NCBI RefSeq assembly: GCF_004342425.1
Contig: NZ_SLWQ01000003.1
Span: 186,001-250,000, forward strand
Source of the DNA: Dokdonella fugitiva
GTDB taxonomy: Bacteria; Pseudomonadota; Gammaproteobacteria; Xanthomonadales; Rhodanobacteraceae
Length of the DNA stretch: 64,000 nt
Direction: 5' to 3'
Shown here: positions 1 to 64,000 of the stretch, piece by piece
Numbering within the stretch: the first letter of the stretch is position 1
Layout of the letters: each line of letters begins with the position of its first letter
The notes under the pieces: generated by a model
The model's database searches: none
What the model was told of the DNA's origin: nothing
What the model saw: the letters and a program-made list of their open reading frames with translations, nothing else
Translations under genes and position numbers: made by a program

Positions 1-2
1 GC

Positions 3-275
3 GCCCATCTCGCGGGCGAGCCGGGCAGCGTCACCGTGCCGATCGCCGAAGCCTGGAACCCGGCGACCGCGCGCTTCGAGGACATCGGCACGATGGCCGT
101 GCCGCGCTACGAGGCGATGCCGGTCACGCTCGCCGACGGCAGCATCCTGCTCGCGGGTGGCTGGGCCTTCGCCGGCGACACGGTCGGCGACATGCCGACC
201 GCGGCGGCCGAGCGCTTCGTGCCCGAGTTCGCCGACCTGGTCTTCGCGGACGGTTTCGACGACCCGTCGCCCTGA
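3..275 (+). CDS. Kelch-like secreted protein, C-terminal fragment
   Basis: The open frame enters from the window edge, so only the last 90 residues are visible; the first internal ATG (36) is not a credible start. The text has the rhythm of a kelch/galactose-oxidase propeller blade: a Trp-Asn-Pro turn followed by a SILLAGG strand near residues 50-56. The last 14 residues contain LVFADGFD, the F-x-D-G-F-E type tail shared by four other secreted proteins in this window, which suggests an exported protein. The exact function cannot be given from a fragment. Confidence 0.6.
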   Translation, partial: AHLAGEPGSVTVPIAEAWNPATARFEDIGTMAVPRYEAMPVTLADGSILLAGGWAFAGDTVGDMPTAAAERFVPEFADLVFADGFDDPSP

Positions 276-317
276 CCGGCGCGCCGCTTCCGTCCGAATC
301 ATCGGATAATCGGGCAC

Positions 318-1913
318 ATGAGCGAACCCATGCGCGATGCGATCCTGATCGGTGGCGGCCACAACGGCCTCGTCTGTGCGGCCTACCTCGCACGCGCGGG
401 GCGCAAGGTCACCGTGCTCGAACGGCGCGACGTCGTCGGCGGTGCCGCGGTCACCGAGGAATTCCATCCGGGTTTCCGCAATTCGGTCGCCGCCTACACG
501 GTGTCGCTGCTGCAGCCGAAGGTGATCCGCGAGCTCGAACTCGAACGTCATGGCCTGCGCGTCGTGCAGCGCAAGCTCAACAACTTCCTGCCGCTCGCGG
601 ACGACCGTTACCTCGTCAGCGGCGCGGGTCGCACGCTCGCCGAAGTCGCCAAGTTCTCGCCGCGCGACGCCGAGCGCCTGCCCGAATACGAACGCCGCCT
701 CGATGCGATCGCCGACGAGTTGCGCGCGCTCGCGCTCGAGGCGCCACCGAACATCGTCGAAGGCGGCTGGTTGAAGGCGCTGCCCGAACTCCTGCGCGCG
801 GGCCGGCTCGGCCGGCGCGTGAAGGCACTCGACGCGGGCCTGCGTACCGACCTGCTCGACCTGTTCGCGATCTCCGCGGCGGAGTATCTCGACCGCTTCT
901 TCGAGAGCGAGCCGATCAAGGCGCTGTTCGGTTTCGACGGCGTGGTCGGCAACTATGCGAGCCCCTACACGCCGGGCAGCGCGTACGTGCTGCTGCACCA
1001 CGTGTTCGGCGAGGTCAACGGCGTCAAGGGCGCCTGGGGCCACGCGATCGGCGGCATGGGCGCGATCACCCAGGCGATGGCGAAGTCGGCCGCGGCCTCG
1101 GGCGCGGAGATCCGCACCGGTTGCGGCGTGCGCGAGATCATCGTCGAGCGCGGCCGCGCGGTCGGAGTCGTCACCGACAAGGGCGAAACGCTGCGTGCGC
1201 GCACGGTCGTCGCCAACGTCAATCCGAAGCTGCTGTACGAGCGCCTGCTCGATCCGGCGCACGTGCCGGCGCCGGTGCGCGAGCGCATGGCGAACTGGCG
1301 CTGCGGCTCGGGCACGTTCCGCATGAACGTCGCGCTGTCGGAGCTGCCGCGCTTCCGCGCGTTGCCCGGACCGGGCGATCACCTCACCGCCGGCATCATC
1401 ATTGCGCCGAGCCTCGATTACATGGATCGTGCCTACCTCGACGCGCGCGCGCACGGCTGGTCGAAGCAGCCGATCGTGGAAATGCTGATTCCGTCGACGC
1501 TCGACGATTCGCTCGCGCCGCCGGGCCACCACGTGGCGAGCCTGTTCTGCCAGCACGTCGCGCCGGAGCTGCCGGACGGGCGTTCCTGGGACGACCATCG
1601 CGAGGAAGTCGCCGACCTCATGATCGAAACGGTCGATCGCTGGGCGCCCGGCTTCAAGGCCTCCGTGCTCGGCCGGCAGATCAAGTCGCCGCTCGATCTC
1701 GAACGCGACTTCGGCCTGCTCGGCGGCGACATCTTCCACGGCGCGCTGTCGCTCAACCAGCTGTTCAGCGCGCGGCCGATGCTCGGTTACGCCGACTACC
1801 GTGGCGCGCTCGCGGGCTTGTACCTGTGCGGCGCCGGCACGCACCCGGGTGGCGGCGTGACCGGCGCGCCCGGACACAACGCAGCGCGCGCGATCCTGCA
1901 CGACCTGCGCTGA
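318..1913 (+). CDS. FAD-dependent oxidoreductase (PYROXD2/CrtO-like)
   Basis: A 531-aa flavoprotein of the phytoene-desaturase-like amine oxidase superfamily. The N-terminus has the dinucleotide-binding motif IGGGHNGLVCAAYLARAG (about residues 11-28), then the acidic end of the second strand (VLERRD) and VGGAAVTEE. The C-terminus has the conserved GLYLCGAGTHPGGGVTGAPG flavin-contact region, typical of the PYROXD2/carotenoid-ketolase group. Length fits that family (about 520-560 aa). The substrate cannot be deduced; no carotenoid genes are nearby, so a carotenoid role is not supported here. ATG 318 is used; an in-frame ATG at 330 is an alternative. Confidence 0.8.
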   Translation: MSEPMRDAILIGGGHNGLVCAAYLARAGRKVTVLERRDVVGGAAVTEEFHPGFRNSVAAYTVSLLQPKVIRELELERHGLRVVQRKLNNFLPLADDRYLVSGAGRTLAEVAKFSPRDAERLPEYERRLDAIADELRALALEAPPNIVEGGWLKALPELLRAGRLGRRVKALDAGLRTDLLDLFAISAAEYLDRFFESEPIKALFGFDGVVGNYASPYTPGSAYVLLHHVFGEVNGVKGAWGHAIGGMGAITQAMAKSAAASGAEIRTGCGVREIIVERGRAVGVVTDKGETLRARTVVANVNPKLLYERLLDPAHVPAPVRERMANWRCGSGTFRMNVALSELPRFRALPGPGDHLTAGIIIAPSLDYMDRAYLDARAHGWSKQPIVEMLIPSTLDDSLAPPGHHVASLFCQHVAPELPDGRSWDDHREEVADLMIETVDRWAPGFKASVLGRQIKSPLDLERDFGLLGGDIFHGALSLNQLFSARPMLGYADYRGALAGLYLCGAGTHPGGGVTGAPGHNAARAILHDLR

Positions 1914-2017
1914 ACCCGCCGCGGCCCGGTCGTGCCGGCCGGATGGTGGTTTTGGATCCGCTTTGACGTAAAAAGAAGGGCCCCGGCGCCGGCTGCGCCG
2001 TTCCACGGAGTCCACCC

Positions 2018-2974
2018 ATGAGCCCGTTCCCACTGCGCACCGTCGCCGCCGTCGCGTTGTGTTGCGCCGCGATCCCGGCCGTCGCCGCGCCCGACAGCGG
2101 CGACCGCTACCGCGTGACGACGAAGATGCAGATGGCCGGCATGTCGATGCCGGGCAAGCCGGTCGAGGTCTGCACCGCGCGTGCGAACCCGGTCAGCGAG
2201 CAGGCCATTCCCAAGGACAAGGACTGCGAGGTGCAGGGCTTCCGCATCGAAGGCAGCAAGGCGTCGTATCACGTCGTCTGCAAGGGCAAGAACGCGATGA
2301 CCGGCGACGGCGAGATGGAGACCCTGCCGGACGGCTATCGCGGCAGCATGAAGGCGCAGGTCGAGGGCCAGCAGATCACGATGAGCTACGAAGGCAAGCG
2401 CATCGGCAGCTGCGACTACGCGAGCGAGTCGCCCGAGGCGATCGGCAAGGCGATGACCGCGCAGGCATGCGAGGCACAGCTCACGTCGATCCCGTCGTAT
2501 TCGATGTATGTCGGGCCGAAGGCGGCGTGCCCCGCCTGGAAGGACAAGTTCTGCGCGAACGTGAGCCGCTCGATGGCACAGGCCGGGGATCCGGCGCACT
2601 TCGCCGAAACCGACCGCTCGTTCGGCGGCATTGCCTGGCAGGCGGTCGAAGCGTGTGGTGGTGGATCGCGCGCGACGTTCCTCGCCAAGGCCTGCGCGCG
2701 CGCCGAAGGCACCAGCGACCTCGACTTCGTCGGCGACATGTGCCCGGATCTCGCGCCGAAGCACTGTGCCGACGCCGATCCGAACCGCAACGGCCGCTTC
2801 CTCGCGCAGCATTGCGCCGAACGCGCGCGCACGCTCGCCGCGCAGCAGTGCGAAGGCCGCGGCTACACCGCGATGCAGTCCTCCCCGTACCGAGCGTTCT
2901 GCGGCAGCTATGCGACCGAGCGCCTGCGTGCGCGCGGCGAGGCCGGCGCGAAGGGTTCGGGCGGCAGCCGCTGA
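2018..2974 (+). CDS. DUF3617-type periplasmic protein
   Basis: A 318-aa protein with a clear signal peptide (residues 1-23, ending AVAA). Residues about 28-130 match the DUF3617 pattern: a threonine/methionine-rich opening (TTKMQMAGMSMPGK), VEVC, then paired cysteines (DCEVQ, VVCKG) and a SYEGKRIGSC end. The remaining 190 residues are cysteine-rich and unfamiliar to me, probably a disulfide-stabilised extracytoplasmic domain. A GGAG lies 8-9 nt upstream of the ATG. Its TGA overlaps the ATG of the next gene by one base, so the two are probably cotranscribed. DUF3617 has no firm function. Confidence 0.7.
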   Translation: MSPFPLRTVAAVALCCAAIPAVAAPDSGDRYRVTTKMQMAGMSMPGKPVEVCTARANPVSEQAIPKDKDCEVQGFRIEGSKASYHVVCKGKNAMTGDGEMETLPDGYRGSMKAQVEGQQITMSYEGKRIGSCDYASESPEAIGKAMTAQACEAQLTSIPSYSMYVGPKAACPAWKDKFCANVSRSMAQAGDPAHFAETDRSFGGIAWQAVEACGGGSRATFLAKACARAEGTSDLDFVGDMCPDLAPKHCADADPNRNGRFLAQHCAERARTLAAQQCEGRGYTAMQSSPYRAFCGSYATERLRARGEAGAKGSGGSR

Positions 2975-3834
2975 TGCGCGCGTCGCGCACGCTCGTCGGC
3001 GCGTGCGCGCTCGTGCTGGCCTTCGCGTGCACCGGTGCGCGGCCCTCGTTCGCCGTGGCGCCGGGCGAGGCGCCGATCGACGCCTATCCCGACGTCGCTG
3101 CCGCGTACTGGGTCGAACTCGACGGCCGGCCGTTGTGGGCCGGCCGTGCCGATGCGCGACTGCCGATGGCGAGCCTCGCCAAGCTCATGACCGCGCTGGT
3201 CGCGGTCGAGCAGGGTGATCTCGACGCCTGGGCCGCGGTGTCCGCCGCAGCCGCGGCGGAAACCGGCACGCGCATCGGCTTGCGCCGCGGCGAGCGCGTG
3301 ACGCGGCGCGATCTCCTGCACGCGGCGATGGTGCGCTCGGCCAACGACGCCTGCCGCGCGCTCGCCGACGCGGTCGGCGCGACGATCGACGCGCGCGATG
3401 CGACTGGCGCGTTCGTCGCGCGCATGAACGCGCGTGCAACCGCGCTCGGCCTCGCCGACACGCATTACGCGAATCCGTGCGGCCATGACGATCCGGCGCA
3501 ATACACGAGTGCGCGCGACCTCGCCGTGCTCGCGCGCGCGGTGCTGGCCGAGCCGACGCTCGCCGACATCGCGCAGCACCGGGACCTCCGTATCACGACC
3601 GATCGCGGCCGCGCACTGGCCGCGCGCTCGACGAATGCATTGCTCGACGGCCTGCCCGGCGCGCGTGGCCTCAAGACGGGCACCACGCCCGCGGCCGGAC
3701 GTTGCCTCGTCGCCGTCGTCGAACGCGACGGCCATCGCGTGCTCGCCGTGCTGCTGCACGCGCCCGAGCGCTGGTGGGACAGCGTCGCGCTGGTCGAACT
3801 CGCGTTCGAAGCCGCATCGCCGCCGCGCCCGTAG
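2974..3834 (+). CDS. D-alanyl-D-alanine carboxypeptidase family protein
   Basis: A 286-aa penicillin-binding-protein-type serine peptidase (S11 family) that would trim pentapeptide stems of peptidoglycan in the periplasm. All three active-site motifs are present: SLAK (Ser67, Lys70), SAN (Ser122-Asn124) and KTGT (Lys234). A signal peptide occupies about residues 1-27. It lacks the roughly 100-residue C-terminal beta domain and amphipathic anchor of PBP5/DacA, so it is a short PBP7/DacD-like or DacF-like version and probably soluble. ATG 2974 is chosen because it overlaps the upstream TGA and directly precedes the signal peptide; the frame stays open further upstream but only as a shadow of the previous gene. 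Confidence 0.88.
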   Translation: MRASRTLVGACALVLAFACTGARPSFAVAPGEAPIDAYPDVAAAYWVELDGRPLWAGRADARLPMASLAKLMTALVAVEQGDLDAWAAVSAAAAAETGTRIGLRRGERVTRRDLLHAAMVRSANDACRALADAVGATIDARDATGAFVARMNARATALGLADTHYANPCGHDDPAQYTSARDLAVLARAVLAEPTLADIAQHRDLRITTDRGRALAARSTNALLDGLPGARGLKTGTTPAAGRCLVAVVERDGHRVLAVLLHAPERWWDSVALVELAFEAASPPRP

Positions 3835-3860
3835 GCGAGCGACAGGCCACGGTGCACGAC

Positions 3861-5225
3861 ATGCGCAGCCGCGCCGCGATCATCATCCTCGTTGCCGGCG
3901 TCCTCGCCGCCTACGCGAATGCATACACCGCTGCGTACCAGTTCGACGATTTCGCCGCGATCCTCGCCAATCCATCGGCGCGCAGCGTCGCCGGCTGGTG
4001 GTCGTCGCTGCCGGGCATCCGGCCGCTGCTCAAGCTGAGCTTTGCGCTCACGTTCGACCTTGGCGGCGGCGCGGTCGCGATCCACGCGACGAATGTCGTG
4101 ATCCACGGCGTCAATGCGATCCTGCTGTGGGCCTTGTGGCGTCGCTGGGTGCCGCGGCTCGCGCCGTCACTCGAAAACGATCGCGGCGTCGCGCTGCTGG
4201 GTGCGCTGCTGTTCGCGCTGCATCCCGCGGCGACCGAAGCGGTCACGTACGCGAGTGGCCGCTCGATCCCGCTCGCAGCGACATTCATGCTCGGCGCCGT
4301 GCTCGCCGACGATGCCGCGCGCGAACGGCCTTCGCGTCGCGCGCTCGCATGGACCGGTCCTGCGCTGTTCGCGCTCGCGCTCGCGGTGCGCGAAACCGCG
4401 CTCGTGATGCCGCTGGTTCCGTTGCTGCGCGCCTGGGCATGCGATGAACCGTTGCGTGCGACGCTGCGCAGGCTGTGGCCGTACGCGCTCGTGCTCGCGG
4501 CGGCGCTGGTCGCCGTCCTCGCGACACCCGGCTATCACGTGTTCTTCGGCGTCAGCCTCGGCACGCGCGCGCCGGCCGAACAGCTCATGGGCCAGGTGCT
4601 CGCGCACGCTTACCTCGCCACGCACCCGCTGCTCGGCATCACCAACATCGATCCGGACCTGCGCGTGCCGCCCGCGTGGTCGGCGCCGCTGGTCGCGAGT
4701 GCGCTGCTGCTCGCGGCAGCCGTCACCGCGATGTTCGCGTCGCGCCGACGCCTGCCGTGGCTCGCGTTCGCGATCGGCTGGTACTTCCTGCAGCTCGCGC
4801 CGGCCAATTCGCTGCTGCCGCGGCTCGACCTCGCCAACGACCGTCATCTGTATCTCGCGCTCGCCGGGCCGGCGCTCGCGCTCGCGTGCGCGCTGGCCCG
4901 CATCGGCGAACGGATCGCGGCACGCCCCTTCGTTCGCGTCGTCGCCTGCGGGCTCTGCGCCGCGCTCGCCGTGGCGACATCGATGCGCAACGCGGACTAT
5001 CGCAGCGAAGTCGCGTTGTGGCAGGCGACGGTGCGCGAGTCACCACGCAAGGCGCGCGCCTGGCTCAATCTCGGTTATGCGCATCGCGTCGACGGCGATG
5101 CGGCGCGGGCGGCCGCCGCCTACCGCTGCGCGCTCGCGCTCGAGCCCGCGAATGCGCAGGCGGCGATCAATCTCGAGCTGGTCTCGCCCGGCGACGCGAT
5201 GCCTGCGACGTGCCCGGCGGGCTGA
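3861..5225 (+). CDS. TMTC-like polytopic membrane protein with C-terminal TPR
   Basis: About 454 aa, with many hydrophobic segments and a short tetratricopeptide tail (residues about 395-440: WLNLGYAHR...A..YRCALALEPANAQAAINLEL). The first loop contains FDDF followed by an N-P pair, and the region ALHPAATEAVTYASGR is typical of TMTC-like GT-C membrane proteins, which transfer sugars from lipid-linked donors. A protein O-glycosyltransferase or related role is therefore plausible but unproven. ATG 3861 is chosen as it opens the first transmembrane helix; GTG 3852 is an in-frame alternative. Confidence 0.65.
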   Translation: MRSRAAIIILVAGVLAAYANAYTAAYQFDDFAAILANPSARSVAGWWSSLPGIRPLLKLSFALTFDLGGGAVAIHATNVVIHGVNAILLWALWRRWVPRLAPSLENDRGVALLGALLFALHPAATEAVTYASGRSIPLAATFMLGAVLADDAARERPSRRALAWTGPALFALALAVRETALVMPLVPLLRAWACDEPLRATLRRLWPYALVLAAALVAVLATPGYHVFFGVSLGTRAPAEQLMGQVLAHAYLATHPLLGITNIDPDLRVPPAWSAPLVASALLLAAAVTAMFASRRRLPWLAFAIGWYFLQLAPANSLLPRLDLANDRHLYLALAGPALALACALARIGERIAARPFVRVVACGLCAALAVATSMRNADYRSEVALWQATVRESPRKARAWLNLGYAHRVDGDAARAAAAYRCALALEPANAQAAINLELVSPGDAMPATCPAG

Positions 5226-5247
5226 ACGCGTCGCGGCGAAGACGGTG

Positions 5248-5397
5248 TCAGGACTGCGGCTTCGGGTCCGCGTCGGTGCCGTTGGCCGGCTTGTCGCCAT
5301 TGCGGGCGAGCTTCTTCAGGCGCTTTTCGTCCTGCTGCTTCTTCTTGGCCAGTTCGCGCTGGCGCTTCTCGAAGTTGTAATTGGGTTTCATCGCCAT
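5248..5397 (-). CDS. Small basic conserved hypothetical protein
   Basis: A 49-aa protein, MAMKPNYNF followed by a Lys/Arg/Glu/Gln-rich helical stretch (KRQRELAKKKQQ...) and a polar tail. A GAGGAG sits 6-8 nt before the start on the minus strand, supporting translation. It lies just downstream of the cold-shock gene, beyond that gene's terminator. From memory, similar short KRQ-ELAKKKK proteins occur in many proteobacteria, but I know no function; RNA or nucleoid binding is only suggested by the charge. Confidence 0.6.
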   Translation of the reverse strand: MAMKPNYNFEKRQRELAKKKQQDEKRLKKLARNGDKPANGTDADPKPQS

Positions 5398-5410
5398 CGG
5401 CGGCTCCTCG

Positions 5411-5445
5411 AAAAAGAAAAACCCCGGGCCTCGCGACCCGGGGTT
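5411..5445 (-). terminator. Rho-independent terminator of the cold-shock gene
   Basis: On the minus strand a perfect 9-bp stem (AACCCCGGG / CCCGGGGTT, positions 5420-5428 and 5437-5445) with an 8-nt loop is followed by a T-rich tract (complement of AAAAAGAAAA, 5411-5420). It lies about 25 nt beyond the csp stop codon. Confidence 0.85.
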
Positions 5446-5470
5446 GGTGACACTGACGCGGTGAAGCGGA

Positions 5471-5680
5471 TTACGCGAGCTGCACCTGGTCGGCCTGCAT
5501 GCCCTTCTGGCCCTGCACCGGCACGAACGTGACGCGCTGGCCTTCGGCGAGGGTCTTGAAACCCGTGCCCTGGATCGCGCGGAAATGCACGAACAGGTCC
5601 GGGCCGCTTTCCGGCGTGATGAAGCCGAAACCCTTCGCATCGTTGAACCACTTGACCGTACCGCTCTGGCGATTCGCCAT
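5471..5680 (-). CDS. Cold-shock domain protein
   Basis: A 69-aa CspA-family single-stranded nucleic-acid-binding protein covering one cold-shock domain exactly. RNP-1 (KGFGFI, residues 16-21) and RNP-2 (LFVHF, 29-33) are intact, and the opening [11 protein letters not shown] is canonical. An AGGAG precedes the ATG. It is monocistronic: a terminator follows, and about 210 nt of leader/intergenic sequence separates it from dnaG. Such proteins act as RNA chaperones; whether this one is cold-induced cannot be read from the sequence. Confidence 0.93.
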
Positions 5681-5805
5681 GACTTTGACTCCTGCTACTC
5701 GAAAACAATGGAATTCGCGATCCGGGTACCTCCCGGGTCGAGACTGAGGTTGGCAAGGAGAAAGCGACGGAGCGATGGAGCGGATCGAAAGGTTCGATCG
5801 CTTCA

Positions 5806-5825
5806 GGTCACGGTTCACAGTGACC
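5806..5825. promoter_or_regulatory. Inverted repeat in the csp upstream region
   Basis: GGTCAC and GTGACC, perfect 6-bp arms separated by 8 nt, sit 126-145 nt upstream of the csp start and 70-90 nt beyond the dnaG stop. It could be an operator or a hairpin in the csp leader. I cannot identify the cognate regulator or a convincing promoter beside it. Confidence 0.3.
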
Positions 5826-5894
5826 CTGACAAGCAACAGTGCGCGCACCATACAGGTAAACGCGGCGCAAAGCGAATCGGCCGATCGGATCCGT

Positions 5895-7706
5895 TCAGCT
5901 TCGCGCGGCCTTGCCGGCGAGCAGGGCGCGCAGTTCCTGCTTTTCCTCGTCGCTGAGCGGGCCCTGCGCCTGCTTGCGGGTGAGGTCGTCGAGGCGCTGC
6001 TGCGCGGTCTGGCGCTCGAGCTGGGCGATCGCGTCGACGAACTCCGCACGCGCCTCGCTCTCGCCGCCGGGGAAGTCCACCACGGCGAGCTTCTGCAGCG
6101 CCTTCGCCTCCTCGCGTTCGGCGAAATGCTCGAGCAGCGCGCCGGTCGTGAGGTTCGCGCGCGCGCGGCACAACGCGATGAGTTCGACCAGGAGCGGGAT
6201 GCCCGGCTGGCGCAGCCCGGCGAACGACCACGGCGGTTCGAGCGCGAGCGCGAGCGCGGGCCGCTGCACGAGCAGGGTGATCGCCGCGCGCACGAGCGAG
6301 CGCTGCGCGGGCTTCGCGCCGCGCGGCTTCGACGGCACGTCCGAGGGTGGCGCGGCGACCTGCACGCGCACGCCGGTCGACTTGTCGAGCTCGGCGAGCA
6401 TGAGGTCACGGAATGCCCCGTCGGGGATCTGCGCGAGCAGTGGCCGCGCGCGTTCGGCGAGGCGCGCACGGCCGTCGAGCGAGCCGAGGTTCACGTCCTT
6501 GCCGAGTTCGGCGAAGAAGAACTCGCCCAGTGGCGTCGCCTCCCTGAGGCGCTGCTCGAAGCCGGCAAGGCCCTCCTTGCGCACGAGCGTGTCGGGGTCC
6601 TCGCCATCGGGCAGGAACAGGAACAGTGCCTGGCGGCCGTCGCGCATGCGCGGCAGCACGGACTCGACCGCGCGCCACGCGGCCTGGCGACCGGCGCGAT
6701 CGCCGTCGAAGCAGAAGTAGACGTCCGCGCACTGGCGGAACAGGATCTCTGCATGGTCGCGCGTGGTCGCGGTGCCGAGCGTCGCGACCGCCTGCGGCAC
6801 GCCGAACTGGTGCAGGCTGATCACGTCCATGTAGCCCTCGACGACGATCAGGCGCGGGATCTTCGCGTGCGCCTCGCGCACCTGCCAGAGGCCGAACAGT
6901 TCGCGGCCCTTGTGGAACAGCGGCGTCTCGGGCGAGTTGAGGTACTTTGGTCCTTCAGCCTTGTCCGATGCTTCCTTCGGAGCGGCGTCCTGTCGAGAAG
7001 TGCGGGCAGGGATGCCCGCTTCTCGACTTTCGCGATCAGGACGATCGCTGGGAATGATCCTCCCGCCGAAGGCGATCGTGCGGCCGCGCCGGTCGAGGAT
7101 CGGGAACATCACGCGGTTGCGGAAGCGGTCGTACTTCGAGCCGCGCTCGCCGCTCGTGAGCATGCCCGCCTTCTCGAGCAGCGCGATGCGCTGCGCGTTG
7201 GTGCCGAGCGCGTTCTTCAGCGCGTCCCAGGCATCGGGCGCGAAGCCGAGGTTGAAGCGCGCGAGCGTCGACGCATCGAGGCCGCGGCCTTCGAAGTACG
7301 CGCTCGCGCGATCGCTCGCCTCGAGCTGGCGGCGGTAGAACGCCGCGGCTGCGTCGAGCAGCTTGTACAGGTCGGTGCTGTCCTCGCGCGGCGCCTCGCG
7401 CCCGCCTTCGTACGGCACCTTGAGGCCGACGCGGCCGGCGAGTTCCTCGACCGCGTCGGGGAACTCGAGGCGGTCGTAGTTCATGAGGAAGCCGATCGCA
7501 CTGCCGTGCGCGCCGCAGCCGAAGCAGTGGTAGAACTGCTTGGCCGGGCTCACGGTGAACGACGGCGAGCGCTCGTCGTGGAACGGGCAGCGCGCCGACC
7601 AGTCGCGCCCGGCCTTCTTCAGCGGCACGCGCTCCTGGATCACGTCGACGATGTCGACGCGCGCGAGCAGGTCGTCGATGAACTTTTCGGGGATGCGGCC
7701 GGCCAT
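5895..7706 (-). CDS. dnaG: DNA primase with an in-frame insertion
   Basis: About 603 aa; makes RNA primers for replication. In order: CHCC zinc-binding domain (CPFH...CFGC, residues about 36-61), primase core with the YFEGRGL and FGGRII blocks, TOPRIM motifs VVEGYMD and DGDRAGR, and a C-terminal DnaB-interacting helical domain ending in an Arg/Lys-rich tail. The start at 7706 gives the usual MAGRIP opening; an ATG at 7718 would add MLSP. Between FGGRII and [15 protein letters not shown], where homologues usually have only a few residues, there is a charged insert of about 33 residues (SDRPDRE...KAEG), partly encoded by a palindromic element (6992-7027). The frame stays open and both flanks are intact, so the gene looks functional. 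Confidence 0.95.
6992..7027. repeat. Palindromic element inside dnaG
   Basis: Arms GTCGAGAAG-TG-CGGGCA and its complement TGCCCG-CTTCTCGAC form a 15-bp stem with a 2-nt bulge and a 4-nt loop. It resembles REP-type intergenic palindromes but is inside a coding region, in frame, encoding [12 protein letters not shown]. No second copy was found in this window. Confidence 0.6.
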
Positions 7707-7755
7707 GGGGCTCAGCATGCCATGCAGGATCGACTGTCGCCGGCGCGCCAGCGGA

Positions 7756-7953
7756 TCAGTCTTCCCGCGGAATCAACAGCCAGAGTACGAGGTAGACGAG
7801 CAGGCCCGGAAATGCGGCCGACACGATCGAGCCGACGACGTAGACGACGCGCAGCCCGGTCGGATTCAATCCGAAGTGTGCCGCGATGCCGCCCATGACG
7901 CCGCCGATGATGCGGTTGCGGCGCGAACGGCGCAGCGGACGTGCGTCGGCCAT
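7756..7953 (-). CDS. PspC domain membrane protein
   Basis: A 65-aa protein covering one PspC domain: basic N-terminus (RRSRRNR), the conserved GGVMGGIAAHFG turn, then one hydrophobic segment (VVYVVGSIVSAAFPGLLVYLVLWLLIP). E. coli PspC is an inner-membrane sensor in the phage-shock response; small stand-alone PspC proteins are common and mostly unstudied. It sits between yqeY and dnaG on the same strand, 16 nt downstream of yqeY's stop reading in the gene direction, so it probably shares their transcript. Confidence 0.85.
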   Translation of the reverse strand: MADARPLRRSRRNRIIGGVMGGIAAHFGLNPTGLRVVYVVGSIVSAAFPGLLVYLVLWLLIPRED

Positions 7954-7969
7954 GGCTGCGTTCCCCGCT

Positions 7970-8416
7970 TCAGCCGCCGAGCTTCTGCTTGACCAGCGCC
8001 GACACCTGACCCATGTCGGCGCGCCCGGCGACCTGCGGCTTGACCAGGCCGACGACCTTGCCCATGTCCTTCGCGCTCGTCGCGCCGCTGTCGGCGATCG
8101 CCCTGGCGACGATCGCCTCGATCTCGTCGGCCGACATCTTCGCGGGCATGTAGCCCTCGATCACGCCCATCTCGTAGCGTTCGACCGCGGCGAGATCCTC
8201 GCGGCCCGCGCCTTCGTACTGCGCGACCGAGTCCTTGCGCTGCTTGAGCATCTTCTCGAGCACGGCGAACACCTGGGTGTCGTCGAGCACGACGCGCTCG
8301 TCGACCTCGCGTTGCTTGATCGCCGCGTTGACGAGGCGGATCACGCCGAGGCGCTCCTTGTCGCCGCCCTTCATCGCGGCCTTCATGTCGTCGGTGAGCT
8401 GCTGCTTGAGTGACAT
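7970..8416 (-). CDS. yqeY: GatB/YqeY domain protein
   Basis: A 148-aa helical protein of the YqeY family, which resembles the tRNA-binding tail of the GatB amidotransferase subunit. The MSLKQQLTDDMKAAMKGGDKERLGVIRLV opening and the C-terminal GRADMGQVSALVKQKL are characteristic, and the length is usual. ATG 8416 is preferred over 8428 because GGAG lies 7 nt upstream of it. The rpsU-yqeY-dnaG arrangement is widely conserved. The molecular role is unsettled. Confidence 0.9.
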   Translation of the reverse strand: MSLKQQLTDDMKAAMKGGDKERLGVIRLVNAAIKQREVDERVVLDDTQVFAVLEKMLKQRKDSVAQYEGAGREDLAAVERYEMGVIEGYMPAKMSADEIEAIVARAIADSGATSAKDMGKVVGLVKPQVAGRADMGQVSALVKQKLGG

Positions 8417-8565
8417 CGGAAACTCCATGGCCCGCTGGCGGGCGCGGACATCGTGGGTGTCGCAGGCGCGGGGCGCCTGCTGCGGACGGGCGCGTTCGCC
8501 GGATGCCGGACTATACGGCCAAGGCCGCGCGAGCCGAAGCCCGCGCCGGCGTCGCGGCGCAACGC

Positions 8566-8594
8566 AAAAAGCCGGCACCCTTGCGGGTGCCGGC
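8566..8594 (-). terminator. Rho-independent terminator after rpsU
   Basis: GCCGGCACCC and GGGTGCCGGC (8571-8580, 8585-8594), a perfect 10-bp stem with a TTGC loop, is followed on the minus strand by five T (8566-8570). It lies about 95 nt beyond the rpsU stop and before yqeY, so rpsU is probably transcribed mostly alone with read-through or a separate promoter for yqeY. Confidence 0.85.
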
Positions 8595-8686
8595 CGATGA
8601 ACAGCCCTTTCATCCTGCGGATCCGGCGTCCGGCTCGCGCAACGACTGCACGGGGCAGCGGCGGCGCCGGGGACCCGCGCTGGGAA

Positions 8687-8902
8687 TCAGTACAGGCGCT
8701 GGCGCTTGGTCACGTCGCGCGAAACGCGGCGGAGGTGACGCTTGACCGCGGCGGCGCGCTTGCGCTTGCGCTCCTGGGTCGGCTTTTCGTAGAACTCGCG
8801 CTTGCGCACTTCGGCCAGCACGCCGGCCTTTTCGCAGGTGCGCTTGAAGCGGCGCAGGGCAAACTCGAACGGTTCGTTCTCGCGAACTTTGACGCTGGGC
8901 AT
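8687..8902 (-). CDS. rpsU: 30S ribosomal protein S21
   Basis: A 71-aa, very basic protein, full length for S21 ([21 protein letters not shown]..., REFYEKPT..., ending RQRLY). S21 joins the 30S platform near the anti-SD region and aids initiation. GGAG lies 7-8 nt upstream of the ATG. It is divergent from tsaD across a 56-nt gap holding its likely promoter, the same pairing as in many gammaproteobacteria. Confidence 0.97.
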
Positions 8903-8947
8903 ACATTCTCCAATGACACAGGCCCGGGGCTGGCGGGCGAGCCGTGT

Positions 8948-8977
8948 ATTCTATCCCGATGAATCAGCCCATTGCAA
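8948..8977 (-). promoter_or_regulatory. Likely sigma70-type promoter of rpsU
   Basis: On the minus strand TTGCAA (8972-8977) and TAGAAT (8948-8953) are spaced by 18 nt, about 45 nt upstream of the rpsU start. The -35 falls inside the first codons of tsaD. Hexamer match is partial; start site not determinable. Confidence 0.5.
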
Positions 8978-10002
8978 AGGCGCCGGGTCCCGTCCTCGGG
9001 GTCGAGACCTCCTGCGACGAGACCGGGGTGGCCGTCTACGACCTCGACCGCGGCCTGCTCGCCCACACCCTCTACAGCCAGATCCGCATGCACGCGGATT
9101 ACGGCGGGGTCGTGCCGGAACTCGCCTCACGCGACCACGTGCGCAAGCTGCTGCCGCTCGTGCGCGAAACCCTGGCGCGCGCCGGCCTCGGCGTCGGCGA
9201 TCTCGGCGGGGTGGCCTATACGGCCGGCCCGGGGCTCGTCGGTGCCCTGCTCGTCGGCGCGACCGCGGCGCGCGCGCTGGCCTGGTCGCTCGGCCTGCCC
9301 GCGATCGGCGTACACCACATGGAAGGGCACCTGCTCGCGCCGCTGCTCGAGCCCGACCCGCCCGAGCCGCCGTTCGTCGCCCTGCTCGTCTCGGGCGGCC
9401 ACTCGATGCTGATCGAGGTCGCCGGGATCGGCCGCTACACCCTGCTCGGCGACACGCTCGACGATGCCGCCGGCGAGGCGTTCGACAAGACCGCCAAGCT
9501 CATGGGCCTGCCCTACCCGGGCGGCCCCGCGCTCGCGCGGCTGGCCGAACAGGGGCGTGCGGGCGCATTCCGCTTCTCGCGGCCGATGACCGACCGGCCA
9601 GGTCTCGACTTCAGTTTCTCCGGCCTCAAGACCCAGGTGCTGCTCGCCTGGCAGGCGAGCGACCGCTCGGAGCAGACGAAGGCCGACGTCGCACGCGCGT
9701 TCGAGGAAGCAATCGTCGAGACGCTCGCGATCAAGTGCCGCCGCGCGCTCGTGCAGAGCGGCGCGCGCCGGCTGGTCATCGCCGGCGGTGTCGGCGCGAA
9801 CCGTCGCCTGCGCGCGGAACTCGCCGATGCGGGCGCGCGCGAAGGTTTCAGCGTGCATTTCCCGCGGTTCGAGTTCTGCACCGACAACGGTGCGATGATC
9901 GCGCTCGCCGGCGCCCTGCGCCTCGCCGCCGGCCAGCACGAAACGCCCGCGATCGCGGTGCGCCCGCGCTGGGACCTCGCGAGCCTGCCGCCGGTCGCCT
10001 GA
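8959..10002 (+). CDS. tsaD: tRNA N6-threonylcarbamoyladenosine transferase TsaD
   Basis: A 347-aa Kae1/TsaD-family enzyme that transfers threonylcarbamoyl to A37 of ANN-decoding tRNAs, with TsaB, TsaE and TsaC. The opening [16 protein letters not shown], the metal site GVHHMEGH, the SGGHS loop, [27 protein letters not shown] and the C-terminal CTDNGAMIA are all intact. ATG 8959 gives the standard start; the upstream ATG 8944 would add five residues and lies in the divergent promoter region. Confidence 0.96.
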
Positions 10003-10099
10003 CCCGCGTTGCCGCTAAACTCGGGCACCCCGGATTCCATGGCGCCCCGATCTTCGCGCCGGTCCGTCCTCCAGCCTCAACCTTCGGCCCTCAAGAAGC

Positions 10100-10456
10100 A
10101 TGGACCTCGTCTTCATAGAAGACCTGCGGATCGAAACGATCATCGGGATCTACGACTGGGAACGCACGACGCGCCAGGTCGTCGCGCTCGACATCGAAAT
10201 GGCATTCGACAACACGCGCCCCGCCGCGAGCGACCGCATCGGCGACACGCTCGACTACAAGGCGGTGTCCAAGCGGCTCATTTCGTTCGTCGGCGAATCG
10301 CGCTTCGAGCTCGTCGAGACGCTCGCCGAGCGCTGCGCGGCGATCATCCGCGAGGAATTCGGCGTGCCGTGGCTGCGCCTCAAGCTCTCCAAGCCGGGCG
10401 CCGTGACCGGCTCGCGCGCGGTCGGCGTCATCATCGAGCGCGGCGAGCGCGCCTGA
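10100..10456 (+). CDS. folB: Dihydroneopterin aldolase
   Basis: A 118-aa FolB; converts dihydroneopterin to 6-hydroxymethyl-dihydropterin in folate synthesis. Family features: IEDLRIETIIGIYDWER opening, the DTLDYKAVSKR segment, the catalytic-region FELVETLAERCA, and KLSKPGAV near the end. Length is normal. folK, whose enzyme acts on its product, lies 2.2 kb downstream on the same strand but is separated by an oppositely oriented surface-protein gene. Confidence 0.95.
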   Translation: MDLVFIEDLRIETIIGIYDWERTTRQVVALDIEMAFDNTRPAASDRIGDTLDYKAVSKRLISFVGESRFELVETLAERCAAIIREEFGVPWLRLKLSKPGAVTGSRAVGVIIERGERA

Positions 10457-10457
10457 G

Positions 10458-10491
10458 GCCGCGCGGATCGGCTGGAACCGATCCGCGCGGC
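10458..10491. terminator. GC-rich hairpin between convergent genes
   Basis: A perfect 14-bp stem (GCCGCGCGGATCGG and its complement) with a 6-nt loop begins two bases after the folB stop and ends 9 nt before the end of the minus-strand beta-helix gene. There is no T tract, so it may act as a factor-assisted or bidirectional terminator, or protect mRNA ends. Confidence 0.5.
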
Positions 10492-10499
10492 GCGTGCGG

Positions 10500-12452
10500 C
10501 TACAGGTATTCGAACCGGTCGAAGAAGATGCGATCGTCGTCGCGTTCGTAGGCACCGATGTCGGGATTGGCGCCGACCGTGCGCCCGAACCCGCGCTGGT
10601 CCGTCGACAGGGCGCCGGAATTGACGCCGGTATCGATCGCGGGGCTGCCCGTGCCGAGCGCGTGGTTCAACGTCGGCCCGCCGTTGTAGGCGAGCGGTTC
10701 CAGCAGCGGGTCCTGTGCCAGCGTGTCGCCCGGCAGTGCGATCTGCGAGTGGGCGATGACGATGTCGTTGCTGCCGGTGACCGCCGCCGGCGGAGCATGA
10801 TTGCCCAGGACGTCGGCGCTCGCCGGATCGCCGCTCGCCGTGTTGCCGGCGACGATCGTGCTCGACAGCACCATGTTGGTGCTGACGCCATCGCCGTACA
10901 GCACGAGGCCGCCGCCACCCGTGGTCGCCGAATTGAACGCGATCGTGCTGTTGTGGATCTCGACCTCGGACGCAGCGACGCCGCCGCCGCGGCTCGGGGT
11001 TGCCGTGACGGTATTGCCGGACACGGTGCTGCCCACGATCACCAGTGGCTGGGCGTAGTAGTTCGCGATGCCGCCGCCCGTTGCGCCATAGAGCGAACCG
11101 GTTCCGGTGACGGTGGCCGAATTGCCGGTCACGCTGCTCGCCATGAGGGTCACGGCGGAACGCCCGACGATCGCGCCGCCAGCCGTCAGGCACAACGCCG
11201 TGCAGGCGGATTCGACCGTGTTGTCCCGCAGTGCGCTGCCCTGGATGCCCAGCGGTGCGGCGCTGAAGACGCCGCCACCGGTCGCCGTGCCCGCCGTCGA
11301 TGTGGCGTGGTTGGACGCGATCGTGCTCAACACCACGGCGTGGGTTGCCGTGCCCCCGACCAGCGCAGGCAGCGCGAACGGGCGGCTGGCGCCGGGCGCC
11401 GGTGGCGCGTACGCCGACATGTAGAAGCCGGCGCCATGCACCGTGTCACCCGCGCTCAGGGTGTTGCCGGCGATCGTGCTGAAGTAGCTCACGGTCTTGC
11501 CGGAGCCGAATGCGCCGCCGCCGAGCGCCATGCCATCGGAGCCGGAGCCTGCCGCATCCACGCTGTTGCCGGTCACGTCGGAAAAGACGAAATAGGCGGG
11601 CGCGGAGCCGAAGGTGGCGGCGCCGCCGCCGATCGCGCGCGAGGCCAGGCCGAGCGGATGCGCCGGCGCCGCGGGCGGCGGAACGACCTGGGATACGCCG
11701 TTGCCGCTGATCGTGCTGTGGACCGCGACCAGCGGTCCTTCCGCGACCGCCAGGCCGCCGCCGCCGGCCGCGCCGAAGGCGGTCGCATGGCTGTCCGCGA
11801 TCGTCGAGTACTTGAGGTAGGCCGCGCCGCTCACGGCGACCGCGCCGCCGTAGGCGCCGCCGGTCTCCGCGTCGCCGACGCTGCAGCCCGAGATCGTCGC
11901 GTTCGTCAGCTGCAGGTCGCCCTCGATGTAGAGGCAACCGCCGACGGCGATCCCGGCGCCGGCCGGCGCAGGCGCCTTGCCGTTGACGAGCGCGACCTTC
12001 GACAGCGTCAACGAATGCGACGTCGCGATCACGCGGTCGTGACCGCCGGCGTCGATCACGAGTGCATCGCTGCCCGGCCCGGCGATCGTGACCGCCGCCG
12101 CGGGCTCGAGCGCGCTCGACAATGTGATGCGCCCCTGCAGGCCGCCGAGGTCGATGACGTCGCCATCGACGGCGGTCACGAGGGCTTCGCGCAGCGATCC
12201 CGCGCCGCTGTCAGCGAGCGACGTGACGCTGCGCACGGCCGCTGCGCGCGACGGCGTCAGTGCCGTCGTTGCAGCCGCGGGTACGAAGGCGCCGCCGAAG
12301 CCGCGGAACTCCTGCTGGTGCGGCGTGGGTACGGCCCGTGCGACGGGACCGTTCGCCGGCGCGGCAGCCGCCGTGCCGGCGAGTGCGACGGACAATGCGA
12401 CACACAACGTGCGCGCGTTCGGCTGCGAGCGCCTGTTTCGCGTAGTAGTCAT
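10500..12452 (-). CDS. Parallel beta-helix surface protein with choice-of-anchor Q domain
   Basis: About 650 aa, secreted: signal peptide ends near TAAAAPA. The body consists of repeated short strands with N-S-T-I-x-x-N turns (STISGNG, STIAGNT, STIAFNS, STIVAGN), the pattern of right-handed beta-helix/polymorphic-outer-membrane-like proteins. The C-terminal LAYNGGPTLNHAL...GSPAIDTG...DQRGFGR...DIGAYE is the choice-of-anchor Q domain. The last residues, RIFFDRFEYL, are a variant of the FxDGFE tail seen in this window. ATG 12452 follows GGGGAG by 7 nt; the frame is open to 12644 but those residues are not signal-like. Ligand unknown; it separates folB from folK. Confidence 0.82.
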   Translation of the reverse strand: MTTTRNRRSQPNARTLCVALSVALAGTAAAAPANGPVARAVPTPHQQEFRGFGGAFVPAAATTALTPSRAAAVRSVTSLADSGAGSLREALVTAVDGDVIDLGGLQGRITLSSALEPAAAVTIAGPGSDALVIDAGGHDRVIATSHSLTLSKVALVNGKAPAPAGAGIAVGGCLYIEGDLQLTNATISGCSVGDAETGGAYGGAVAVSGAAYLKYSTIADSHATAFGAAGGGGLAVAEGPLVAVHSTISGNGVSQVVPPPAAPAHPLGLASRAIGGGAATFGSAPAYFVFSDVTGNSVDAAGSGSDGMALGGGAFGSGKTVSYFSTIAGNTLSAGDTVHGAGFYMSAYAPPAPGASRPFALPALVGGTATHAVVLSTIASNHATSTAGTATGGGVFSAAPLGIQGSALRDNTVESACTALCLTAGGAIVGRSAVTLMASSVTGNSATVTGTGSLYGATGGGIANYYAQPLVIVGSTVSGNTVTATPSRGGGVAASEVEIHNSTIAFNSATTGGGGLVLYGDGVSTNMVLSSTIVAGNTASGDPASADVLGNHAPPAAVTGSNDIVIAHSQIALPGDTLAQDPLLEPLAYNGGPTLNHALGTGSPAIDTGVNSGALSTDQRGFGRTVGANPDIGAYERDDDRIFFDRFEYL

Positions 12453-12505
12453 GAGCTGGCTCCCCTTCTCCGGATGGCGCCGCGGCTTCGCCGCAGCGTC
12501 TGGGC

Positions 12506-12528
12506 TTGCCGGACCTCGTGTCCGGCAA
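12506..12528. promoter_or_regulatory. Inverted repeat between divergent genes
   Basis: TTGCCGGAC and GTCCGGCAA, perfect 9-bp arms around a 5-nt spacer, lie in the 190-nt gap between the divergent beta-helix gene and folK, 54-76 nt upstream of the former's start. The size and position suit an operator, but no regulator is identified. Confidence 0.35.
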
Positions 12529-12642
12529 TCGCCCACCCTAGGCGCGCGGCGCGCGACTGTCGAGGCGCGGCACGGCCCGGCGCGCCGAACTGCGGGGCAA
12601 CCCGCACTTGACGGCGTGCATGGCGCACGGCTCGAATGCGTC

Positions 12643-13122
12643 ATGCATCACGCTTGGCTCAGTCTCGGTTCCAATCTCGATCCCGAACGCCACCTGCGCG
12701 CGGCACTCGCCGAATTGCGCGCGCGTTTCGCGATCACCGTTTCCACCGCCTATCGGTTCCCCGCGGTCGGCTTCGACGGCCCGGATTTCGTCAATCTCGC
12801 CGCAGGCATCGAGAGTGATATCGACGCACCTGCACTCGACGCCTGGCTGCATGCGCTGGAGGATCGCCACGGCCGTCGCCGCGACGTACCGCGCTATTCG
12901 AGCCGCACGCTCGACGTCGACATCGTGCTGTTCGACGACGCGATCATCGACGGCCCGGGCCATCTGCAGGTACCGCGGCGTGAGCTTGCCGAGACCTTCG
13001 TGCTCAAGCCCCTCGCGGAAATCGCGCCCGACCTGCGTGTCCCCGGTGACGGCCGCACGCTCGCCGACCTCTGGTCCGCCTCCCCCGACCACGCGACTTG
13101 CTTCGATCCTGTCGCGTTGTAG
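12643..13122 (+). CDS. folK: 2-amino-4-hydroxy-6-hydroxymethyldihydropteridine pyrophosphokinase
   Basis: A 159-aa HPPK; pyrophosphorylates hydroxymethyl-dihydropterin using ATP. It shows AWLSLGSNLDPERHLRAAL, then RYSSRTLDVDIVLFDD with the two metal-binding aspartates, and the downstream VPRRELAETFVLKPLAEIAP block. ATG 12643 gives the usual start; the frame continues upstream only as the mirror of the beta-helix gene. No strong SD is visible. Confidence 0.94.
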   Translation: MHHAWLSLGSNLDPERHLRAALAELRARFAITVSTAYRFPAVGFDGPDFVNLAAGIESDIDAPALDAWLHALEDRHGRRRDVPRYSSRTLDVDIVLFDDAIIDGPGHLQVPRRELAETFVLKPLAEIAPDLRVPGDGRTLADLWSASPDHATCFDPVAL

Positions 13123-13158
13123 ATGCCTTCGGGCCGGGCCAGGACTGCAGAAAACCTG

Positions 13159-13905
13159 TCACATCGACAGCGAGCGGCCGCCGTCGACGCGGATGATCTG
13201 GCCGGTCACGTAGCGAGCGTCGCGCAGCAGCCAGAGCACGGCGCCGGCGACGTCGTCGGGGGTGCCGGGGCGGGCGAGCGGCGTGCGCGCGATGAGTTCC
13301 TGCTGGTCGGCGTAGTCCTTGCCCGCCTCGGGCCAGAGCACGGCGCCGGGTGCAACGCCGTTGACGCGCACGAGCGGCGCGAGTTCCTGCGCGAGCGCGC
13401 GCGTGAGCATCGCCAGCGCCGCCTTGGCCATGCAGTAGACGCTGTGGCGCGGTAGTGGTCGCTCGGCATAGATGTCGACGAGGTTGACGATCGCGCCGTT
13501 GCGACCGGCGAGGTGAGGCGCGGCCGCCTGCGCGAGGAACAGCGGCGCGCGCGCGTTCGCCGCGAACAGCTCGTCCCATTGCGAAGGCGTCACCGTCGCG
13601 AGCGGCGTCGGGTAGAACGCGGACGCATTGTTGACGAGCGCGTCGAGGTGGCCGAAGCGCGCGAGTACGGCGTCGACGAGATCGGGCAGGCAGTCCGCAT
13701 CGCCGAGTTCGGCCTGCAGGGTCAGCGTGCTGTCGGGTCGCCGCGCCTCGAGTTCCTGCGCGAGCGCCTCCTGCTCCGCGTACGAGTTGCGCGCGTGCAG
13801 GGCGAGGTCGTAGCCGGCCGCATGCAGGGTACGCACGATCGTCGCGCCGACGCGGCGGGCGGCGCCGGTCACGAGCGCGACCGGGCGTTGCTGCGTGCTC
13901 GCCAT
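13159..13905 (-). CDS. folM: Pteridine reductase (FolM-like SDR)
   Basis: A 248-aa short-chain dehydrogenase/reductase. The cofactor motif is TGAARRVG with an Arg in the position typical of pteridine reductases and NADPH preference, followed by NNAS (about residue 91) and the catalytic Y-C-M-A-K (Tyr about 157). The RVDGGRSL end is SDR-typical. Lying beside folK and near folB, it probably reduces dihydro- to tetrahydropterins. It converges on folK with a 36-nt gap. Confidence 0.88.
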   Translation of the reverse strand: MASTQQRPVALVTGAARRVGATIVRTLHAAGYDLALHARNSYAEQEALAQELEARRPDSTLTLQAELGDADCLPDLVDAVLARFGHLDALVNNASAFYPTPLATVTPSQWDELFAANARAPLFLAQAAAPHLAGRNGAIVNLVDIYAERPLPRHSVYCMAKAALAMLTRALAQELAPLVRVNGVAPGAVLWPEAGKDYADQQELIARTPLARPGTPDDVAGAVLWLLRDARYVTGQIIRVDGGRSLSM

Positions 13906-13979
13906 CGTCGGTTCTCCTCGGGTTATGCTTCCTCTACGTCACCGCCGAGAGTGCCGCAGAACGCCGCGGCCGACCAGTC

Positions 13980-15155
13980 CTGAACACATCACTTCCCGAA
14001 CCGGGCGCCGACGAGCGCGAACATTCCGACCAGCTTGCCGCGCTGCTGCGCGACGAGATCCGCGCGGGCGGCGCGATGCCGTTCGCGCGCTGGATGGAGC
14101 TTTGCCTGTACGCGCCGGGACTCGGCTACTACAGCGCGGGTCGCACGAAATTCGGCGCCGCCGGCGACTTCGTGACCGCGCCGGAACTCGGCGACCTCTA
14201 CGCGCGTTGCCTCGCGCGCGCATTCGCGCCGACCGTGCGCGCGCTCGGTCCCGACGCGGATTTCCTCGAGCTCGGCGGCGGCAGCGGCGCGTTCGCCGTC
14301 GCGGCGCTGCGCGAGTTCGCCGCGCAGGACGCGTTGCCGCGCCGCTTCCTCATCCTCGAACCGAGTGCCGACCTCGCCGCGCGCCAGCGCGCGCGCGTCG
14401 CCGCGGAACTGCCGCCGGAGATCGGCGCGCGCGCGGCATGGGTCGCGCGGCCGCCGGAGCACGGCTGGCGTGGCGTGCTGTTCGCCAACGAAGTCGTCGA
14501 CGCCTTGCCGACGACGCGCTTCACCGTGCGCGAAGGCGAGGTCTACGAGGAGCACGTCGCGCTCGATTCGACCGAGCGCTTCGAGCGCGTCGATCGTCCG
14601 GCCGACCTGCTCGTCGGCAACGCCGTCCGCCACCTCGAGCGCGTGCTCGGCGCACCATTCGCCGACGGCTACCGCTCCGAGGTGCTGCCGCACCTGCCGT
14701 ACTGGATGCAGGCGGTGACCGCTTCGCTCGAGGCCGGCGTCGTGCTGTTCGTGGACTACGGCTATCCGCGCGCCGAGTACTACCTGCCCGCGCGCAACGA
14801 CGGCACGCTCGTCTGCCACTACCGCCATCGCGCGCATGCCGACCCGCTGCACTGGCCCGGCCTCACCGACCTCACCGCCTTCGTCGACTTCACCGCACTC
14901 GCCGAAGCGGGCGTCGGCGCCGGCCTCGACTTCGTCGGCTACGCGCCGCAAGGCCAGTTCCTGCTCGCGAGCGGCCTGCTCGACGTCGTCGGCGACGACC
15001 TGCCCGAGATCGAGCGCGTGCGGCGCGTCGCCGAAGTCAAACGCCTGACGCTCCCGGGCGACATGGGCGAACGCTTCCAGGCGATCGCGTTCGCCCGCGG
15101 CGGCGTCGACGCGCTGCCGGGGCTGCGCGCGTTCGACCTCTCGCATCGGTTGTAG
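13980..15155 (+). CDS. SAM-dependent methyltransferase, MidA/NDUFAF7 family
   Basis: About 391 aa. Starting at ATG 14076 would cut off the conserved N-terminal helix; the in-frame text from CTG 13980 (NTSLPEPG...LAALLRDEIRAGGAMPFARWMEL) matches the family, so a non-ATG start near 13980 is likely, though no clear SD is seen. Motifs: YYSAGRTKFGAAGDFVTAPE, the SAM loop LELGGGSGAFA, ANEVVDALP and VLFVDYGYP. Human NDUFAF7 methylates a complex I arginine; the bacterial target is unclear. Confidence 0.85.
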   Translation: MNTSLPEPGADEREHSDQLAALLRDEIRAGGAMPFARWMELCLYAPGLGYYSAGRTKFGAAGDFVTAPELGDLYARCLARAFAPTVRALGPDADFLELGGGSGAFAVAALREFAAQDALPRRFLILEPSADLAARQRARVAAELPPEIGARAAWVARPPEHGWRGVLFANEVVDALPTTRFTVREGEVYEEHVALDSTERFERVDRPADLLVGNAVRHLERVLGAPFADGYRSEVLPHLPYWMQAVTASLEAGVVLFVDYGYPRAEYYLPARNDGTLVCHYRHRAHADPLHWPGLTDLTAFVDFTALAEAGVGAGLDFVGYAPQGQFLLASGLLDVVGDDLPEIERVRRVAEVKRLTLPGDMGERFQAIAFARGGVDALPGLRAFDLSHRL

Positions 15156-15194
15156 CGCGTAGACTTCACGTGCTTTCCCGCACTGGGCCGGCGC

Positions 15195-15225
15195 GGCGGC
15201 ACGCGCCCGGCGCGTACCGCCCTAC
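15195..15225 (-). repeat. GTAGGGCGG hairpin element, copy 1
   Basis: On the minus strand the element begins GTAGGGCGG, where TAG is the stop codon of the CCA-adding enzyme gene, and folds into a GGCGGTACGCGC / GCGCGTGCCGCC stem with one mismatch. It lies between convergent genes and may serve as terminator or mRNA 3' end protector. Two further copies are at 16972 and 32824. Confidence 0.55.
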
Positions 15226-16448
15226 ATGGTGCGTTCGAGCGAAGCGATCGCGGCGATGCGGGCGGCGCGGACGGCGTCACCGACCTTGGGACCGGTGATG
15301 CCCCGGGCGACGAACGGCGCGGCATCGATCGCGCGCGCGGCGGCGTGGGCGGCGCGCAGGTAGTCGGCTTGCGGATAGGGTTCATCGGCGAGGCCGAGGC
15401 GGCCGCGCTTGTCCGCTTCGCAGGCGGCGAGGAAGCGCGCGACGCGCTCGGGACGGCGGAATGCGTCGAGGCTCTCCAGCAACTTGAGCACGGTTTCCGG
15501 CCGCAGTTCGAATGCGCGGTGCGCGTCGAGATGGAAGCGGCAGACGAGTTCGGCCAAGGCTGCGTGTTCGGCCGGCACCTTGAGGCGCGCGCTGACCGCG
15601 CGCACCGGCTCGCGGCCGCGCTGCTCGTGCATGACGTGGCGCGGCAGTTCGTCTTGCGGCGTGAGAGCCTTGCCGAGGTCGTGCACGAGCGCGCACCAGC
15701 CGACGAGGTCGTCGCCGGGGGCGAGGCGGGCGGCCTGGTCGAGCACGAGTTCGATGTGCCGACCGGTGTCGACTTCGGGATGGAACTCGGCGCGTTGCGG
15801 CACGCCGTACAGCGCGTCGACTTCCGGGAAGACCACGCGCAGCGCGCCGCATGCACGCAGGGCGCGCAGGAATGCCGATGGCGCGGGCTCGCCGAGCGCC
15901 TTGCGCGTCTCGGTCCAGACGCGTTCGGCGACGAGGTGGTCGACCTCGCCGTCGTCGACCATGCGACGCATCAGCGCGAGCGTCTCGTCGGCGATGCGGA
16001 AGCCGAGCGGCGCGTAGCGCGCGGCGAAGCGCGCGACGCGCAGCACGCGCACGGGGTCCTCGACGAACGCGGGCGAGACGTGGCGCAGCACGCGCTGTTC
16101 GAGGTCGCGGCGGCCGGCGAATGGGTCGACGAGTTCGCCGCGCTCGTCCATCGCCATCGCGTTGATCGTGAGGTCGCGTCGCTCGAGGTCCTGTTCGAGC
16201 GTGACCGAGGGATCGGCATGGAACGCGAAGCCGTGATAGCCGTGGCCGGTCTTGCGCTCGGTGCGCGCGAGTGCGTATTCCTCCTGCGTCGCCGGATGCA
16301 GGAACACCGGGAAGTCCTTGCCGACGGGGCGATAACCGGCCGCGCGCATCTCGTCCGGCGTGGCGCCGACGACGACGAAGTCGCGGTCGGCGACGTCGCG
16401 GCCGAGCAGGCGATCGCGCACGGCGCCGCCGACGAGGTAGATGCGCAT
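15222..16448 (-). CDS. cca: Multifunctional CCA-adding tRNA nucleotidyltransferase
   Basis: A 408-aa class II CCA enzyme that adds or repairs the 3' CCA of tRNAs. N-terminal polymerase-beta-like head with GGAVRD and the metal pair DRD (residues about 8-24), [13 protein letters not shown], and the [12 protein letters not shown] neck. A C-terminal HD domain (LVHDLGKA, about residue 255) indicates the gammaproteobacterial type with phosphohydrolase activity. The ATG at 16448 is the family start. Confidence 0.95.
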
Positions 16449-16507
16449 CGCTTGACTTGCCCGTGGAAACCGGCTGGCATTGTGCCAGTGAACCGGGGGA
16501 GATTCGC

Positions 16508-16975
16508 ATGCACGCGCGCCATGTCGTCCTCGCTTGCGCGTTGCTCGCCGTCGCGGCATGCGCGAACACCGCGAACAAGCCCGCACCGGCCGCGCCCCCG
16601 GCGCCAGCCGCCGCGCGCGACGATTCGCTCTACCGCGCGCTCGGCGCACAGGCCGGCATCGAGAAGGTCGTCGATGCCGCGCTGGTCGAGATCCACAACG
16701 ACCCGCACATCGACCTGTTCTTCGCCAACACCGACATGCCGGATCTGCGCCGCCTGCTGGTCGAGCAGTTCTGCGCGGCGACCGGGGGCCCGTGCGAATA
16801 CACCGGCCGCAGCATGGAAGAGGCGCACGGCGGCCTCAACCTCACCGACGAGGATTTCGATCGCTTCGTCGCCGACCTCGTGCGCGCGTTCGACAAGGCG
16901 GCCGTGCCCAAGGACCTGCAGCAGCAACTGCTCGCGCTGTTCGGCCCGATGCGCCCGCAGATCGTAGGGCAGTAG
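16508..16975 (+). CDS. Group 1 truncated haemoglobin, predicted lipoprotein
   Basis: A 155-aa protein. The first 18 residues form a lipoprotein signal ending VAAC (Cys18), then a Pro/Ala-rich linker, then a truncated-globin fold ([22 protein letters not shown]...[21 protein letters not shown]), with the His of EEAHGGL as the likely proximal haem ligand. GGGGGAGA precedes the ATG. Most truncated globins are cytoplasmic; a membrane-anchored periplasmic version suggests O2 or NO handling outside the cytoplasm. The last four codons include a short tandem duplication GTAGGGCA-GTAGGGCGG that runs into the 3' hairpin element. Confidence 0.85.
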
Positions 16976-17008
16976 GGCGGCTCGAGCCGCGCAGCGGCGA
17001 GTGCCGCC
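16972..17008 (+). repeat. GTAGGGCGG hairpin element, copy 2
   Basis: Begins at the TAG stop of the globin gene and extends through GGCGGCTCGAGCCGC and GCGGCGAGTGCCGCC arms, an imperfect but strong stem. Same orientation relative to its host gene as copies 1 and 3. Confidence 0.55.
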
Positions 17009-17103
17009 GTCGTCACGTTCGGCGAACCCGCGGCGGCCTCACGGATGAGCGCCTCGGCCCCGGCCATGTGCCTCGTGCGCTTCGTGCCGCCCTGCGCGGT
17101 CGA

Positions 17104-18033
17104 TCAACCCTGTCGGTTGCGATCGCGTCGGCGACCCTCCGCTCCGAGCAGGCGTGGCACGATCGCTTCCATCGGCGTGGCGACGATGCCGAGGGCGGCG
17201 AGGCCGTCGTCGCGCACGACCGAGTCGAGCTGCAGCGAGCGGAAGTTGTCGCGCGAGATCGGCTTGCCCGGCAGCCATTCGCCGACCAGCGCCTGCACGC
17301 GGCCGAGTGCATCGGGCAGCGGCAGCACGAGGCGCCGCCTGCCGGTCATGCGTGCGGTCCAGCGCACGAGTTCCCCGAGCTCGATCACGCGCGGGCCACC
17401 GAGTTCGTAAACGTGCCCTCGTGTGTGCGGATGCACGAGCGCACGGGCGAAGGCCTCGGCGACGTCGCCGACGTGGACCGGCTGGAAGCGTGCGCGCGCG
17501 CGCGCCAGCGGCAGCATGGGCGCGATGCGCAGCAGCGACGCGAAACGGAAGAACAGGCCGTCGCCGTCGCCGAAGATCACGGACGGGCGGAAGATCGTCC
17601 AGGCGAGCGGAGACGACTGCACGAGTGCCTCGGCCTGGCCGCGCGTCGCGAGGTAGTGGCTCGTGCCCTCGCCCGCGCGCAACGCGCTCATCTGCAGCAG
17701 CCGCGGCACGCCGTCGCCGATGCAGGCGTCGATCACCGTGCGCGTGAGTTCGACGTGCGCCTTGCGGAATCCGCTGCCGTCGTTGCCGCGTTCGTTGAGG
17801 ATGCCGACGAGGTTGACCACTGCGTCCGCGCCGGCGAATTCGCGCGCGAGCACGCTGCGGTCGTACACGTCGGCATTGGCGATCGCGACGCGCGGCAGCA
17901 CGCCGAGCTCGCGATGCAGGTCGCGATTGCGCGTGAGCACGCGGAGCGCGTGGCCATCCCGCTGCAGTCGCGGCACGAGGTGGCGCCCGACGAAGCCGGT
18001 GCCGCCGAGCACGACGATCTTCTGCGGTCTCAT
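17104..18033 (-). CDS. Complex I NDUFA9-like NAD(P)-binding protein
   Basis: A 309-aa atypical SDR. The opening KIVVLGGTGFVGRHLVPRLQRDGH is the Rossmann motif; NLVGILNERG, HVELTRTVIDAC and FRPSVIFGDGDGLF follow the NDUFA9/SDR_a5 pattern, in which the catalytic Tyr-Lys pair is degenerate. In mitochondria the relative is a complex I accessory subunit; bacterial copies may instead act in quinone or membrane metabolism. It converges with the globin gene. Confidence 0.8.
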   Translation of the reverse strand: MRPQKIVVLGGTGFVGRHLVPRLQRDGHALRVLTRNRDLHRELGVLPRVAIANADVYDRSVLAREFAGADAVVNLVGILNERGNDGSGFRKAHVELTRTVIDACIGDGVPRLLQMSALRAGEGTSHYLATRGQAEALVQSSPLAWTIFRPSVIFGDGDGLFFRFASLLRIAPMLPLARARARFQPVHVGDVAEAFARALVHPHTRGHVYELGGPRVIELGELVRWTARMTGRRRLVLPLPDALGRVQALVGEWLPGKPISRDNFRSLQLDSVVRDDGLAALGIVATPMEAIVPRLLGAEGRRRDRNRQG

Positions 18034-18063
18034 CGCGGACTCCTGCAGGGAATCTCCCGTTTA

Positions 18064-18291
18064 ACGCCTTTCGCCTGCGCTTGCAAATCCGCGGTGCCGT
18101 TCAACGGCGAAAGGCGTGGAACACGAAGGACGCGAAGGAAGGCGGAAGAGGGAAAGAGCCAAAGCTTGAAACACGGAGCACGCGGAGAAGAGCGAATGCC
18201 TTCTCCGTGTGCTCCGTGGGCTCCGTGTTTCAATCTCTCTCTTCGCTCTCTCGTGTCCTTCGTGTTTCAGGCTTTCGCTTCTCTTTGCCTC
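18064..18291. repeat. Nested inverted-repeat element
   Basis: A 273-nt gap between two minus-strand genes holds layered repeats of lower GC than the surroundings. A 12-bp pair ACGCCTTTCGCC / GGCGAAAGGCGT sits at 18064-18075 and 18106-18117. Then purine-rich GGAACACGAAGGACGCGAAG (18118-18137) pairs with the complement at 18251-18268, and GAAACACGGAGCACGCGGAGAAG (18168-18190, key unit CACGGAG) pairs with 18200-18231, where the CTCCGTG unit occurs three times. The whole could form a long hairpin with an AGCGAATGC loop. No ORF with coding character is present. Confidence 0.65.
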
Positions 18292-18306
18292 CGGATTGCG
18301 CGGAGG

Positions 18307-20415
18307 CTAGCGTGGTGCGGACGGTTGCGGTGTGGCGGGACCGGTGATCCCTGCATCGGGTGGGGGTGCGTCGCTCGCGGGCGCGTCCGCAGGGGGTTTT
18401 TGCATCGCCGCGCTCGCGCAGACGACCTCCTTGCGCGGCGTGGATGCGTCAGGTGCGCGATAGGATTGGCCGATCTTCGGCATGCGCGCCGACAGCGGCA
18501 GGGCCTTGCCGTTCATGCGCCAGTCGTAGATGACGCTGAAGGCGAGCACGCGCGCGACGTATTCGCGTGTTTCCTTGTACGGGATCGTCTCGATGAAGAA
18601 GTCGGGGTCGAGCGAGCCGCGCGCGTCGAGCCAGCGCCCCACCGGTGCCTGGCCCGCGTTGTAGGCCGCGCTCGCGAGCCACGGGCTGCCGTCGTAGGCG
18701 TCCGCCATGCGACCGAGGAAGCGCGTGCCGAGCTGCACGTTGAGGGTCGGGTCGAACAGGTCCTGGGCGCTGGAATACGGTAGTTTCTCCGCCTTGGCGA
18801 GCTTCTTCGCGACGCCCGGCAGCAATTGCATGAGGCCATACGCGTCGGCGTGCGAATGCGCATCGGTCATCCACGCGCTCTCCGCTCGCAGGATGCCGTA
18901 TGACCACGACGGGTCGATCCCCACGCGCGCGGCCTCGCGCCTGACCAGCGCCTCGAGACCGAGCGGGAAGCGCTGCTCGTACAGCCGTTGCGTTTCCGGA
19001 TCGGCCGAGAACGCGAACACCGCGCGGTCGTACCAGCCCTTGCGATAGGCGTAGTCGGCGGCGAGGCGGCGCTGGTTCGCATCGAGTTTGCCGAGCGCGA
19101 ATCGCCATTCGCGCCGCGCGTCCGGCAGCATGCCGAGTTCGCGGAACTCGAACGCACGCTCGAGATCGGGCTGCTGCGCGAGCGCCGCTTCCGATTGCGC
19201 GTCACCGGCGAGTTTGAGCGGACAGATCGAATACGCCGTTCCGCTCCAGTCGGCGGCGAGGAAGCCATGGAAGTTCGCCTCGCGCGCGACGTCGGCGTAG
19301 AGCGCCTTCGCCTCGTCGTCGCGGCCGAGCTTGCCGAGCATGCGCGCGCGCAGGTAGCGCCAGCGCGCATCGGCCTTCTGCGTGTCCGACAGGCGATCGA
19401 GCGCTGCCAGCGTCTCGGCCCAATCGCCACCCGCGAGCGCGACGCGCACGCGCCATTCGCGTGTCGCGTCGTCGTCGGCGGCCGCGGGCAAGGCCGCGAG
19501 GCGCGCGGACGCATCGGGCGAATAGCTGGTCGCGCGGTACAGCGCGAGCGCGTTGAGGATGCGGTTCTTCTGCGCCTCGTTCCACTTGAAGCGCGCGCCG
19601 AGGTCGGCCCACGCGGTTTCCGCGGCGTCGCTGTTGCGGCGTGCATGGCGCGCGAGCGCGTACGACAGCGCATCGCGCGTGCGTGCGTCGTCGGCCCAGT
19701 CCTTCGCCTTGGCGAGGATCGCCGCGGGCTCGCGCAACGCGGCGACGATGCGATCGGCAGCGACGCGTTCGCTGCCGGTGAGCAGCGCGGCTGCATCGTC
19801 GGCGGCATCCGCGCTGCCGGCGTCGGCAGCGCGCTCGAGGTGCTCCCACACCTGTGCATCGGACACGACGTGCTGCACGCGCAGGGCCTGCAGCACCGCC
19901 TCGCAACTCGCAGGCAGCGCGCGGTCGCCCTGCCAGAACGGCTGCACGTCCGTGGCGTAGTCGGGCTTTTCCCCATCGGCGAGGCGGGCGAGCAATGCAT
20001 TGCACTGCAGGTCGCGGTCCTCGCTCGGCGCGTACGTTGCGCGATACGTCTTCCAGTCGCCGCGGCGCGCGAGTTCGCGCAACCAGGCCTCGCGCAGGTC
20101 CTGCGCGGGCAGGGTGCCGCGCCAGCGCTCGAGGAAGCGCTCGACCTCGGCGCGTTCGAGCCTGGCGATGCGCGGCCGCAACGCGGCGAGTTCGATGTAG
20201 GGATAGAGCGGGTAGCGGTCGGCGTCGAGCCCGGCGGCGAGTTTGCGCCAGGCGCCTTCGGGTGGCTTCTTAGCGGCTGCGAGTGCGGCGCGGAACTGGG
20301 CGCGCTGGCTGGCGCGGTCGGCCGCGGCCGCGGGAACGGCGGCGCAGCCCGCCGCGAGCACGAGCAAGGCGGCGCATGCGCGCCACGATCGCCGGACAAC
20401 AGGGGTCGAACGCAT
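18307..20415 (-). CDS. slt: Soluble lytic murein transglycosylase
   Basis: A 702-aa Slt70-type enzyme that cleaves the MurNAc-GlcNAc bond with formation of 1,6-anhydroMurNAc. A signal peptide precedes a long alpha-helical superhelical U/L domain (residues about 40-480), then the catalytic lysozyme-like domain: ILRAESAW (catalytic Glu512), YGLMQLLP, and SAAYNAGQAPVGRW. The tail is Pro/Ala-rich. ATG 20415 is chosen as the start of a good signal sequence; the frame is open to 20496. Confidence 0.92.
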   Translation of the reverse strand: MRSTPVVRRSWRACAALLVLAAGCAAVPAAAADRASQRAQFRAALAAAKKPPEGAWRKLAAGLDADRYPLYPYIELAALRPRIARLERAEVERFLERWRGTLPAQDLREAWLRELARRGDWKTYRATYAPSEDRDLQCNALLARLADGEKPDYATDVQPFWQGDRALPASCEAVLQALRVQHVVSDAQVWEHLERAADAGSADAADDAAALLTGSERVAADRIVAALREPAAILAKAKDWADDARTRDALSYALARHARRNSDAAETAWADLGARFKWNEAQKNRILNALALYRATSYSPDASARLAALPAAADDDATREWRVRVALAGGDWAETLAALDRLSDTQKADARWRYLRARMLGKLGRDDEAKALYADVAREANFHGFLAADWSGTAYSICPLKLAGDAQSEAALAQQPDLERAFEFRELGMLPDARREWRFALGKLDANQRRLAADYAYRKGWYDRAVFAFSADPETQRLYEQRFPLGLEALVRREAARVGIDPSWSYGILRAESAWMTDAHSHADAYGLMQLLPGVAKKLAKAEKLPYSSAQDLFDPTLNVQLGTRFLGRMADAYDGSPWLASAAYNAGQAPVGRWLDARGSLDPDFFIETIPYKETREYVARVLAFSVIYDWRMNGKALPLSARMPKIGQSYRAPDASTPRKEVVCASAAMQKPPADAPASDAPPPDAGITGPATPQPSAPR

Positions 20416-20625
20416 TGGAACGTCTCGATTCGGCGTGCCCCAGTGTAGCGTGCTGCGCTGCCGCATCGCACGGCGGCGTGACATCGAAATCGCCATCCGC
20501 GCAACACGTCATAGCAAACCCGAAACATTTGTTTTACATTTTCTTGACGCTTGCGCCCGGGGGAGGGAAGACCACCGCGCGTGTGCCTCCATCGAACCAT
20601 CCCGTGACCACCCTTGGAGATTTTC

Positions 20626-23526
20626 ATGCGTTCACGTCTGGCCAGAGTTGCGATCCACGCCCTCTCGGGCGCCATCCTTTCCGCGCTCTATGTCGCGCCC
20701 GCGCTGGCGCAGGACAGGACCGGCGAGGACATCCAGAAGCTGCAAGCGATCGAAGTCACCGGCTCGCGCATCAAGAAGGCCGAGATCGAAGGCCAGACGC
20801 CGGTGCTCACGATCACCTCGAAGGACATCGAGGCGACTGGACTCGGTTCGATCGGTGACGTGATCCAGCGCCTCTCGGTCAGCGGCTCGTCGCTCAACAC
20901 CAAGTTCAACTCGGCCGGCAACTTCGGTTTCCCGCCGGACGGTGGCGGCGTCGGCTCGGGCTCGACCACGATCTCGCTGCGCAACCTCGGCGCGAAGCGC
21001 ACGCTGATCCTCGTCGACGGCCTGCGCTGGGTGAACGAATCGTCGGCGTCGGGCGTATCCGCCGCGGTCGACCTCAACACGATCCCGGCCAGCGTGGTCG
21101 ATCGCATCGAGATCCTCAAGGACGGCGCATCGTCGCTGTACGGCTCGGACGCGATCGCGGGCGTGATCAACATCATCACGAAGAAGAAGCAGGACGGTCT
21201 CGGCTTCCACGTCTACGGCGGCGACTACTCGACCGGCGACGGCAAGACCTGGTCGGGCAACATCTCGCTCGGTGGCAGCACCGACAAGTTCGACTTCTTC
21301 ATGGACATCAGCCGATTCAAGCAGAACGGCATCAGTTCGAATGACTGGGCGCAGTCGCGCTTCCCGGTGCCGGGCGTGGGCCTCGCCGGCGGCAGTTCGG
21401 CGACGCCGTTCACGCGCTACCTGTTCGACACGCCGAACGGGGAGGACTTTGGTGGCCTTTGCGACGGCGGCTTCTGCAACATCACTGCGAACGGCGCGAC
21501 GCCGCCGGGCGGGGTGCAGTCGTTCCCGGACGGCTTCCACGGATTCACCGGCGCCGATCGCTTCAACTTCGCGCCGTACAACCTGCTGCTCACCCCGCAG
21601 GAGCGCACCGGCATTTTCGCGCAGGGCACGTACCACATCACCGACCACGTCAACTTCACGCTGAAGGGCCTGTACAACACGCGTGATTCGACCAACCAGG
21701 CCGCGCCCGAGCCGATCTTCCTCGGCAAGCAGTTCTGCGCCGCGCGCGACCTCTGCTACAACGTCGGCGTCGATGCCACCAACCCGTACAACCCGTTCGG
21801 CTTCACGCTCGACGGAGCGAGCCCCAACTTCGGTCTCGGCCGCCGCGCGGTCGAGGGCGGTCCGCGCGTGTTCAAGCAGAAGGTCGACACGAAGTACTAC
21901 ACCGCCGGATTCAACGGCGACTTCAGCTTTTCCGACCACCAGTTCTTCTGGGACGTGAACTACGTCAACAGCTCGAACGATGCGCGCCAGACCGTCGACG
22001 GCACCTACAACATCCGCCACATCATGAATGCGCTCGGTCCGGTCGACCAGTGCACCGCGCCGTGCGTGCCGCTCAACCTGTTCGGCGGTCCGGGCACGAT
22101 CACGCCGGAGATGCTCAACTACATCCTGTTCCAGGAAAACGACCACAGCACGCAGGACCTCGAGGTCTGGACGGCCAACATCTCGGGCAACCTCTTCCAG
22201 CTACCCGCGGGTTCGCTCGACGTCGCCGCCGGCTACGAACACCGCAAGCTCGACGGTTCCTACACGCCCGACGCGGTCGTCGTCGCGGGTGATTCGAACG
22301 GCGTGCCGTCCGGTCCGACCAAGGGTGGCTATTCGATCGACGAGTTCTACCTCGAGCTCAACGCGCCGCTGCTCGCCGACATGGCGTTCGCCAAGCATCT
22401 GGACCTGTCGGTCGCGTCGCGCTGGTCCGACTATTCGAACTTCGGCAACACGACCAACAACAAGTTCGGCCTGCGCTGGCAGCTCGTCGATGACCTGACC
22501 CTGCGCGGCACGTGGGCCGAAGGCTTCCGCGCGCCGTCGATCGGCGAACTGTTCGGCACGTTCTCGCGCTTCGACGCGCAGCTCATCGACCCCTGCGGCG
22601 GCAACGTGACGCCGAACTGCGAAGCGCTCGGCGTGCCGCCGGGCTTCACGCAGAACAACCCGCAGATCTCGATCATCACGGGCGGCAATCCGGAGCTGAA
22701 ACCGGAAACGTCGACCAGCCTCACGCTCGGCGCGGTCTACAGCCCGTCCTGGGCGGAGAACACGGGCTGGTCGCAGCGCGTCGATTTCGAACTGACGTAC
22801 TACAAGCTGCACGTCGATGACGCGATCCTCGCGCCGGACGCCAAGACCCAGCTCGATCGCTGCGTGGCGACGCTCGACCCGCTGTTCTGCACCGGCATCA
22901 CGCGCGCCGCGAATGGTTCGATCGACGGCTTCAACAACACGCTGCGCAACCTCGGCCGCATCGACACGCGCGGCTACGACCTGGGCGTGAACTGGGTCGG
23001 TCCGGAATGGTCGTGGGGCCATGTCGGCGCCAACTGGCAGCTGACCTACACGAAGGACTACAGCGCGGTCGCTTCCGATACCGGCGCGGCCGAGCCACGC
23101 GGCGTCGGCGTCGAAGTCGCCGACAGCGGCATTCCGAAGTACCGCTCGACGCTGAGCCTCAACTGGGGCCTCGCCGATTGGAGCGCGAGCTGGACGATGC
23201 GCTACATCTCGCACCTGACCGAATCGTGCGGCGGTTCCGACAACGGCTATCGCGACTTCCCGACCTGCCGCAGCCCGGACGCGGGCCCGATCGTCGACAG
23301 CAGCGGCCCGTCCGGGCTCAACCGCCTCGGTGCAGTCACGTACCACGACCTGCGCGTGAGCTGGAAGCTGCCGACCCGCTTCGAGATGAGCATCTCGGGC
23401 GGCATCAACAACATCTTCGACAAGGATGCGCCGGTCTGCATCTCCTGCTCGCTGAACGGCTACGACGCGTCGAACTACGACCTGCCGGGCCGCTTCACCT
23501 ACGTCGAGGCGAGCGTGAAGTTCTGA
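20626..23526 (+). CDS. TonB-dependent receptor
   Basis: A 966-aa outer-membrane transporter. Signal peptide ends VAPALAQ; the N-terminal plug reads LQAIEVTGSRIKKAEIEGQTPV (TonB-box neighbourhood) through LRNLGAKRTLILVDG and ILKDGASSLYGSDAIAGVINIITK. The beta-barrel follows, with the RWQLVDDLTLRGTWAEGFRAPSIGELF and NPELKPETS signatures, and ends in ASVKF with the terminal Phe expected for BAM recognition. GGAGA lies 5 nt before the ATG. The substrate is unknown: this xanthomonad-type clade takes up varied ligands, often oligosaccharides or peptides. An AT-rich patch (20520-20545) upstream probably holds the promoter. Confidence 0.93.
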   Translation: MRSRLARVAIHALSGAILSALYVAPALAQDRTGEDIQKLQAIEVTGSRIKKAEIEGQTPVLTITSKDIEATGLGSIGDVIQRLSVSGSSLNTKFNSAGNFGFPPDGGGVGSGSTTISLRNLGAKRTLILVDGLRWVNESSASGVSAAVDLNTIPASVVDRIEILKDGASSLYGSDAIAGVINIITKKKQDGLGFHVYGGDYSTGDGKTWSGNISLGGSTDKFDFFMDISRFKQNGISSNDWAQSRFPVPGVGLAGGSSATPFTRYLFDTPNGEDFGGLCDGGFCNITANGATPPGGVQSFPDGFHGFTGADRFNFAPYNLLLTPQERTGIFAQGTYHITDHVNFTLKGLYNTRDSTNQAAPEPIFLGKQFCAARDLCYNVGVDATNPYNPFGFTLDGASPNFGLGRRAVEGGPRVFKQKVDTKYYTAGFNGDFSFSDHQFFWDVNYVNSSNDARQTVDGTYNIRHIMNALGPVDQCTAPCVPLNLFGGPGTITPEMLNYILFQENDHSTQDLEVWTANISGNLFQLPAGSLDVAAGYEHRKLDGSYTPDAVVVAGDSNGVPSGPTKGGYSIDEFYLELNAPLLADMAFAKHLDLSVASRWSDYSNFGNTTNNKFGLRWQLVDDLTLRGTWAEGFRAPSIGELFGTFSRFDAQLIDPCGGNVTPNCEALGVPPGFTQNNPQISIITGGNPELKPETSTSLTLGAVYSPSWAENTGWSQRVDFELTYYKLHVDDAILAPDAKTQLDRCVATLDPLFCTGITRAANGSIDGFNNTLRNLGRIDTRGYDLGVNWVGPEWSWGHVGANWQLTYTKDYSAVASDTGAAEPRGVGVEVADSGIPKYRSTLSLNWGLADWSASWTMRYISHLTESCGGSDNGYRDFPTCRSPDAGPIVDSSGPSGLNRLGAVTYHDLRVSWKLPTRFEMSISGGINNIFDKDAPVCISCSLNGYDASNYDLPGRFTYVEASVKF

Positions 23527-23550
23527 TCAGGTCCGCTTGATGGGGAAGGA

Positions 23551-23582
23551 GAAGGGCCGCCTCGTGCGGCCCTTCTTCTTTC
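23551..23582 (+). terminator. Rho-independent terminator of the TonB receptor gene
   Basis: A perfect 10-bp stem GAAGGGCCGC / GCGGCCCTTC (23551-23560, 23566-23575) with a 5-nt loop, followed by TTCTTTC, 25 nt after the stop codon. Confidence 0.85.
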
Positions 23583-23647
23583 CGAGCGCCAGGCGTAGTC
23601 GGCGACGACCGGCGCGCGGCCGCGCAGGGTTCCGGATGCGGGACGCG

Positions 23648-24451
23648 TCAGGATGCGTCGACGGAAGGCTCCGTCGTCGCGAACGCGGGCATGACGATGC
23701 TCGCGGCGATCGGCAGGTGGTCCGATACCGGATGCGGCAGTGCCCAGCGTTTCTCCACTTCGATGCCGCGCGAGACGAGGATGTGGTCGATCGCGCGCGT
23801 CGGCCGCCAGCTCGGGAACGTCGCGGGCGCGTGTTCGGGCCGCACGAGCGACGTGCGCGCGTAGAGCAGGTCGAGTTCCTTGCCTTGCGCGGGCGTATTG
23901 AGGTCGCCCATGAGCACCGCATGCGGGTGCTGGCCGATGATCTCGGCGAGGAACGCGAGCTGGCGCGCACGCGCGGCCGGGCCGAGCGCTAGATGCGCGA
24001 TGACGACGACGAGCGAAGCGTCGCCGCGACCGAAGCGTACCCACAGCGCGCCGCGGCCGGGGATGCGGCCGGGCAGCGGGTAGTCGAGCACTTCGTCCGG
24101 ATGCAGGCGCGCGAGCAGGCCGTTGCTCGACGTCGCGAGCCGCGACACGCGCCGGTTCGGCTGGTGCGTCCAGTACGGGAAACGCGCGGCTTCGGCGAGG
24201 TACTGCGTCTGGTTGAGGAACCCCGACCGGAGGCTTCCGGCATCGGCTTCCTGCAGGCCGACGAGGTCGAACTCGCCGATCACGCGCGCGAGGCCATCGA
24301 GATTGGCGCGCTTGCCGTGCGGCAGCACGTGCTTCCAGCTGTGCGTGACGTAGTCGCGATAGCGTTTGACGCTGCCGCCGGCGAGGATGTTGCAGCTGAG
24401 GAGGTTCAGCCGTCGCGCGTCGGATTCGGTGCGGGCGGCGAGGTGGGTCAT
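23648..24451 (-). CDS. Endonuclease/exonuclease/phosphatase-family protein
   Basis: A 267-aa EEP-fold metal-dependent phosphoesterase. The motifs are in order: LSCNI, GLQEAD (metal-binding Glu), MGDLNTP (catalytic Asp/Asn), AIDHILVSRG and SDHLPIA (C-terminal Asp-His). There is no signal peptide, so it is cytoplasmic. The fold serves nucleases, inositol phosphatases and sphingomyelinases alike and the substrate cannot be assigned. Confidence 0.87.
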   Translation of the reverse strand: MTHLAARTESDARRLNLLSCNILAGGSVKRYRDYVTHSWKHVLPHGKRANLDGLARVIGEFDLVGLQEADAGSLRSGFLNQTQYLAEAARFPYWTHQPNRRVSRLATSSNGLLARLHPDEVLDYPLPGRIPGRGALWVRFGRGDASLVVVIAHLALGPAARARQLAFLAEIIGQHPHAVLMGDLNTPAQGKELDLLYARTSLVRPEHAPATFPSWRPTRAIDHILVSRGIEVEKRWALPHPVSDHLPIAASIVMPAFATTEPSVDAS

Positions 24452-24554
24452 GACGCGAGGCTAACCAGCATGCGCGGCAGGGGCAAGCGCCGCCTGCGAC
24501 GCGTGGCCGGCGCCACCCGTGGGCGCGCCGGCCGCGTTGCGCCGATGCACGGCG

Positions 24555-25235
24555 CTATTTCTTCTTCGCGGCGGCCTTGGCCGGCTTCGCATGCTCGTCG
24601 TGTTCCTTCTTCACGAGGAAATTGACCAGCTCGATCATCTGCGGATAGCCACCGGCCGACTGGCCGCTCAGGCGGTACTTGCCGGCGACAAGGATGCTCG
24701 GCGTGCCGTCGACGCCGGCGCCGCGCACGACTTCCGTCGCGTGCTGCAGCTTGCTCTCGACCTCGAACGACGCGGCCGAGGAGAGGAACTTCGCCTTGTC
24801 GACGCCGTGGCCGGCGTAGAAGCCGGCGAGGTCGTCGATCGTGCGCAGCGGCAGGTGGTCGCGATGCAGCGCGTCGAACAGCGCCTGATGGGTCTGCTCG
24901 AGCACGCCGAGCGACTGCGCCGCGTAGAACGCGCGCGCGTACGGCTCCCACTGCGCATTGAAGATCGCGGGCATGTAGCCGAACGCGGCGTAGTCGGGCA
25001 GCGACTGCTTGATCTGCTCGGCGTACGGCTGGAAGTGCGCGCAGTGCGGGCACGCGTACGAGAACACTTCGAGCACCTCGACCTTGTCACCGCTCGAGGT
25101 CGGCTGCGGCGGGTCGATCAGGAAGTAGTTCTTGCCCGCTTCCCACGTCGCCGGTGCGGCGGCAGCCGGTTCGTCCGCGGTCGCGGTCGACGCCAGCAGC
25201 AGGCCGGCGAGCAGGAAGCCCAGATGTTTCAGCAT
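24555..25235 (-). CDS. DsbA-like thiol:disulfide interchange protein, copy 1
   Basis: 226 aa; a secreted thioredoxin-fold oxidoreductase. Signal peptide ends ASTATA; active site CPHC in VFSYACPHCAHF; cis-Pro in VDGTPSIL; helical insertion between. The C-terminus is Lys/Ala-rich (KPAKAAAKKK). AAGGA lies upstream of ATG 25235. It is the last of three tandem paralogues reading away from a cytochrome c gene; the CPHC motif is that of E. coli DsbA, the main disulfide oxidant. Presumably one periplasmic transcript. Confidence 0.9.
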   Translation of the reverse strand: MLKHLGFLLAGLLLASTATADEPAAAAPATWEAGKNYFLIDPPQPTSSGDKVEVLEVFSYACPHCAHFQPYAEQIKQSLPDYAAFGYMPAIFNAQWEPYARAFYAAQSLGVLEQTHQALFDALHRDHLPLRTIDDLAGFYAGHGVDKAKFLSSAASFEVESKLQHATEVVRGAGVDGTPSILVAGKYRLSGQSAGGYPQMIELVNFLVKKEHDEHAKPAKAAAKKK

Positions 25236-25276
25236 GGCGATGTCCTTCGGGTGCGACGGTCGATGGGCCGCGGCGA

Positions 25277-25933
25277 TCAGTGCTTCTTCGCCGCGGATTC
25301 CTGTTTCACGAGGTACAGCGCGATCTCGACCATCTGGTCGAAGCCGATGCCCTTGTCCGGGTTCGCGATGACGCGGTACTTGCCGTTGACGATCAGGGTC
25401 GGCGTCTGGTCGACGCCGTACTTGCCTTCCATCTCGCGGATCTTCGCGATGCGACCGTCGATCACGAACGATTGCATGGTCGAGACGAAGCTTTCCTTGT
25501 CGGCGCCGAACCCGGCGTAGAAGCCGGCGATGTCGTCGAGCGAATTGAGCGGCCGGTGGTCGCGGTAGATCGCGTCGAACAGCGCCTGGTGCGTCCTGTC
25601 GAGCAGGCCGAGGTCCCTGGCGACGTAGAAACCGCGCGCGAACGCGACCCAGCGCGGCTGGAAGTCGGCCGGCATCAGCACGAACTCGGCATTCTTCGGC
25701 AGCTTCGCCTTGAGCGCTTCCGCGTACGGCTGGAAATGCGCGCAGTGCGGGCACGCATAGGAGAACACCTCGAGCACCTCGATCTTCGAACCGGTGCTGG
25801 TCGGCTGCGGCGGATCGATCGGCTGCCACGCCGTGCCGGCTTCCCACTTCGGCGCGGCGTCGGCGTCGGCGGCATGGGAGAACGCCGTCGTGCAGGACAG
25901 GCCGGCGACCAGGATCAGGCTGCGCATCAACAT
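25277..25933 (-). CDS. DsbA-like thiol:disulfide interchange protein, copy 2
   Basis: 218 aa, nearly alignable end to end with copy 1: signal peptide, the WEAGTAWQPIDPPQPTSTG lead, CPHC active site, cis-Pro in [18 protein letters not shown] precedes the ATG. The intergenic gap to copy 1 is 41 nt, and to copy 3 33 nt, consistent with an operon. Having two CPHC paralogues suggests substrate specialisation or redundancy. Confidence 0.9.
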   Translation of the reverse strand: MLMRSLILVAGLSCTTAFSHAADADAAPKWEAGTAWQPIDPPQPTSTGSKIEVLEVFSYACPHCAHFQPYAEALKAKLPKNAEFVLMPADFQPRWVAFARGFYVARDLGLLDRTHQALFDAIYRDHRPLNSLDDIAGFYAGFGADKESFVSTMQSFVIDGRIAKIREMEGKYGVDQTPTLIVNGKYRVIANPDKGIGFDQMVEIALYLVKQESAAKKH

Positions 25934-25966
25934 CGGGCTCTTCCTCTCGGGTGGAGGGAGGCGTGC

Positions 25967-26650
25967 CTACTTGGCGGCGCCGTCCTTCTCGATCAGGAAC
26001 TTGATCAGCGGCAACACCTTGTCGACGCCGCCGGCGCTCGCGACCGTCAGGCGATACTTGCCGTCGACGACGAGGGTCGGCGTGGAATCGACGCCGTAGG
26101 CCTTGAGCATCGCATCGGCGCGCTTGACCTTCGTGTTGATCGCGAACGAGTTGGCGGTCGCGGTGAATTCGTCGGGCTTCACGCCGAACTTGGCGTACGC
26201 CTTGGCGACGTCCTCGATGCTCGGCATCGGGTTCTTCGGCTTGTGCGTGCTCGCGTCGCTGATGCGCAGCGGGCCGTCGTCCTTCCAGACGAAGTCGAAG
26301 GTCGCGTCGTGCGTCTGTTCGAGGATGCCGAGTGCCTGCGCCGTGTAGAACGCGCGCTGGAACACCGGCCAGTCCTCGTCGGGGCGGAAACCGGCGGGCA
26401 GGTAGAGGAGTTCGGTGCCGGCCGGCAGTTCCGCCTTGAGCTTGCGCATCGTCGGCTGGAACATGTTGCAGGCGGGGCAGGCGTAGGAGAACACCTCGAC
26501 CACTTCCGGCTTGTCGCTCGCGGTCGCCTGCGGCGGCTCGACCAGGAAGTAGTGCTTGCCCGCCTCGAAGGCGTCGTCCGCGTGCGCGGCGGTGGCGAAG
26601 GCGGCGCCGAGCAGCAGCACGGACGCGGTCTGGAACAGGCCCTTCAACAT
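25967..26650 (-). CDS. DsbA-like thiol:disulfide interchange protein, copy 3 (CPAC)
   Basis: 227 aa, first of the trio. Same layout as the other two, but the redox motif is CPAC (FSYACPACNMF) and the helical domain carries a longer loop (DASTHKPKNPMPSIED). The dipeptide between the cysteines sets redox potential in this family, so this copy may have a different potential or partner. Cis-Pro in VDSTPTLVV. AGGAG precedes the ATG. The di-haem cytochrome c gene lies 110 nt upstream on the same strand. Confidence 0.9.
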   Translation of the reverse strand: MLKGLFQTASVLLLGAAFATAAHADDAFEAGKHYFLVEPPQATASDKPEVVEVFSYACPACNMFQPTMRKLKAELPAGTELLYLPAGFRPDEDWPVFQRAFYTAQALGILEQTHDATFDFVWKDDGPLRISDASTHKPKNPMPSIEDVAKAYAKFGVKPDEFTATANSFAINTKVKRADAMLKAYGVDSTPTLVVDGKYRLTVASAGGVDKVLPLIKFLIEKDGAAK

Positions 26651-26760
26651 CGAGGATCTCCTGGAAAATGGTACGGGGTCGGCGCACGCGCCGCGGTCGG
26701 CGGCGCGAGTCTCGATGCGGGCCGCTGAACGCGACTGCAATCCGTCGCGCGCCGCTTGGA

Positions 26761-27477
26761 TCACTTCGCGGCGGCCTGGGTTCCCGTGGCCGTGTGCAGG
26801 CCTTCGACGTAGGAGGCGACCGCCGCGATGTCGGCGTCGCCGAGCTTCTGTGCGATCGCCGGCATCACCTTGGCGTTTGCATCCTCGCCCCAGCTCGTGC
26901 CGGCCTTCCAGTCCTTGAGCTTGGTCGCGACGTAGTCGGTCCACTGGCCGCCGAGCTGCGGGTAGCCCGCGCCGGCCATGCCGCGGCCGTCGGGACCGTG
27001 GCAGGCCATGCAGGCGGGAACGCCGAGCTTGGCGTCGCCGGCGCGATAGAGCGCCTGGCCACGCTCGACCAGCGCGTCGTCGGCGACGCCGGGCAGCGCG
27101 GCCTTGCCGGCGAAGTAGGCGCCGACGTCGTGCATGTCCTGCTCGCTCAGCGGCGCGGCGAAGCCGAGCATGATCGGGTTCTGGCGCTTCTGGCCCTTGA
27201 AGAGAGCGAGCTGGCGCGCGATGTACGCTTCGTTCTGGCCGGCGAGCTTGGGATACTGCTTGTCGGTCGGATTGCCGTCGATGCCATGGCAGGCGCCGCA
27301 CACGGCCGCCTTCGCCTCACCGGCCTTGGCGTCGCCGAGGATCGGCCCGGCGTGCGCCGGGGCGGCTTCGGGCGCGGCGGCAGCCGCTTCGCTCGGCGCG
27401 GTCTGCGCCTGTGCCGCGCCGGCGGCCAGCGCCGTCACGGCGAGCAGGGACTGAACAAAGACGCGCCGAAAGCTCAT
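26761..27477 (-). CDS. Di-haem cytochrome c (c4-like)
   Basis: 238 aa with signal peptide (ends AAQAQ), Ala/Pro-rich linker and two cytochrome c domains, each with a haem motif, CGACH and CMACH. Methionine ligand candidates are in NPIMLGF and AKVMPAI. The spacing and the paired PLxEQDxxDVGAYFA helix match cytochrome c4, a periplasmic electron carrier to terminal oxidases. In many gammaproteobacteria c4 precedes dsbA genes and is divergent from engB, as here. Confidence 0.9.
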   Translation of the reverse strand: MSFRRVFVQSLLAVTALAAGAAQAQTAPSEAAAAAPEAAPAHAGPILGDAKAGEAKAAVCGACHGIDGNPTDKQYPKLAGQNEAYIARQLALFKGQKRQNPIMLGFAAPLSEQDMHDVGAYFAGKAALPGVADDALVERGQALYRAGDAKLGVPACMACHGPDGRGMAGAGYPQLGGQWTDYVATKLKDWKAGTSWGEDANAKVMPAIAQKLGDADIAAVASYVEGLHTATGTQAAAK

Positions 27478-27595
27478 ACACTCACTCCGCAAACCCGTGG
27501 GATGACCGCGAACCCGCCTTGCACGTGCCGGATCGGCGACGCGGGCGAAAACCGCGGAATTATCCCCGCGACCCCGAAGGCGGTCAAACCATCGC

Positions 27596-27615
27596 GGTGC
27601 CGGCATGCCGGCACC
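27596..27615. repeat. Perfect 20-bp palindrome
   Basis: GGTGCCGGCA followed directly by its complement TGCCGGCACC, centred at 27605/27606, in the 178-nt gap between divergent cytochrome c and engB genes. The central CATG contains the upstream candidate ATG of engB. It could be an operator or chance in such GC-rich DNA. Confidence 0.35.
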
Positions 27616-27655
27616 GACGCCGCGCAGCGACCCGCCCCGCATCCCGAAGGCCGAC

Positions 27656-28306
27656 GTGACCGCCAAGACTCATCCGTTCCGCCAGGCGCAGTTCCTCGTC
27701 AGCGCGAACCGCCTCGCCCAGTTGCCCGCCGACAGCGGCGCCGAAGTCGCGTTCGCGGGCCGCTCCAACGCGGGCAAGTCGAGCGCGCTCAATGCGATCT
27801 GCGACCAGCAGGGCCTGGCGCGCACGTCGAAGACGCCGGGCCGCACCCAGCTGCTGAACGTGTTCCCGGTCGGCGACCCCGCGCGTCGCCTCGTCGACCT
27901 GCCCGGCTACGGTTACGCGAAGGTGCCCGAAGCGATGCGCCTGCACTGGCGTGGCGTGATCGACGAATACCTGCGCACGCGCGCCTCGCTGAAGGGGCTC
28001 GTGCTCGTCATGGACTCGCGCCATCCGCTCAAGGAGTTCGATCGCCACATGCTAGAGTTCGGCGCAGCGAGCGGTCGCGCCTGCCATTGCCTGCTGACCA
28101 AGGCCGACAAGCTGTCGCGCAGCGAAGGCCTGCGCACGCTCGCCGCCGTGCGCAAGGAACTCGCCGCGTTCGCGCCGGACGCGACCGCGCAGCTGTTCTC
28201 GTCGCTGGCGCGCACCGGCCTCGACGAAGCGCGTGCGCGGGTCGCGCACTGGCTCGGCATCGGCGCAGCGCCCGCCGACGGCGGGTCGGGCGCACGTACG
28301 GCCTGA
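27656..28306 (+). CDS. engB: Ribosome biogenesis GTP-binding protein YihA/EngB
   Basis: About 216 aa from GTG 27656, which has AAGG 5-6 nt upstream and gives the usual family length; ATG 27605 would add 17 residues but has no SD. TrmE-Era-EngA-EngB GTPase: G1 GRSNAGKSS, G2 region KTPGRTQ, G3 DLPGYG, G4 TKAD (in LLTKADKLSR), G5 SSLARTGL. Needed for 50S subunit assembly. Confidence 0.93.
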   Translation: MTAKTHPFRQAQFLVSANRLAQLPADSGAEVAFAGRSNAGKSSALNAICDQQGLARTSKTPGRTQLLNVFPVGDPARRLVDLPGYGYAKVPEAMRLHWRGVIDEYLRTRASLKGLVLVMDSRHPLKEFDRHMLEFGAASGRACHCLLTKADKLSRSEGLRTLAAVRKELAAFAPDATAQLFSSLARTGLDEARARVAHWLGIGAAPADGGSGARTA

Positions 28307-28317
28307 TCGAGCGACTT

Positions 28318-29028
28318 TCAGCCCGCCGACGGCTCGAAACCGTCGATGAAGATCGCGTCTTCGATGCAGGCGGAAAACTGTCGCCCGAGGTCGAGCACGC
28401 TGCCCGCCGCGAGCGAGGTCGCAGCCTGTTCGATCACCTCGCCGCTGGTCGAGACGACGCGCAGCGGCAAGGGTGGTTCATAGGGGCCGCCGCCGGTCAG
28501 CACGAAGGTGTTGTCCTCTGCCCGGGGCAGATCCTCCCAGCCGCTGCCGGTCATCGCCGCAATGCCGGCGATGGCCTGCCGATGCTGGTCCGGCGTGAAC
28601 GGGAGGTAGTACGGGTTCGCGCTTTCGCGGATGCGCACGAGCACGTTTCCGTCGACCGGGCAATCGACCCGCCTCCACGTGACCGCGGCACTGCCGGAAG
28701 CAACGGGGGCAATCTGCGCGAATGCGTCCGGGTGCATGTCCAGACCGCCGGCGCTGCAGCCGATGCATCGGTCGACGACGCGCACGGTCACGGTGCCGAG
28801 CGGGCCGGTCACTTCGAGGCATTCGCCACAATGCGCCGAACCGTCCCATTGCGCGCCGGCGAGCGCCGTGACCATAGTGTCCAACGGGTCGACCGGCACC
28901 GAGCACGCGAGCAGCGTGCCCGGCGTGTACAGGGTGGCGTTGCCGCTGGACTGGAACACCGGCGGGCAGGCGCCGAACGCCGCTCCCGCCATCGCCAGCA
29001 AGCCGCCGGCGAGCACTGTCCGGATCAT
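28318..29028 (-). CDS. Bacterial expansin-like protein
   Basis: A 236-aa secreted protein with a signal peptide (ends AAFGA). Residues about 25-115 resemble the expansin double-psi barrel: GNATLYTPG, a CSVP segment, TALAGAQWDGSAHCGECLEVTGP, VRVVDRC and LDMHPDAFAQIAPVASGSAAVTWRRVDCP, the last being the D-L-x-x-x-A-F block. A second domain (about 130-220; VLVRIRESANPYYLPF...DNTFVL) matches the carbohydrate-binding half. Expansins loosen cellulose or peptidoglycan networks without hydrolysis. The last residues AIFIDGFEPSAG carry the FxDGFE tail. AGGGGGA precedes the ATG. Confidence 0.8.
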   Translation of the reverse strand: MIRTVLAGGLLAMAGAAFGACPPVFQSSGNATLYTPGTLLACSVPVDPLDTMVTALAGAQWDGSAHCGECLEVTGPLGTVTVRVVDRCIGCSAGGLDMHPDAFAQIAPVASGSAAVTWRRVDCPVDGNVLVRIRESANPYYLPFTPDQHRQAIAGIAAMTGSGWEDLPRAEDNTFVLTGGGPYEPPLPLRVVSTSGEVIEQAATSLAAGSVLDLGRQFSACIEDAIFIDGFEPSAG

Positions 29029-29162
29029 GGCGTGAGTCCCCCTTGCGCGTCGCCGCGGCATCATAACAGTCCGCCGCGGAGCCGCTGGACGCGGCAACCC
29101 GGGCCCCTTTTAACCGGCCCGCGCGGGCCTCATAGTGCGGGCTCCCCCAGCGAGAGCCCGCC

Positions 29163-30527
29163 GTGTCCGGACCGTCCTTCGTCAAAGACTCCCCCATCGC
29201 GGGCCGCAACGAACTGGTCGAATACGTCGCTGCCGGCGAGAAGCCGAAGGCCGCCTGGCGCATCGGCACCGAGCACGAGAAGTTCGGCTTCCGCCTCGAC
29301 GACCTGCGCCCGCCGACCTGGGAAGGCGAGCGCGGCATCGGCGTGCTGCTCGAAGGGCTGACGCGCTTCGGCTGGCAGCGCGTCGAGGAGGACGGCAAAC
29401 TCATCGCGCTCGTCCGCGACGACGCGTCGATCACGCTCGAGCCCGCCGGCCAGCTCGAGCTTTCGGGCGCGCCGCTGGAGACGATCCACGACACCTGCTG
29501 CGAAGTCGCCTGCCACCTGCAGGAAGTGAAGACCGTCGCCGACGAGCTGCGCCTCGGCTTCCTCGGCATGGGCTTCCAGCCGAAGTGGCGCCGCGACGAG
29601 ATGCCGTGGATGCCCAAGGGCCGCTACAGGATCATGCGCGAGTACATGCCCAAGGTCGGCTCGCTCGGCCTCGACATGATGACGCGCACCTGCACCGTGC
29701 AGGTCAACCTCGATTATTCGAGCGAAGCGGACATGGTGAAGAAGTTCCGCGTCGCGCTCGCGCTGCAGCCGGTCGCCACCGCGCTGTTCGCCGACTCGCC
29801 GTTCACCGACGGCAAGCCGAACGGGTACCAGAGCTACCGCTCGCACATCTGGACCGACACCGATCCCGACCGCACCGGCATGCTCGACTTCGTGTTCGAG
29901 GACGGTTTCGGCTACGAGCGCTACGTCGACTACCTGCTCGACGTGCCGATGTACTTCAGCTACCGCGGCGGGAATTACATCGACCTCGCGGGCAAGAGCT
30001 TCCGCAAGTTCCTCGCCGGCGAGCTGGCGGAACTGCCGGGCGCGAAGGCGACCCTGCGCGACTGGGCCGACCACACGACGACCGCGTTCCCCGAGGTGCG
30101 GCTCAAGAAGTACCTCGAGATGCGCGGCGCCGACGGCGGGCCGTGGAACCGCCTGTGCGCGCTGCCCGCGTTCTGGGTCGGCCTGCTCTACGACGGCGCC
30201 GCGCTCGACGCGGCGTGGGACCTGGTCAAGGACTTCACGCGCGAGGAACGCCATGCGCTGCGCGACGGCGTGCCGCGCCACGCGCTGAAGCTGCCGTTCC
30301 GCCACGCGCGCGTGCGCGAACTCGCCATCGAGGCGCTGAAGATCTCGGCGCACGGACTCGCGCGGCGCGCGCGCCGGAATCGCCACGGCGCGGACGAGGC
30401 GATGTTCCTCGACATCCTCATGCAGATCGCCGACGCCGACCAGACGCCGGCCGAGCGCAAGCTCGAGCTGTTCCGCGGCGAGTGGAACGGGGACATCGAC
30501 CGCGTGTTCCGCGAATTCGCCTACTGA
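29163..30527 (+). CDS. gshA: Glutamate--cysteine ligase, plant/proteobacterial type
   Basis: 454 aa, first enzyme of glutathione synthesis, of the GCS2 plant-like clade rather than the E. coli type. Starts with GTG 29163. Motifs: [25 protein letters not shown], the [27 protein letters not shown] block, and [27 protein letters not shown]. Length is typical (about 450 aa). The second enzyme gene (gshB) is not in the window. Confidence 0.93.
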
Positions 30528-30565
30528 GCGCGGCGCGAAGCGCGCTTCTTCCAGCGCGCTGCCGG

Positions 30566-30586
30566 ACGGCCCGCGCCGCGGGCCGT
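30566..30586. terminator. GC hairpin between convergent genes
   Basis: ACGGCCCGCG and CGCGGGCCGT with a single central C, in the 69-nt gap between gshA and the minus-strand hypothetical gene. No T tract, so factor-independent termination is uncertain. Confidence 0.4.
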
Positions 30587-30596
30587 GGCGTGCCCC

Positions 30597-30947
30597 TCAG
30601 GCCGCGCTGACGTCGCGCAGGGTCCAGTGCTTGCCGATCAGCAGGGTCATGCGGTGCTTGATCACCGCGTGCGGCAGCGAACTGCGCACGTCGACGCTGA
30701 CGTGCACGTCCGACTGGTGCGCTTCGACGGTCGCCGCCGGATCATTCGCGCCGAGCGCGGGATCGATCGCGTCGGGATCGGGCTGCATCGACTTCCAGCG
30801 CTGCCACAGCGAGGGCTCGCGCAATGCCTGTTGCAGCAGCGCGGCGAAACTTTCCGCCGAGCCGCCCTGAAACGACAGTTCGTGCGATTCGCCACGCGCC
30901 TTGGGCAGGTCGTCGATGGTGAAGATGTAACGCTGTACCGTGTTCAT
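30597..30947 (-). CDS. Hypothetical protein
   Basis: 116 aa, no signal peptide or membrane segment. It opens MNTVQRYIFTIDDLPKARGESHELSFQG and has a helical middle (FAALLQQALREPSLWQRWKSMQPDPD); the C-terminal half is beta-rich and ends IGKHWTLRDVSAA. AAGGGA lies before the ATG. I do not recognise the family. It is encoded just downstream of bioD on the same strand (gap about 95 nt). Confidence 0.65.
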   Translation of the reverse strand: MNTVQRYIFTIDDLPKARGESHELSFQGGSAESFAALLQQALREPSLWQRWKSMQPDPDAIDPALGANDPAATVEAHQSDVHVSVDVRSSLPHAVIKHRMTLLIGKHWTLRDVSAA

Positions 30948-31041
30948 GGGCATCCCTTGCAGTGTGCTCGGTTCGAGTCTAGCAGCGCGCGACATGAATG
31001 CAGCCGTGACGGCCGGCAGGCGGGCGCGACGCCGCGCGGAC

Positions 31042-31749
31042 TCAAGGCGCGGCTGCGTCGATCGCGACGAAGCCGGTGCCGCCGTACGCGAGTTGACCGA
31101 GCAGCGGCGCGTCGATGCGCGCGCGCAGCGTGGCGATGTTGTCGTCGACGGCGGCCATCGCCGGATCGATGTGATTGGCGATCCAGCCGGCGAGGCGGCA
31201 ACCGTCGCCGGCGATCGCGCGCGCGCTGAGCAGCGCATGGTTGAGGCAGCCGAGGCGCAGGCCGACCACGAGCACGACGTCGAGGTCGAGGTCGCGCACG
31301 AGATCGGCCTGCATCAGGCCGTCCGACAGCGGTGCCATCCAGCCGCCGACGCCTTCGACGACGACGCGTCCGGCCCGGGCGCGCAGTTGCTCGAATGCAG
31401 TGCGGATCGGCGCGAGTTCGATCCTGCGAGCCACCGCGTGGGCGGCGAGGTGCGGCGCGATCGGCGGTTCGAACGCATACGGGTTGCACGTCGCATAAGC
31501 CGGCGCGGGATCGCTCGCCGCGATCAGCGCGAGCGCGTCCTCGTTGCGCAGGCCCTCGGCGGTCCGCATGCACCCGCTCGCGACCGGCTTCATGCCGCTC
31601 GCGCGCTGCCCGCGCGCGCGCAGCGCGCCGAGCAGCGCGACCGCGACATGGGTCTTGCCGGCGCCGGTGTCGGTGCCGGTCACGAACAGGTCGCGCCCCA
31701 TGTCCACGGCCACGGTGCTTCCGGGGGTGAAGTCGATCGGCGTGGTCAT
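31042..31749 (-). CDS. bioD: Dethiobiotin synthetase
   Basis: 235 aa; ATP-dependent carboxylation closing the ureido ring in biotin synthesis. P-loop GTDTGAGKTHV (about residues 25-35), KPVASG, the diaminopelargonate-binding VVEGVGGWMAPL and VGLRLGCLNHALL match BioD. ATG 31749 gives a 16-residue leader before DLFVTGTD; the ATG before GRDLFVTG is a shorter alternative. No other bio gene is in the window. Confidence 0.92.
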   Translation of the reverse strand: MTTPIDFTPGSTVAVDMGRDLFVTGTDTGAGKTHVAVALLGALRARGQRASGMKPVASGCMRTAEGLRNEDALALIAASDPAPAYATCNPYAFEPPIAPHLAAHAVARRIELAPIRTAFEQLRARAGRVVVEGVGGWMAPLSDGLMQADLVRDLDLDVVLVVGLRLGCLNHALLSARAIAGDGCRLAGWIANHIDPAMAAVDDNIATLRARIDAPLLGQLAYGGTGFVAIDAAAP

Positions 31750-31843
31750 GCGCTCGCAGGGGTCGCTCGGTGCAGGCCTGAAGTATGCGGCACGCCGGCG
31801 ACGCGGCGCGATACAATACGACTTCCGTCCAACGGGAACGCGC

Positions 31844-32332
31844 ATGTTCGCCGCCGCACCGATCGAGGCCGCCGACAAGGCGGGGTTGTACGCCGAGCTG
31901 GCCATGCAGGCGCGCGGCCTGCTGCACGGCGAACGCGACCGCATCGCCAACGCGGCGAACTTCGCCGCGCTCGCCTGGCACGCCTTGCCGCGCATCAACT
32001 GGTGCGGCTTCTATTTCTTCGACGGCCGCGAACTCGTCGTCGGTCCTTTCCAGGGCAAGCCGGCCTGCGTGCGCATCGCGCTCGGCAAGGGCGTCTGCGG
32101 CACGGCGGCGGCCACGCGCGAGACGCAGGTCGTGCGTGACGTGGATGCGTTCCCGGGGCACATCGCCTGCGACGGCGCATCGCGTTCGGAAATCGTCGTG
32201 CCGCTGGTCGACGCCGAAGGCGCGCTGCTCGGCGTGTGGGACGTCGACAGTCCCGACCTCGCGCGGTTCGACGACGAGGACCGCGCCGGCATGGAAGCGC
32301 TCTGCCGCGTGTTTCTCGACGCGCTGCGCTGA
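31844..32332 (+). CDS. GAF-domain free methionine-(R)-sulfoxide reductase
   Basis: 162 aa, one GAF domain of the fRMsr (YebR) type, which reduces free Met-R-sulfoxide. WCGFYFFDG, VGPFQGKPACVRIALGKGVCGTAA and HIACDGASRSEIVVPL contain the three conserved cysteines (in PACV, GVCG, IACD). A TACAAT at 31812-31817 is a plausible -10 about 27 nt upstream of the ATG, without a clear -35. Confidence 0.9.
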   Translation: MFAAAPIEAADKAGLYAELAMQARGLLHGERDRIANAANFAALAWHALPRINWCGFYFFDGRELVVGPFQGKPACVRIALGKGVCGTAAATRETQVVRDVDAFPGHIACDGASRSEIVVPLVDAEGALLGVWDVDSPDLARFDDEDRAGMEALCRVFLDALR

Positions 32333-32364
32333 TCGTCGTTTTTTCGAATGCCTGGGAGCCCCGC

Positions 32365-32802
32365 ATGAGCGCACGCGACGTGAAGATCCGCAATGTCGGC
32401 CCGAAGTCGGCCGCATGGCTGCGCCAGGTCGGCGTGCGCACGACCGAGGACCTTGCGCGCATCGGCCCGGTCGAGACCTTCCTCAAGGTCAAGCGTGCCG
32501 GCTTCCGGCCGAGCCTCAACCTGCTCTATTCGATGGCGGGTGCGCTCGCCGACTGCCACTGGGCCGACCTGCCCGAGGAGCAGAAGCAGGAACTCCTGCT
32601 CGCGCTCGACGCGGCGGAATCGGCCAATCCGATCAAGACGCGTTGGGAAAAGCAGAAGGCCGCGAGCGAACCCGGCGCCGCGCCACGCGCATCCGACGAT
32701 GCGGGCGACGTCGCCCCGGCAAGCCTGTTCGACGAACCGGACGACGAGGATCGCTCGTCCGCCGGCGCCGACGCCGACCGCGAACTCAGCCGCTTCGACT
32801 AG
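32365..32802 (+). CDS. TfoX C-terminal domain protein
   Basis: 145 aa. Residues about 5-85 match the TfoX/Sxy C-terminal helix-hairpin-helix-like domain (IRNVGPKSAAWLRQVGVRTTEDLARIGPVETFLKVKRAGFRPSLNLLYSMAGAL). The N-terminal TfoX half is absent, and a disordered acidic tail follows, so this is not a full competence regulator. GGGAG lies 6 nt before the ATG, which is 32 nt beyond the fRMsr gene; the pair is probably an operon. Confidence 0.85.
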   Translation: MSARDVKIRNVGPKSAAWLRQVGVRTTEDLARIGPVETFLKVKRAGFRPSLNLLYSMAGALADCHWADLPEEQKQELLLALDAAESANPIKTRWEKQKAASEPGAAPRASDDAGDVAPASLFDEPDDEDRSSAGADADRELSRFD

Positions 32803-32823
32803 GATCGAGCGCGCAACGACCTC

Positions 32824-32858
32824 GTAGGGCGGGTCGAGTGCGGAGCGCGAGTCCCGCC
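32824..32858 (+). repeat. GTAGGGCGG hairpin element, copy 3
   Basis: GTAGGGCGGG... and ...CCCGCC bracket an imperfect stem between the convergent TfoX-like and LOG genes. Just beyond, an opposing ACCCTAC at 32871-32877 contains the TAG stop of the LOG gene, so the gap holds two GTAGGG ends facing each other. Confidence 0.5.
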
Positions 32859-32873
32859 GGCGTACGCGTCACC

Positions 32874-33452
32874 CTACCGCACCGCCGCGTAGTCCCGCGC
32901 ATGCACGTCCCAATCCGGCGTCGCGCGGATCGTCGGCAGCACGTCCTCGACCCGCGCGACGCTGGTCCACAGCGCGCGGTGCTGCGGATTCATGAAGCGC
33001 TGCTCGATCGTCTGCTCGAGGAAGCGCTCGAGCGGCGCATAGAAGCCGTCGACGTCGAACAGCACGATCGGCTTGAGGTAAAGCGCGAGTCGCTTGAGCG
33101 TCATCGCCTCGAACAGCTCTTCGAGCGTGCCGCACCCGCCCGGCAGCGCGACCACCGCGTCGGAACCGGTCAGCAGGCGGTGCTTGCGCTCGCGCATGTC
33201 CTCGACGACCTCGAGGTTGGCGAGGCCCGGATGCTGCCACTCCACCTCGGTCATGAAGCGCGGGATGATGCCGACCACGTCACCACCTGCGGCGAGCGCG
33301 GCGTTGGCGAGCGAACCCATGAGGCCGACCGCGCCGCCGCCGTAGACGAGCGTGCAGCCCGCCTCGGCGATCGCCCGGCCGAGTGCGGCGGCGGCGGCGT
33401 GGTAGCGGCGGTCGACGTGTTCGCTGGACGCGCAGTAGACGCAGATGCGCAT
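32874..33452 (-). CDS. LOG-family cytokinin riboside 5'-monophosphate phosphoribohydrolase
   Basis: 192 aa, Rossmann-fold nucleoside-monophosphate lyase. The signature P-G-G-C-G-T-L-E-E (about residues 102-110) and the preceding RKH (in MRERKHRLL) are intact; the start MRICVYCASSE and LVYGGGAVGLMG are typical of TIGR00730. It would release free bases or ribose 5-phosphate from AMP or cytokinin ribotides. The Cys in PGGCGT is common in the family. Confidence 0.9.
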   Translation of the reverse strand: MRICVYCASSEHVDRRYHAAAAALGRAIAEAGCTLVYGGGAVGLMGSLANAALAAGGDVVGIIPRFMTEVEWQHPGLANLEVVEDMRERKHRLLTGSDAVVALPGGCGTLEELFEAMTLKRLALYLKPIVLFDVDGFYAPLERFLEQTIEQRFMNPQHRALWTSVARVEDVLPTIRATPDWDVHARDYAAVR

Positions 33453-33516
33453 GGAGGCTCCCGATCGTGGGGCCGCAGTGTAGTGCGCGCGTGCGCGCCG
33501 AGTCGACGCCGCGGCG

Positions 33517-35562
33517 TCAGTCGAAGGCGCCGGCGAAGATCACGTCGTTGCATTCGACCACCTGGCGCGCGTCGACGACGACGTGGAACTCCGCGCCGAT
33601 CGGCATCGACGCGAGGTCCTGGTTGTAGATCGCCCAGCGGCTGCCGGTGTACCAGACGCCGACGTGGTGGCCGTTGAGCACGCCGCCCCCGGCGCCCTGC
33701 GTGACGTGCACCTGCGCGCATGCATGGCCGTTGAGCAGCGGATGGTCGAGCAGGGTGTAGTTGTTGCTGATGTTGCCGGGCATCGCGATGTGCCGGAAGG
33801 CGTTCGCGCTCGGCGGCTGCCAGTAGACGTGATAGCCGCCGCCGGCATTCATGTCGATCGAGTCGAAGTGGGCGATGAACCAGCTGCCCGGCCCGCCGAA
33901 CGAGAAGTAGAACACGCCGAAGGGATGCACGTCGTCGTAGATGCTGTTGCCCGGATCGAGCGAATCGCGCGTGACGAGCAGGACCCGGTCGGGTTGGTCG
34001 TTCAGCCCGCTTGCGGACAATTGCGTGCCGGCGCCGCTCACGTTCGCCGCGGTGGCCACATGGGCGAAACTGCCCTCGCCCGTAGCCGGCGCGAAGATGT
34101 TGAAGCGCGCGTCGTCGGCGAACGGCACGAGGTCCTCGGCGCGCAGCAACCAGCGCGAAGAGACGTCGTCGTAGAGCGCGCCCACCGGGTGGTTCCAGTA
34201 GAGGCCCAGGGTGCCGGGGGGATTCCAGTTCGAGGTCACGTGCGGCCGCCGCTGCGGTTGCGCGTCGACGGCCGGGTGGGCGAGCAGGCTGTAGATGCCC
34301 GGCGACGCGTCGTGCGTGCGGTGCAGGAACGTCGCGTCGCCGTATTCGAGTGCGCCGATGTCGGCGAGACCCTTGAAGCGGCGCAGCCCGGCGCCGTCGA
34401 TGCGCGCGAGCCCCGCCGCCACGAGCAGGTTGGCCAGCGACGTGCTGTCGGCCGCATCGATCGCGGGCGAGCCGGCGTTGAGCCAGGGGTTGCCCGGTGC
34501 GCCGCGCAGCAGCGGATCTGCGTTGATCGTGCCTGCCCCCGGCGTGAATCCCGAGATGGCGCCGTCGTACAGCAGGTTGTGGTCATTGCTGATGCTGCCG
34601 CTGCCGCCGTTGGAGTAGGCGAGGTTGAGGATGTTGCCGGCGAGCAGGTTGTTGGCGATGCGCCCGCTGATCGTCGCTCCGCTGCCGACCTCGACGCTCA
34701 CGCCCCTGGAGGCGCCGGTCACGGTGTTGTTGAACGCCTGCAGCGCGAGGCTGCCGAAGTAGGATTCGGCGCGGATGCCGAACGCGTCGGTCGGCGCGCG
34801 CAGCGGCGTGACGACGTTGTTCACCACATAGGCGGTCAGCGAGCCGCCACCGCTGGCGCCCACGGCGCCATGGCGCACGTCGATGCTGCCGTAGGCGCGA
34901 CCGCCGCGGACCCAGTTGCCGTCGATGCGCACGACATGGGTTTGGTCCCCGCTCACCACGAGGATGCCGCTCGACCATTGGCCCCCGGCATCGATGCGGT
35001 TCTCGTGGATGCGCCCGGTGCTGCTGCCGCTCTGCGAGTCGAGCACCTGCAGCGCGGCGCGGATCGCGCCGTCGTAGGTGTCCCAGGCATAGCTGAGCTG
35101 GTTCTCGCCGATGTCGTAGTCGAGCGGTGTCGCCGCCGGGCTGTAGAGCGAGATCTGAGCGCTCCCGCTCGTCGGCGTGGCGAGCACCCGCACGCGCCGG
35201 ATGCGCACGTGCACGTCGCCGTCGTAATGCGCGACGTTGACGCTTCCGCGCTGCAGGGTGAAGCCTTCGACCGCGTATGTGCCGTCGACGCCGGCGTTGA
35301 CGGCGATCGAGCGATCCGGCGCGAGCCGCGGTAGATACCCGCTCGCGACACGCAGGCGCAGCGGTACGCTGAAGCCGAGGTTTTCGTCGATCGTCGCGTC
35401 GGTCGCGACCTCGACGATGTCGCCGCTCGCGGCTCCGTCGAGGCATGCCTGCAGCGTGCCACCGTTGCACGGCGCGGTCGTCGGCCAGGTGCGGGTCGCG
35501 GCCGCGGCGAATGCAGGCAGCAGGAACAGCACGACCGCTGCGGAGCGATGAGCGTGTGACAT
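33517..35562 (-). CDS. Secreted beta-helix protein with two C-terminal repeat domains
   Basis: 681 aa with signal peptide (ends AFAAAAT). The middle (about 60-400) has right-handed beta-helix character with N-N turns, ending in PAIDAA...DIGALEYGD, a choice-of-anchor-Q-like closure. Two related roughly 100-aa domains follow (NHPVGALYDDVSSRWLLRAEDL and NGHHVGVWYTGSRWAIYNQDL), which I take to be the DUF7452 type. It ends VIFAGAFD, a degenerate FxDGFE tail. GGAGGGA precedes the ATG. Probably exported adhesin or polysaccharide-binding protein; no catalytic residues are evident. Confidence 0.78.
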   Translation of the reverse strand: MSHAHRSAAVVLFLLPAFAAAATRTWPTTAPCNGGTLQACLDGAASGDIVEVATDATIDENLGFSVPLRLRVASGYLPRLAPDRSIAVNAGVDGTYAVEGFTLQRGSVNVAHYDGDVHVRIRRVRVLATPTSGSAQISLYSPAATPLDYDIGENQLSYAWDTYDGAIRAALQVLDSQSGSSTGRIHENRIDAGGQWSSGILVVSGDQTHVVRIDGNWVRGGRAYGSIDVRHGAVGASGGGSLTAYVVNNVVTPLRAPTDAFGIRAESYFGSLALQAFNNTVTGASRGVSVEVGSGATISGRIANNLLAGNILNLAYSNGGSGSISNDHNLLYDGAISGFTPGAGTINADPLLRGAPGNPWLNAGSPAIDAADSTSLANLLVAAGLARIDGAGLRRFKGLADIGALEYGDATFLHRTHDASPGIYSLLAHPAVDAQPQRRPHVTSNWNPPGTLGLYWNHPVGALYDDVSSRWLLRAEDLVPFADDARFNIFAPATGEGSFAHVATAANVSGAGTQLSASGLNDQPDRVLLVTRDSLDPGNSIYDDVHPFGVFYFSFGGPGSWFIAHFDSIDMNAGGGYHVYWQPPSANAFRHIAMPGNISNNYTLLDHPLLNGHACAQVHVTQGAGGGVLNGHHVGVWYTGSRWAIYNQDLASMPIGAEFHVVVDARQVVECNDVIFAGAFD

Positions 35563-35668
35563 GCAGGTCCCTCCTCGTTTCCAGCCGGCGGGACGATACG
35601 CCGCCGGGCCGAGGCCGGATGCGAAGTGTGACGCAGCCGTGAGGCGAACCGCGTCACGAAACGTGCGG

Positions 35669-37501
35669 TTACTCCACCGTGACCGACTTGGCGAGGTTGC
35701 GCGGCTGGTCGACGTCGGTGCCGCGCAGCACCGCGACGTGGTAGGCGAGCAGTTGCAGCGGCACGGTGAACACTGCCGGTGCGATGAGGTTGCCACCCGA
35801 AGCGACCTTGAGCACCGCGCCGCGCGTGCCGTCCTGCTGCACCGGCGCGTCGGTGTCGGCGAATACGAACAGCTCGCCGCCACGCGCCCGAACCTCCTCG
35901 AGGTTGGATTTCAGCTTCTCGAGCAGTTGGTTGTTCGGCGCCACGGTGATCACCGGCATGTCCTCGTCGACGAGCGCGAGCGGGCCGTGCTTGAGCTCGC
36001 CAGCCGGGTACGCCTCGGCGTGGATGTAGGAGATTTCCTTGAGCTTGAGCGCGCCTTCGAGCGCGACCGGATAGTGCACGCCGCGGCCGAGGAAGAGGGC
36101 GTGGTGCTTGGGCACGAAGCGCTCGGCGAGCTTGGCGATTTCCGGTTCGAGCGTGAGCACCTCGGCGACCACGCGCGGCAGTGTCGCGAGTTCGGCGACG
36201 AGCTTGGCGTACTTGTCCGCGGCCATGCCGTTGATGCGCGCGAGTTCGATCGCGAGCAGTGCGAGCGCGGCGAGCTGGGTCGTGAACGCCTTGGTCGAGG
36301 CGACGCCGATTTCCGGACCCGCGCGCGTCATCAGCACGAGGTCGGACTCGCGCACGAGGCTCGACTCGGGCACGTTGCAGATCGCGAGCGAGCCGAGGTA
36401 GCCGCGGTTGCGGCCGTCACGCAGCGCGGCGAGCGTGTCGGCGGTCTCGCCCGACTGCGACACCGCGAGGAACAGCGTGCCCTCGGGCACGACCGCGCGG
36501 CGGTAGCGGTACTCGCTCGCGACCTCGACGCTGCACGGCAGCCCTACGAGTCCTTCCAGCCAGTAACGCGCGACGAGGCCGGCGTGGTAGCTCGTGCCGC
36601 AGGCGACGATCTGCACGTGGCGCACGCGCTGCAGCAGCTGGTCGGCGTCGACGCCGAAGATGTTCGGCAGCACGCGGCCGTCGGCGATGCGGCCCTCGAG
36701 CGTGTCGGCGATCGCGCGCGGCTGCTCGAAGATCTCCTTGAGCATGTAATGGCGGTACTCGCCGCGCTCGACCGCGTCGGCGGACAGTTCGCTCTTGCGC
36801 TCCGGGCGCTCCACCGGCGTGCCGTCGGCATCGTAGATCGCGCAGCCGTCGCGGCTGATCTCGGCGACGTCGCCTTCCTCGAGGAACTTGAAGCGGTTGG
36901 TCTGCTTGATGAGCGCCTGCACGTCCGAGCCGAGGAAGAACTCGCCGTCGCCGAGGCCGGCGACGAGCGGGCTGCCCCTGCGCGCGCCGACGATGCGCTC
37001 GGGCGTGTCGCGGTTCATCACGGCGATCGCATAGGCGCCGTGCAGGCGCCGCGTCGCGGCGATGACCGCCTCGAGCAGGCTCGCGCCGCCGGCGATCGCG
37101 TCCTCGACCAGGTGCGCGATCACTTCCGTGTCGGTCTCAGATTCGAAGCGATAGCCCTTCGCCCTGAGCTCCTCGCGCAACTGGGCGTGGTTCTCGATGA
37201 TGCCGTTGTGCACGACCGCGACGCGTTCGCTCGACACGTGCGGGTGCGCGTTGCTCGTGCTCGGCGCGCCGTGGGTGGCCCAGCGCGTGTGCGCGATGCC
37301 GGTGGCGCCGGCGACCGGCGCGGCCCGGTACAGCGATTCGAGTTCGCGCACCTTGCCGACTGCGCGCACGCGCGCGAGGCGGCCGTCTTCGAGCACGGAA
37401 ATGCCGGCCGAGTCGTAGCCGCGGTATTCGAGCGCCTTGAGTCCGGCGATCAGCACCGGCACCACGTCGCGGGCCGCGGTCGCGGCGACGATTCCACACA
37501 T
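35669..37501 (-). CDS. glmS: Glutamine--fructose-6-phosphate aminotransferase
   Basis: 610 aa. Produces glucosamine-6-phosphate for peptidoglycan and LPS. N-terminal Ntn glutaminase with the nucleophile Cys right after Met (MCGIVAA), HTRWATHG and HNGIIEN; two SIS sugar-isomerase domains with CGTSYHA and [10 protein letters not shown]-terminus LAKSVTVE as in all GlmS. Full length. It is divergent from the sugar transferase gene. An amino-sugar supply gene next to glycan genes fits but it is also a universal housekeeping enzyme. No glmS ribozyme is expected in this group and none was seen. Confidence 0.97.
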
Positions 37502-37699
37502 GCGGGCATCCTCGGGCTGGTTCGGGGCCGCGGTCTCGCCTTGCCGGCGTCGCCCCGCGCTGCCAAGATGATAAACCGACCCGCCGTGGCGGGGGCATGG
37601 CGGAAGCATGGCGCGGCGATGGCACGCCGTCGACCTCGCGCGCGCCGGCCCCGCAGTGCAATGCCGCCGGCGGGCGGTTTCCCGGATGGAGACGAGCGG

Positions 37700-39100
37700 A
37701 TGTTGCGGGCGCTGCGGCGACAGTCGATACGCTGGCTCACCCTGCTGGTGTTGCTCGAACTCGCGTCGCTCACGCTCGGCGTGCAGCTCGCGGCACGCCT
37801 GCGCTATTTCGCCGACGCGCCGGCGCTGGCCGGGTTTTCGGAGAACCTGTGGCTGCGCGGACTGCTGTTCGCGGTCACGATCGTGCTCGGCATGTCGGCG
37901 CTCGGCCTCTACCAGCAGCACCTGCGCGAGAACTGGTTCGGCCTGTTCGCGCGCCAGCTGGTCGGCTTCGTGCTCGGCGTGCTCGGCCTCATCACGATCT
38001 ACTACCTGTTCCCCGCGGTGGCGATCGGCCGCGGCGTGTTCGCCATCGCGATCGTGATCGGTTTCGCCGCGGTGCAGGGCTGGCGCGTGCTGATCGCGCG
38101 CCTGGTCGACGTCGAATCGCTGAAGCGGCGCGTGCTCGTGCTCGGCGCCGGCAACAACGCCGCGACGATCCCGCAGCGCATGCGCCGGCGCACCGACCGG
38201 CGCGGTTTCATCATCCTCGGCTTCGTGCGCATGGGCGAGGAGGCGGTGTGCGTACCGGAGGATCGCCTGCTCGTGGTCGAGGGCAGCCTGCGCGCGTTCG
38301 CCGAGTCCCTGCAGGTCAACGAGATCGTGGTCGGGCCGGACGACCGCCGCGGCGGCCTGCCGATGGACGAGTTGCTCGACTGCAAGCAGGCCGGCATCGC
38401 GGTCAGCAACCTCGCCTCGTTCTTCGAGCGCGAACTCGGCATCGTCAAGCTGTCGCTGGTCGACCCGTCGTGGCTGGTGTTCTCGCAGGGCTTCGACAAT
38501 TCGCCGCTGCGCCATGCGATCAAGCGCGTGTTCGACGTGTCGATCGCGCTGCTCGTGCTCGCGTTCGCATGGCCGTTCATGCTGCTCGTCGCGCTGGCGA
38601 TCCGCCTCGAATCGGGCCCCGGCCAGCCGATCCTGTACCGGCAGGACCGCGTCGGCGAGCACGGCCGCGTCTTCGCGCTGGCCAAGTTCCGCAGCATGCG
38701 CACCGACGCCGAACGCGACGGCGTCGCGCGCTGGGCAAAGCCCGGCGACGACCGCGTCACGCGCGTCGGGCGCTTCATCCGCCGCGCGCGCCTGGACGAG
38801 CTGCCGCAGCTGTGGAACATCCTGCGCGGCGACATGAGCGTGATCGGACCGCGGCCCGAGCGTCCGTCGATCGTCGACGATCTCGCCCGGCAGATCCGCT
38901 ACTACAACCTGCGCCATTGCGTGAAGCCCGGCCTCGCCGGCTGGGCCCAATTGCGCTACCCGTACGGCGCCTCGGTCGAGGACGCGGTCGAGAAGCTCAA
39001 GTACGACCTGTTCTACGTCAAGAACCACGACCTGCTGTTCGACCTCACGATCCTCGTGCAGACGGTCGAGGTCGTGCTGTTCGGCCGCGGCGCGCGCTGA
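37700..39100 (+). CDS. Exopolysaccharide sugar transferase (undecaprenyl-phosphate glycosylphosphotransferase)
   Basis: 466 aa. N-terminal transmembrane bundle (about 10-120), a CoA-binding-like Rossmann domain ([13 protein letters not shown]), then a membrane-associated catalytic bac_transf domain: [74 protein letters not shown] and [15 protein letters not shown]. It transfers a sugar-1-phosphate to the lipid carrier. The overall shape resembles the EpsB group linked to exosortase/PEP-CTERM EPS loci (from memory), but no exosortase is in view. ATG 37700 with GGAG 8 nt upstream; longer openings lack the helix start. Confidence 0.88.
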
Positions 39101-39109
39101 GCCGGCGCT

Positions 39110-39811
39110 TCAGCGCGTGGCCGGCTCCGGCGGCGGTGGGTGCGCGCTGGCGACCTTGAGCGGGCGCAGCTTCGAGCTGTACCAGTCGCTGACCTTGCCG
39201 TCGTCGAACGCGATCCACGAGGGTCCGTAATCCCAGCGCTGCGGGTTCTCCATCACCGGTCGCCCTTCGAGGGCGCGCACCGTCGCCGCCGCGGTGCCGA
39301 TGCCGATGAGGCCGGTCGAGGCGCCCGCAGGCGTGCTTGGCGTCGCAGCCGCCGGGCGACCCGGTGCCGGCCCGCCGCCGACCTCGCCGCCGCGGTCGAA
39401 CACGCCGCCGTTCCACGCCAGCCACACGAGGCCGCCGGCGAGCGCGAGCCCGAGCCAGCGCCGCGCGCGGCCGCCGCCGGAGCGGGCCGGCACGGCCGCG
39501 GCCGGTTGCACCATGCACGTGGCGCGCGGCATCGGTGCGCGCGGCGCCTGGTGCAGGCCTCCAGGCAGGCGCCCGTAGCGGCGATGGAACGCGCTCGCCG
39601 CGTTGTAACCGGCCGTGAGTTCCTGCAGGCGCGCCGCATCCGCCGGATCGGCGTCGGCACCGCGGCGATCGGGGTGGAGTTCGGCGACGCGGCGCCGGTA
39701 GGCGACCTTGAGCTCGTCGAAGGTGCAACCGGGCTTCAGCCCAAGCTGCTGGTAGAGCGAGAAAAAATCGGCCTTGTCGAGCACGCTTGCCCCCGAACGA
39801 TCCGCCGGCAC
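39110..39811 (-). CDS. J-domain protein with one transmembrane segment
   Basis: 233 aa. A DnaJ J-domain near the N-terminus (FFSLYQQLGLKPGCTFDELKVAYRRRVAELHPDR) with the HPD motif intact, an Ala/Pro linker, one membrane helix (WLGLALAGGLVWLAW) and an extracytoplasmic C-terminal region rich in Gly/Pro with a conserved-looking WDYGPSWIAFDDGKVSDWYSS. The start is a GTG at 39811; GTG 39784 (before LDKADFF) is as likely. It probably recruits DnaK at the membrane; the client is unknown. It converges with the sugar transferase gene, 9 nt apart. Confidence 0.78.
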   Translation of the reverse strand: MPADRSGASVLDKADFFSLYQQLGLKPGCTFDELKVAYRRRVAELHPDRRGADADPADAARLQELTAGYNAASAFHRRYGRLPGGLHQAPRAPMPRATCMVQPAAAVPARSGGGRARRWLGLALAGGLVWLAWNGGVFDRGGEVGGGPAPGRPAAATPSTPAGASTGLIGIGTAAATVRALEGRPVMENPQRWDYGPSWIAFDDGKVSDWYSSKLRPLKVASAHPPPPEPATR

Positions 39812-40028
39812 GGCTCGCGCCGCAGGCGCGGACGCCGTTCCCCCGAACGTGCGCGCAGGGGATTCTACCTGCTGGCGGCGCGCCGACCGGCACCACTGGC
39901 GCGGCGGGGTGTGCCTCGCGTAGATTGCCGTCTTGGCGATAAAATGTGAACTGCGTCACCCTTTCCGGGTCGAAACGCGCGTCGCTGGCCGCGTCGTCCC
40001 GGATGTCACCCGCGAGGACCAGGTTTCC

Positions 40029-40961
40029 ATGACGATCGGGGCAGGCTCGGTAGCGATGGATGCGCCGCAGGCCGGCGAGGCCGGCGGCTGGGTCGACCGC
40101 GTCGACCGGCTCGACCCGCGCGAGTTCCGCCAGCGCTACCTGGAGCCGCGCCGGCCGGTCGTGCTGCGCCACGCGCTCGAACGGTGGAGCGCGCCCGCGC
40201 GGTTCACCCCGGAGTTCTTCCTCGAACGCTATGCCGATCACCCGGTGCGCATCCGCGGCCGCCACTACCGCCTCGGCGAAGTCATCGCGCTGCAACGGGC
40301 CTCGAGCGAAGCGCAGCCGGCGCCGTACCCGTGCACGTTCGCCGAATGCGCCGACCTCATGGCGGATGTCACGCCGCGCTTCGCCTGCAGTCTGCCGAAC
40401 CGGCACACGAGCCCGTTCATGCCGAAGTCGGTGTTCGACCTCGTCAACCATCTCGAGATCTTCTTCGGCGGTCCGGGCGGCGAGTTCCCGTACCTGCACT
40501 ACGACATGCTGCGCATGCACGCGTGGATCGCCCAGGTGCATGGCGACAAGGAATTCACGTTGTACGAGCGCGGCCAGGAGCACCTGCTGTACGTGCACCC
40601 GGAAATGCCGTGGATGTCGCGCGTGGACGATCTGCACGACGTCGAGCGCTGGCCGCTGCTGCACCAGGCGCGGCGGCATCGCGTCGTCGTGCACGCGGGC
40701 GAGGCGCTCTTCATCCCGTGCGGCACCTGGCACACCGCGCGCTGCCTGACGATGAATATCACGGTCGCGTTCGACCAGCTCGAATCGAGCAACTGGCGCG
40801 AGTTCGTCCGCGACGTCGTGGTCGAGGAACGGCGCAAGGGCCATGCCGCGCGGGCGCGCTGGCTGGGCTTGTATCTCGGCCTGCTCGGGCCGATGCTGAC
40901 GCTCGCCGAACGCTGCGGCGCGAATCGCCGCGCGGACTGGGGCGTCGCGCGCCTGCATTGA
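40029..40961 (+). CDS. JmjC/cupin-8 iron-dependent hydroxylase, copy 1
   Basis: About 310 aa, first gene of the biosynthetic cluster. Cupin_8 (FIH-like) fold with the facial triad His157-x-Asp159 (LHYDMLR) and His235 (GTWHTAR), plus Lys174 in GDKEFTLY as a candidate 2-oxoglutarate contact. Such enzymes hydroxylate unactivated carbons using Fe(II), O2 and 2OG. It shares most of its core with the next gene. ATG 40029 has a weak AGG; an in-frame ATG at 39933 would add 32 residues that look non-conserved. The 217-nt upstream gap has a TAAAAT (39940-39945) as the only promoter-like hexamer. Confidence 0.83.
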   Translation: MTIGAGSVAMDAPQAGEAGGWVDRVDRLDPREFRQRYLEPRRPVVLRHALERWSAPARFTPEFFLERYADHPVRIRGRHYRLGEVIALQRASSEAQPAPYPCTFAECADLMADVTPRFACSLPNRHTSPFMPKSVFDLVNHLEIFFGGPGGEFPYLHYDMLRMHAWIAQVHGDKEFTLYERGQEHLLYVHPEMPWMSRVDDLHDVERWPLLHQARRHRVVVHAGEALFIPCGTWHTARCLTMNITVAFDQLESSNWREFVRDVVVEERRKGHAARARWLGLYLGLLGPMLTLAERCGANRRADWGVARLH

Positions 40962-41009
40962 CCGGACCGCCGGCGTCGCGCCGGCCGCAGCTTTTGGGAG
41001 GGGGCGAGC

Positions 41010-41948
41010 ATGAACACGACGCAAGCCGGCGTAGCCGGCGCCGTCACCGCCGTTGCCGGCGGCAGCAGCTGGGTCGACCGACGCAGCGGGCTCGGCGTCG
41101 ACGACTTCATCGCCGAGTACCGCGACCCGCGCCGGCCCGTCGTGCTCGGCGACGCGGCGCGCGCATGGCCGCTGTACGGGCGCGCCGATCCGGACTACTT
41201 CCGCCACACCTACGGCGAGCACGTCGTGCGCGTGCGCGGCCGCGACTACCGGCTCGCCGAACTCATCGACCTGCTCGAGGCCTCCACGGTCGACAAGCCG
41301 GGGCCGTATCCGTGCAAGTTCGAGATCGCCAAGACGTTCCGCGAACTGCTGCCCGAGGTGACGCCCCGCTTCGGCTACAGCCTGCCCGACCGGCAGGCGA
41401 ACCCGCTCGTGCCGCAGCGGCTGTTCTCCGGCGTCAACAACCTCGAGATCTTCTTCGGCGGCCCGGGCGGCGAGTTCCCGTACCTGCACTACGACGTGCT
41501 GCGCATGCACGCGTGGATCACGCAGCTGCACGGCGACAAGGAATTCACCCTCTACGCGCCGGGGCAGGAGCACCTGCTCTACGTCAACCCCGACATGCCG
41601 TGGCAGTCGTCGATCCGCGACCACCACCACCCCGATTACGACCGCTACCCGCTGTTCCGCGAGGCGAAGTGCCAGAAGGTCGTGGTACACGCGGGCGAAA
41701 CGCTGTTCCTGCCGTGCGGATGGTGGCATACCGCGCGCAGCCTCAACATGACGATTTCGGTCGCGTTCGACTCGCTCGGCCCGGACAACTGGAGCGACTT
41801 CGTCGGCGACGTCGTCGAGGAGCGCCGGCGCAATCGCAAGCCGCTCAAGGCGCTCGCGCTCGGGACCTGGCTGCGCGCGATCGGGCCGCTGCTCACGTTG
41901 CAGGAGCTCGGCGGCGCGAATCGCGGGACCCGCTGGGGCGCCCGATGA
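41010..41948 (+). CDS. JmjC/cupin-8 iron-dependent hydroxylase, copy 2
   Basis: 312 aa, a paralogue of the preceding gene (shared FFGGPGGEFPYLHYD, HGDKEFTLY, GQEHLLYV). Triad His160, Asp162, His240; the Lys of GDKEF is kept. A strong GGGAGGGGG lies before the ATG, 48 nt after the first cupin gene. The stop overlaps the next start as ATGA. Because both copies keep all metal ligands they probably act at different positions or on different intermediates, for example on prolyl-S-PCP made by the next gene; this is inference from position. Confidence 0.83.
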   Translation: MNTTQAGVAGAVTAVAGGSSWVDRRSGLGVDDFIAEYRDPRRPVVLGDAARAWPLYGRADPDYFRHTYGEHVVRVRGRDYRLAELIDLLEASTVDKPGPYPCKFEIAKTFRELLPEVTPRFGYSLPDRQANPLVPQRLFSGVNNLEIFFGGPGGEFPYLHYDVLRMHAWITQLHGDKEFTLYAPGQEHLLYVNPDMPWQSSIRDHHHPDYDRYPLFREAKCQKVVVHAGETLFLPCGWWHTARSLNMTISVAFDSLGPDNWSDFVGDVVEERRRNRKPLKALALGTWLRAIGPLLTLQELGGANRGTRWGAR

Positions 41949-43798
41949 CAGCGGGCGTGCCGTTGCAGGCGGAACGGCGCGCGGCTTCGCTGCTCGCGCC
42001 TTTGCTCGCGCATGCCCGGCACGCGACCCCGGCGTTGCGCGCCACCGGCGTCGAACTCGCTTACCCCGAGCTGCTCGCGCGCGCGGCGCTGCACGCGGAC
42101 GCGCTGCGCGACGCGGGCGTCGTCGCCGGCGACGTCGTCGCGCTGGCCGCGACGCGCAGCGCCGGGACGATCGCCGCGATCCTCGGCTGCATCGCGCGTG
42201 GCGCCGCCTACCTGCCGCTCGACCTCGATTTCCCCGCCGCGCGCCTCGCCGCGATGCTCGACGACGCGCGGCCACGCTGCTTTCACGGCGCGGCCGATGC
42301 GCGCGTGCCGGCCGGCGTCGCGCGCGTCGGCTGGCCGGCAGACGCGCCGGCCGCGCCGGCCGCGCCGCTGCGCGACGAGGTCGCCGGCGATCTCGCCTAC
42401 GTGCTGTTCACCTCGGGCTCGACCGGCCGGCCGAAAGGCGTCGCGATGCGCAGCGCCGCGGTCGCTGCGCTCATCGACTGGCATCGCGCGCATCCGCGCC
42501 TGGGCATGCCTGCGCGCACGCTGCAGTTCGCGCCGCTGGGTTTCGACGTGTCGTTCCAGGAGATCTTCTCGACGCTCGCGACCGGCGGCTGCCTCGTCCT
42601 GCCGAGCGAAGCCGAGCGGCGCGATCCGTACGCGCTGCTCGCCCTGCTCGAGCGCGAGCGCATCGAACGGCTGTTCCTGCCCTACGTCGGCCTGCAGGCG
42701 CTCGCCGAAGCCGTCGCCGCGGGCGGCGGCGTGCCGCATGCCTTGCGCGACATCGTCACCGCGGGCGAGCAACTGCGCGTCACGCCGGCGATCCGCGCGC
42801 TGTTCGCCGCGCTGCCCGGCGCGGTGCTGCACAATCACTATGGCCCGACCGAAACCCACGTCGTCACGGCGCACGAGCTCGCCGGCGATCCGGCGGCATG
42901 GCCGGAGCTGCCGCCGATCGGCACGCCGCTGCCGCACGTGCGCGTGCGCATCGTCGATGCCGCGCTCGCGCCGCTGCCGGACGGGGCCGAAGGCGAGCTG
43001 CTGCTCGGCGGCGGCTGCCTCGCGGCGGGCTACATCCACCGCCGCGAGCTCACCGCCGAACGGTTCATCGAACTCGACGGCGAGCGCTGGTATCGCAGCG
43101 GCGACCGCGCGCGGCGTGCCGCGGACGGCGTGCTCGACTGCCTCGGACGGCTCGACGACCAACTCAAGATCGACGGCTTCCGCATCGAACCGGCCGAGAT
43201 CGAGGCCGTGCTCTGCCGCCATCCCGCGGTGGCCGAGGCGGTCGTCGTCGCCGCCGACGGCGCCGGCGGCCGTCGCCTCGTCGCCCACGTGGTCGCGCGC
43301 GACGCGCGCGCCGACGCGGCCACGCTCGCCGATGATCTGCGCGCGCACTGCGCCGCGTCGCTGGCCGATTACCTCGTCCCGCACGCGGTGTCGGTGCACG
43401 CGATGCTGCCGCTGACCGCGAGTGGCAAGATCGACCGCCGCGCGCTCGCCGCGGCGCCGGCCGTCCAGTTGCGCTGGCTCGACGGCGCGCCCCTGCAGAA
43501 TCAACTTCTCGACTTGTGGAAGCAGCTGCTCGGGGTGGATGATCTGGACGTGGAAGCGAACCTGTTCGACCACGGCGCGCGCTCGCTGCTGGTCGTGCGC
43601 GCGCTGACCGAACTGCGGCGGCACGGGCACGTCCTCGGCGTCGCGCAGGCCTACGAGCACCCGACCGTCGCGGCGCAGGCGCGCGCGCTCGCCGCCGCGG
43701 CCGCGCCGGTCGCCGATGCCGCCGGCGAACGCGCGCGCGGCGCCGCGCAGCGCGCCGCCTTCACGCGCTTCGGCCCGCGCGCCGGAGGCACCCGATGA
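41945..43798 (+). CDS. NRPS adenylation-PCP didomain, predicted proline-specific
   Basis: 617 aa. A domain motifs: A3 LFTSGSTGRPKG (residues 154-165), A5 NHYGPTET, A7 YRSGDRAR, A8 GRLDDQLKIDGFRIEP, A10 TASGKIDR. A PCP follows with the phosphopantetheine Ser547 in DHGARSLL. Aligning to GrsA by hand gives pocket residues DVQFVAHVVK, close to the known proline code DVQLIAHVVK, so it should load L-proline or a near relative onto its own PCP. No condensation domain, so it is a loading or stand-alone module. Overlaps both neighbours by 4 nt. The 44 residues after the PCP are Ala/Arg-rich, possibly a docking tail. Confidence 0.88.
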   Translation: MTAGVPLQAERRAASLLAPLLAHARHATPALRATGVELAYPELLARAALHADALRDAGVVAGDVVALAATRSAGTIAAILGCIARGAAYLPLDLDFPAARLAAMLDDARPRCFHGAADARVPAGVARVGWPADAPAAPAAPLRDEVAGDLAYVLFTSGSTGRPKGVAMRSAAVAALIDWHRAHPRLGMPARTLQFAPLGFDVSFQEIFSTLATGGCLVLPSEAERRDPYALLALLERERIERLFLPYVGLQALAEAVAAGGGVPHALRDIVTAGEQLRVTPAIRALFAALPGAVLHNHYGPTETHVVTAHELAGDPAAWPELPPIGTPLPHVRVRIVDAALAPLPDGAEGELLLGGGCLAAGYIHRRELTAERFIELDGERWYRSGDRARRAADGVLDCLGRLDDQLKIDGFRIEPAEIEAVLCRHPAVAEAVVVAADGAGGRRLVAHVVARDARADAATLADDLRAHCAASLADYLVPHAVSVHAMLPLTASGKIDRRALAAAPAVQLRWLDGAPLQNQLLDLWKQLLGVDDLDVEANLFDHGARSLLVVRALTELRRHGHVLGVAQAYEHPTVAAQARALAAAAAPVADAAGERARGAAQRAAFTRFGPRAGGTR

Positions 43799-46700
43799 GC
43801 GGTCCCGCACTCGACGGCGTCGCGATCGTCGGCATGGCCGGGCGTTTCCCCGGTGCCGCATCGATCGACGAGCTGTGGCAGAACCTGCTCGCGGGACGCG
43901 AATCGATCACGCGCTTCGCGCCGGACGAACTCTCGCCGCTGGTACCGCGCGAACTGCGCGAGCATCCGCGCTACGTGCCGGCGCGCGGCATCATCGCCGG
44001 CGTCGAGCGCTTCGATGCGGCGTTCTTCGGCATTCCCGCGCGCGAGGCGCAGCTGATCGACCCGCAGCAGCGCGTGTTCCTCGAGCTCTGCTGGAACGCG
44101 CTCGAACACGCCGGCATCGATCCCGCGCGCGCAGGCGGCAGTATCGGCGTCTGGGCCGGTACGTCCAACAACGGCTATCGCAGGCTCGTCGACGCGCGCC
44201 CCGACATCGTCGCCGCGAGCGGCGAGTTCGCCGCGATGCTTGCCAACGAGAAGGATTACGTCGCGACGCGCGTCGCCCACCGGCTCGGCCTGACCGGCCC
44301 GGCGATCAGCCTGTACACGGCGTGCTCGACCTCGCTCGTCGCGGTCGCGCAGGCGTGGTACGCGCTCATGAGCTGGCAGTGCGACGTCGCGCTCGCCGGC
44401 GGCGTCAACGTGGTGGTGCCGCAGGAATCGGGCTACCTGCCTGCCGAAGGCGCGATCGAATCCGCCGACGGCCATTGCCGGCCGTTCGATGCCGAGGCGA
44501 GTGGCACCGTGTTCTCGTCCGGCGCCGGCGCCGTCGTGCTCAAGCGCCTGGCCGACGCGATCGAGCAGGGCGACACGATCTACGCGGTGATCCGCGGCGT
44601 CGGCGTCAACAACGACGGCGCCGACAAGGCGAGCTTCGGCGCCCCGAGCGTGCGCGGCCAGGCCGCGGCGATCCGCCTCGCGCTCGCGAGCGCGAACGTC
44701 GATGCGGGTTCGATCGGCTACGTCGAGGCGCACGGCACCGGCACGCCGCTCGGCGACCCGATCGAGGTCGAGGCGCTCACGCGCGCGTTCCGCGCCGACG
44801 GCGCCGCGCCCGCGTCCTGCTGGCTCGGATCGATCAAGGGCAATCTCGGCCACCTCGTCGCCGCCTCCGGCGTCGCCGGGCTGATCAAGGCGACCCTCGC
44901 GCTGCATCACGGTCGGATCCCGCCGACCGCGAACCTGCGCACGCCGAACCCCGAAATCGATTTCGGTGCGTCGCCGTTCCGCCTCGTGCAGGCGCCGGTC
45001 GAATGGCCGCGCGGCGCGCCGCCGCGGCGCGCCGGCGTGAGTTCGTTCGGCGTCGGCGGCACCAATGCGCACGTCGTGCTCGAGGAGGCGCCGCCCGCCG
45101 CCGCGCCGGGCCCGGCACGCCCGGCGAGCCTGCTCGTGCTGTCCGCGCGCGACGACGAGGCGTTGCAGCGCCGCGCCACGGATCTCGCCGCCCATCTCGC
45201 GCACGTGCAGGATGCCGACCTGGCGGATGTCGCCGCGACGCTCGCGCTCGGCCGCAAGCCGATGGCGTCGCGTGCCGCCGTGGTGGCACGCAGTGCGGCC
45301 CAGGCGCGCGACGCGCTCGCGCGCATCGCGCCGCAACGCGCCGGGCGGCCGAAGCTCGTGTTCCTGTTCCCCGGCCAGGGTTCGCAGCACGCGGACATGG
45401 CCCGCGAGCTGGCCGGGACCGAACCGGTGTTCGCCGAACACTTCGAGCGCTGCTGCGCGCTCGCGAGCGCCCGGCTCGGCCGCGACCTGCGCGCGCTGAT
45501 CCTGCCGGCGGCCGGCGAGGCGGCCGCGGCAGCGGCCGGACTCGCCGAAACACGCTGGACGCAGCCAGCGCTGTTCGCGGTCGAGTACGCGCTCGCGCGA
45601 TTGTGGGAAAGCTGGGGCATCGTCGCCGACACGATGATCGGCCACAGCATCGGCGAATACGTCGCGGCGACGCTCGCCGGCGTGTTCGAACTCGAGGACG
45701 CGATCGCGCTGGTGTGCGCGCGCGGTGCGGCGATGCAGGCGCAGCCGCCCGGGGCGATGCTCGCGGTGCGCGCGGTCGCGCAGGCGATCGCGCCGCGCCT
45801 CGGCGGCGGCGTCAGCCTCGCGGCGGTGAATGCGCCGGAACTGTGCGTCGTCGCCGGCACCGACACCGAGATCGGCGCCCTGGCCGTCTCGCTCGACGCC
45901 GAGCGCATCGCCAGCACGCGCCTCAAGGTGAGCCATGCATTCCATTCGGCCCTGATGGACGGCGCGTTGCCGCCGTTCGAGCGCGCGTTCGCGAACCTGC
46001 GCCTCGCGCCGCCGACGCGGCCGTTCTATTCGTGCGTGAGCGGCGCGCCGATCGACGCGCACGCTGCGGTGGAACCCGCGTACTGGTGCCGTCAGCTGCG
46101 CGAGCCCGTGCGCTTCGCCGATGCGATCGCGCACGCGATCGCCGACGGCGCGACCCTGTTCGTCGAAGTGGGTCCGTCGCAGGCGCTGACGACGTTCGCG
46201 CGCAGCCAGCTCGGCGAGGGCGGGCGCGCGGTCGCCTCGCTCGGCCCGGCGGCGAAGCCGGGCAGCGACGCCGAGCACCTCGCCGCCGCGCTCGGTGCGT
46301 GCTGGACTTGCGGCCGCGAACCGGATTGGGACGCGTACTACGCCGGGCAGGCGCGCCGCCGCGTCGCGCTGCCGGGTTACCCGTTCCGCGGCGAGCGTCA
46401 TTGGATCGATGTACCGACGCCGGCAGCGGGCGTCCCTGGGGAAACGAGCATGAAGGAAATCCATCCCGCGATCGTCGCGACGCCCGCGGCACCGCAGCCG
46501 ACGTCGCGCCTGCGCGCCGAGCTGCGCGAGCTGGTCGAGTCGCTTACCGGCGAACACCTCGCTGCCGCGCAGGACGAGGCGAGCTTCCTCGAACTCGGAC
46601 TCGATTCGCTGTCCCTGACGCAGGCCGCGCTCGAACTCGAGCGCCGCTACGGCCTCAAGCTGAAATTCCGCCGCCTCATGGAAGACGTCGACAGCATCGC

Positions 46701-49700
46701 CAAGCTCGCGACCTTGCTCGAGCCGACGCTGCCAGCGACGGCGCCGGCGCCGGCACCGATCGCGGCGAGCGCACCCGCGCCCGCGACCGTCGCTGCCGAC
46801 GCGGCATCGCCGCTGCTCGCGCTTATCCAGAGCCAGCAGGCGCTCATGCAGCAGCAGATGCAGCTGCTCGCGAGCCTCGCCACCGGCACCGGCGCCGCGC
46901 CGGCCGCGGCCGCGCCCGCGCCGGCGGCGGCGTCGCGCACCGACGAAGCGCCGCCCGCGGATCTCGTCGAGCGGCCGTTCGGCGCGTCCGCGCGCATCAC
47001 GCTGCGGCGCGACCACGCGATGACGCCGGCGCAGCGCGCCTGGGTCGACGACTTCACGCGCCGCTACAACGCGCGCACCGCGCGTTCGAAGGCATACGCG
47101 CAGGCGCACCGCGCGCGCATGGCCGACCCGCGCGTCGTCACCGGCTTCAATCCGCTGTGGAAGGAGCTCGTCTACCCGATCGTCGTCGAGCGCTCGAAGG
47201 GCGCGCTGCTGCACGACCTCGACGGCAACGAATACGTCGACTGCCTCAACTCCTTCGGCGCGAATTTCCTCGGCCACCAGCCCGACTACGTCGTCGCCGC
47301 GCTCAAGCGGCAGGCCGACGCCGGCTTCGAAGTCGGTCCGCAGCATCCCCTCGCCGGCGAGGTCGCCGAGCTCATCGCCGGCATGACCGGCATGGCGCGC
47401 GTCGCGTTCTGCAACACCGGCTCGGAAGCGGTCATGGGCGCGATGCGCATCGCGCGCACGGTCACCGGCCGGCGCACGATCGCGATCTTCACCAATTCCT
47501 ACCACGGCATCTTCGACGAAGTGATCGTGCGCGGCACGCGCAGCCTGCGCTCGCTCGCCGCCGCGCCGGGCATCCTCGCCAGCGCGGTCGAGAACGTGCT
47601 CGTGCTCGACTACGGCAGTGACGAAGCCTTGCGCGTGCTGCGCGAGCGCGCGCACGAGCTCGCCGCGATCATGATCGAGCCGGTGCAGGGCAAGAACCCG
47701 TCGCTGCAACCGCGCGCGTTCGTGCAGGCGCTGCGCACGATCTGCGACGACGCGGGCTGCGCGCTGATCTTCGACGAGGTCATCACCGGCTTCCGCGTCG
47801 CACAGGGCGGCGCACAGGCGTACTACGGCGTGCGCGCGGACATCGCCACCTACGGCAAGATCATCGGCGGCGGCCTGCCGTTCGCGGCGATCGCCGGCGC
47901 CCCGCGCTGGCTCGACGCGCTCGACGGCGGCGACTGGCGCTTCGGCGACGATTCGTATCCGGAAGCGGGCGTCACCTATTTCGCCGGCACCTTCGTGCGC
48001 CATCCGCTCGCGCTCGCCGCGGCGAAGGCCGCGCTGTTGCACCTGAAGCGGCGCGGGCCGGCACTGCAGGAAGAACTCAACGCGCGCACGCAGGACCTCG
48101 TCACGCGCCTCAATGCATTGTTCGACGAGCGCGGCGCGCCGCTGCGCGCGGTCGGTTTCAGTTCGCTCTGGCGCATCGTCGCCGACGAGGACCAGCCGTA
48201 CGCGAGCCTGTTCTGGTATGCGCTGCGCGCGAACGGCCTGCACCTGTACGAACAGTTCAACTGCTTCCTCACCGAGGCGCACGGCGCCGCCGAGGTCGAG
48301 CGCATCGTGGCCGCGGTGCGCGCGGCGCTCGACGGCCTGCTCGGCGCCGGCCTGCTCGTGCCGCGCGGCGGGGCGCGCGCGGGCGCGCCCGTGGCCGACG
48401 CCGGCGACGCGCCGGCGCTGCCCGACGCGATCCCTCTCACCGACGGCCAGCTCGAGAAGTGGCTCGGCTGCCAGTACGGCGCGAATGCCGCGCTCGCCTG
48501 CAACGAGGCGGTCGTGCTCACGTTCGACGGCGCGCTCGACGTCGGCGCGCTGCAGCGCGCGCTCGCCACGGTCTGGCACCGGCACGAGGCGTTCCGCTTC
48601 GCAATCGCCGCCGATGGACGCACGTTGTCGTTGCAGGCGTTGCCGCCGCTGCCGCTGCAACAGGTCGATCTCGCCGGCGAAGACGCACAGGCGCGCCTCG
48701 ACGCGTGGTGCGATCGCCAGATGCGCGCGCCGTTCGATCTGGCGCGCGCGCCGCTCGTGCGCTTCACGCTGCTCAGGCTCGGCGAGCATCGCCATGCGCT
48801 GCACCTGGTCGCGCATCACCTCATCATGGACGGCTGGTCGCTCGCCGTGTTCTGCGACGAGCTGCAGGCCTGCTACAACGCGTACGTGGGCGGGCGCGAG
48901 CCGCGCCTCGCGCCGGCGCAGAGCTTCCGCGCCTACGCGCTCGCCGAGCGCGCGCGCCGCGACGCCAACGGTGCCGCGCAGATCGCCTACTGGAACCGCG
49001 TCTACGCCGACATTCCCGCGCCGCTGGAACTGCCGGGCGACCGTCCGCACGTCGAAGACGCCGGCTTCGATGCCGACACGGAACGGCACGTGTTTCCCGC
49101 GCCGCTCGCCGCCGCGCTGCGCGCCGAGGCGCGCCGGCGCGGGGTGACGCTGTATGGCCTCCTGCTCGGTGCGTTCGGCCTGTTCGTCGCGCGCCTGTCG
49201 GGACAGCGTGATTTCGCCATCGCGATCCCGTTCTCCGGCCAGGCGCTCGCGGGCAGCGGCGCACTGATCGGCGACGGCGTCAATACCTTGCCGCTGCGCC
49301 TGCGCATCGACCCGCATGCCGGTGCCGACGCCGCGGTGTCGACCGCTCAGGCCGCGCTGCTCGACGCGGCCGAGCACCAGGACCTCACGCTGATGACGAT
49401 CCTGCGCGCGCGTTCGCTGCGCCGGCGCAGCGGGCGTGGCGCGCTCGGCGAAATCATCTTCAACCTCAATCCGCGCGTGCGCACGCCGCAGTTCGACGGC
49501 GTCGTCACCGAATGGCGCGACTGCCGCCACGTCGCGCTGCTGTGGGACCTGTTCTTCAACCTCAACGACGACGGGCGCCAGCTCGCGCTCGACCTGCACT
49601 ACCGCACCGCCCTGTACGACGCGGCGACGATCCGGCGCTGGATCGCCGGATACGAACGAATGCTCGAGGACATCGGCATGCAAACCCCTGACCCTGTGGC

Positions 49701-51576
49701 CGCACCGACGCGACCGGCGGCGACCGTGGCCGCCGCGGAGCCGCCGGCATCGCTCCCTGCAGTACGTCCCGGCCCCACGCTGCTCGATCTCGTCGAGGAG
49801 CAGGTGCGCGCGGCGCCCGAACGCATCGCGGTCAGCTGCGATACGCAGCGTTACACCTACGCCGACCTCTGGCGCGCGAGCGGCCGCGTCGCGTCGCGCC
49901 TGCTCGCCGCGGGCGTCGCGCGCGGCGACCTCGTCGGCATCTGCATGCCGAGGCGCAGTGAAATGGTCGCGGCCGCGCTCGGCGTGCTGCGCGCGGGTGC
50001 AGCCTACGTGCCGCTCGATTCGAGCTTCCCGGACAAGCGCCTGCGCACGATGATCGAACGCGCCGCGCTGCGCCACACGGTCGTCCTCGCCGGACACGAG
50101 CTGCCGGCCGCGGTGACCGAACACGATGCGGTGCTGGTCCCGGTCGACGATGCGGACATCCGCGCCGGCGGCGAGGACGAGGCGGCACTGCCGGCCGTCG
50201 GCGGCGCCGACCTCGCTTACGTGCTGTTCACGTCGGGGTCGACGGGCGAGCCGAAGGGCGTGCGCATCCTGCATCGCAACCTGGCCAATTTCCTCCGTTC
50301 GATGCGCGAATCGCCCGGCTTCGGGCCCGATGACGTCATCTGCGCGGTGACCACGCTGTCGTTCGACATCGCCGGGCTCGAGCTGTACCTGCCGCTCGTC
50401 AGCGGCGCGCGCGTGCACATCGCGACCGAAGCGGAAGTGCGCGATCCGCAGAAGACGATGGCCCTGATGAAGGCCTGCGGCGCGACCGTGCTGCAGACCA
50501 CGCCGACCCTGCTGCGCCTGCTCTGCGACGGCGGCCGCGTCGAAGGCCTCGCCGGCCTCAAGCTGCTCGTCGGTGGCGAAGCGATGCCGCGCGACCTCGC
50601 CAACGAGGTCGTGCGCCACTGCCGCGAACTGTGGAACATGTACGGCCCGACCGAAACCACGATCTGGTCGACGATCCATCGCGTCGAAGCCGGCGAGGGC
50701 CCCGTGCCGCTCGGCCGGCCGATCGCGAACACGCGCATCCACGTTCTCGACGAGGCGGGCCGCCCGCTCGGCGCGGGCGAGCGGGGCGAGATCTGGATCG
50801 GCGGCGACGGTGTCGCCGACGGCTACCTCAACCGGCCCGACCTCACCGCCGAACGATTCCGCGTCGATCCGTTCGCGGACGACGGCAGCCGCATGTACCG
50901 CACCGGCGACGTCGGCAGCCTCGAGGACGGCGTGCTGTATTTCCACGGCCGTGCCGACGACCAGGTGAAGCTGCGCGGGTTCCGCATCGAGCTCGGCGAC
51001 ATCGAAGCCGCCGCGCACGAGGACCCGCTCGTGCGCGAAGCCGCCGCCGCGGTGCGCGAATTCGGGTCGCACGACCAGCGCCTCGTGCTCTACGTGACCT
51101 CGCGCGACCGCTACGGCGACCTCGCCGGTCGCCTGCGCGAGCGCCTGCGCGAATCGCTGCCGCCGTACATGCGGCCGAACCACATCGTCGTGCTCGAAAC
51201 GATGCCGACCACGCCGAACGGCAAGACCGACCGCAAGGCGCTGCCGATGCCGTCCGAGCAGGGCGGCCACGCCGATGACGCCACGTCCGCGCCGGTCGAC
51301 GCGCGCGTGAACTACCTCGCCGCGCTCTGGTGCGAACTCATCGGCGTCGCCGAGGCACGCGTCGACGACAACTTCTTCGACCTCGGCGGCGATTCGCTGC
51401 TCGCGGTCGACATGATGGCGCGCGTCGAACGCGAAACCGGCGTGCGCCTCAACGTGCTCGCGATCGCCACCGGCACGCTCGGCAGCGTGGCCGAGATGCT
51501 GCCGCGCGAACGCGCGGCGAAACAGGGCGGCTGGATGTCGCGCCTGCGCGGCCTGTTCGGCGGGCGCGGCGGATGA
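43795..51576 (+). CDS. Hybrid PKS-aminotransferase-NRPS megasynthase
   Basis: 2593 aa. In order: KS (1-430; Cys177 in TACSTS, His313, His353), AT (520-870; GHSIGEY Ser618, HAFH 714-717 indicating malonyl-CoA), ACP (Ser938 in LGLDSL), Gln/Ala-rich linker, glutamate-1-semialdehyde-type aminotransferase (1055-1480; PLP Lys1355 in TYGKIIGGGLP), condensation domain (1545-1960; HHLIMDG, His1675), adenylation (2000-2480; pocket DILQLGMIWK by hand, a glycine-type code), PCP (Ser2534 in LGGDSL). No KR, DH or TE. The KS-AT-ACP-AmT-C-A-PCP order matches the core of MycA/ItuA (mycosubtilin, iturin), which makes beta-amino acids, but without their acyl-ligase/ACP front. Expected chemistry: starter + malonyl, beta-amination, then coupling to glycine. 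Starter could be the prolyl unit from the preceding gene. Release must be in trans. Confidence 0.92.
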   Translation: MSGPALDGVAIVGMAGRFPGAASIDELWQNLLAGRESITRFAPDELSPLVPRELREHPRYVPARGIIAGVERFDAAFFGIPAREAQLIDPQQRVFLELCWNALEHAGIDPARAGGSIGVWAGTSNNGYRRLVDARPDIVAASGEFAAMLANEKDYVATRVAHRLGLTGPAISLYTACSTSLVAVAQAWYALMSWQCDVALAGGVNVVVPQESGYLPAEGAIESADGHCRPFDAEASGTVFSSGAGAVVLKRLADAIEQGDTIYAVIRGVGVNNDGADKASFGAPSVRGQAAAIRLALASANVDAGSIGYVEAHGTGTPLGDPIEVEALTRAFRADGAAPASCWLGSIKGNLGHLVAASGVAGLIKATLALHHGRIPPTANLRTPNPEIDFGASPFRLVQAPVEWPRGAPPRRAGVSSFGVGGTNAHVVLEEAPPAAAPGPARPASLLVLSARDDEALQRRATDLAAHLAHVQDADLADVAATLALGRKPMASRAAVVARSAAQARDALARIAPQRAGRPKLVFLFPGQGSQHADMARELAGTEPVFAEHFERCCALASARLGRDLRALILPAAGEAAAAAAGLAETRWTQPALFAVEYALARLWESWGIVADTMIGHSIGEYVAATLAGVFELEDAIALVCARGAAMQAQPPGAMLAVRAVAQAIAPRLGGGVSLAAVNAPELCVVAGTDTEIGALAVSLDAERIASTRLKVSHAFHSALMDGALPPFERAFANLRLAPPTRPFYSCVSGAPIDAHAAVEPAYWCRQLREPVRFADAIAHAIADGATLFVEVGPSQALTTFARSQLGEGGRAVASLGPAAKPGSDAEHLAAALGACWTCGREPDWDAYYAGQARRRVALPGYPFRGERHWIDVPTPAAGVPGETSMKEIHPAIVATPAAPQPTSRLRAELRELVESLTGEHLAAAQDEASFLELGLDSLSLTQAALELERRYGLKLKFRRLMEDVDSIAKLATLLEPTLPATAPAPAPIAASAPAPATVAADAASPLLALIQSQQALMQQQMQLLASLATGTGAAPAAAAPAPAAASRTDEAPPADLVERPFGASARITLRRDHAMTPAQRAWVDDFTRRYNARTARSKAYAQAHRARMADPRVVTGFNPLWKELVYPIVVERSKGALLHDLDGNEYVDCLNSFGANFLGHQPDYVVAALKRQADAGFEVGPQHPLAGEVAELIAGMTGMARVAFCNTGSEAVMGAMRIARTVTGRRTIAIFTNSYHGIFDEVIVRGTRSLRSLAAAPGILASAVENVLVLDYGSDEALRVLRERAHELAAIMIEPVQGKNPSLQPRAFVQALRTICDDAGCALIFDEVITGFRVAQGGAQAYYGVRADIATYGKIIGGGLPFAAIAGAPRWLDALDGGDWRFGDDSYPEAGVTYFAGTFVRHPLALAAAKAALLHLKRRGPALQEELNARTQDLVTRLNALFDERGAPLRAVGFSSLWRIVADEDQPYASLFWYALRANGLHLYEQFNCFLTEAHGAAEVERIVAAVRAALDGLLGAGLLVPRGGARAGAPVADAGDAPALPDAIPLTDGQLEKWLGCQYGANAALACNEAVVLTFDGALDVGALQRALATVWHRHEAFRFAIAADGRTLSLQALPPLPLQQVDLAGEDAQARLDAWCDRQMRAPFDLARAPLVRFTLLRLGEHRHALHLVAHHLIMDGWSLAVFCDELQACYNAYVGGREPRLAPAQSFRAYALAERARRDANGAAQIAYWNRVYADIPAPLELPGDRPHVEDAGFDADTERHVFPAPLAAALRAEARRRGVTLYGLLLGAFGLFVARLSGQRDFAIAIPFSGQALAGSGALIGDGVNTLPLRLRIDPHAGADAAVSTAQAALLDAAEHQDLTLMTILRARSLRRRSGRGALGEIIFNLNPRVRTPQFDGVVTEWRDCRHVALLWDLFFNLNDDGRQLALDLHYRTALYDAATIRRWIAGYERMLEDIGMQTPDPVAAPTRPAATVAAAEPPASLPAVRPGPTLLDLVEEQVRAAPERIAVSCDTQRYTYADLWRASGRVASRLLAAGVARGDLVGICMPRRSEMVAAALGVLRAGAAYVPLDSSFPDKRLRTMIERAALRHTVVLAGHELPAAVTEHDAVLVPVDDADIRAGGEDEAALPAVGGADLAYVLFTSGSTGEPKGVRILHRNLANFLRSMRESPGFGPDDVICAVTTLSFDIAGLELYLPLVSGARVHIATEAEVRDPQKTMALMKACGATVLQTTPTLLRLLCDGGRVEGLAGLKLLVGGEAMPRDLANEVVRHCRELWNMYGPTETTIWSTIHRVEAGEGPVPLGRPIANTRIHVLDEAGRPLGAGERGEIWIGGDGVADGYLNRPDLTAERFRVDPFADDGSRMYRTGDVGSLEDGVLYFHGRADDQVKLRGFRIELGDIEAAAHEDPLVREAAAAVREFGSHDQRLVLYVTSRDRYGDLAGRLRERLRESLPPYMRPNHIVVLETMPTTPNGKTDRKALPMPSEQGGHADDATSAPVDARVNYLAALWCELIGVAEARVDDNFFDLGGDSLLAVDMMARVERETGVRLNVLAIATGTLGSVAEMLPRERAAKQGGWMSRLRGLFGGRGG

Positions 51577-52400
51577 CGGCGACGATCGCACGGCCGGCGC
51601 CGGAGCGCGCCGGCGAGGCCCTGCACGAGTTCGCGTTCGCGGGTGCGCCGGAGCGGCGCCTGTTCACCGTGTTCCGCGCCGCGCGCGGCACGGCGCGCGC
51701 AGCGCTCGTGCTCTGCCCGCCGTTCTTCCACGAACAGTTCCTGAGCTACCGCCTGCTCTCGCTCGTCGCGGCGCGGCTGGCCGAGCGCGGCATCGCGAGC
51801 CTGCGTTTCGACTACTACGGCAGCGGTGATTCGTGGGGCGACGAACGCGCGTTCACGCTCGACGGCGCCTGCGCCGATGCCGGAACGGCGCTCGCCGAAG
51901 TCACGCGCCGCGTGCCCGGCGTGCCGCTGGTCGCGTTCGGCGCGCGCGCCGGCGCATGGCCGGCTGCGCGGCTCGCGCGACAGCATCGCCTGCCGCTGTG
52001 GTTGTGGCAACCGCTCACGGACGGCCGTGCATGGCTCGACGAGCTCGTCGCGATGGACGCGCGCGAGCGAGCTTCGCGATTGCGTTATCCGTTCATCGGC
52101 ACGCAGCCGAAAGCGGCCGATCCGGAGCGCCTGCTCGCCTCGTACTGTCCGCCTGCACTGCGCGCGCAGATCGCGGCCGAGCGGCTCGACGACCTGCTCG
52201 GCGACGGCCTGTCCGACGTGCACGTCGTCGACGACGAGCGCGCCGCGCCGATCGCGCACGCACGCCAGCGCCTCGCCCTGCCGGCCGCGGCCGCGGGCTG
52301 GCACGAGCAGATCGACCTGCGCGCGACCTTCATCACGCCGCCGGTCGCGGCGTGCATCGACGCGCTCGCCCAGGCGGCGCCCGGCGGAGGGACGGCATGA
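51573..52400 (+). CDS. Alpha/beta hydrolase with R in place of the elbow Ser
   Basis: 275 aa, S33-like. CPPFFHEQFLSYRLLSLVAARLAERGIASLRFDYYGSGDSWG is the usual oxyanion and strand region, but the nucleophile elbow reads G-A-R-A-G (VAFGARAGAW), so Ser is replaced by Arg. This recalls the exosortase-A-associated hydrolase 2 family, whose members as I remember carry a similar G-x-R-x-G. It is likely non-catalytic or acts unusually. ATGA overlap with both neighbours; encoded right after a TE-less synthase, it may scaffold or assist product release. Confidence 0.78.
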   Translation: MTATIARPAPERAGEALHEFAFAGAPERRLFTVFRAARGTARAALVLCPPFFHEQFLSYRLLSLVAARLAERGIASLRFDYYGSGDSWGDERAFTLDGACADAGTALAEVTRRVPGVPLVAFGARAGAWPAARLARQHRLPLWLWQPLTDGRAWLDELVAMDARERASRLRYPFIGTQPKAADPERLLASYCPPALRAQIAAERLDDLLGDGLSDVHVVDDERAAPIAHARQRLALPAAAAGWHEQIDLRATFITPPVAACIDALAQAAPGGGTA

Positions 52401-53179
52401 TCGAGGAAACGCCGATCGACCTCGGCCTCGGCCTCACCGGCGTGCTCACGCGCCCTGCACAGCCGACGCGCCGGCCGCTGTGGGTGCTGCTCAACGCCGG
52501 CTTCATCCCGCGCTCGGGCCCATTCCGCATGCACGTCGACCTCGCGCGCCAGCTCGCCGCGCAGGGGTTCGCGGTGCTGCGCGTCGACCAGCCCGGCGTC
52601 GGCGACGCGCCGCCCAAGCGTGGCGACGACATCGCGGTGATCCGCCACGGCTTCGACCGCCTCGCCGAGCTCGCCGGCGCCGACCGCTTCATCATCGGCG
52701 GACTGTGCAGCGCGGCCGACCAGGGCTGGAAGGTCGCGCTCGCCGACGAACGCGTCTGCGGCCTGCTCCTGCTCGACCCGTACGCGCACCGCGGCGCGTG
52801 GTTCCGCATCGGCCAACTGCAGCTCCTGCTCGGCCGCGGCGCGTCGGCGCTGAAGACCCTGCTCGGCCGTTTCACGCGGCGCCGGCGCGCGCCCGCGATC
52901 GGCGACGGCAACATGCGCGACTGGCCGTCGCTCGCCGCCGCGCGCGTCGAACTCGGCCGGCTCGTCGCGCGCGAAGTCGGCGTGTTCGCGCTCTACACCG
53001 GCGGCGCCGCCGCGTACTTCACGCACCGCGCGCAGTTCGCCGCGACGTTCGGCGCGGCGGCCGCGGCGCCGTGCGTGCATTTCGACCATTGGCCCGACTG
53101 CGACCACATGTTCATGCGCGTGCAGGATCGCGCACGCCTGTTGCAGGCGATCGGCGACTGGGGCCGGGCCTTCGCATGA
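52397..53179 (+). CDS. Alpha/beta hydrolase with Cys nucleophile elbow
   Basis: 260 aa, hydrolase-1-like partner of the preceding gene. NAGFIPRSGPFRMHVDLARQLAAQGFAVLRVDQPGVGDAP leads to IIGGLCSAADQGW, an elbow G-L-C-S-A with Cys where Ser is normal; a Cys nucleophile is compatible with thioesterase/acyltransferase chemistry. An Asp (in LLLDPYAHRG) and a late His (CDHMFMR) could complete a triad. A good candidate for releasing the peptidyl thioester from the last PCP, by hydrolysis or transfer. Overlaps neighbours by 4 nt. Confidence 0.78.
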   Translation: MIEETPIDLGLGLTGVLTRPAQPTRRPLWVLLNAGFIPRSGPFRMHVDLARQLAAQGFAVLRVDQPGVGDAPPKRGDDIAVIRHGFDRLAELAGADRFIIGGLCSAADQGWKVALADERVCGLLLLDPYAHRGAWFRIGQLQLLLGRGASALKTLLGRFTRRRRAPAIGDGNMRDWPSLAAARVELGRLVAREVGVFALYTGGAAAYFTHRAQFAATFGAAAAAPCVHFDHWPDCDHMFMRVQDRARLLQAIGDWGRAFA

Positions 53180-54867
53180 CGCAGCGTGCCGATGCCGCCG
53201 CGCCGACGCCGCTGTACGCGCCGTTGCCGCCGGGATGCCGTGCGCTGCGCGTGGTCGCCCTCGTCGATCGCGAGGTCGTGCCCGCGTGGATCGCCGAGGC
53301 GCTCGCCGCGCTGGCGGCCGACGACGCCTGCGAACTGGTCGCGGTGCTGCGTGCGCCGCTGCCGCCGCCGCGGCCGCGCCATCGCGCGATCGACGCGTTC
53401 GTGCGCATCGATGCCGCGCTCGCCGGCGCGGCGCGCAAGGCGACCGCCGCGGTCGCCTTGCGCGATCGCCTCGCCGGCGTGCCGCTGCACGACGTCGTCG
53501 CGCGCGAGGATGCCGGCGGGCTCGCGCTCGACGAGCGCGCGGCGGCGCTGCTGCGCGCGCTCGAAGCCGACCTGCTGCTGGGTTTCGGCCTGCCGCCGCC
53601 GACGCCGGCGGTGCGCGCGCTCGCGCGTCGTGGCGCCTGGTTCCTCGAGCGCGACGCCACCGACGCACGCCGGCACGGCCTGCGCCATCTCGACGCGTTG
53701 CGCCGCGGCGACGCGGTGAGCCGCGGCGGCGTCGTCATGCACGACGGCGACGGCTGGCGCCTGTGCGGCGGCGACGACTGGAGCGCGACCGCGCAACTCT
53801 CGTTCGCGCGCAACCGCGCGTACCAGTTGCTGCGCGTGCCAGCGATCCTCGTGCGCCTGCTGCGCCATCTCGCCGCGGGCCAAGCGCCGACGGGCGAAAC
53901 AGTGCCCGCGTTCACGCCACCCGGCGTGATCGCGACCGTGCTGCTCGCGTTGCGCCTCGCCGCACGCGCGCTGCGCCGGCATCTGCCGCGCCTCGGGCGC
54001 GCCGAGGACTGGGTGCTCGCGGCGCGCCGCACCGACGCGCCGCTCGACCCCGCACGACCGGATGCGCAGGGGTTGCGCGTGCTGGCGACGCCGCCCGGCC
54101 GGTTCTGGGCCGACCCGTCGCTCGTCCACCATGAAGGGCGCGACTGGCTGTTCGTCGAGGAGTATCCCTACGCGACGCGGCGCGGGCGCATCGCGGTCGC
54201 CGAGCTCGACGCCACGCTCGCGCCGATAAACGTGCGCACGGTGTTCGACGAACCATGGCACCTGTCCTACCCGCTCGTGTACGAATGGCAGGGCGAGCTC
54301 TGGCTCACGGTCGAGTCCTCCGCGGCACGCACGTTCGCATTGCATCGTGCGATCGAATTCCCGGCGCGCTGGGCGTTCGCGGCGGAACTGCTGCGCGGCC
54401 GCAACGCGGTCGACGGTACCCTGCATCATGACGGCACGCACTGGTACCTGTTCGCCTGCATCAGCGAGAGCCCGCTCGACGTCGACCGCCGCGTGTGGAC
54501 CGACCTGTTCCTGTTCGTCGCCGACTCGCCGCTCGGACCGTGGCGCGCGCATCCGGCCAATCCGCTCCTCAGCGACGTGCGTCGCGCGCGACCGGCCGGC
54601 AAGCTGTTCGCGCACGAGGGGCGCCTGATCCGTCCCGCGCAGGATTGCAGCGTCGACTACGGCTACGCGGTGGTCTTCAACGAAGTCGTCGCGCTCGATC
54701 CACAGCGCTACGAGGAGCGGCCGCTCGGTCGCATCGAACCCGACTGGCTGCGCGGCCTGCGCGGCTGCCACACCTACAACCGCGGCGCCGGCATCGAGAT
54801 CGTCGACGGCAAGCGGCTCGTGCCGCGCCGGCACCTGCGCGCCGCGACGACACCGGAGTCCCCGTGA
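53176..54867 (+). CDS. Formyltransferase-like/beta-propeller fusion protein
   Basis: 563 aa. Residues about 20-240 have a formyltransferase-N-like Rossmann outline (LRVVALVDREVVPAWIAEAL..., DLLLGFGLPPP..., GAWFLERD, LRHLDALRRGD) but the HxSLLP-type catalytic site is not visible. Residues about 300-560 resemble a GH43-like five-bladed propeller of the GINT1 N-terminal type (FWADPSLVHHEGRDWLFVEEY, DGTLHHDGTHWYLF, NPLLSDVRRARPAGKLF, QDCSVDYGYAVVF). This fusion occurs in bacterial glycan loci. Role here unproven: sugar modification or transfer onto the peptide product is plausible, given the GalE next door. Overlaps neighbours by 4 nt. Confidence 0.65.
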   Translation: MTQRADAAAPTPLYAPLPPGCRALRVVALVDREVVPAWIAEALAALAADDACELVAVLRAPLPPPRPRHRAIDAFVRIDAALAGAARKATAAVALRDRLAGVPLHDVVAREDAGGLALDERAAALLRALEADLLLGFGLPPPTPAVRALARRGAWFLERDATDARRHGLRHLDALRRGDAVSRGGVVMHDGDGWRLCGGDDWSATAQLSFARNRAYQLLRVPAILVRLLRHLAAGQAPTGETVPAFTPPGVIATVLLALRLAARALRRHLPRLGRAEDWVLAARRTDAPLDPARPDAQGLRVLATPPGRFWADPSLVHHEGRDWLFVEEYPYATRRGRIAVAELDATLAPINVRTVFDEPWHLSYPLVYEWQGELWLTVESSAARTFALHRAIEFPARWAFAAELLRGRNAVDGTLHHDGTHWYLFACISESPLDVDRRVWTDLFLFVADSPLGPWRAHPANPLLSDVRRARPAGKLFAHEGRLIRPAQDCSVDYGYAVVFNEVVALDPQRYEERPLGRIEPDWLRGLRGCHTYNRGAGIEIVDGKRLVPRRHLRAATTPESP

Positions 54868-55856
54868 GCACGAAGACCGTCCTCGTCACCGGCGGCGCCG
54901 GCTACATCGGCAGTCACGTCGTGCGCCAGCTGCGCGAAGCCGGCACGGCGGTGGTCGTGCTCGACGACCTCAGCACCGGCTTCCGCGAAGCGGTGCTCGA
55001 CGCGCCGCTGGTGGTCGGCAACACCGGTGACGCCGCGCTCGTCGACGCGGTGCTGCGCGAACACCATGTCGACGCCGTGCTGCACTTCGCCGCGCGCACG
55101 ATCGTGCCGGAATCGGTCGCCGACCCGCTGCGCTACTACGCCAACAACACCTGCGCGACGCGCAACCTGCTCGAGGCCTGCGTGCGCCACGGCGTGCGTC
55201 GCTTCGTGTTCTCCTCGACCGCCGCCGTGTACGGCCCGACCGCGGACGGCCGCGCGGGCGAGGACACGCCGACGCAGCCGATCAGTCCGTACGGCTGTTC
55301 CAAGCTCATGAGCGAATGGATGCTGCGCGACCTCGACGCGAACGGCAGCATGAAGCACGTGATCCTGCGCTACTTCAACGTCGCCGGCTGCGACCCGCAC
55401 GGGCGCATCGGTCATTCGACGCGCGATTCGACCCTGCTGTTCAAGGTCGCCTGCGAAGTCGCGGTCGGCAAGCGCGGGGAACTCGCGATCTTCGGCACCG
55501 ACTACGCGACACCCGACGGCACCGGCATCCGCGACTTCATCCACGTCGAGGATCTCGCCGATGCGCACCTGCGCGCGCTCGATCACCTCGATCGTGGCGG
55601 CGCGTCGACGACGCTCAATTGCGGCTATGGCCACGGCTACTCGGTGCGCGAAGTGATCGCCGCGGTCGAACGCGCGAGCGGCGCGCCGCTGCGCGTGGTC
55701 GAGCGCCCGCGCCGCGACGGTGACATTCCCGCGCTGGTCGCGGATGCGCGACGCATCCGCGACGTGCTCGGCTGGACGCCGCGCCACGACGACCTCGACC
55801 TCATCGCGCGCACCGCGCTCGCATGGGAACGCAGGCTCGCCGCGCGCGGGGCGTGA
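54864..55856 (+). CDS. galE: UDP-glucose 4-epimerase family protein
   Basis: 330 aa, extended SDR. Starts GTG 54864 in a GTGA overlap. NAD motif TGGAGYIGSH, VFSSTAAVYG (catalytic Ser), and YGCSKLMSEWMLRDL with Y-x-x-x-K; HVEDLADAHLRALDHL and the TLNCGYGHGYSVREVI end are GalE/GalE-like. It interconverts UDP-Glc/Gal or UDP-GlcNAc/GalNAc; the exact sugar cannot be told. Last gene of the cluster; five bases separate its stop from the convergent minus-strand gene. Confidence 0.9.
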   Translation: MSTKTVLVTGGAGYIGSHVVRQLREAGTAVVVLDDLSTGFREAVLDAPLVVGNTGDAALVDAVLREHHVDAVLHFAARTIVPESVADPLRYYANNTCATRNLLEACVRHGVRRFVFSSTAAVYGPTADGRAGEDTPTQPISPYGCSKLMSEWMLRDLDANGSMKHVILRYFNVAGCDPHGRIGHSTRDSTLLFKVACEVAVGKRGELAIFGTDYATPDGTGIRDFIHVEDLADAHLRALDHLDRGGASTTLNCGYGHGYSVREVIAAVERASGAPLRVVERPRRDGDIPALVADARRIRDVLGWTPRHDDLDLIARTALAWERRLAARGA

Positions 55857-55861
55857 GCCGC

Positions 55862-57340
55862 TCAGCGGCCTTGCGCGGGCGGTGCAGGCGTCGCCGCGCC
55901 GCGGGCGGCGAGCGGCAGCGCGCGCTCGCGCAGCACGATCATGTAGTCGTCGACGTCGTCGGCGCTGGCCGTGCCCCAGTTCGAGTTGAACATGACGCGG
56001 TCGAGCGTGCGGTTCGGCGAGGCGTGCGGTTCGGTCCAGTAACCGGCGTAGCGGGTGACCTCGTGGTAGCCGAGCGTGCGCATGCGCGGGTGCGCGGCGA
56101 GCTCTACCGCGAAGATCTTGTTCGTGTACCACGGCCAGCCGCCGCTGCGCATGGGTTGGGTGTCGTAGCTCGACACGACCACCCAGCCGGGGTTCGCGAA
56201 TGCCTTGCCGGAGAAGTGCAGCGAGGCGTGCGCGCCGTCGAGGTAGGTCGGGAACAACACGGTGCGCGGACATTCGGGGACGCTGGCGGCCGGCTTCGAT
56301 GCGGGCACCGACGGGCAGGCGTCGATGTCGACGAAGAACACGTCGCCGCGCGCGCTCTGGAAATCGATCGAGACGTAGAGGTCGTGGCCGTTCGCGCCGA
56401 TCGCGAGATCGGAATGCTCCGACTTGTGGTGCAGCTTCTTCTTGCTGCGGAAGTCGGGCGACCAGGCCCAGGTGCCTTCCTCGTCGCCCGAGCTCGTGAA
56501 CCAGCGCCCCGACGGGCTCATGCTCACGTGGTCGGGGCGGATGGTCGCCGCGCGCGTACCCACGATGCGGTCGGTCGCGAGGTCGTAGACGACGTAGCCG
56601 CGGATCGCGAAATCGTTGCCGGCCTCGGCCTGGAAGCCCCACCAGCGACCGTCGGCCGAGGGCGAGCCTTCGTCCTTGGTCCACAGGTGGGTCGCGTCGG
56701 GCCAGGGCAGGCGGCCGCTGAAGTCGGCGGCGACGCGGGACTGGTTGTCGCGGACGTCGAGCGCATGGAGCACGAGGCCGCCGTTGGTCGGCAGGTAGTA
56801 CAGCGTGTTCGGGTCGGTCGGGTGCCACTGCGGTTCGGCGTCGCCGGCGGGACCGTCGAGCCGCTTGAGGTAGCGCAGCGTGCGCGCGTCGTAGAGATGC
56901 CAGTAGCCGCCGCTCGCGTAGACGAGGACGTAGCTCGAATCGGCATTGAACGGTTGGCGGCGCGCGTAGTCGTTGCGCGCGAACGTCGGCGGCGGCTCCG
57001 CGTCGTGCGCGGTCGCGCGCACGACGCAGGTGCCGGCGCGGTCGCGGAACACCGCGCCCTTGGCCGGCTTCGGCGGCACCGGTTGCGGCGGATCGCTGCC
57101 CTGCGGCTGCAGGCTGCGCAGCGCGGGCGGCTGGTCCGCGTACACCTCGGACGCGCACGCCGCGGCGACCCCCTCGCGCGCCGTGCCGGTCGAGCGGCTC
57201 ACGACGAGCGGCGGCAGTTCGCGCTGCGAATGGCCCTCCTGCGCACCCGCGTCGGCGACGGCGGCGAGGGTGGCGACGACGAGCGCGAGCCGCGCGCGCG
57301 CGCGTGGCGGGTGATGCGCGGCACTGCGGTCGTCGGTCAT
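55862..57340 (-). CDS. Secreted propeller-like protein, paralogue A
   Basis: About 492 aa, with an N-terminal export signal ending near DAGAQ. The body contains repeated short blade-like units (YLKRLDGPAGDAEPQWHPTDPNTLYYLP, LWTKDEGSPSADGRWWGFQAE, SPSGRWFTSSGDEEGTWAWSPDFRSKKKLHHKSEHSDLAIGANGHDLY), resembling TolB/WD40-like propellers. ECPRTVLFPTY and FSGKAF follow. A close paralogue starts at the far end of the window (63126). Function unknown: no catalytic signature. Divergent from the YdcF-like gene; convergent with the epimerase gene. Confidence 0.75.
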   Translation of the reverse strand: MTDDRSAAHHPPRARARLALVVATLAAVADAGAQEGHSQRELPPLVVSRSTGTAREGVAAACASEVYADQPPALRSLQPQGSDPPQPVPPKPAKGAVFRDRAGTCVVRATAHDAEPPPTFARNDYARRQPFNADSSYVLVYASGGYWHLYDARTLRYLKRLDGPAGDAEPQWHPTDPNTLYYLPTNGGLVLHALDVRDNQSRVAADFSGRLPWPDATHLWTKDEGSPSADGRWWGFQAEAGNDFAIRGYVVYDLATDRIVGTRAATIRPDHVSMSPSGRWFTSSGDEEGTWAWSPDFRSKKKLHHKSEHSDLAIGANGHDLYVSIDFQSARGDVFFVDIDACPSVPASKPAASVPECPRTVLFPTYLDGAHASLHFSGKAFANPGWVVVSSYDTQPMRSGGWPWYTNKIFAVELAAHPRMRTLGYHEVTRYAGYWTEPHASPNRTLDRVMFNSNWGTASADDVDDYMIVLRERALPLAARGAATPAPPAQGR

Positions 57341-57516
57341 CCGGTCGGCTCCTGCCTGCGGGCACGAGCGACTCGTGCGCGATGCCGATTGTATGGCAGC
57401 GGCCCGCGCATGCGCTGCATCGCCACGCATGGCGCGCAGCGCGGCGCCGGCGCGCTGGCCGGGAACGCAGCCGGTGCGCCGTGCGACACTGGCGGCCCTT
57501 CGCGGGGAGGAACCTG

Positions 57517-58254
57517 ATGCTGTCGCCGTTGCGACTGCTGTTGATCGTCGGAGCCCTGTGGTGGCTCGCGCGCCGCCTCGGTTGGCGTCGCGTGCGCGTG
57601 GCCTGCATCGCCGCCGCCACCCTGCTCGTCGTGCTGACCACGCCGCTCGGCGCCAATGCGCTCGTGCGCATCCAGGAGGCGCGCGTGCCCGGTCCGGCGA
57701 CATGCACGGGCATGCCGCCGCAGGCGGTCGTCGTGCTGTCCGGCGGCCTCGTCGCGCGTCCGCGCGGCGAACGCGACTACGCCGCGCTCGGCCTGGCGAG
57801 CATCCAGCGGCTGATCGGCGCGGTCGAGTTGCAGCGCACGCTCGGCGCGGTGCCGCTCGCGGTCATCGGCACCAGCGATCGTGGCGTGGCCGACAGCGTG
57901 ATCCTCGCCAACCTCGCGCGCGACCTCGGCGTCGATGCATCGACGTTGCAGGTGGAAACCGCGTCGCTGAACACGTGGCAGAACGCGCAGGCGAGCGCCC
58001 GGCTCGCGCCTGCGCTGCCGCGACGCATCTGGCTCGTGACCTCTCGGCTGCACATGGTGCGCGCGCTCGTCGCGTTCCGCGCCGCCGGCTTCGACGCCTG
58101 CGCGTACCCGGTGCAGCCGCGCTACCACGCACCGGACAACCCGGGCTACCTGCTGCCGACCGGCAGCGCGACGATGAAGGCGGAGGACGCGCTGCACGAA
58201 CTCGTCGGCGAGGTCGCGTACCGCCTGCGCGCCTGGCGCGCGTCGCGCGACTGA
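57517..58254 (+). CDS. YdcF/ElyC/SanA family membrane protein (DUF218)
   Basis: 245 aa. Two N-terminal hydrophobic segments (about 4-17 and 29-46) precede the DUF218 domain: AVVVLSGGLVARP, the ALGLASIQRLIGAVEL helix, VETASLNTWQNAQ and LVTSRLHMVRALVAF with its conserved Thr-Ser-x-x-His-x-x-Arg motif. ElyC affects envelope peptidoglycan synthesis and lipid-carrier metabolism in E. coli; the enzymatic role is unsettled. GGGGAGG sits 6 nt before the ATG. Confidence 0.88.
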   Translation: MLSPLRLLLIVGALWWLARRLGWRRVRVACIAAATLLVVLTTPLGANALVRIQEARVPGPATCTGMPPQAVVVLSGGLVARPRGERDYAALGLASIQRLIGAVELQRTLGAVPLAVIGTSDRGVADSVILANLARDLGVDASTLQVETASLNTWQNAQASARLAPALPRRIWLVTSRLHMVRALVAFRAAGFDACAYPVQPRYHAPDNPGYLLPTGSATMKAEDALHELVGEVAYRLRAWRASRD

Positions 58255-58314
58255 CGTTGTCGCGCGCGCACGGGCGTGCTACGTAGCGACGGTTTTCCGC
58301 CGCAGGTGCCCCTC

Positions 58315-59313
58315 ATGCCGTCGCGTCCCGTCTCCTCCACCGCCACGCGGCCCGCGCTCGAGGTCATGGGCGTCGGCGCGCTCGAGGAGCGCGCCTATCG
58401 CCTGCTGCTCCGCCACGAAGGCCTGTCGTCCGCCGAACTCGCGCGGCGCCTGGGCCTCGCCTCGAGGCGCATCGCCGGCGTCCTGCGCGCGCTCGGCGAG
58501 AAGGGCATGGTGTCGCACACGCCGGACCGGCCACCGCGCTATTTCGCCGCGCCGCCCGACGTCGCGGTGGAAGCCTTGATCGCGGCGAGCCAGCGCGAGG
58601 AGGAACAGCGCCAGCGCCGCGCGCGTGCCGCGATCGCGACCCTCGGCGCGGCAGGCGCCGGCGCCGTGGTGCGCGACGGGCGCCTGGTCGAGATCCTGAG
58701 CCCGAGCGCCACCGCGCAGCTGTTCGTGCACATGCATCGCACCGTGCGCGAGGAACTGCTCAGCCTGACGCGCGCGCCGATGCTCGTGTCGAACGTCGAC
58801 GAACCGGACCACCTGCTGTTCGAGGCACTCTCGCGCGGCGTGCGCTGCCGCGCGCTCATCGACAGCGACCTGCTGTCGATGCCGGGCTGGACCGAGCACA
58901 TGCGCGACAACGCCGCGCGCGGCGAGGAGTGCCGCATCGCGGCCTCGCTGCCGTTCAAGCTCGTCATCGCCGACCGCCGCATGGCGATCATCCCGCTCGA
59001 TCTCGGCCGGCCCGGCGGGCCGGTCCTGCTCGTGCGCCCGTCGTCGCTGCTCGATGCGCTGTGCGAGATCTTCGAGATGCTGTGGCGGGCGGCGACGCCG
59101 TACACGGTCGCGCCCGATGCCGACGCGGGCGCGCGCGATGCATTGCTGTCGCTGCTCACCTCCGGACTCAACGACAAGGCGATCCAGCTCGAGCTCGGCA
59201 TCTCGCACCGCACGCTCGCGCGGCGCATCAGCGCGCTCATGAAGGAACTCGGCGCGGCGACGCGCTGCCAGCTCGGCTTCCTCGCCGCCCAGCGCGCAGC
59301 GGCGCATCGCTGA
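58315..59313 (+). CDS. TrmB-type/LuxR-type HTH transcriptional regulator
   Basis: 332 aa. N-terminal winged HTH of TrmB type (EERAYRLLLRHEGLSSAELARRLGLASRRIAGVLRALGEKGMVSHTP, residues about 22-70), a coiled linker, a phospholipase-D-like sensor region (MLVSNVDEPDHLLFEALSRGVRCRALIDSDLL), and a C-terminal LuxR-like HTH (LLTSGLNDKAIQLELGISHRTLARRISALMKELGA, about 277-312). Two DNA-binding domains in one chain is characteristic of a family seen in actinobacteria and some proteobacteria. A 440-nt non-coding stretch with inverted repeats follows, so it may regulate the next gene. ATG 58315 has no strong SD. Confidence 0.82.
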   Translation: MPSRPVSSTATRPALEVMGVGALEERAYRLLLRHEGLSSAELARRLGLASRRIAGVLRALGEKGMVSHTPDRPPRYFAAPPDVAVEALIAASQREEEQRQRRARAAIATLGAAGAGAVVRDGRLVEILSPSATAQLFVHMHRTVREELLSLTRAPMLVSNVDEPDHLLFEALSRGVRCRALIDSDLLSMPGWTEHMRDNAARGEECRIAASLPFKLVIADRRMAIIPLDLGRPGGPVLLVRPSSLLDALCEIFEMLWRAATPYTVAPDADAGARDALLSLLTSGLNDKAIQLELGISHRTLARRISALMKELGAATRCQLGFLAAQRAAAHR

Positions 59314-59753
59314 GGCGCGAAAGCGCCGGCGCGGCCGGCGCGCGCCCCGACCGAAAGTCGAGCGTGGCGCACGCGCGGCCGCGGACGGATGCGCCGTTCG
59401 CGCCGCCGACGCGGCCGCCTCGGGTCGACGTTCGGCATGTTTGTGCCAACGGCACAAGTGCGCCGCGCCGGCACATTGCCGGAGCGCGCGCGGCGCGCCT
59501 AGGCTGTGCCGGTTCCGCCGTCGCGGTGCGTGCTCCGGCACGCGCGAGCCCGCGGCAGGCGCCGCGACGGACGGCGGCGCACCGGCCGCGTACTCGCACG
59601 CGGTCCCGGCGGACCAATGGGCGCGCCAAGTCGGCGCGTGTTGCCCACGGCCGCCGCGCACGGAGCGCAGTCAGGCCGGATCGTCGTGACGCCCGTCGTC
59701 CGCTCCGAGCCGGTGCGGATGCGCGCGCACGTCCCTGCAACCCGGAATGAGCC
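59314..59753 (+). promoter_or_regulatory. Non-coding region with clustered inverted repeats
   Basis: A 440-base stretch with no credible gene. It contains TTGTGCC-AAC-GGCACAA (59441-59457, perfect 7-3-7), CCGGCA-CAT-TGCCGG (59468-59482) and a further TGTGCCGG at 59503-59510, all variants of a CCGGCACA half-site spaced across 70 nt. These look like operators for a dimeric regulator, placed 240-310 nt upstream of the large secreted-protein gene. A -10/-35 pair cannot be picked with confidence. Confidence 0.45.
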
Positions 59754-62700
59754 ATGAAGACTTCGCTGGCCGCGCCTCGTGCGCGGCACCCCCGATTCGC
59801 GCAACACCCGCGCCCCGCCGCAAGCCGCGGCGCGCCGATCACGCTCGCTGCCGCGCTGCTCGGCGCGGCACTCGCTGCATCACCCATGCACGCCGCAACC
59901 GCTGCCGTGCGCGGCGGCGTCGAGTTCCATGCCGATGAAGCGTCGTTCGACGCCGCACTCGGCGTACCGCCGAACCTCACGACCGAGAGCTTCGACGGCG
60001 GCAGCCCGGTCGGGCCGTTCCCGACCCTGTGCGGCGAACCGATGGGCAGCACGTCGAACGACGTCTGCTTCGCGCCCGGCCAGCTCGCGGCCGGCTTCGC
60101 GATCACCTCGACCTCCGGCAACGGCATCATCGAGTTCCCGCCCGCGTTCCTCGGGCCGAACCAGGCCACGCGTGCGGTCGGCGCGACGACCTTCGCCGAT
60201 TCGACGATCGTGACGCTCGAGCCGGCCGCCGACGCGGTCGCCGCGAACGTCTACGGCGGCCTCAGCGGCGGCACCGCGGTCGACATCGAAGTCTTCGACG
60301 CGGACGGTGCCTCGCTCGGCACGACCACGGTCACGCCGGCCGGCACGCGCGACAACGCCGCGTTCTTCGGCGTGACGAGCCCGGCGCCGATCGGCAAGGT
60401 CGTCTTCCGTGCGCAGAACGACGGCGGCGAACTCATCGACGACCTGCGTTTCCGCGCGGCCGGCATGCTCGCGCCGCCCGGCGTCGCGATCGCATTCGTC
60501 CCGGCCGTCGTGCCCGCGGGCAGCCCGTCGACGCTGACGATCACGCTCGGCAACCAGGCGCAGCCGGGCGTGGCGACGCTGACCGCGGACCTCGATGACA
60601 CGCTGCCCGCGGGGCTCGTCGTCGCGGGTGCCGCCACCAGCACGTGCGCGGGCGCCACGCCGGACGCGAACGGCACGCACGTGATCCTGCCGGCGGGCGC
60701 GCAGATTCCCGCTACCGGCACCTGCAGCGTCAGTGTCGCGGTGAGCGGCGCGACGCCGGGCAACTATGCCAATACGATTCCCGCGGGTGCGTTGCAGACC
60801 GACCTCGGCGCGAATGCCGGCGCGGCGAGCGCGGCGTTGCTCGTCACCAGCACGGGCGGCGGCGCCTTCCCGCCTGCCGAGGATTTCGACGGCAGCGCTC
60901 CCCCGGCCTTGCCGGCAGGATGGATCTCGTCGGATGACGGCAGCGGCGCCGACTGGCGCACCGTCAGCGACGTCGCCGACTCCGCGCCGATCTCGGCGCA
61001 TGCGCCCGAGCGCGCCTTCGTCGCCGACTTCACGCTCGAAACGCCGGCGTTCACGCCGGTCGCGCGCCAGAACGTGTCGTTCCGCCATCGTTACAACCTC
61101 GAACGCCGCTTCGACGGCGCCGTGCTCGAGGTGTCGATCGACGGTGCGCCGTACGTCGACATCGTCGACGCGGGCGGACGTTTCGGCAGCGGCGGCTACG
61201 GCGCCACGCTCAACGACGCCAGCAACAACCCGATCGGCGGCCGCGCCGCATGGACCGGCGACAGCCACGGCTGGATGACGACCGTCGCGACCCTGCCCGA
61301 CGCGGCGACCGGGCACACGACGCGCCTGCGCTTCCGTACCGCCGACGATGCTTCGTTCGTCGCCGACGGCGACAACGGCTGGTGGATCGACTCGGTCGCG
61401 CTCGGCGTCGATGCGGTGCCGCCGAGCGCATCGGTGGCCCCGGCTTCACTCGAGTTCCAGGTCGACGAAGGCGCGAGCGCCAGCGGCTCGGTCGTGCTCT
61501 CCAATGCGCCGGGCAGCGCACCGCTCGCGTTCACGATCGAGACGCGCAGCGCCACGCATGCGACCCTGCTGCCGTATGCGCGCGCCAAGGCAGGCGTCGG
61601 CAAGGCGACTTCGACGCGCGTACCGGCGACGATCGCCGCGCGCGCGCTCGCGCGCCCGTCGCGCGCGGCATCGCCATGGCTGCCGTCGGACGCGTTCACG
61701 CTGCAGCTCGACGACGGCAGCGCGGAAACCGCGCTCGGCGCCGGTGACTCATCCGGCGAACAGGCCGCGGTGTACCTCAACCGCTACGTCGCGAGCGACG
61801 CGATGACGATCCACTCGGTCGGCGTGTACTGGCCGTCCGGCGACGGCGACCTCGCCGGCCTGCAGGCGAACCTCGTCGCCTATTACGACGCCGACGGCGA
61901 CGGCGACCCGCGCAATGCGGTGCGGCTCGGCGTCGACGCGCTGGTGCCGATCGCGCGCACGGGCAACTTCGAGACCTATGCGGTCGACTTCGAGGTGCCG
62001 GCCGCGGGCGACGTCTACCTCGGCTTCGTCGACCAGTGGGCGCTCGCGGGCCACTTCACGCCGCGCCTGTTCCCGGCCGCGCTCGACGAGTCCGCGCCGC
62101 AAGGGCGCTCGTACATCTCGTCGACGTCGACGCCGCCGGTCGACCTGTCCAATCTCGGCAACAACGACATCACCGGCACGATCGGCGACGTGGAGCAGGG
62201 CACGCTCGACGGCAACCTGATGATCCGCGCGGTCGCCACCGGTGGCGGCAACGGCGGCGCGTGCGCGGGGCCGGTGGTGCCCTGGCTCGCCGCGAGCGCG
62301 GGCGCGACGAGCGTGGACGGCGGCGCGAGCACGACGATCCAGGTGGTCGCCGATGCCTCGATCGGCGCGCTCGCCGAAGGCGAGTACCACGCCGAGGTCT
62401 GCCTCGTCACGAACGATCCGTCGCAGGCCGTGCTCGCGATCCCGGTGACGCTCGTCGTCGGGCATCCGCCCGCGGCCGCGTGCAGCGGTGGCAGCGACAC
62501 CCTGTTCTGCGACGGCTTCGAGTCGAGCACGAACCCGAACATCGTCGCCGGCACGATCGGCGCCGCGGTGGCCGACAGCGTCGACGGCAGCGCCTTCGAC
62601 TTCGCGCGCGCGGACTACCATGGCTACGACGCGAACTCGACCGGCGACGACGTCAACCTCTACGACCTCGTCGGCGGTCCCGATGGCGACGGCATGTACG

Positions 62701-63017
62701 TGTACTGGTACGGCGACGTCGTGCCGCCCGCGTTCGAGGCGCTGGTCGGCGGCGTCGTCGACGGTGATGGCGAGTTCGCGGTGCTGCACGCGGGCGACAC
62801 GATCGGTCCGGGCTCGACGGTGTCAGGCGCCTCGCGCCGCCTCGGCCGCTGGGTCGCCGGCGCGGACGGCTATCTCGGCATCGCCTTCTACGACGAAGCG
62901 GGCGGGCAGGTGGAGTATGGCTACCTGCACGTGGTGACGAGCGGGCCGACGGGCTTCCCGGCGCAGGTGCTCGACTGGGCCTACGACCGCAGCGGGGCGG
63001 CGATCACGATCCCGTGA
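59754..63017 (+). CDS. Large secreted multidomain protein
   Basis: 1087 aa with a long signal peptide (hydrophobic core 29-44, ends MHAATA). Domains by text: an N-terminal beta-sandwich (about 55-235, AVTFEDxx-like FHADEASFDAAL), a DUF7933/DUF11-like immunoglobulin domain (about 240-370, LTITLGNQAQPGVATLTADLDDTLPAGL), a choice-of-anchor/MAM-like domain (about 380-560, FDGSAPPALPAGWISSDDGS), a linker, and further beta-rich units (about 640-920). At about 920 lies SDTLFCDGFESS, the FxDGFE motif, but here it is followed by a 160-residue extra domain (HGYDANSTGDDVNLYDLVGG...). No catalytic motif; adhesive or structural surface role likely. Confidence 0.8.
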   Translation: MKTSLAAPRARHPRFAQHPRPAASRGAPITLAAALLGAALAASPMHAATAAVRGGVEFHADEASFDAALGVPPNLTTESFDGGSPVGPFPTLCGEPMGSTSNDVCFAPGQLAAGFAITSTSGNGIIEFPPAFLGPNQATRAVGATTFADSTIVTLEPAADAVAANVYGGLSGGTAVDIEVFDADGASLGTTTVTPAGTRDNAAFFGVTSPAPIGKVVFRAQNDGGELIDDLRFRAAGMLAPPGVAIAFVPAVVPAGSPSTLTITLGNQAQPGVATLTADLDDTLPAGLVVAGAATSTCAGATPDANGTHVILPAGAQIPATGTCSVSVAVSGATPGNYANTIPAGALQTDLGANAGAASAALLVTSTGGGAFPPAEDFDGSAPPALPAGWISSDDGSGADWRTVSDVADSAPISAHAPERAFVADFTLETPAFTPVARQNVSFRHRYNLERRFDGAVLEVSIDGAPYVDIVDAGGRFGSGGYGATLNDASNNPIGGRAAWTGDSHGWMTTVATLPDAATGHTTRLRFRTADDASFVADGDNGWWIDSVALGVDAVPPSASVAPASLEFQVDEGASASGSVVLSNAPGSAPLAFTIETRSATHATLLPYARAKAGVGKATSTRVPATIAARALARPSRAASPWLPSDAFTLQLDDGSAETALGAGDSSGEQAAVYLNRYVASDAMTIHSVGVYWPSGDGDLAGLQANLVAYYDADGDGDPRNAVRLGVDALVPIARTGNFETYAVDFEVPAAGDVYLGFVDQWALAGHFTPRLFPAALDESAPQGRSYISSTSTPPVDLSNLGNNDITGTIGDVEQGTLDGNLMIRAVATGGGNGGACAGPVVPWLAASAGATSVDGGASTTIQVVADASIGALAEGEYHAEVCLVTNDPSQAVLAIPVTLVVGHPPAAACSGGSDTLFCDGFESSTNPNIVAGTIGAAVADSVDGSAFDFARADYHGYDANSTGDDVNLYDLVGGPDGDGMYVYWYGDVVPPAFEALVGGVVDGDGEFAVLHAGDTIGPGSTVSGASRRLGRWVAGADGYLGIAFYDEAGGQVEYGYLHVVTSGPTGFPAQVLDWAYDRSGAAITIP

Positions 63018-63055
63018 CCGGCGCGCACGCGCGATCGCGCGCCGCATGAAGAATG

Positions 63056-63086
63056 AAAGGCCGGCGGTTCGCGACCGCCGGCCTTT
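63056..63086. terminator. Bidirectional terminator
   Basis: A perfect 13-bp stem (AAAGGCCGGCGGT and complement, 63056-63068 and 63074-63086) with a TCGCG loop and A/T ends on both sides, between convergent genes ending at 63017 and 63126. It can terminate both. Confidence 0.8.
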
Positions 63087-63125
63087 CCGTTCAGGGCTCC
63101 AATGCCCGATGCAGCGGGCGCAGCC

Positions 63126-64000
63126 TCACTGCGCCGCGGGAATCATCCCCGGCTCGAGCTGGATCAGGTAGTCGTCGACGTCGGTGGCGCTGCCCGTGCT
63201 CCAGTTGGAATTGAACGCGGCGCGCGTGAAGTCGCGGTTGACCGCACCCTGGTTCTCGGTCCAGTAGCCGTCGTCGCCGCCATGGTGGTAGCCGAGGCCG
63301 AACACGCGCCCGTTCGCCTTGAGTTCGACCGCGATTTCCTTGTTGGTGAACCACGGCCATGCACCGCTGCGGTCCTGGCGCGTGTTGTAGGTCGAGATGA
63401 GCACCCAGCCCGGCTTGTCGTACGCCTTGCCGGAGATGTGCACCGACGTCGAGGAACCATTGACGTAGGTCGGGAACAGCACGGTGCGCGGGCACTCCGG
63501 CGTCGACGCGGGGTCGGCGTCGGCTGGCACGCTCGGGCAGGCGTCGATGTCGACGAAGAACACGTCGCCGTTGTTGCTCTGGAAATCGATCGAGGTGTAG
63601 AGGTCGTGGCCATTCGCGCCGACCGCGATGTCCGAATGCTCGGACTTGTGCAACAGCTTCTTCTTCTGCGTGAAGTCGGGCGACCACGCCCACGTGCCGA
63701 GCGTGTCGTCGGACGACGTGAACCAGCGACCGGACGGCGTCATGCTCGTGTGGTCGGGGCGCACGCTCGCGTTGCGCGTGCCGACGATCTGGTTGGCCTG
63801 CAGGTCGTAGACGACGTAGCCGAGGATGCCGAAGCTGCTCGTCTCGGCCTGGAAGCCCCAGTAGCGGCCGTCGCGCGAGGGCGAGCCTTCGCTCTTGGTC
63901 CACAGGCGCGCCGCGTTCGACCACGGCAGGCGGCCGGTGAAGTCGGCGACCGTCGTCGACGTGTTGCTGCGGATGTCGAGCTTGAAGATCTTCATGCCGC
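63126..64000 (-). CDS. Secreted propeller-like protein, paralogue B (5' end beyond window)
   Basis: At least 291 residues of the C-terminal part; the frame is open to the window edge, so the N-terminus is missing (an internal ATG at 63995 is not the start). It aligns along its length with the protein at 55862-57340: LWTKSEGSPSRDGRYWGFQAE, SPDFTQKKKLLHKSEHSDIAVGANGHDLY, VDIDACPSVPA, ECPRTVLFPTY, and ends WSTGSATDVDDYLIQLEPG. No catalytic motif seen. The two paralogues are probably an old duplication. Confidence 0.75.
   Translation of the reverse strand, partial: GMKIFKLDIRSNTSTTVADFTGRLPWSNAARLWTKSEGSPSRDGRYWGFQAETSSFGILGYVVYDLQANQIVGTRNASVRPDHTSMTPSGRWFTSSDDTLGTWAWSPDFTQKKKLLHKSEHSDIAVGANGHDLYTSIDFQSNNGDVFFVDIDACPSVPADADPASTPECPRTVLFPTYVNGSSTSVHISGKAYDKPGWVLISTYNTRQDRSGAWPWFTNKEIAVELKANGRVFGLGYHHGGDDGYWTENQGAVNRDFTRAAFNSNWSTGSATDVDDYLIQLEPGMIPAAQ

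Follow-up and report, generated by a model that had tools for sequence, protein, structure and literature searches.

A two-hairpin REP element in frame within a primase loop and found in two orientations among relatives in the Lysobacterales

GTAG REPs are mobilised by RAYT transposases, and CGTC REPs are recognised by a terminal CGTC, a stem of 8-9 bp and a loop of 4-5 nt. Palindromes within coding sequences were first described as a peculiarity of Rickettsia, intragenic REPs being described later (PMC2229807, PMC3733652). The Rickettsia palindromic elements (RPEs) have 105-146 bp and reside in frame inside protein genes, and the MITE-like repeats of the ERIC/RU-1 type, with about 100-200 bp, contain open reading frames and long stem-loops between their ends (PMC2229807). 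A 2013 list covers GTAG and CGTC REPs located inside genes, many of which serve replication and repair (PMC3733652), and recB was reported to carry different REPs at about the same position in two species of Xanthomonas (PMC3733652, section 15); dnaG, primase and MutS are not mentioned in the main text of that paper. Given the RPEs and the 2013 list, neither the principle of an in-frame REP nor a leaning to repair genes is new. In the open-licence literature we found no report of the two-hairpin family described here in dnaG, nor of the repeated occupancy of one primase loop in two orientations. As far as this literature shows, what is new is the family itself, the finding of it in dnaG, mutS and nuoG, and a single loop that, among close relatives, is taken by orientation A, taken by orientation B or left empty in turn.

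The stretch of DNA analysed in this work (the window) has 64 kb, and an in-frame palindrome had been predicted within its primase gene. The features of this locus are as follows.

5895-7718, minus strand: dnaG, DNA primase of 607 aa (open reading frame, Pfam DnaG domains and solved primases).
6945-7058, minus strand: expanded DnaG loop of 38 codons, between FGGR and YLNSPET (comparison with the loops of 120 relatives).
6988-7049, minus strand: bipartite REP element of 62 bp in orientation A (model R1, 73.5 bits, E 7.9e-13 in its own genome, the element being one of the 26 sequences behind the model).
6992-7027, minus strand: the palindrome first reported, which is the second hairpin (S2) with its lower stem, core GCGGGC-ATCCCT-GCCCGC at 7002-7019.
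7020-7031, minus strand: linker GAAAGTCGAGAA (family consensus GAAGATCAAGAA), the final 8 nt of which make up the S2 lower stem in this copy.
7032-7048, minus strand: first hairpin (S1), GCGATC-GTCCT-GATCGC, from the alignment, covarying with GCGCGC/GCGCGC in relatives.
6945-6987, minus strand: remainder of the expanded loop, without a match to the REP model (sequence).

The DnaG of the window displays the Pfam domains Zn_ribbon_DnaG, DNAG_N, Toprim and DnaB-binding, and the palindrome lies in frame in its gene and codes for 12 residues, in agreement with the original prediction. The predicted position and 15-bp stem were likewise borne out, with the layout GTCGAGAA, GCGGGCA, loop, TGCCCGC and TTCTCGAC, that is, blocks of 8 and 7 bp with a 2-nt bulge, and the region folded as RNA gave a z of -4.4 against 200 shuffles. 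What was pictured as a single palindrome is, however, only half of an element that reaches 7049. The stretch between FGGR and YLNSPET, which lies in the RNA-polymerase domain of primase, comprises 38 residues in the window and 8 in the Escherichia coli primase chain 1dd9 (VLGNDTPK); relatives with an empty loop have 8-11 residues at the same place, so the insertion into a normally short loop is real and the excess amounts to ~29 residues, whereas the 33 residues originally given depend on where the count starts. The loop was expected to be exposed, and this is consistent with the short loop in solved primases and with pLDDT values below 50 at residues 226-272, in an AlphaFold model that is shallow (mean pLDDT 67, 9 sequences) and that was used solely for the disorder of the insert.

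A scan for hairpins of at least 15 bp with at most one bulge of 1-2 nt retrieved 2 in the 64-kb window; 20 first-order Markov sequences had 0.10 on average and never more than 1. The other strong hairpin of the scan, at 53432-53464, is an inverted repeat of 16 bp without mismatch, its arms 1 nt apart. At 18163-18236, inverted repeats of 19-25 nt made up of CACGGAG/CTCCGTG units lie nested in one another, with complementarities of 95% and 88%.

The element belongs to a REP family that is widespread in this group of Lysobacterales. Its plan in the dnaG genes of relatives consists of S1 (GCGCGC-nTCCT-GCGCGC or GCGATC-nTCCT-GATCGC), a linker near GAAGATCAAGAA, S2 (GCGGGC-ATCCCT-GCCCGC) and then ACTTCTCAA; copies outside dnaG follow the same plan with different stem letters, GCGGCC-ATCCAT-GGCCGC being the commonest. 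In the alignment of 26 sequences, 92.6% of the cells are paired and 38 cells are changed on both sides, as measured on the same sequences that built the model; this level of pairing was reached by none of 500 shuffles, and structures slid along the alignment had at most 50.4% of their cells paired. With at most 150 candidates scored per genome, matches to the covariance model at E<=0.01 were found in 22 of 24 genomes of the family (4-114 per genome), and none at that threshold in G025 and G058. Matches to the 16 of the 26 training copies that come from dnaG are expected by construction. Units are spaced ~63 bp apart in several genomes, and a search of Rfam returned no match for the element in 7 sources.

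Copy number in the genome of the window is low, with 8 matches at E<=0.01, the dnaG copy being by far the best. The palindrome with up to 3 mismatches had no second copy in the whole 4.28-Mb genome, and blastn with 121 bases retrieved nothing else convincing there. These exact and near-exact patterns had suggested a single-copy element, a reading overturned by the covariance model; the searches gave that appearance because the stems vary, which also accounts for the few copies retrieved by a fixed-linker pattern over 233 genomes. The original prediction had named the lack of any other copy in the genome as grounds for rejecting it: near-identical copies are indeed lacking, but members of the family are present, and the REP-like nature that it proposed is upheld by their distribution and by the covarying stems. 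A different palindromic block, AGCGGGCTTCCTTGCCCGCTGA, was seen in this genome at two loci (L007, C5:206222; L009, C11:50395), within a longer shared repeat.

DnaG was detected in 226 of the 233 genomes of the family. We compared the loops of 120 loci, one genome each, from this and other families of the order (one further locus yielded no loop); this set favours long loops, as it joins genomes with a match through the loop to part of the rest, and 40 of its 120 loops have 8-11 residues. The element was scored in 49 of the 120 dnaG loci (28/61 and 21/59), in orientation A or in orientation B, and in none of the 40 short loops when these were scored with the model. Thus, the insertion as such stands, yet it is no one-off event of this genome, many genera carrying the element in the same loop in two orientations. 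Orientation A, that of the window, encodes a peptide of 16 residues, and orientation B encodes GEGSPVLDPRAQDARK. Loop types were assigned by text patterns, by which 39 rows are A under the loose pattern and 26 under the strict one, and 32 of the 120 loops are not strictly typable as A, B or empty. A CGTC-type REP, ATTCCCGC-AGTC-GCGGGAAT-GACG, was observed in the same primase loop of G008 (L071), with an imperfect relative of it in that of G010 (L073).

The family also occurs in frame in other conserved genes. Sixty copies were read outside dnaG, of which 59 are distinct (L317 is L372), and 27 open frames that pass through copies or lie next to them were examined with Pfam; in this set, which favours top-scoring copies, 12 distinct copies are found within a Pfam-supported gene or at its end. 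These include nuoG (G129, G153, G133), mutS (G016, G006), recJ (G013) and gcvP (G037), and in four genomes from two genera (G220, G028, G133, G216; L372, L318, L378, L384) a class IV aminotransferase has the element as its C-terminal tail, as does an aconitase C-terminal-domain protein of G133. Most of the remaining frames had no Pfam match, and in two that did (L321, L363) the copy is upstream of the domain. The REDQEA frame is used in DnaG-A, MutS, NuoG-A, GcvP and the C-terminal tails, and another frame in the RecJ of G013. MutS and NuoG regions were then searched in the 233 genomes and the fetched loci read: the model recognised the element in 23 of the 30 loci for mutS and in 15 of the 23 for nuoG, the latter with 12 copies in A and 3 in B. 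The MutS of the window's genome has no element at that loop. Relative to the sampled generic copies, 18 of the 23 mutS copies and 11 of the 12 nuoG A copies are nearer to the same locus elsewhere than to any generic copy. Tandem units within a long open frame were observed in nuoG (G137:C21, about 3207-3407; four pattern hits 60 nt apart) and in mutS (G216:C23:6895-7020; two model hits 63 nt apart).

With the loop excluded from the DnaG tree, 43 changes among five loop classes were counted over 120 rows, and 17 among A, B and empty over 51 rows, where the starred branches force at least 10 for A. The genome of the window carries A and its nearest relative, G014, carries B (SH-aLRT 98), their DnaG proteins being 91% identical. 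Differing sister pairs in the 51-row tree comprise G252 A/G244 B (support 99/91), G037 A/G247 B (99/90), G216 A/G232 B (100/100) and G220 A/G237 empty (100/100). For orientation A, the distance between elements follows that of third positions in the flanks (Spearman 0.78 over 153 non-independent pairs), which fits plain inheritance; for orientation B, also over non-independent pairs, the correlation is weak (0.25). Among 132 cross-genus A pairs, 7 have elements differing by no more than 5% with flank third positions differing by at least 20%, a combination found in none of 79 B pairs. No clear exchanged tract was seen in the flanks, the nearest 30 nt being 0.857 identical in different-state pairs and 0.875 in same-state pairs (0.902 and 0.904 in the far flanks), and any exchange would therefore need to be very short. 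Horizontal transfer of dnaG in long tracts left no signal in these flanks and was rejected. We conclude that inheritance and replacement both occur at the dnaG loop.

Integrating these findings, the palindrome is likely a hairpin of the REP family carried as a translated passenger in a tolerant primase loop, with A and B as old dnaG lineages that are inherited but often switched. The element would be transcribed and translated along with its host gene. The frames in use have no stop codons, both the A and the B peptide are polar, and the encoded peptide is probably disordered, which together would allow the enzyme to keep working; as far as the structural model indicates, the insert may be tolerated as a passenger in a predicted disordered stretch. 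With less certainty, A and B would represent two element lineages specific to dnaG, long inherited, with many switches and losses among close relatives. Replacement would most likely proceed by very short exchange through conserved sequence on both sides, with an occasional new insertion, and copies would then be eroded by hairpin deletion and point decay. A bolder version, possible although doubtful, takes the coding palindrome as a swappable segment, in which the DnaG, MutS and NuoG loops would alternate among A, B and nothing as cassettes pass between species through conserved flanks.

Repeated fresh insertion into the tolerant loop, from the REP pool of each genome, is rather unlikely as the general explanation, even though single cases speak for it: in G013, the closest relative of the B copy in dnaG, differing from it by 6%, is the copy that the same genome has in recJ, units are found in tandem and in frame in dnaG (two A units in G107) as well as in the mutS and nuoG loci described above, and the same primase loop of G008 and G010 is occupied by a different, CGTC-type palindrome. 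However, it is locus and orientation that group the dnaG copies, rather than the genome of origin. Between genomes, mean differences are 0.155 for A-A and 0.180 for B-B, and the A-B value (0.326) is as large as those to unrelated copies (0.327 for A and 0.370 for B, against a sample of generic copies), from which this grouping follows. The G013 copy is an exception to it, and the dnaG copy of the window is a near tie, at 0.177 from another dnaG copy and 0.190 from an unrelated genomic copy. In addition, the second stems GCGGGC (A) and CCGGCG (B) are rare among the other copies read, again a sample of generic ones.

A single ancient insertion followed by vertical inheritance, in-place inversion and many deletions is improbable and already strained. 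The agreement of orientation-A distances with gene distances would suit it, as would the many decayed loops, several dnaG loops being shortened, eroded or partly deleted. Inversion of A into B was nonetheless discarded on the second stem, which in typical B copies is CCGGCG/CGCCGG and is therefore not the reverse complement of A; moreover, A and B are as distant from each other as from unrelated copies, and they alternate between sisters on supported branches. Maintenance of the hairpin through some role in dnaG at the level of DNA or mRNA, such as transcript control, is very unlikely: the coding-strand hairpin is very stable and perfect stem pairing persists in many copies, but close relatives have empty loops or broken stems, and unrelated genes carry the same family. 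The view that a low-complexity loop simply diverged and came to hold a palindrome by chance, for which one might cite the Ala/Pro/Asp-rich loops without a clear palindrome in some members of the genus (L045-L048, L050), is refuted by the recurrence of the same two-hairpin sequence across genera and genes and by the rarity of strong hairpins in Markov sequences, and retains practically no probability.

Regarding the mode of entry, a target-site duplication was considered from short AAAAGT-like repeats beside some B copies and rejected by inspection, as removing one repeat gives no in-frame empty site. Mobilisation by RAYT was also rejected, the repeats being uncorrelated with PF01797 (Y1/RAYT-type transposase): this domain was found in 16 of 21 genomes, is absent in the repeat-bearing G206, G247, G107, G151 and G153, and is present in the repeat-free G025 and G058.

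In many genera, members of one family repeatedly occupy the same loops of three proteins: a primase, a protein of mismatch repair and a subunit of the respiratory chain. Two of the three loops hold the element in either orientation, and close relatives have empty sites. These natural pairs with and without the element offer a means to study the entry of small palindromes into genes, the reasons why genes for replication and repair carry them, and whether the inserts are neutral. In these bacteria, selfish-looking DNA seems to have become part of working proteins, some of them encoded by vital genes, time after time; if the swappable-segment version were true, such DNA would be a traded, fast-changing piece of essential enzymes.

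Compared with known systems, the element resembles the ERIC/RU-1-type MITE-like repeats in being small, non-autonomous and fused in frame to genes, and differs from them in its two separate hairpins (PMC2229807). With the GTAG and CGTC REPs it shares a short intragenic palindrome and many hosts among genes of DNA synthesis and repair (PMC3733652); unlike in these, neither end of its consensus bears a GTAG or CGTC tag, the features that define a CGTC REP being found in the separate dnaG palindrome of G008 and not in the two-hairpin element. Several similar palindromic copies per genome, as expected of a REP, are present in 22 of the 24 genomes. The likeness to RPEs proposed in the original prediction is apt as an analogy: by description only, both are palindromic repeats translated in frame within conserved proteins, here DnaG, MutS, NuoG, RecJ, GcvP and two C-terminal tails. 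In contrast to RPEs, the element of the Lysobacterales has 62 bp, two hairpins and a fixed linker, and takes one loop repeatedly in both orientations.

Follow-up and report, generated by a model that had tools for sequence, protein, structure and literature searches.

The question raised by this locus is what a compact hybrid polyketide-peptide assembly line makes and where its product ends up. Eight plus-strand genes at 40029–55856 of the window (the whole 64,000-nucleotide stretch of Dokdonella fugitiva DNA that was analysed) were all recovered on re-checking, and adjacent genes overlap by 4 nt (ATGA/GTGA) at six of the seven junctions, the first pair being separated by a 48-nt gap, in agreement with the initial annotation. 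The eight-gene set recurs in other genomes, which rules out a chance arrangement of reading frames. The cluster borders originally drawn at the ends of these genes proved too narrow, as the locus seems to extend to glmS and epsB on the left and to a DUF218 gene and an exopolysaccharide (EPS) operon on the right. The features, in window positions, are as follows.

35669–37501, minus strand: glmS, glucosamine-6-phosphate synthase (SIS and GATase Pfam domains), marking the left edge of the locus and transcribed divergently from epsB
37700–39100, plus strand: epsB, polyprenyl-phosphate hexose-1-phosphate transferase of XrtA-type EPS loci (TIGR03013, 544 bits; cut-off 393)
39110–39784, minus strand: small DnaJ-domain protein (PF00226, 31.8 bits, above cut-off)
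40029–40961, plus strand: Cupin_8/JmjC Fe(II)/2-oxoglutarate hydroxylase 1 (PF13621, 79 bits)
41010–41948, plus strand: Cupin_8/JmjC Fe(II)/2-oxoglutarate hydroxylase 2 (PF13621, 105 bits)
41945–43798, plus strand: A1-PCP1 loading module with a Pro-type code (AMP-binding and PP-binding Pfam domains, A code)
43795–51576, plus strand: KS-AT-ACP-AmT-C-A2-PCP2 megasynthase, 2593 aa (Pfam domains, motifs, A code)
47050–48372, plus strand: PLP aminotransferase (AmT) domain of the megasynthase, predicted to convert beta-keto to beta-amine (phmmer match to MycA, lysine motif)
51573–52400, plus strand: hyd2, alpha/beta-hydrolase, homologue of XrtA hydrolase 2 (TIGR03101, 63 bits, under cut-off)
52397–53179, plus strand: hyd1, alpha/beta-hydrolase, homologue of XrtA hydrolase 1 (TIGR03100, 52.5 bits, under cut-off)
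53176–54867, plus strand: prop, formyltransferase fold plus GH43-like propeller (PF24793, 115 bits; fold matches)
54864–55856, plus strand: galE, UDP-hexose 4-epimerase (TIGR01179, 433 bits; cut-off 262)
55862–57340, minus strand: protein with a signal-peptide-like start and no family (no Pfam match above cut-off)
57481–58254, plus strand: DUF218/YdcF membrane protein (PF02698, 80 bits)

The reverse-strand gene at 55862 has a paralogue at 63126–64376. It was rejected as a membrane protein because hydropathy shows no transmembrane segments, and its product is treated as secreted.

A Pfam scan of the megasynthase gave the order KS, AT, PP-binding, Aminotran_3, Condensation, AMP-binding and PP-binding, with the KS starting at residue 9 and no KR domain found, the AmT standing in its place. 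When the loading module and megasynthase were checked for motifs, every assembly-line motif inspected was intact, including the KS catalytic C/H/H triad, the carrier serines of the ACP, PCP2 and the loading PCP1, the AmT lysine motif YGKIIGGG, the C-domain HHLIMDG and all A-domain cores, so that the domain order and catalytic residues first reported were borne out. The AT contains GHSIGEY together with HAFH, the usual malonyl signature, and the best PDB match of the AmT in phmmer was the MycA aminotransferase 6kfm (E 1e-114), the MycA structure 6kfu also being among the best matches. The A1 code, DVQFVAHVVK, is of the proline type, near-identical codes (DVQYVAHVVK and DVQYIAHVVK) having been assigned to Pro in PMC9113097, while the A2 code, DILQLGMIWK, exactly matches that given for Gly-activating domains in PMC12283262. 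These codes predict Pro and Gly but prove neither substrate; taken with the HAFH motif and the MycA-like AmT, they lend sequence support to the chemistry proposed by the initial annotation (proline, malonyl extension, beta-amination, glycine), which is plausible. The two hydroxylases named there were both matched by Cupin_8 (PF13621) with the HxD...H motif conserved, the nearest solved structures to hydroxylase 2 being JMJD5 and FIH, and the epimerase was identified as GalE. Pfam and TIGR profile scans of the eight genes detected no thioesterase domain, no dedicated exporter and no ordinary natural-product glycosyltransferase.

The two hydrolases, previously described only as odd, are by profile match distant homologues of exosortase-A-system hydrolases 1 (hyd1) and 2 (hyd2), with scores far under the curated cut-offs (52.5 vs 168 bits for TIGR03100 and 63 vs 203 bits for TIGR03101). 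In hyd1, a Cys nucleophile lies in GGLCSAA, the true XrtA hydrolase 1 members reading GLCDAA where GLCSAA is found here, and this Cys is conserved wherever the motif could be read, making hyd1 a candidate release or transfer enzyme. A nucleophilic Ser is absent from hyd2, which rules it out as a classical serine thioesterase; Arg occupies the nucleophile position in a GxRxG motif common to the hyd2 group and true XrtA members among sequences with a readable motif.

For prop, the structure model (pLDDT 92.8) comprises a formyltransferase-fold domain (residues ~1–274) and a GH43-like five-bladed propeller (~290–550). The full-length model matched propellers only and the N-domain was therefore modelled and searched separately. 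Residues 1–274 aligned with methionyl-tRNA formyltransferase (VIA-align Z 13.7 over 179 residues, rmsd 3.3) and ArnA (Z 13.0), the latter also being a profile match (E 2.6e-5), and residues 291–547 reached Z 22 to GH43/62/130-type propellers. The initial description of a formyltransferase-like/propeller fusion thus stands at the level of the fold but not of catalysis: the catalytic Asn-x-His of formyltransferases (PF00551) is absent from prop, where the position reads WFLERDATD. This motif is lost across the NRPS-linked subfamily, and prop was rejected as an active formyltransferase, while prop relatives outside NRPS loci retain WSxHHxD at the catalytic site. The relative in L034 is 880 aa long with a fused GT2 domain. 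Prop is a candidate transferase to a sugar.

The eight genes sit inside a Dokdonella-like (Lysobacterales) exopolysaccharide locus. Upstream of the synthetase, epsB is separated from it by the opposite-strand DnaJ-domain gene, and just past the window end, at 250.8–267.3 kb of the contig, lies a complete, Wzx/Wzy-type EPS operon of 13 genes. It encodes a MurJ-type flippase, an O-antigen ligase homologue, glycosyltransferases, a tyrosine kinase, two amidotransferase-like proteins, a NodB-type deacetylase, a TIGR03016-like outer-membrane protein and a TIGR03027 export protein (208 bits; cut-off 180). This operon is convergent to the eight genes and starts ~9 kb from galE, which, like the intervening DnaJ-domain gene, counts against a role of the eight genes in EPS decoration. 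A true XrtA system was also considered and rejected, as a search of the organism's own genome, which is 100% complete, for the exosortase (TIGR02602) gave nothing at E<=0.001; this and the low hydrolase scores likewise count against the EPS reading.

The same arrangement was followed in relatives. Dokdonella fugitiva RH2WT43 contains the whole gene set at 83–92% identity per gene. Nearly all Lysobacterales relatives with readable flanks have epsB next to the synthetase, and in most of them it lies 0.8–3 kb from the first A domain; L021, where it is not adjacent to the synthetase, counts against an EPS function. GlmS adjoins epsB also in L019, L020 and L150–L153 and adjoins the synthetase or prop in L021 and L023/L030, and DnaJ-domain homologues are found at the equivalent place in most relatives. 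Seven Lysobacter, Luteimonas and Pseudoxanthomonas-type loci have a phosphopantetheinyl transferase gene before epsB, placing assembly-line genes on both sides of it. Downstream of prop, a Wzx-type flippase homologue occurs within 0.04–6.2 kb in 11 loci and the DUF218/YdcF family (cluster c9) in 12, and the family of the 55862 gene (cluster c4) is found beside such gene clusters in 10. In two congeners without the synthetase (G007 and G008), the corresponding glmS-epsB locus encodes a free ACP together with a TIGR03098-like ligase, and in other Gammaproteobacteria (L161 and L162) NRPS(-PKS-AmT)-hyd2-hyd1 has as neighbour a Wzx flippase, an epsB-type transferase or both. Among relatives, variation is found in the first A code (Pro, Val, Ser-like), and the terminal code remains Gly-like, several of its variants (DILALG, DILQIA, DMPQIG) being putative Gly codes, a weaker point of the EPS reading. 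PMC11451712 mentions a cis-AT hybrid from Lysobacter, uncharacterised and with a single PKS module, that may be of the same type.

The most probable explanation, with moderate confidence, is that a carrier-bound, Gly-terminated peptide-polyketide is transferred to an EPS sugar, the eight genes being the acyl-donor module of the EPS locus. In its favour stand epsB upstream and its retention in relatives, there often flanked by the phosphopantetheinyl transferase gene, the adjoining EPS operon, the Wzx-type flippase homologues beyond prop, the GT2 fusion in L034, the nucleophile positions that the hydrolases have in common with true XrtA members, the ACP and ligase of G007 and G008, the arrangement in L161 and L162, the pattern of A codes and the lack of an exporter among the eight genes. 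Domain content and motifs, A codes, locus context and conservation, hydrolase homology and the prop fold are seen in the sequences; substrate loading, reaction order, transfer to a sugar and the transferring enzyme are inferred as follows. Proline would be loaded onto PCP1 by A1 and condensed with malonyl-ACP by the KS, the AmT would convert the beta-keto thioester to a beta-amine, and the C domain would join this to glycine on PCP2 to give a 3-amino-3-(pyrrolidin-2-yl)propanoyl-glycyl thioester, which either or both of the JmjC enzymes would hydroxylate, perhaps at its pyrrolidine ring. Since no thioesterase domain is present, the glycyl thioester would be taken up by the Cys nucleophile of hyd1, perhaps with hyd2, which together with prop would pass the acyl unit to an amine or hydroxyl of the EpsB-initiated lipid-linked sugar, prop contributing a formyltransferase-fold domain minus formyl chemistry and a sugar-binding-type propeller. 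Assembly of the decorated polymer and its export would then fall to the flippase, ligase and export proteins encoded by the adjoining operon. That these loci form a recurrent EPS class new to the literature, in Lysobacterales and scattered Gammaproteobacteria, in which a Gly-terminated beta-amino acyl unit made by a full NRPS-PKS-AmT line is attached to the polymer by hyd2-hyd1(-prop), we regard as an evenly balanced proposition.

Co-location of synthetase and EPS genes could also come from a shared genomic hot spot, and the product might then be a small peptide-polyketide that hyd1 sets free for secretion, with a core like that of detoxin/rimosamide in beta-amino form. The Pro unit, C2 extension and hydroxylation resemble the detoxin/rimosamide-like compounds in PMC12828459, the same site in relatives holds assembly lines of differing length, and in one relative, L158, NRPS-hyd2-hyd1 is followed downstream by an ABC transporter, as would fit a free product. 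However, the cluster itself lacks exporter and thioesterase, the hydrolase pair and prop-type proteins are also found in EPS loci, epsB stays by the synthetase in several genera, often with the flanking phosphopantetheinyl transferase gene, and in congeners the free ACP and ligase fill the slot, leaving a free product possible but rather unlikely.

The initial annotation had suggested that the product is perhaps glycosylated, which probably assigns the sugar the wrong role: with epsB on one side of the cluster and a full EPS operon on the other, a glycan is likelier the acceptor than a tailoring group. An assembly-line aglycone with a sugar from epsB, galE or prop would fit an operon that ends in galE and a prop with a sugar-binding-type propeller, but with no ordinary glycosyltransferase in the eight genes, a full polymer export set adjoining, and an EpsB family that acts on a polyprenyl carrier, it is improbable. 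Less probable still, and very unlikely, is that the peptidyl unit caps or primes the lipid-linked sugar or the end of the polymer; the priming enzyme epsB is indeed the nearest and most constant partner, but the sequences give nothing to tell a terminal from a repeating position. Overall, the observations of the initial annotation were confirmed and its interpretation partly supported, the EPS context having been missed.

If transfer to EPS is correct, assembly-line biosynthesis, mostly studied for free small molecules, also makes covalent EPS decorations, and sugar polymers gain cationic beta-amino acid groups of diverse kinds. The ligase and hydrolases associated with exosortase A, so far uncharacterised, would then have a suggested role, and 'orphan' PKS-NRPS clusters of this type in Lysobacter would need a new classification. 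The idea is directly testable by EPS chemistry, as strains such as D. fugitiva RH2WT43 can be cultured.

As the initial annotation had supposed, no characterised counterpart of the gene set was found in the papers searched, nor was a described NRPS-EPS locus of this kind in literature consisting mainly of open papers. Several known systems share parts of it. MycA/ItuA of mycosubtilin and iturin, in which the AmT converts a beta-keto thioester to a beta-amine, have the same KS-AT-ACP-AmT-C-A-PCP core, and the likeness drawn earlier holds to that extent but not at the start, where they have an N-terminal fatty acyl-AMP ligase and ACP on the same chain; here a separate Pro-type A-PCP supplies the starter, a thioesterase domain is absent and the setting is an EPS locus. 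In Nod factor N-acylation, NodB deacetylates and NodA transfers the acyl group from a carrier protein; similarly, the EPS operon encodes a NodB-type deacetylase without signal peptide, and the donor would be carrier-bound, but no NodA homologue was identified, the donor is a peptide-polyketide and the predicted product a polymer. XrtA/PEP-CTERM EPS loci share the TIGR03013 epsB and TIGR03027 export protein, both above cut-off, as well as a homologous hydrolase pair, amidotransferase-like proteins and an O-antigen ligase homologue, whereas here a full PKS-NRPS replaces the ligase/ACP, the genome is without an exosortase match and the hydrolases score under the cut-offs; the 2006 PEP-CTERM/EpsH paper (PMC1569441) leaves the ligase and hydrolases unmentioned. 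The detoxin/rimosamide-like NRPS-PKS systems, as covered by the available part of PMC12828459, combine a Pro unit, one C2 extension and ring hydroxylation, as is predicted here, but use a KR to form a beta-hydroxyl where an AmT is found here, and that part mentions no polysaccharide genes, in contrast to the adjoining EPS genes and the Cupin_8/JmjC-type hydroxylases of this locus. Lincosamide synthetase, according to PMC4351081, forms an amide bond between an amino acid activated in NRPS fashion and an amino sugar, comparable to the transfer proposed here, with no PKS extension and a small-molecule product, whereas the Dokdonella locus adds a PKS extension and its predicted product is a polymer.

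The eight genes described in the initial annotation proved to be real and complete; Pfam and other profile scans confirmed the domain content and order given there, and the catalytic motifs that were checked are all intact, as had been claimed. The first junction in the operon is a 48-nt gap and six are 4-nt overlaps.

40029-40961, forward, Cupin_8/JmjC hydroxylase
41010-41948, forward, Cupin_8/JmjC hydroxylase
41945-43798, forward, A1-PCP1
43795-51576, forward, megasynthase KS-AT-ACP-AmT-C-A2-PCP2
51573-52400, forward, hyd2, homologue of exosortase-A-system (XrtA) hydrolase 2
52397-53179, forward, hyd1, homologue of XrtA-system hydrolase 1
53176-54867, forward, prop, formyltransferase-fold domain and GH43-like propeller
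54864-55856, forward, galE

Alignment to GrsA gave the code DVQFVAHVVK for A1, near-identical to the proline codes DVQYVAHVVK and DVQYIAHVVK (PMC9113097), and DILQLGMIWK for A2, a code reported for four Gly-activating domains (PMC12283262). Among solved structures the best match for the AmT domain was the MycA aminotransferase (E 1e-114), with glutamate-semialdehyde aminomutases far behind, and a Pfam scan of the operon proteins found no KR, DH, ER or TE. The AT domain carries HAFH, the usual malonyl motif. From these features, the straightforward prediction for the megasynthase-bound product is a 3-amino-3-(pyrrolidin-2-yl)propanoyl-glycyl thioester. One of the two JmjC/Cupin_8 hydroxylases was searched against the PDB, and its nearest matches, JMJD5 and FIH, would fit hydroxylation of an amino acid unit. 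The pathway proposed earlier (Pro loading, malonyl extension, beta-amination, Gly coupling) thus stands on its codes, HAFH motif and MycA-like AmT as a prediction, with a meaning that is changed by its setting in an exopolysaccharide (EPS) locus.

In the host genome (4.28 Mb, Lysobacterales; closest relatives by locus in Dokdonella), the locus around the assembly line is an XrtA-type EPS locus, but the genome yielded no exosortase.

left of the operon, reverse, glmS
37700-39100, left of the operon, forward, epsB, polyprenyl-phosphate hexose-1-phosphate transferase, TIGR03013 over cut-off
64762-81297 (contig 250.8-267.3 kb, beyond the window end), reverse, 13-gene EPS operon

The EPS operon encodes a MurJ-type flippase, an O-antigen ligase homologue, two amidotransferase-like proteins, glycosyltransferases, a NodB-type deacetylase without signal peptide, a TIGR03016-like outer-membrane protein, a tyrosine kinase and a TIGR03027 export protein; three of the 13 genes (two glycosyltransferases and the chain-length protein) were named from sequence look only. 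It is followed by glmU and then ATP synthase genes, named from protein sequence starts. A small DnaJ-domain gene (39110-39784, reverse) separates epsB from the assembly line, a position it keeps in most relatives, and a possible regulator of the locus with N-terminal TrmB-type and C-end LuxR-type HTH domains (58306-59313, forward) lies between the assembly-line operon and the EPS genes. The region is also flanked by probably secreted paralogues without assigned family (55862-57340 and 63126-64376, both reverse), several copies of which adjoin the cluster in related locus L032. A large 1087-aa protein, probably secreted (59754-63017, forward), lies next to the locus and is likewise present at the D. 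fugitiva cluster (L027).

In tblastn searches with the window's proteins, three Dokdonella relatives (L018, L019, L020) shared this gene order, and it recurred with differing numbers of modules in genomes of Lysobacter, Luteimonas, Pseudoxanthomonas and Silanimonas; in these the hyd2-hyd1-prop series comes directly after the last NRPS module. In nearly all loci with readable flank epsB adjoins the synthetase, usually with 0.8-3 kb between it and the first A domain; it is on the other strand in L107 and at the cluster's far end in L153, and the clear exception is L021, where the neighbour is glmS. A PPTase gene precedes epsB in seven loci, and a Wzx-type flippase homologue lies 0.04-6.2 kb past prop in eleven. 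AmT is absent from L021, L109, L110, L113, L114 and L116, indicating that beta-amination is a variable step. In L116 (Luteimonas granuli) the cluster has an additional KS-AT-ACP and a further A module, which suggests that assembly lines of this type lengthen one whole module at a time.

The observed parts, codes, folds, locus and conservation make it most likely that the eight genes serve to decorate a sugar of the exopolysaccharide with a beta-amino acyl unit that is carrier-bound and ends in glycine, with hyd1, hyd2 and prop as the putative transfer set. Its main rival is that the cluster makes a free natural product and lies in an EPS hot spot. Among the relatives, Dokdonella, Silanimonas, LIN-94, Luteimonas granuli, SCN 69-320 and one Pseudoxanthomonas have a Pro-type first A code, five others a Val-type code (DALWxGGTFK) and one a Ser-like code, whereas the last A code throughout Lysobacterales is DILQLGMIWK or closely similar; a variable head with a constant, glycine-like tail would fit a common transfer step in which the tail is recognised. 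The relatives' loci, being related by descent, are not independent trials.

The AlphaFold2 model of prop has two confident domains (pLDDT 92.8), and predicted-structure comparison identified the C-domain as a GH43/62/130-type propeller (Z 22). Modelled by itself (pLDDT 93.3), the N-domain matched methionyl-tRNA formyltransferase (Z 13.7) and the sugar N-formyltransferase ArnA (Z 13.0). The histidine motif WSxHHxD is kept in relatives outside NRPS loci (L038, L050, L063) and missing from NRPS-linked prop proteins. In L034 a GT2 domain is fused to prop, and prop has the same length in L024, L037 and L044 as in L034. We infer that prop may place another acyl group on a sugar, which fits the lost formyl chemistry, the kept sugar N-acyltransferase fold and the GT2 fusion. 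The Burkholderia/Caballeronia loci L054, L055 and L058 contain shorter prop relatives (418-458 aa), whose neighbours are MurJ-type flippases and glycosyltransferase/asparagine-synthase genes.

Ten of 16 Dokdonella genomes contain epsB. Genomes G007 and G008 lack the synthetase and prop, and their glmS-epsB locus holds a free ACP (82/88 aa) and a ligase with TIGR03098 (exosortase-A-associated ligase) as best NCBIfam match, below cut-off; neither was found in the part of G009 read. The synthetase thus occupies a slot in which other members have a simpler carrier-protein system. The hydrolases also matched XrtA families under cut-off (hyd2 to TIGR03101, 63 bits; hyd1 to TIGR03100, 52.5 bits), and a class-wide search returned, besides true TIGR03100 members, a group that is intermediate between the two. 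Several members of this middle group follow NRPS or PKS-AmT-NRPS genes, in the order synthetase, hyd2, hyd1, in Gammaproteobacteria outside the genus (L154, L155, L156, L158, L161, L162); the stretches read there gave no prop match. L161 and L162 also have a Wzx-type flippase, and L161 an epsB-type transferase. Such pairs also occur in L157 (two pairs), L159 and L163, in contexts without an NRPS match. The nucleophile position is Cys in all hyd1-type proteins with readable motif (GLCSAA in the present hyd1, GLCDAA in true XrtA members), and in hyd2-type proteins Ser is replaced by Arg. Through these shared nucleophile traits and the middle group behind NRPS genes, the hydrolase pair links classical XrtA loci with assembly-line loci.
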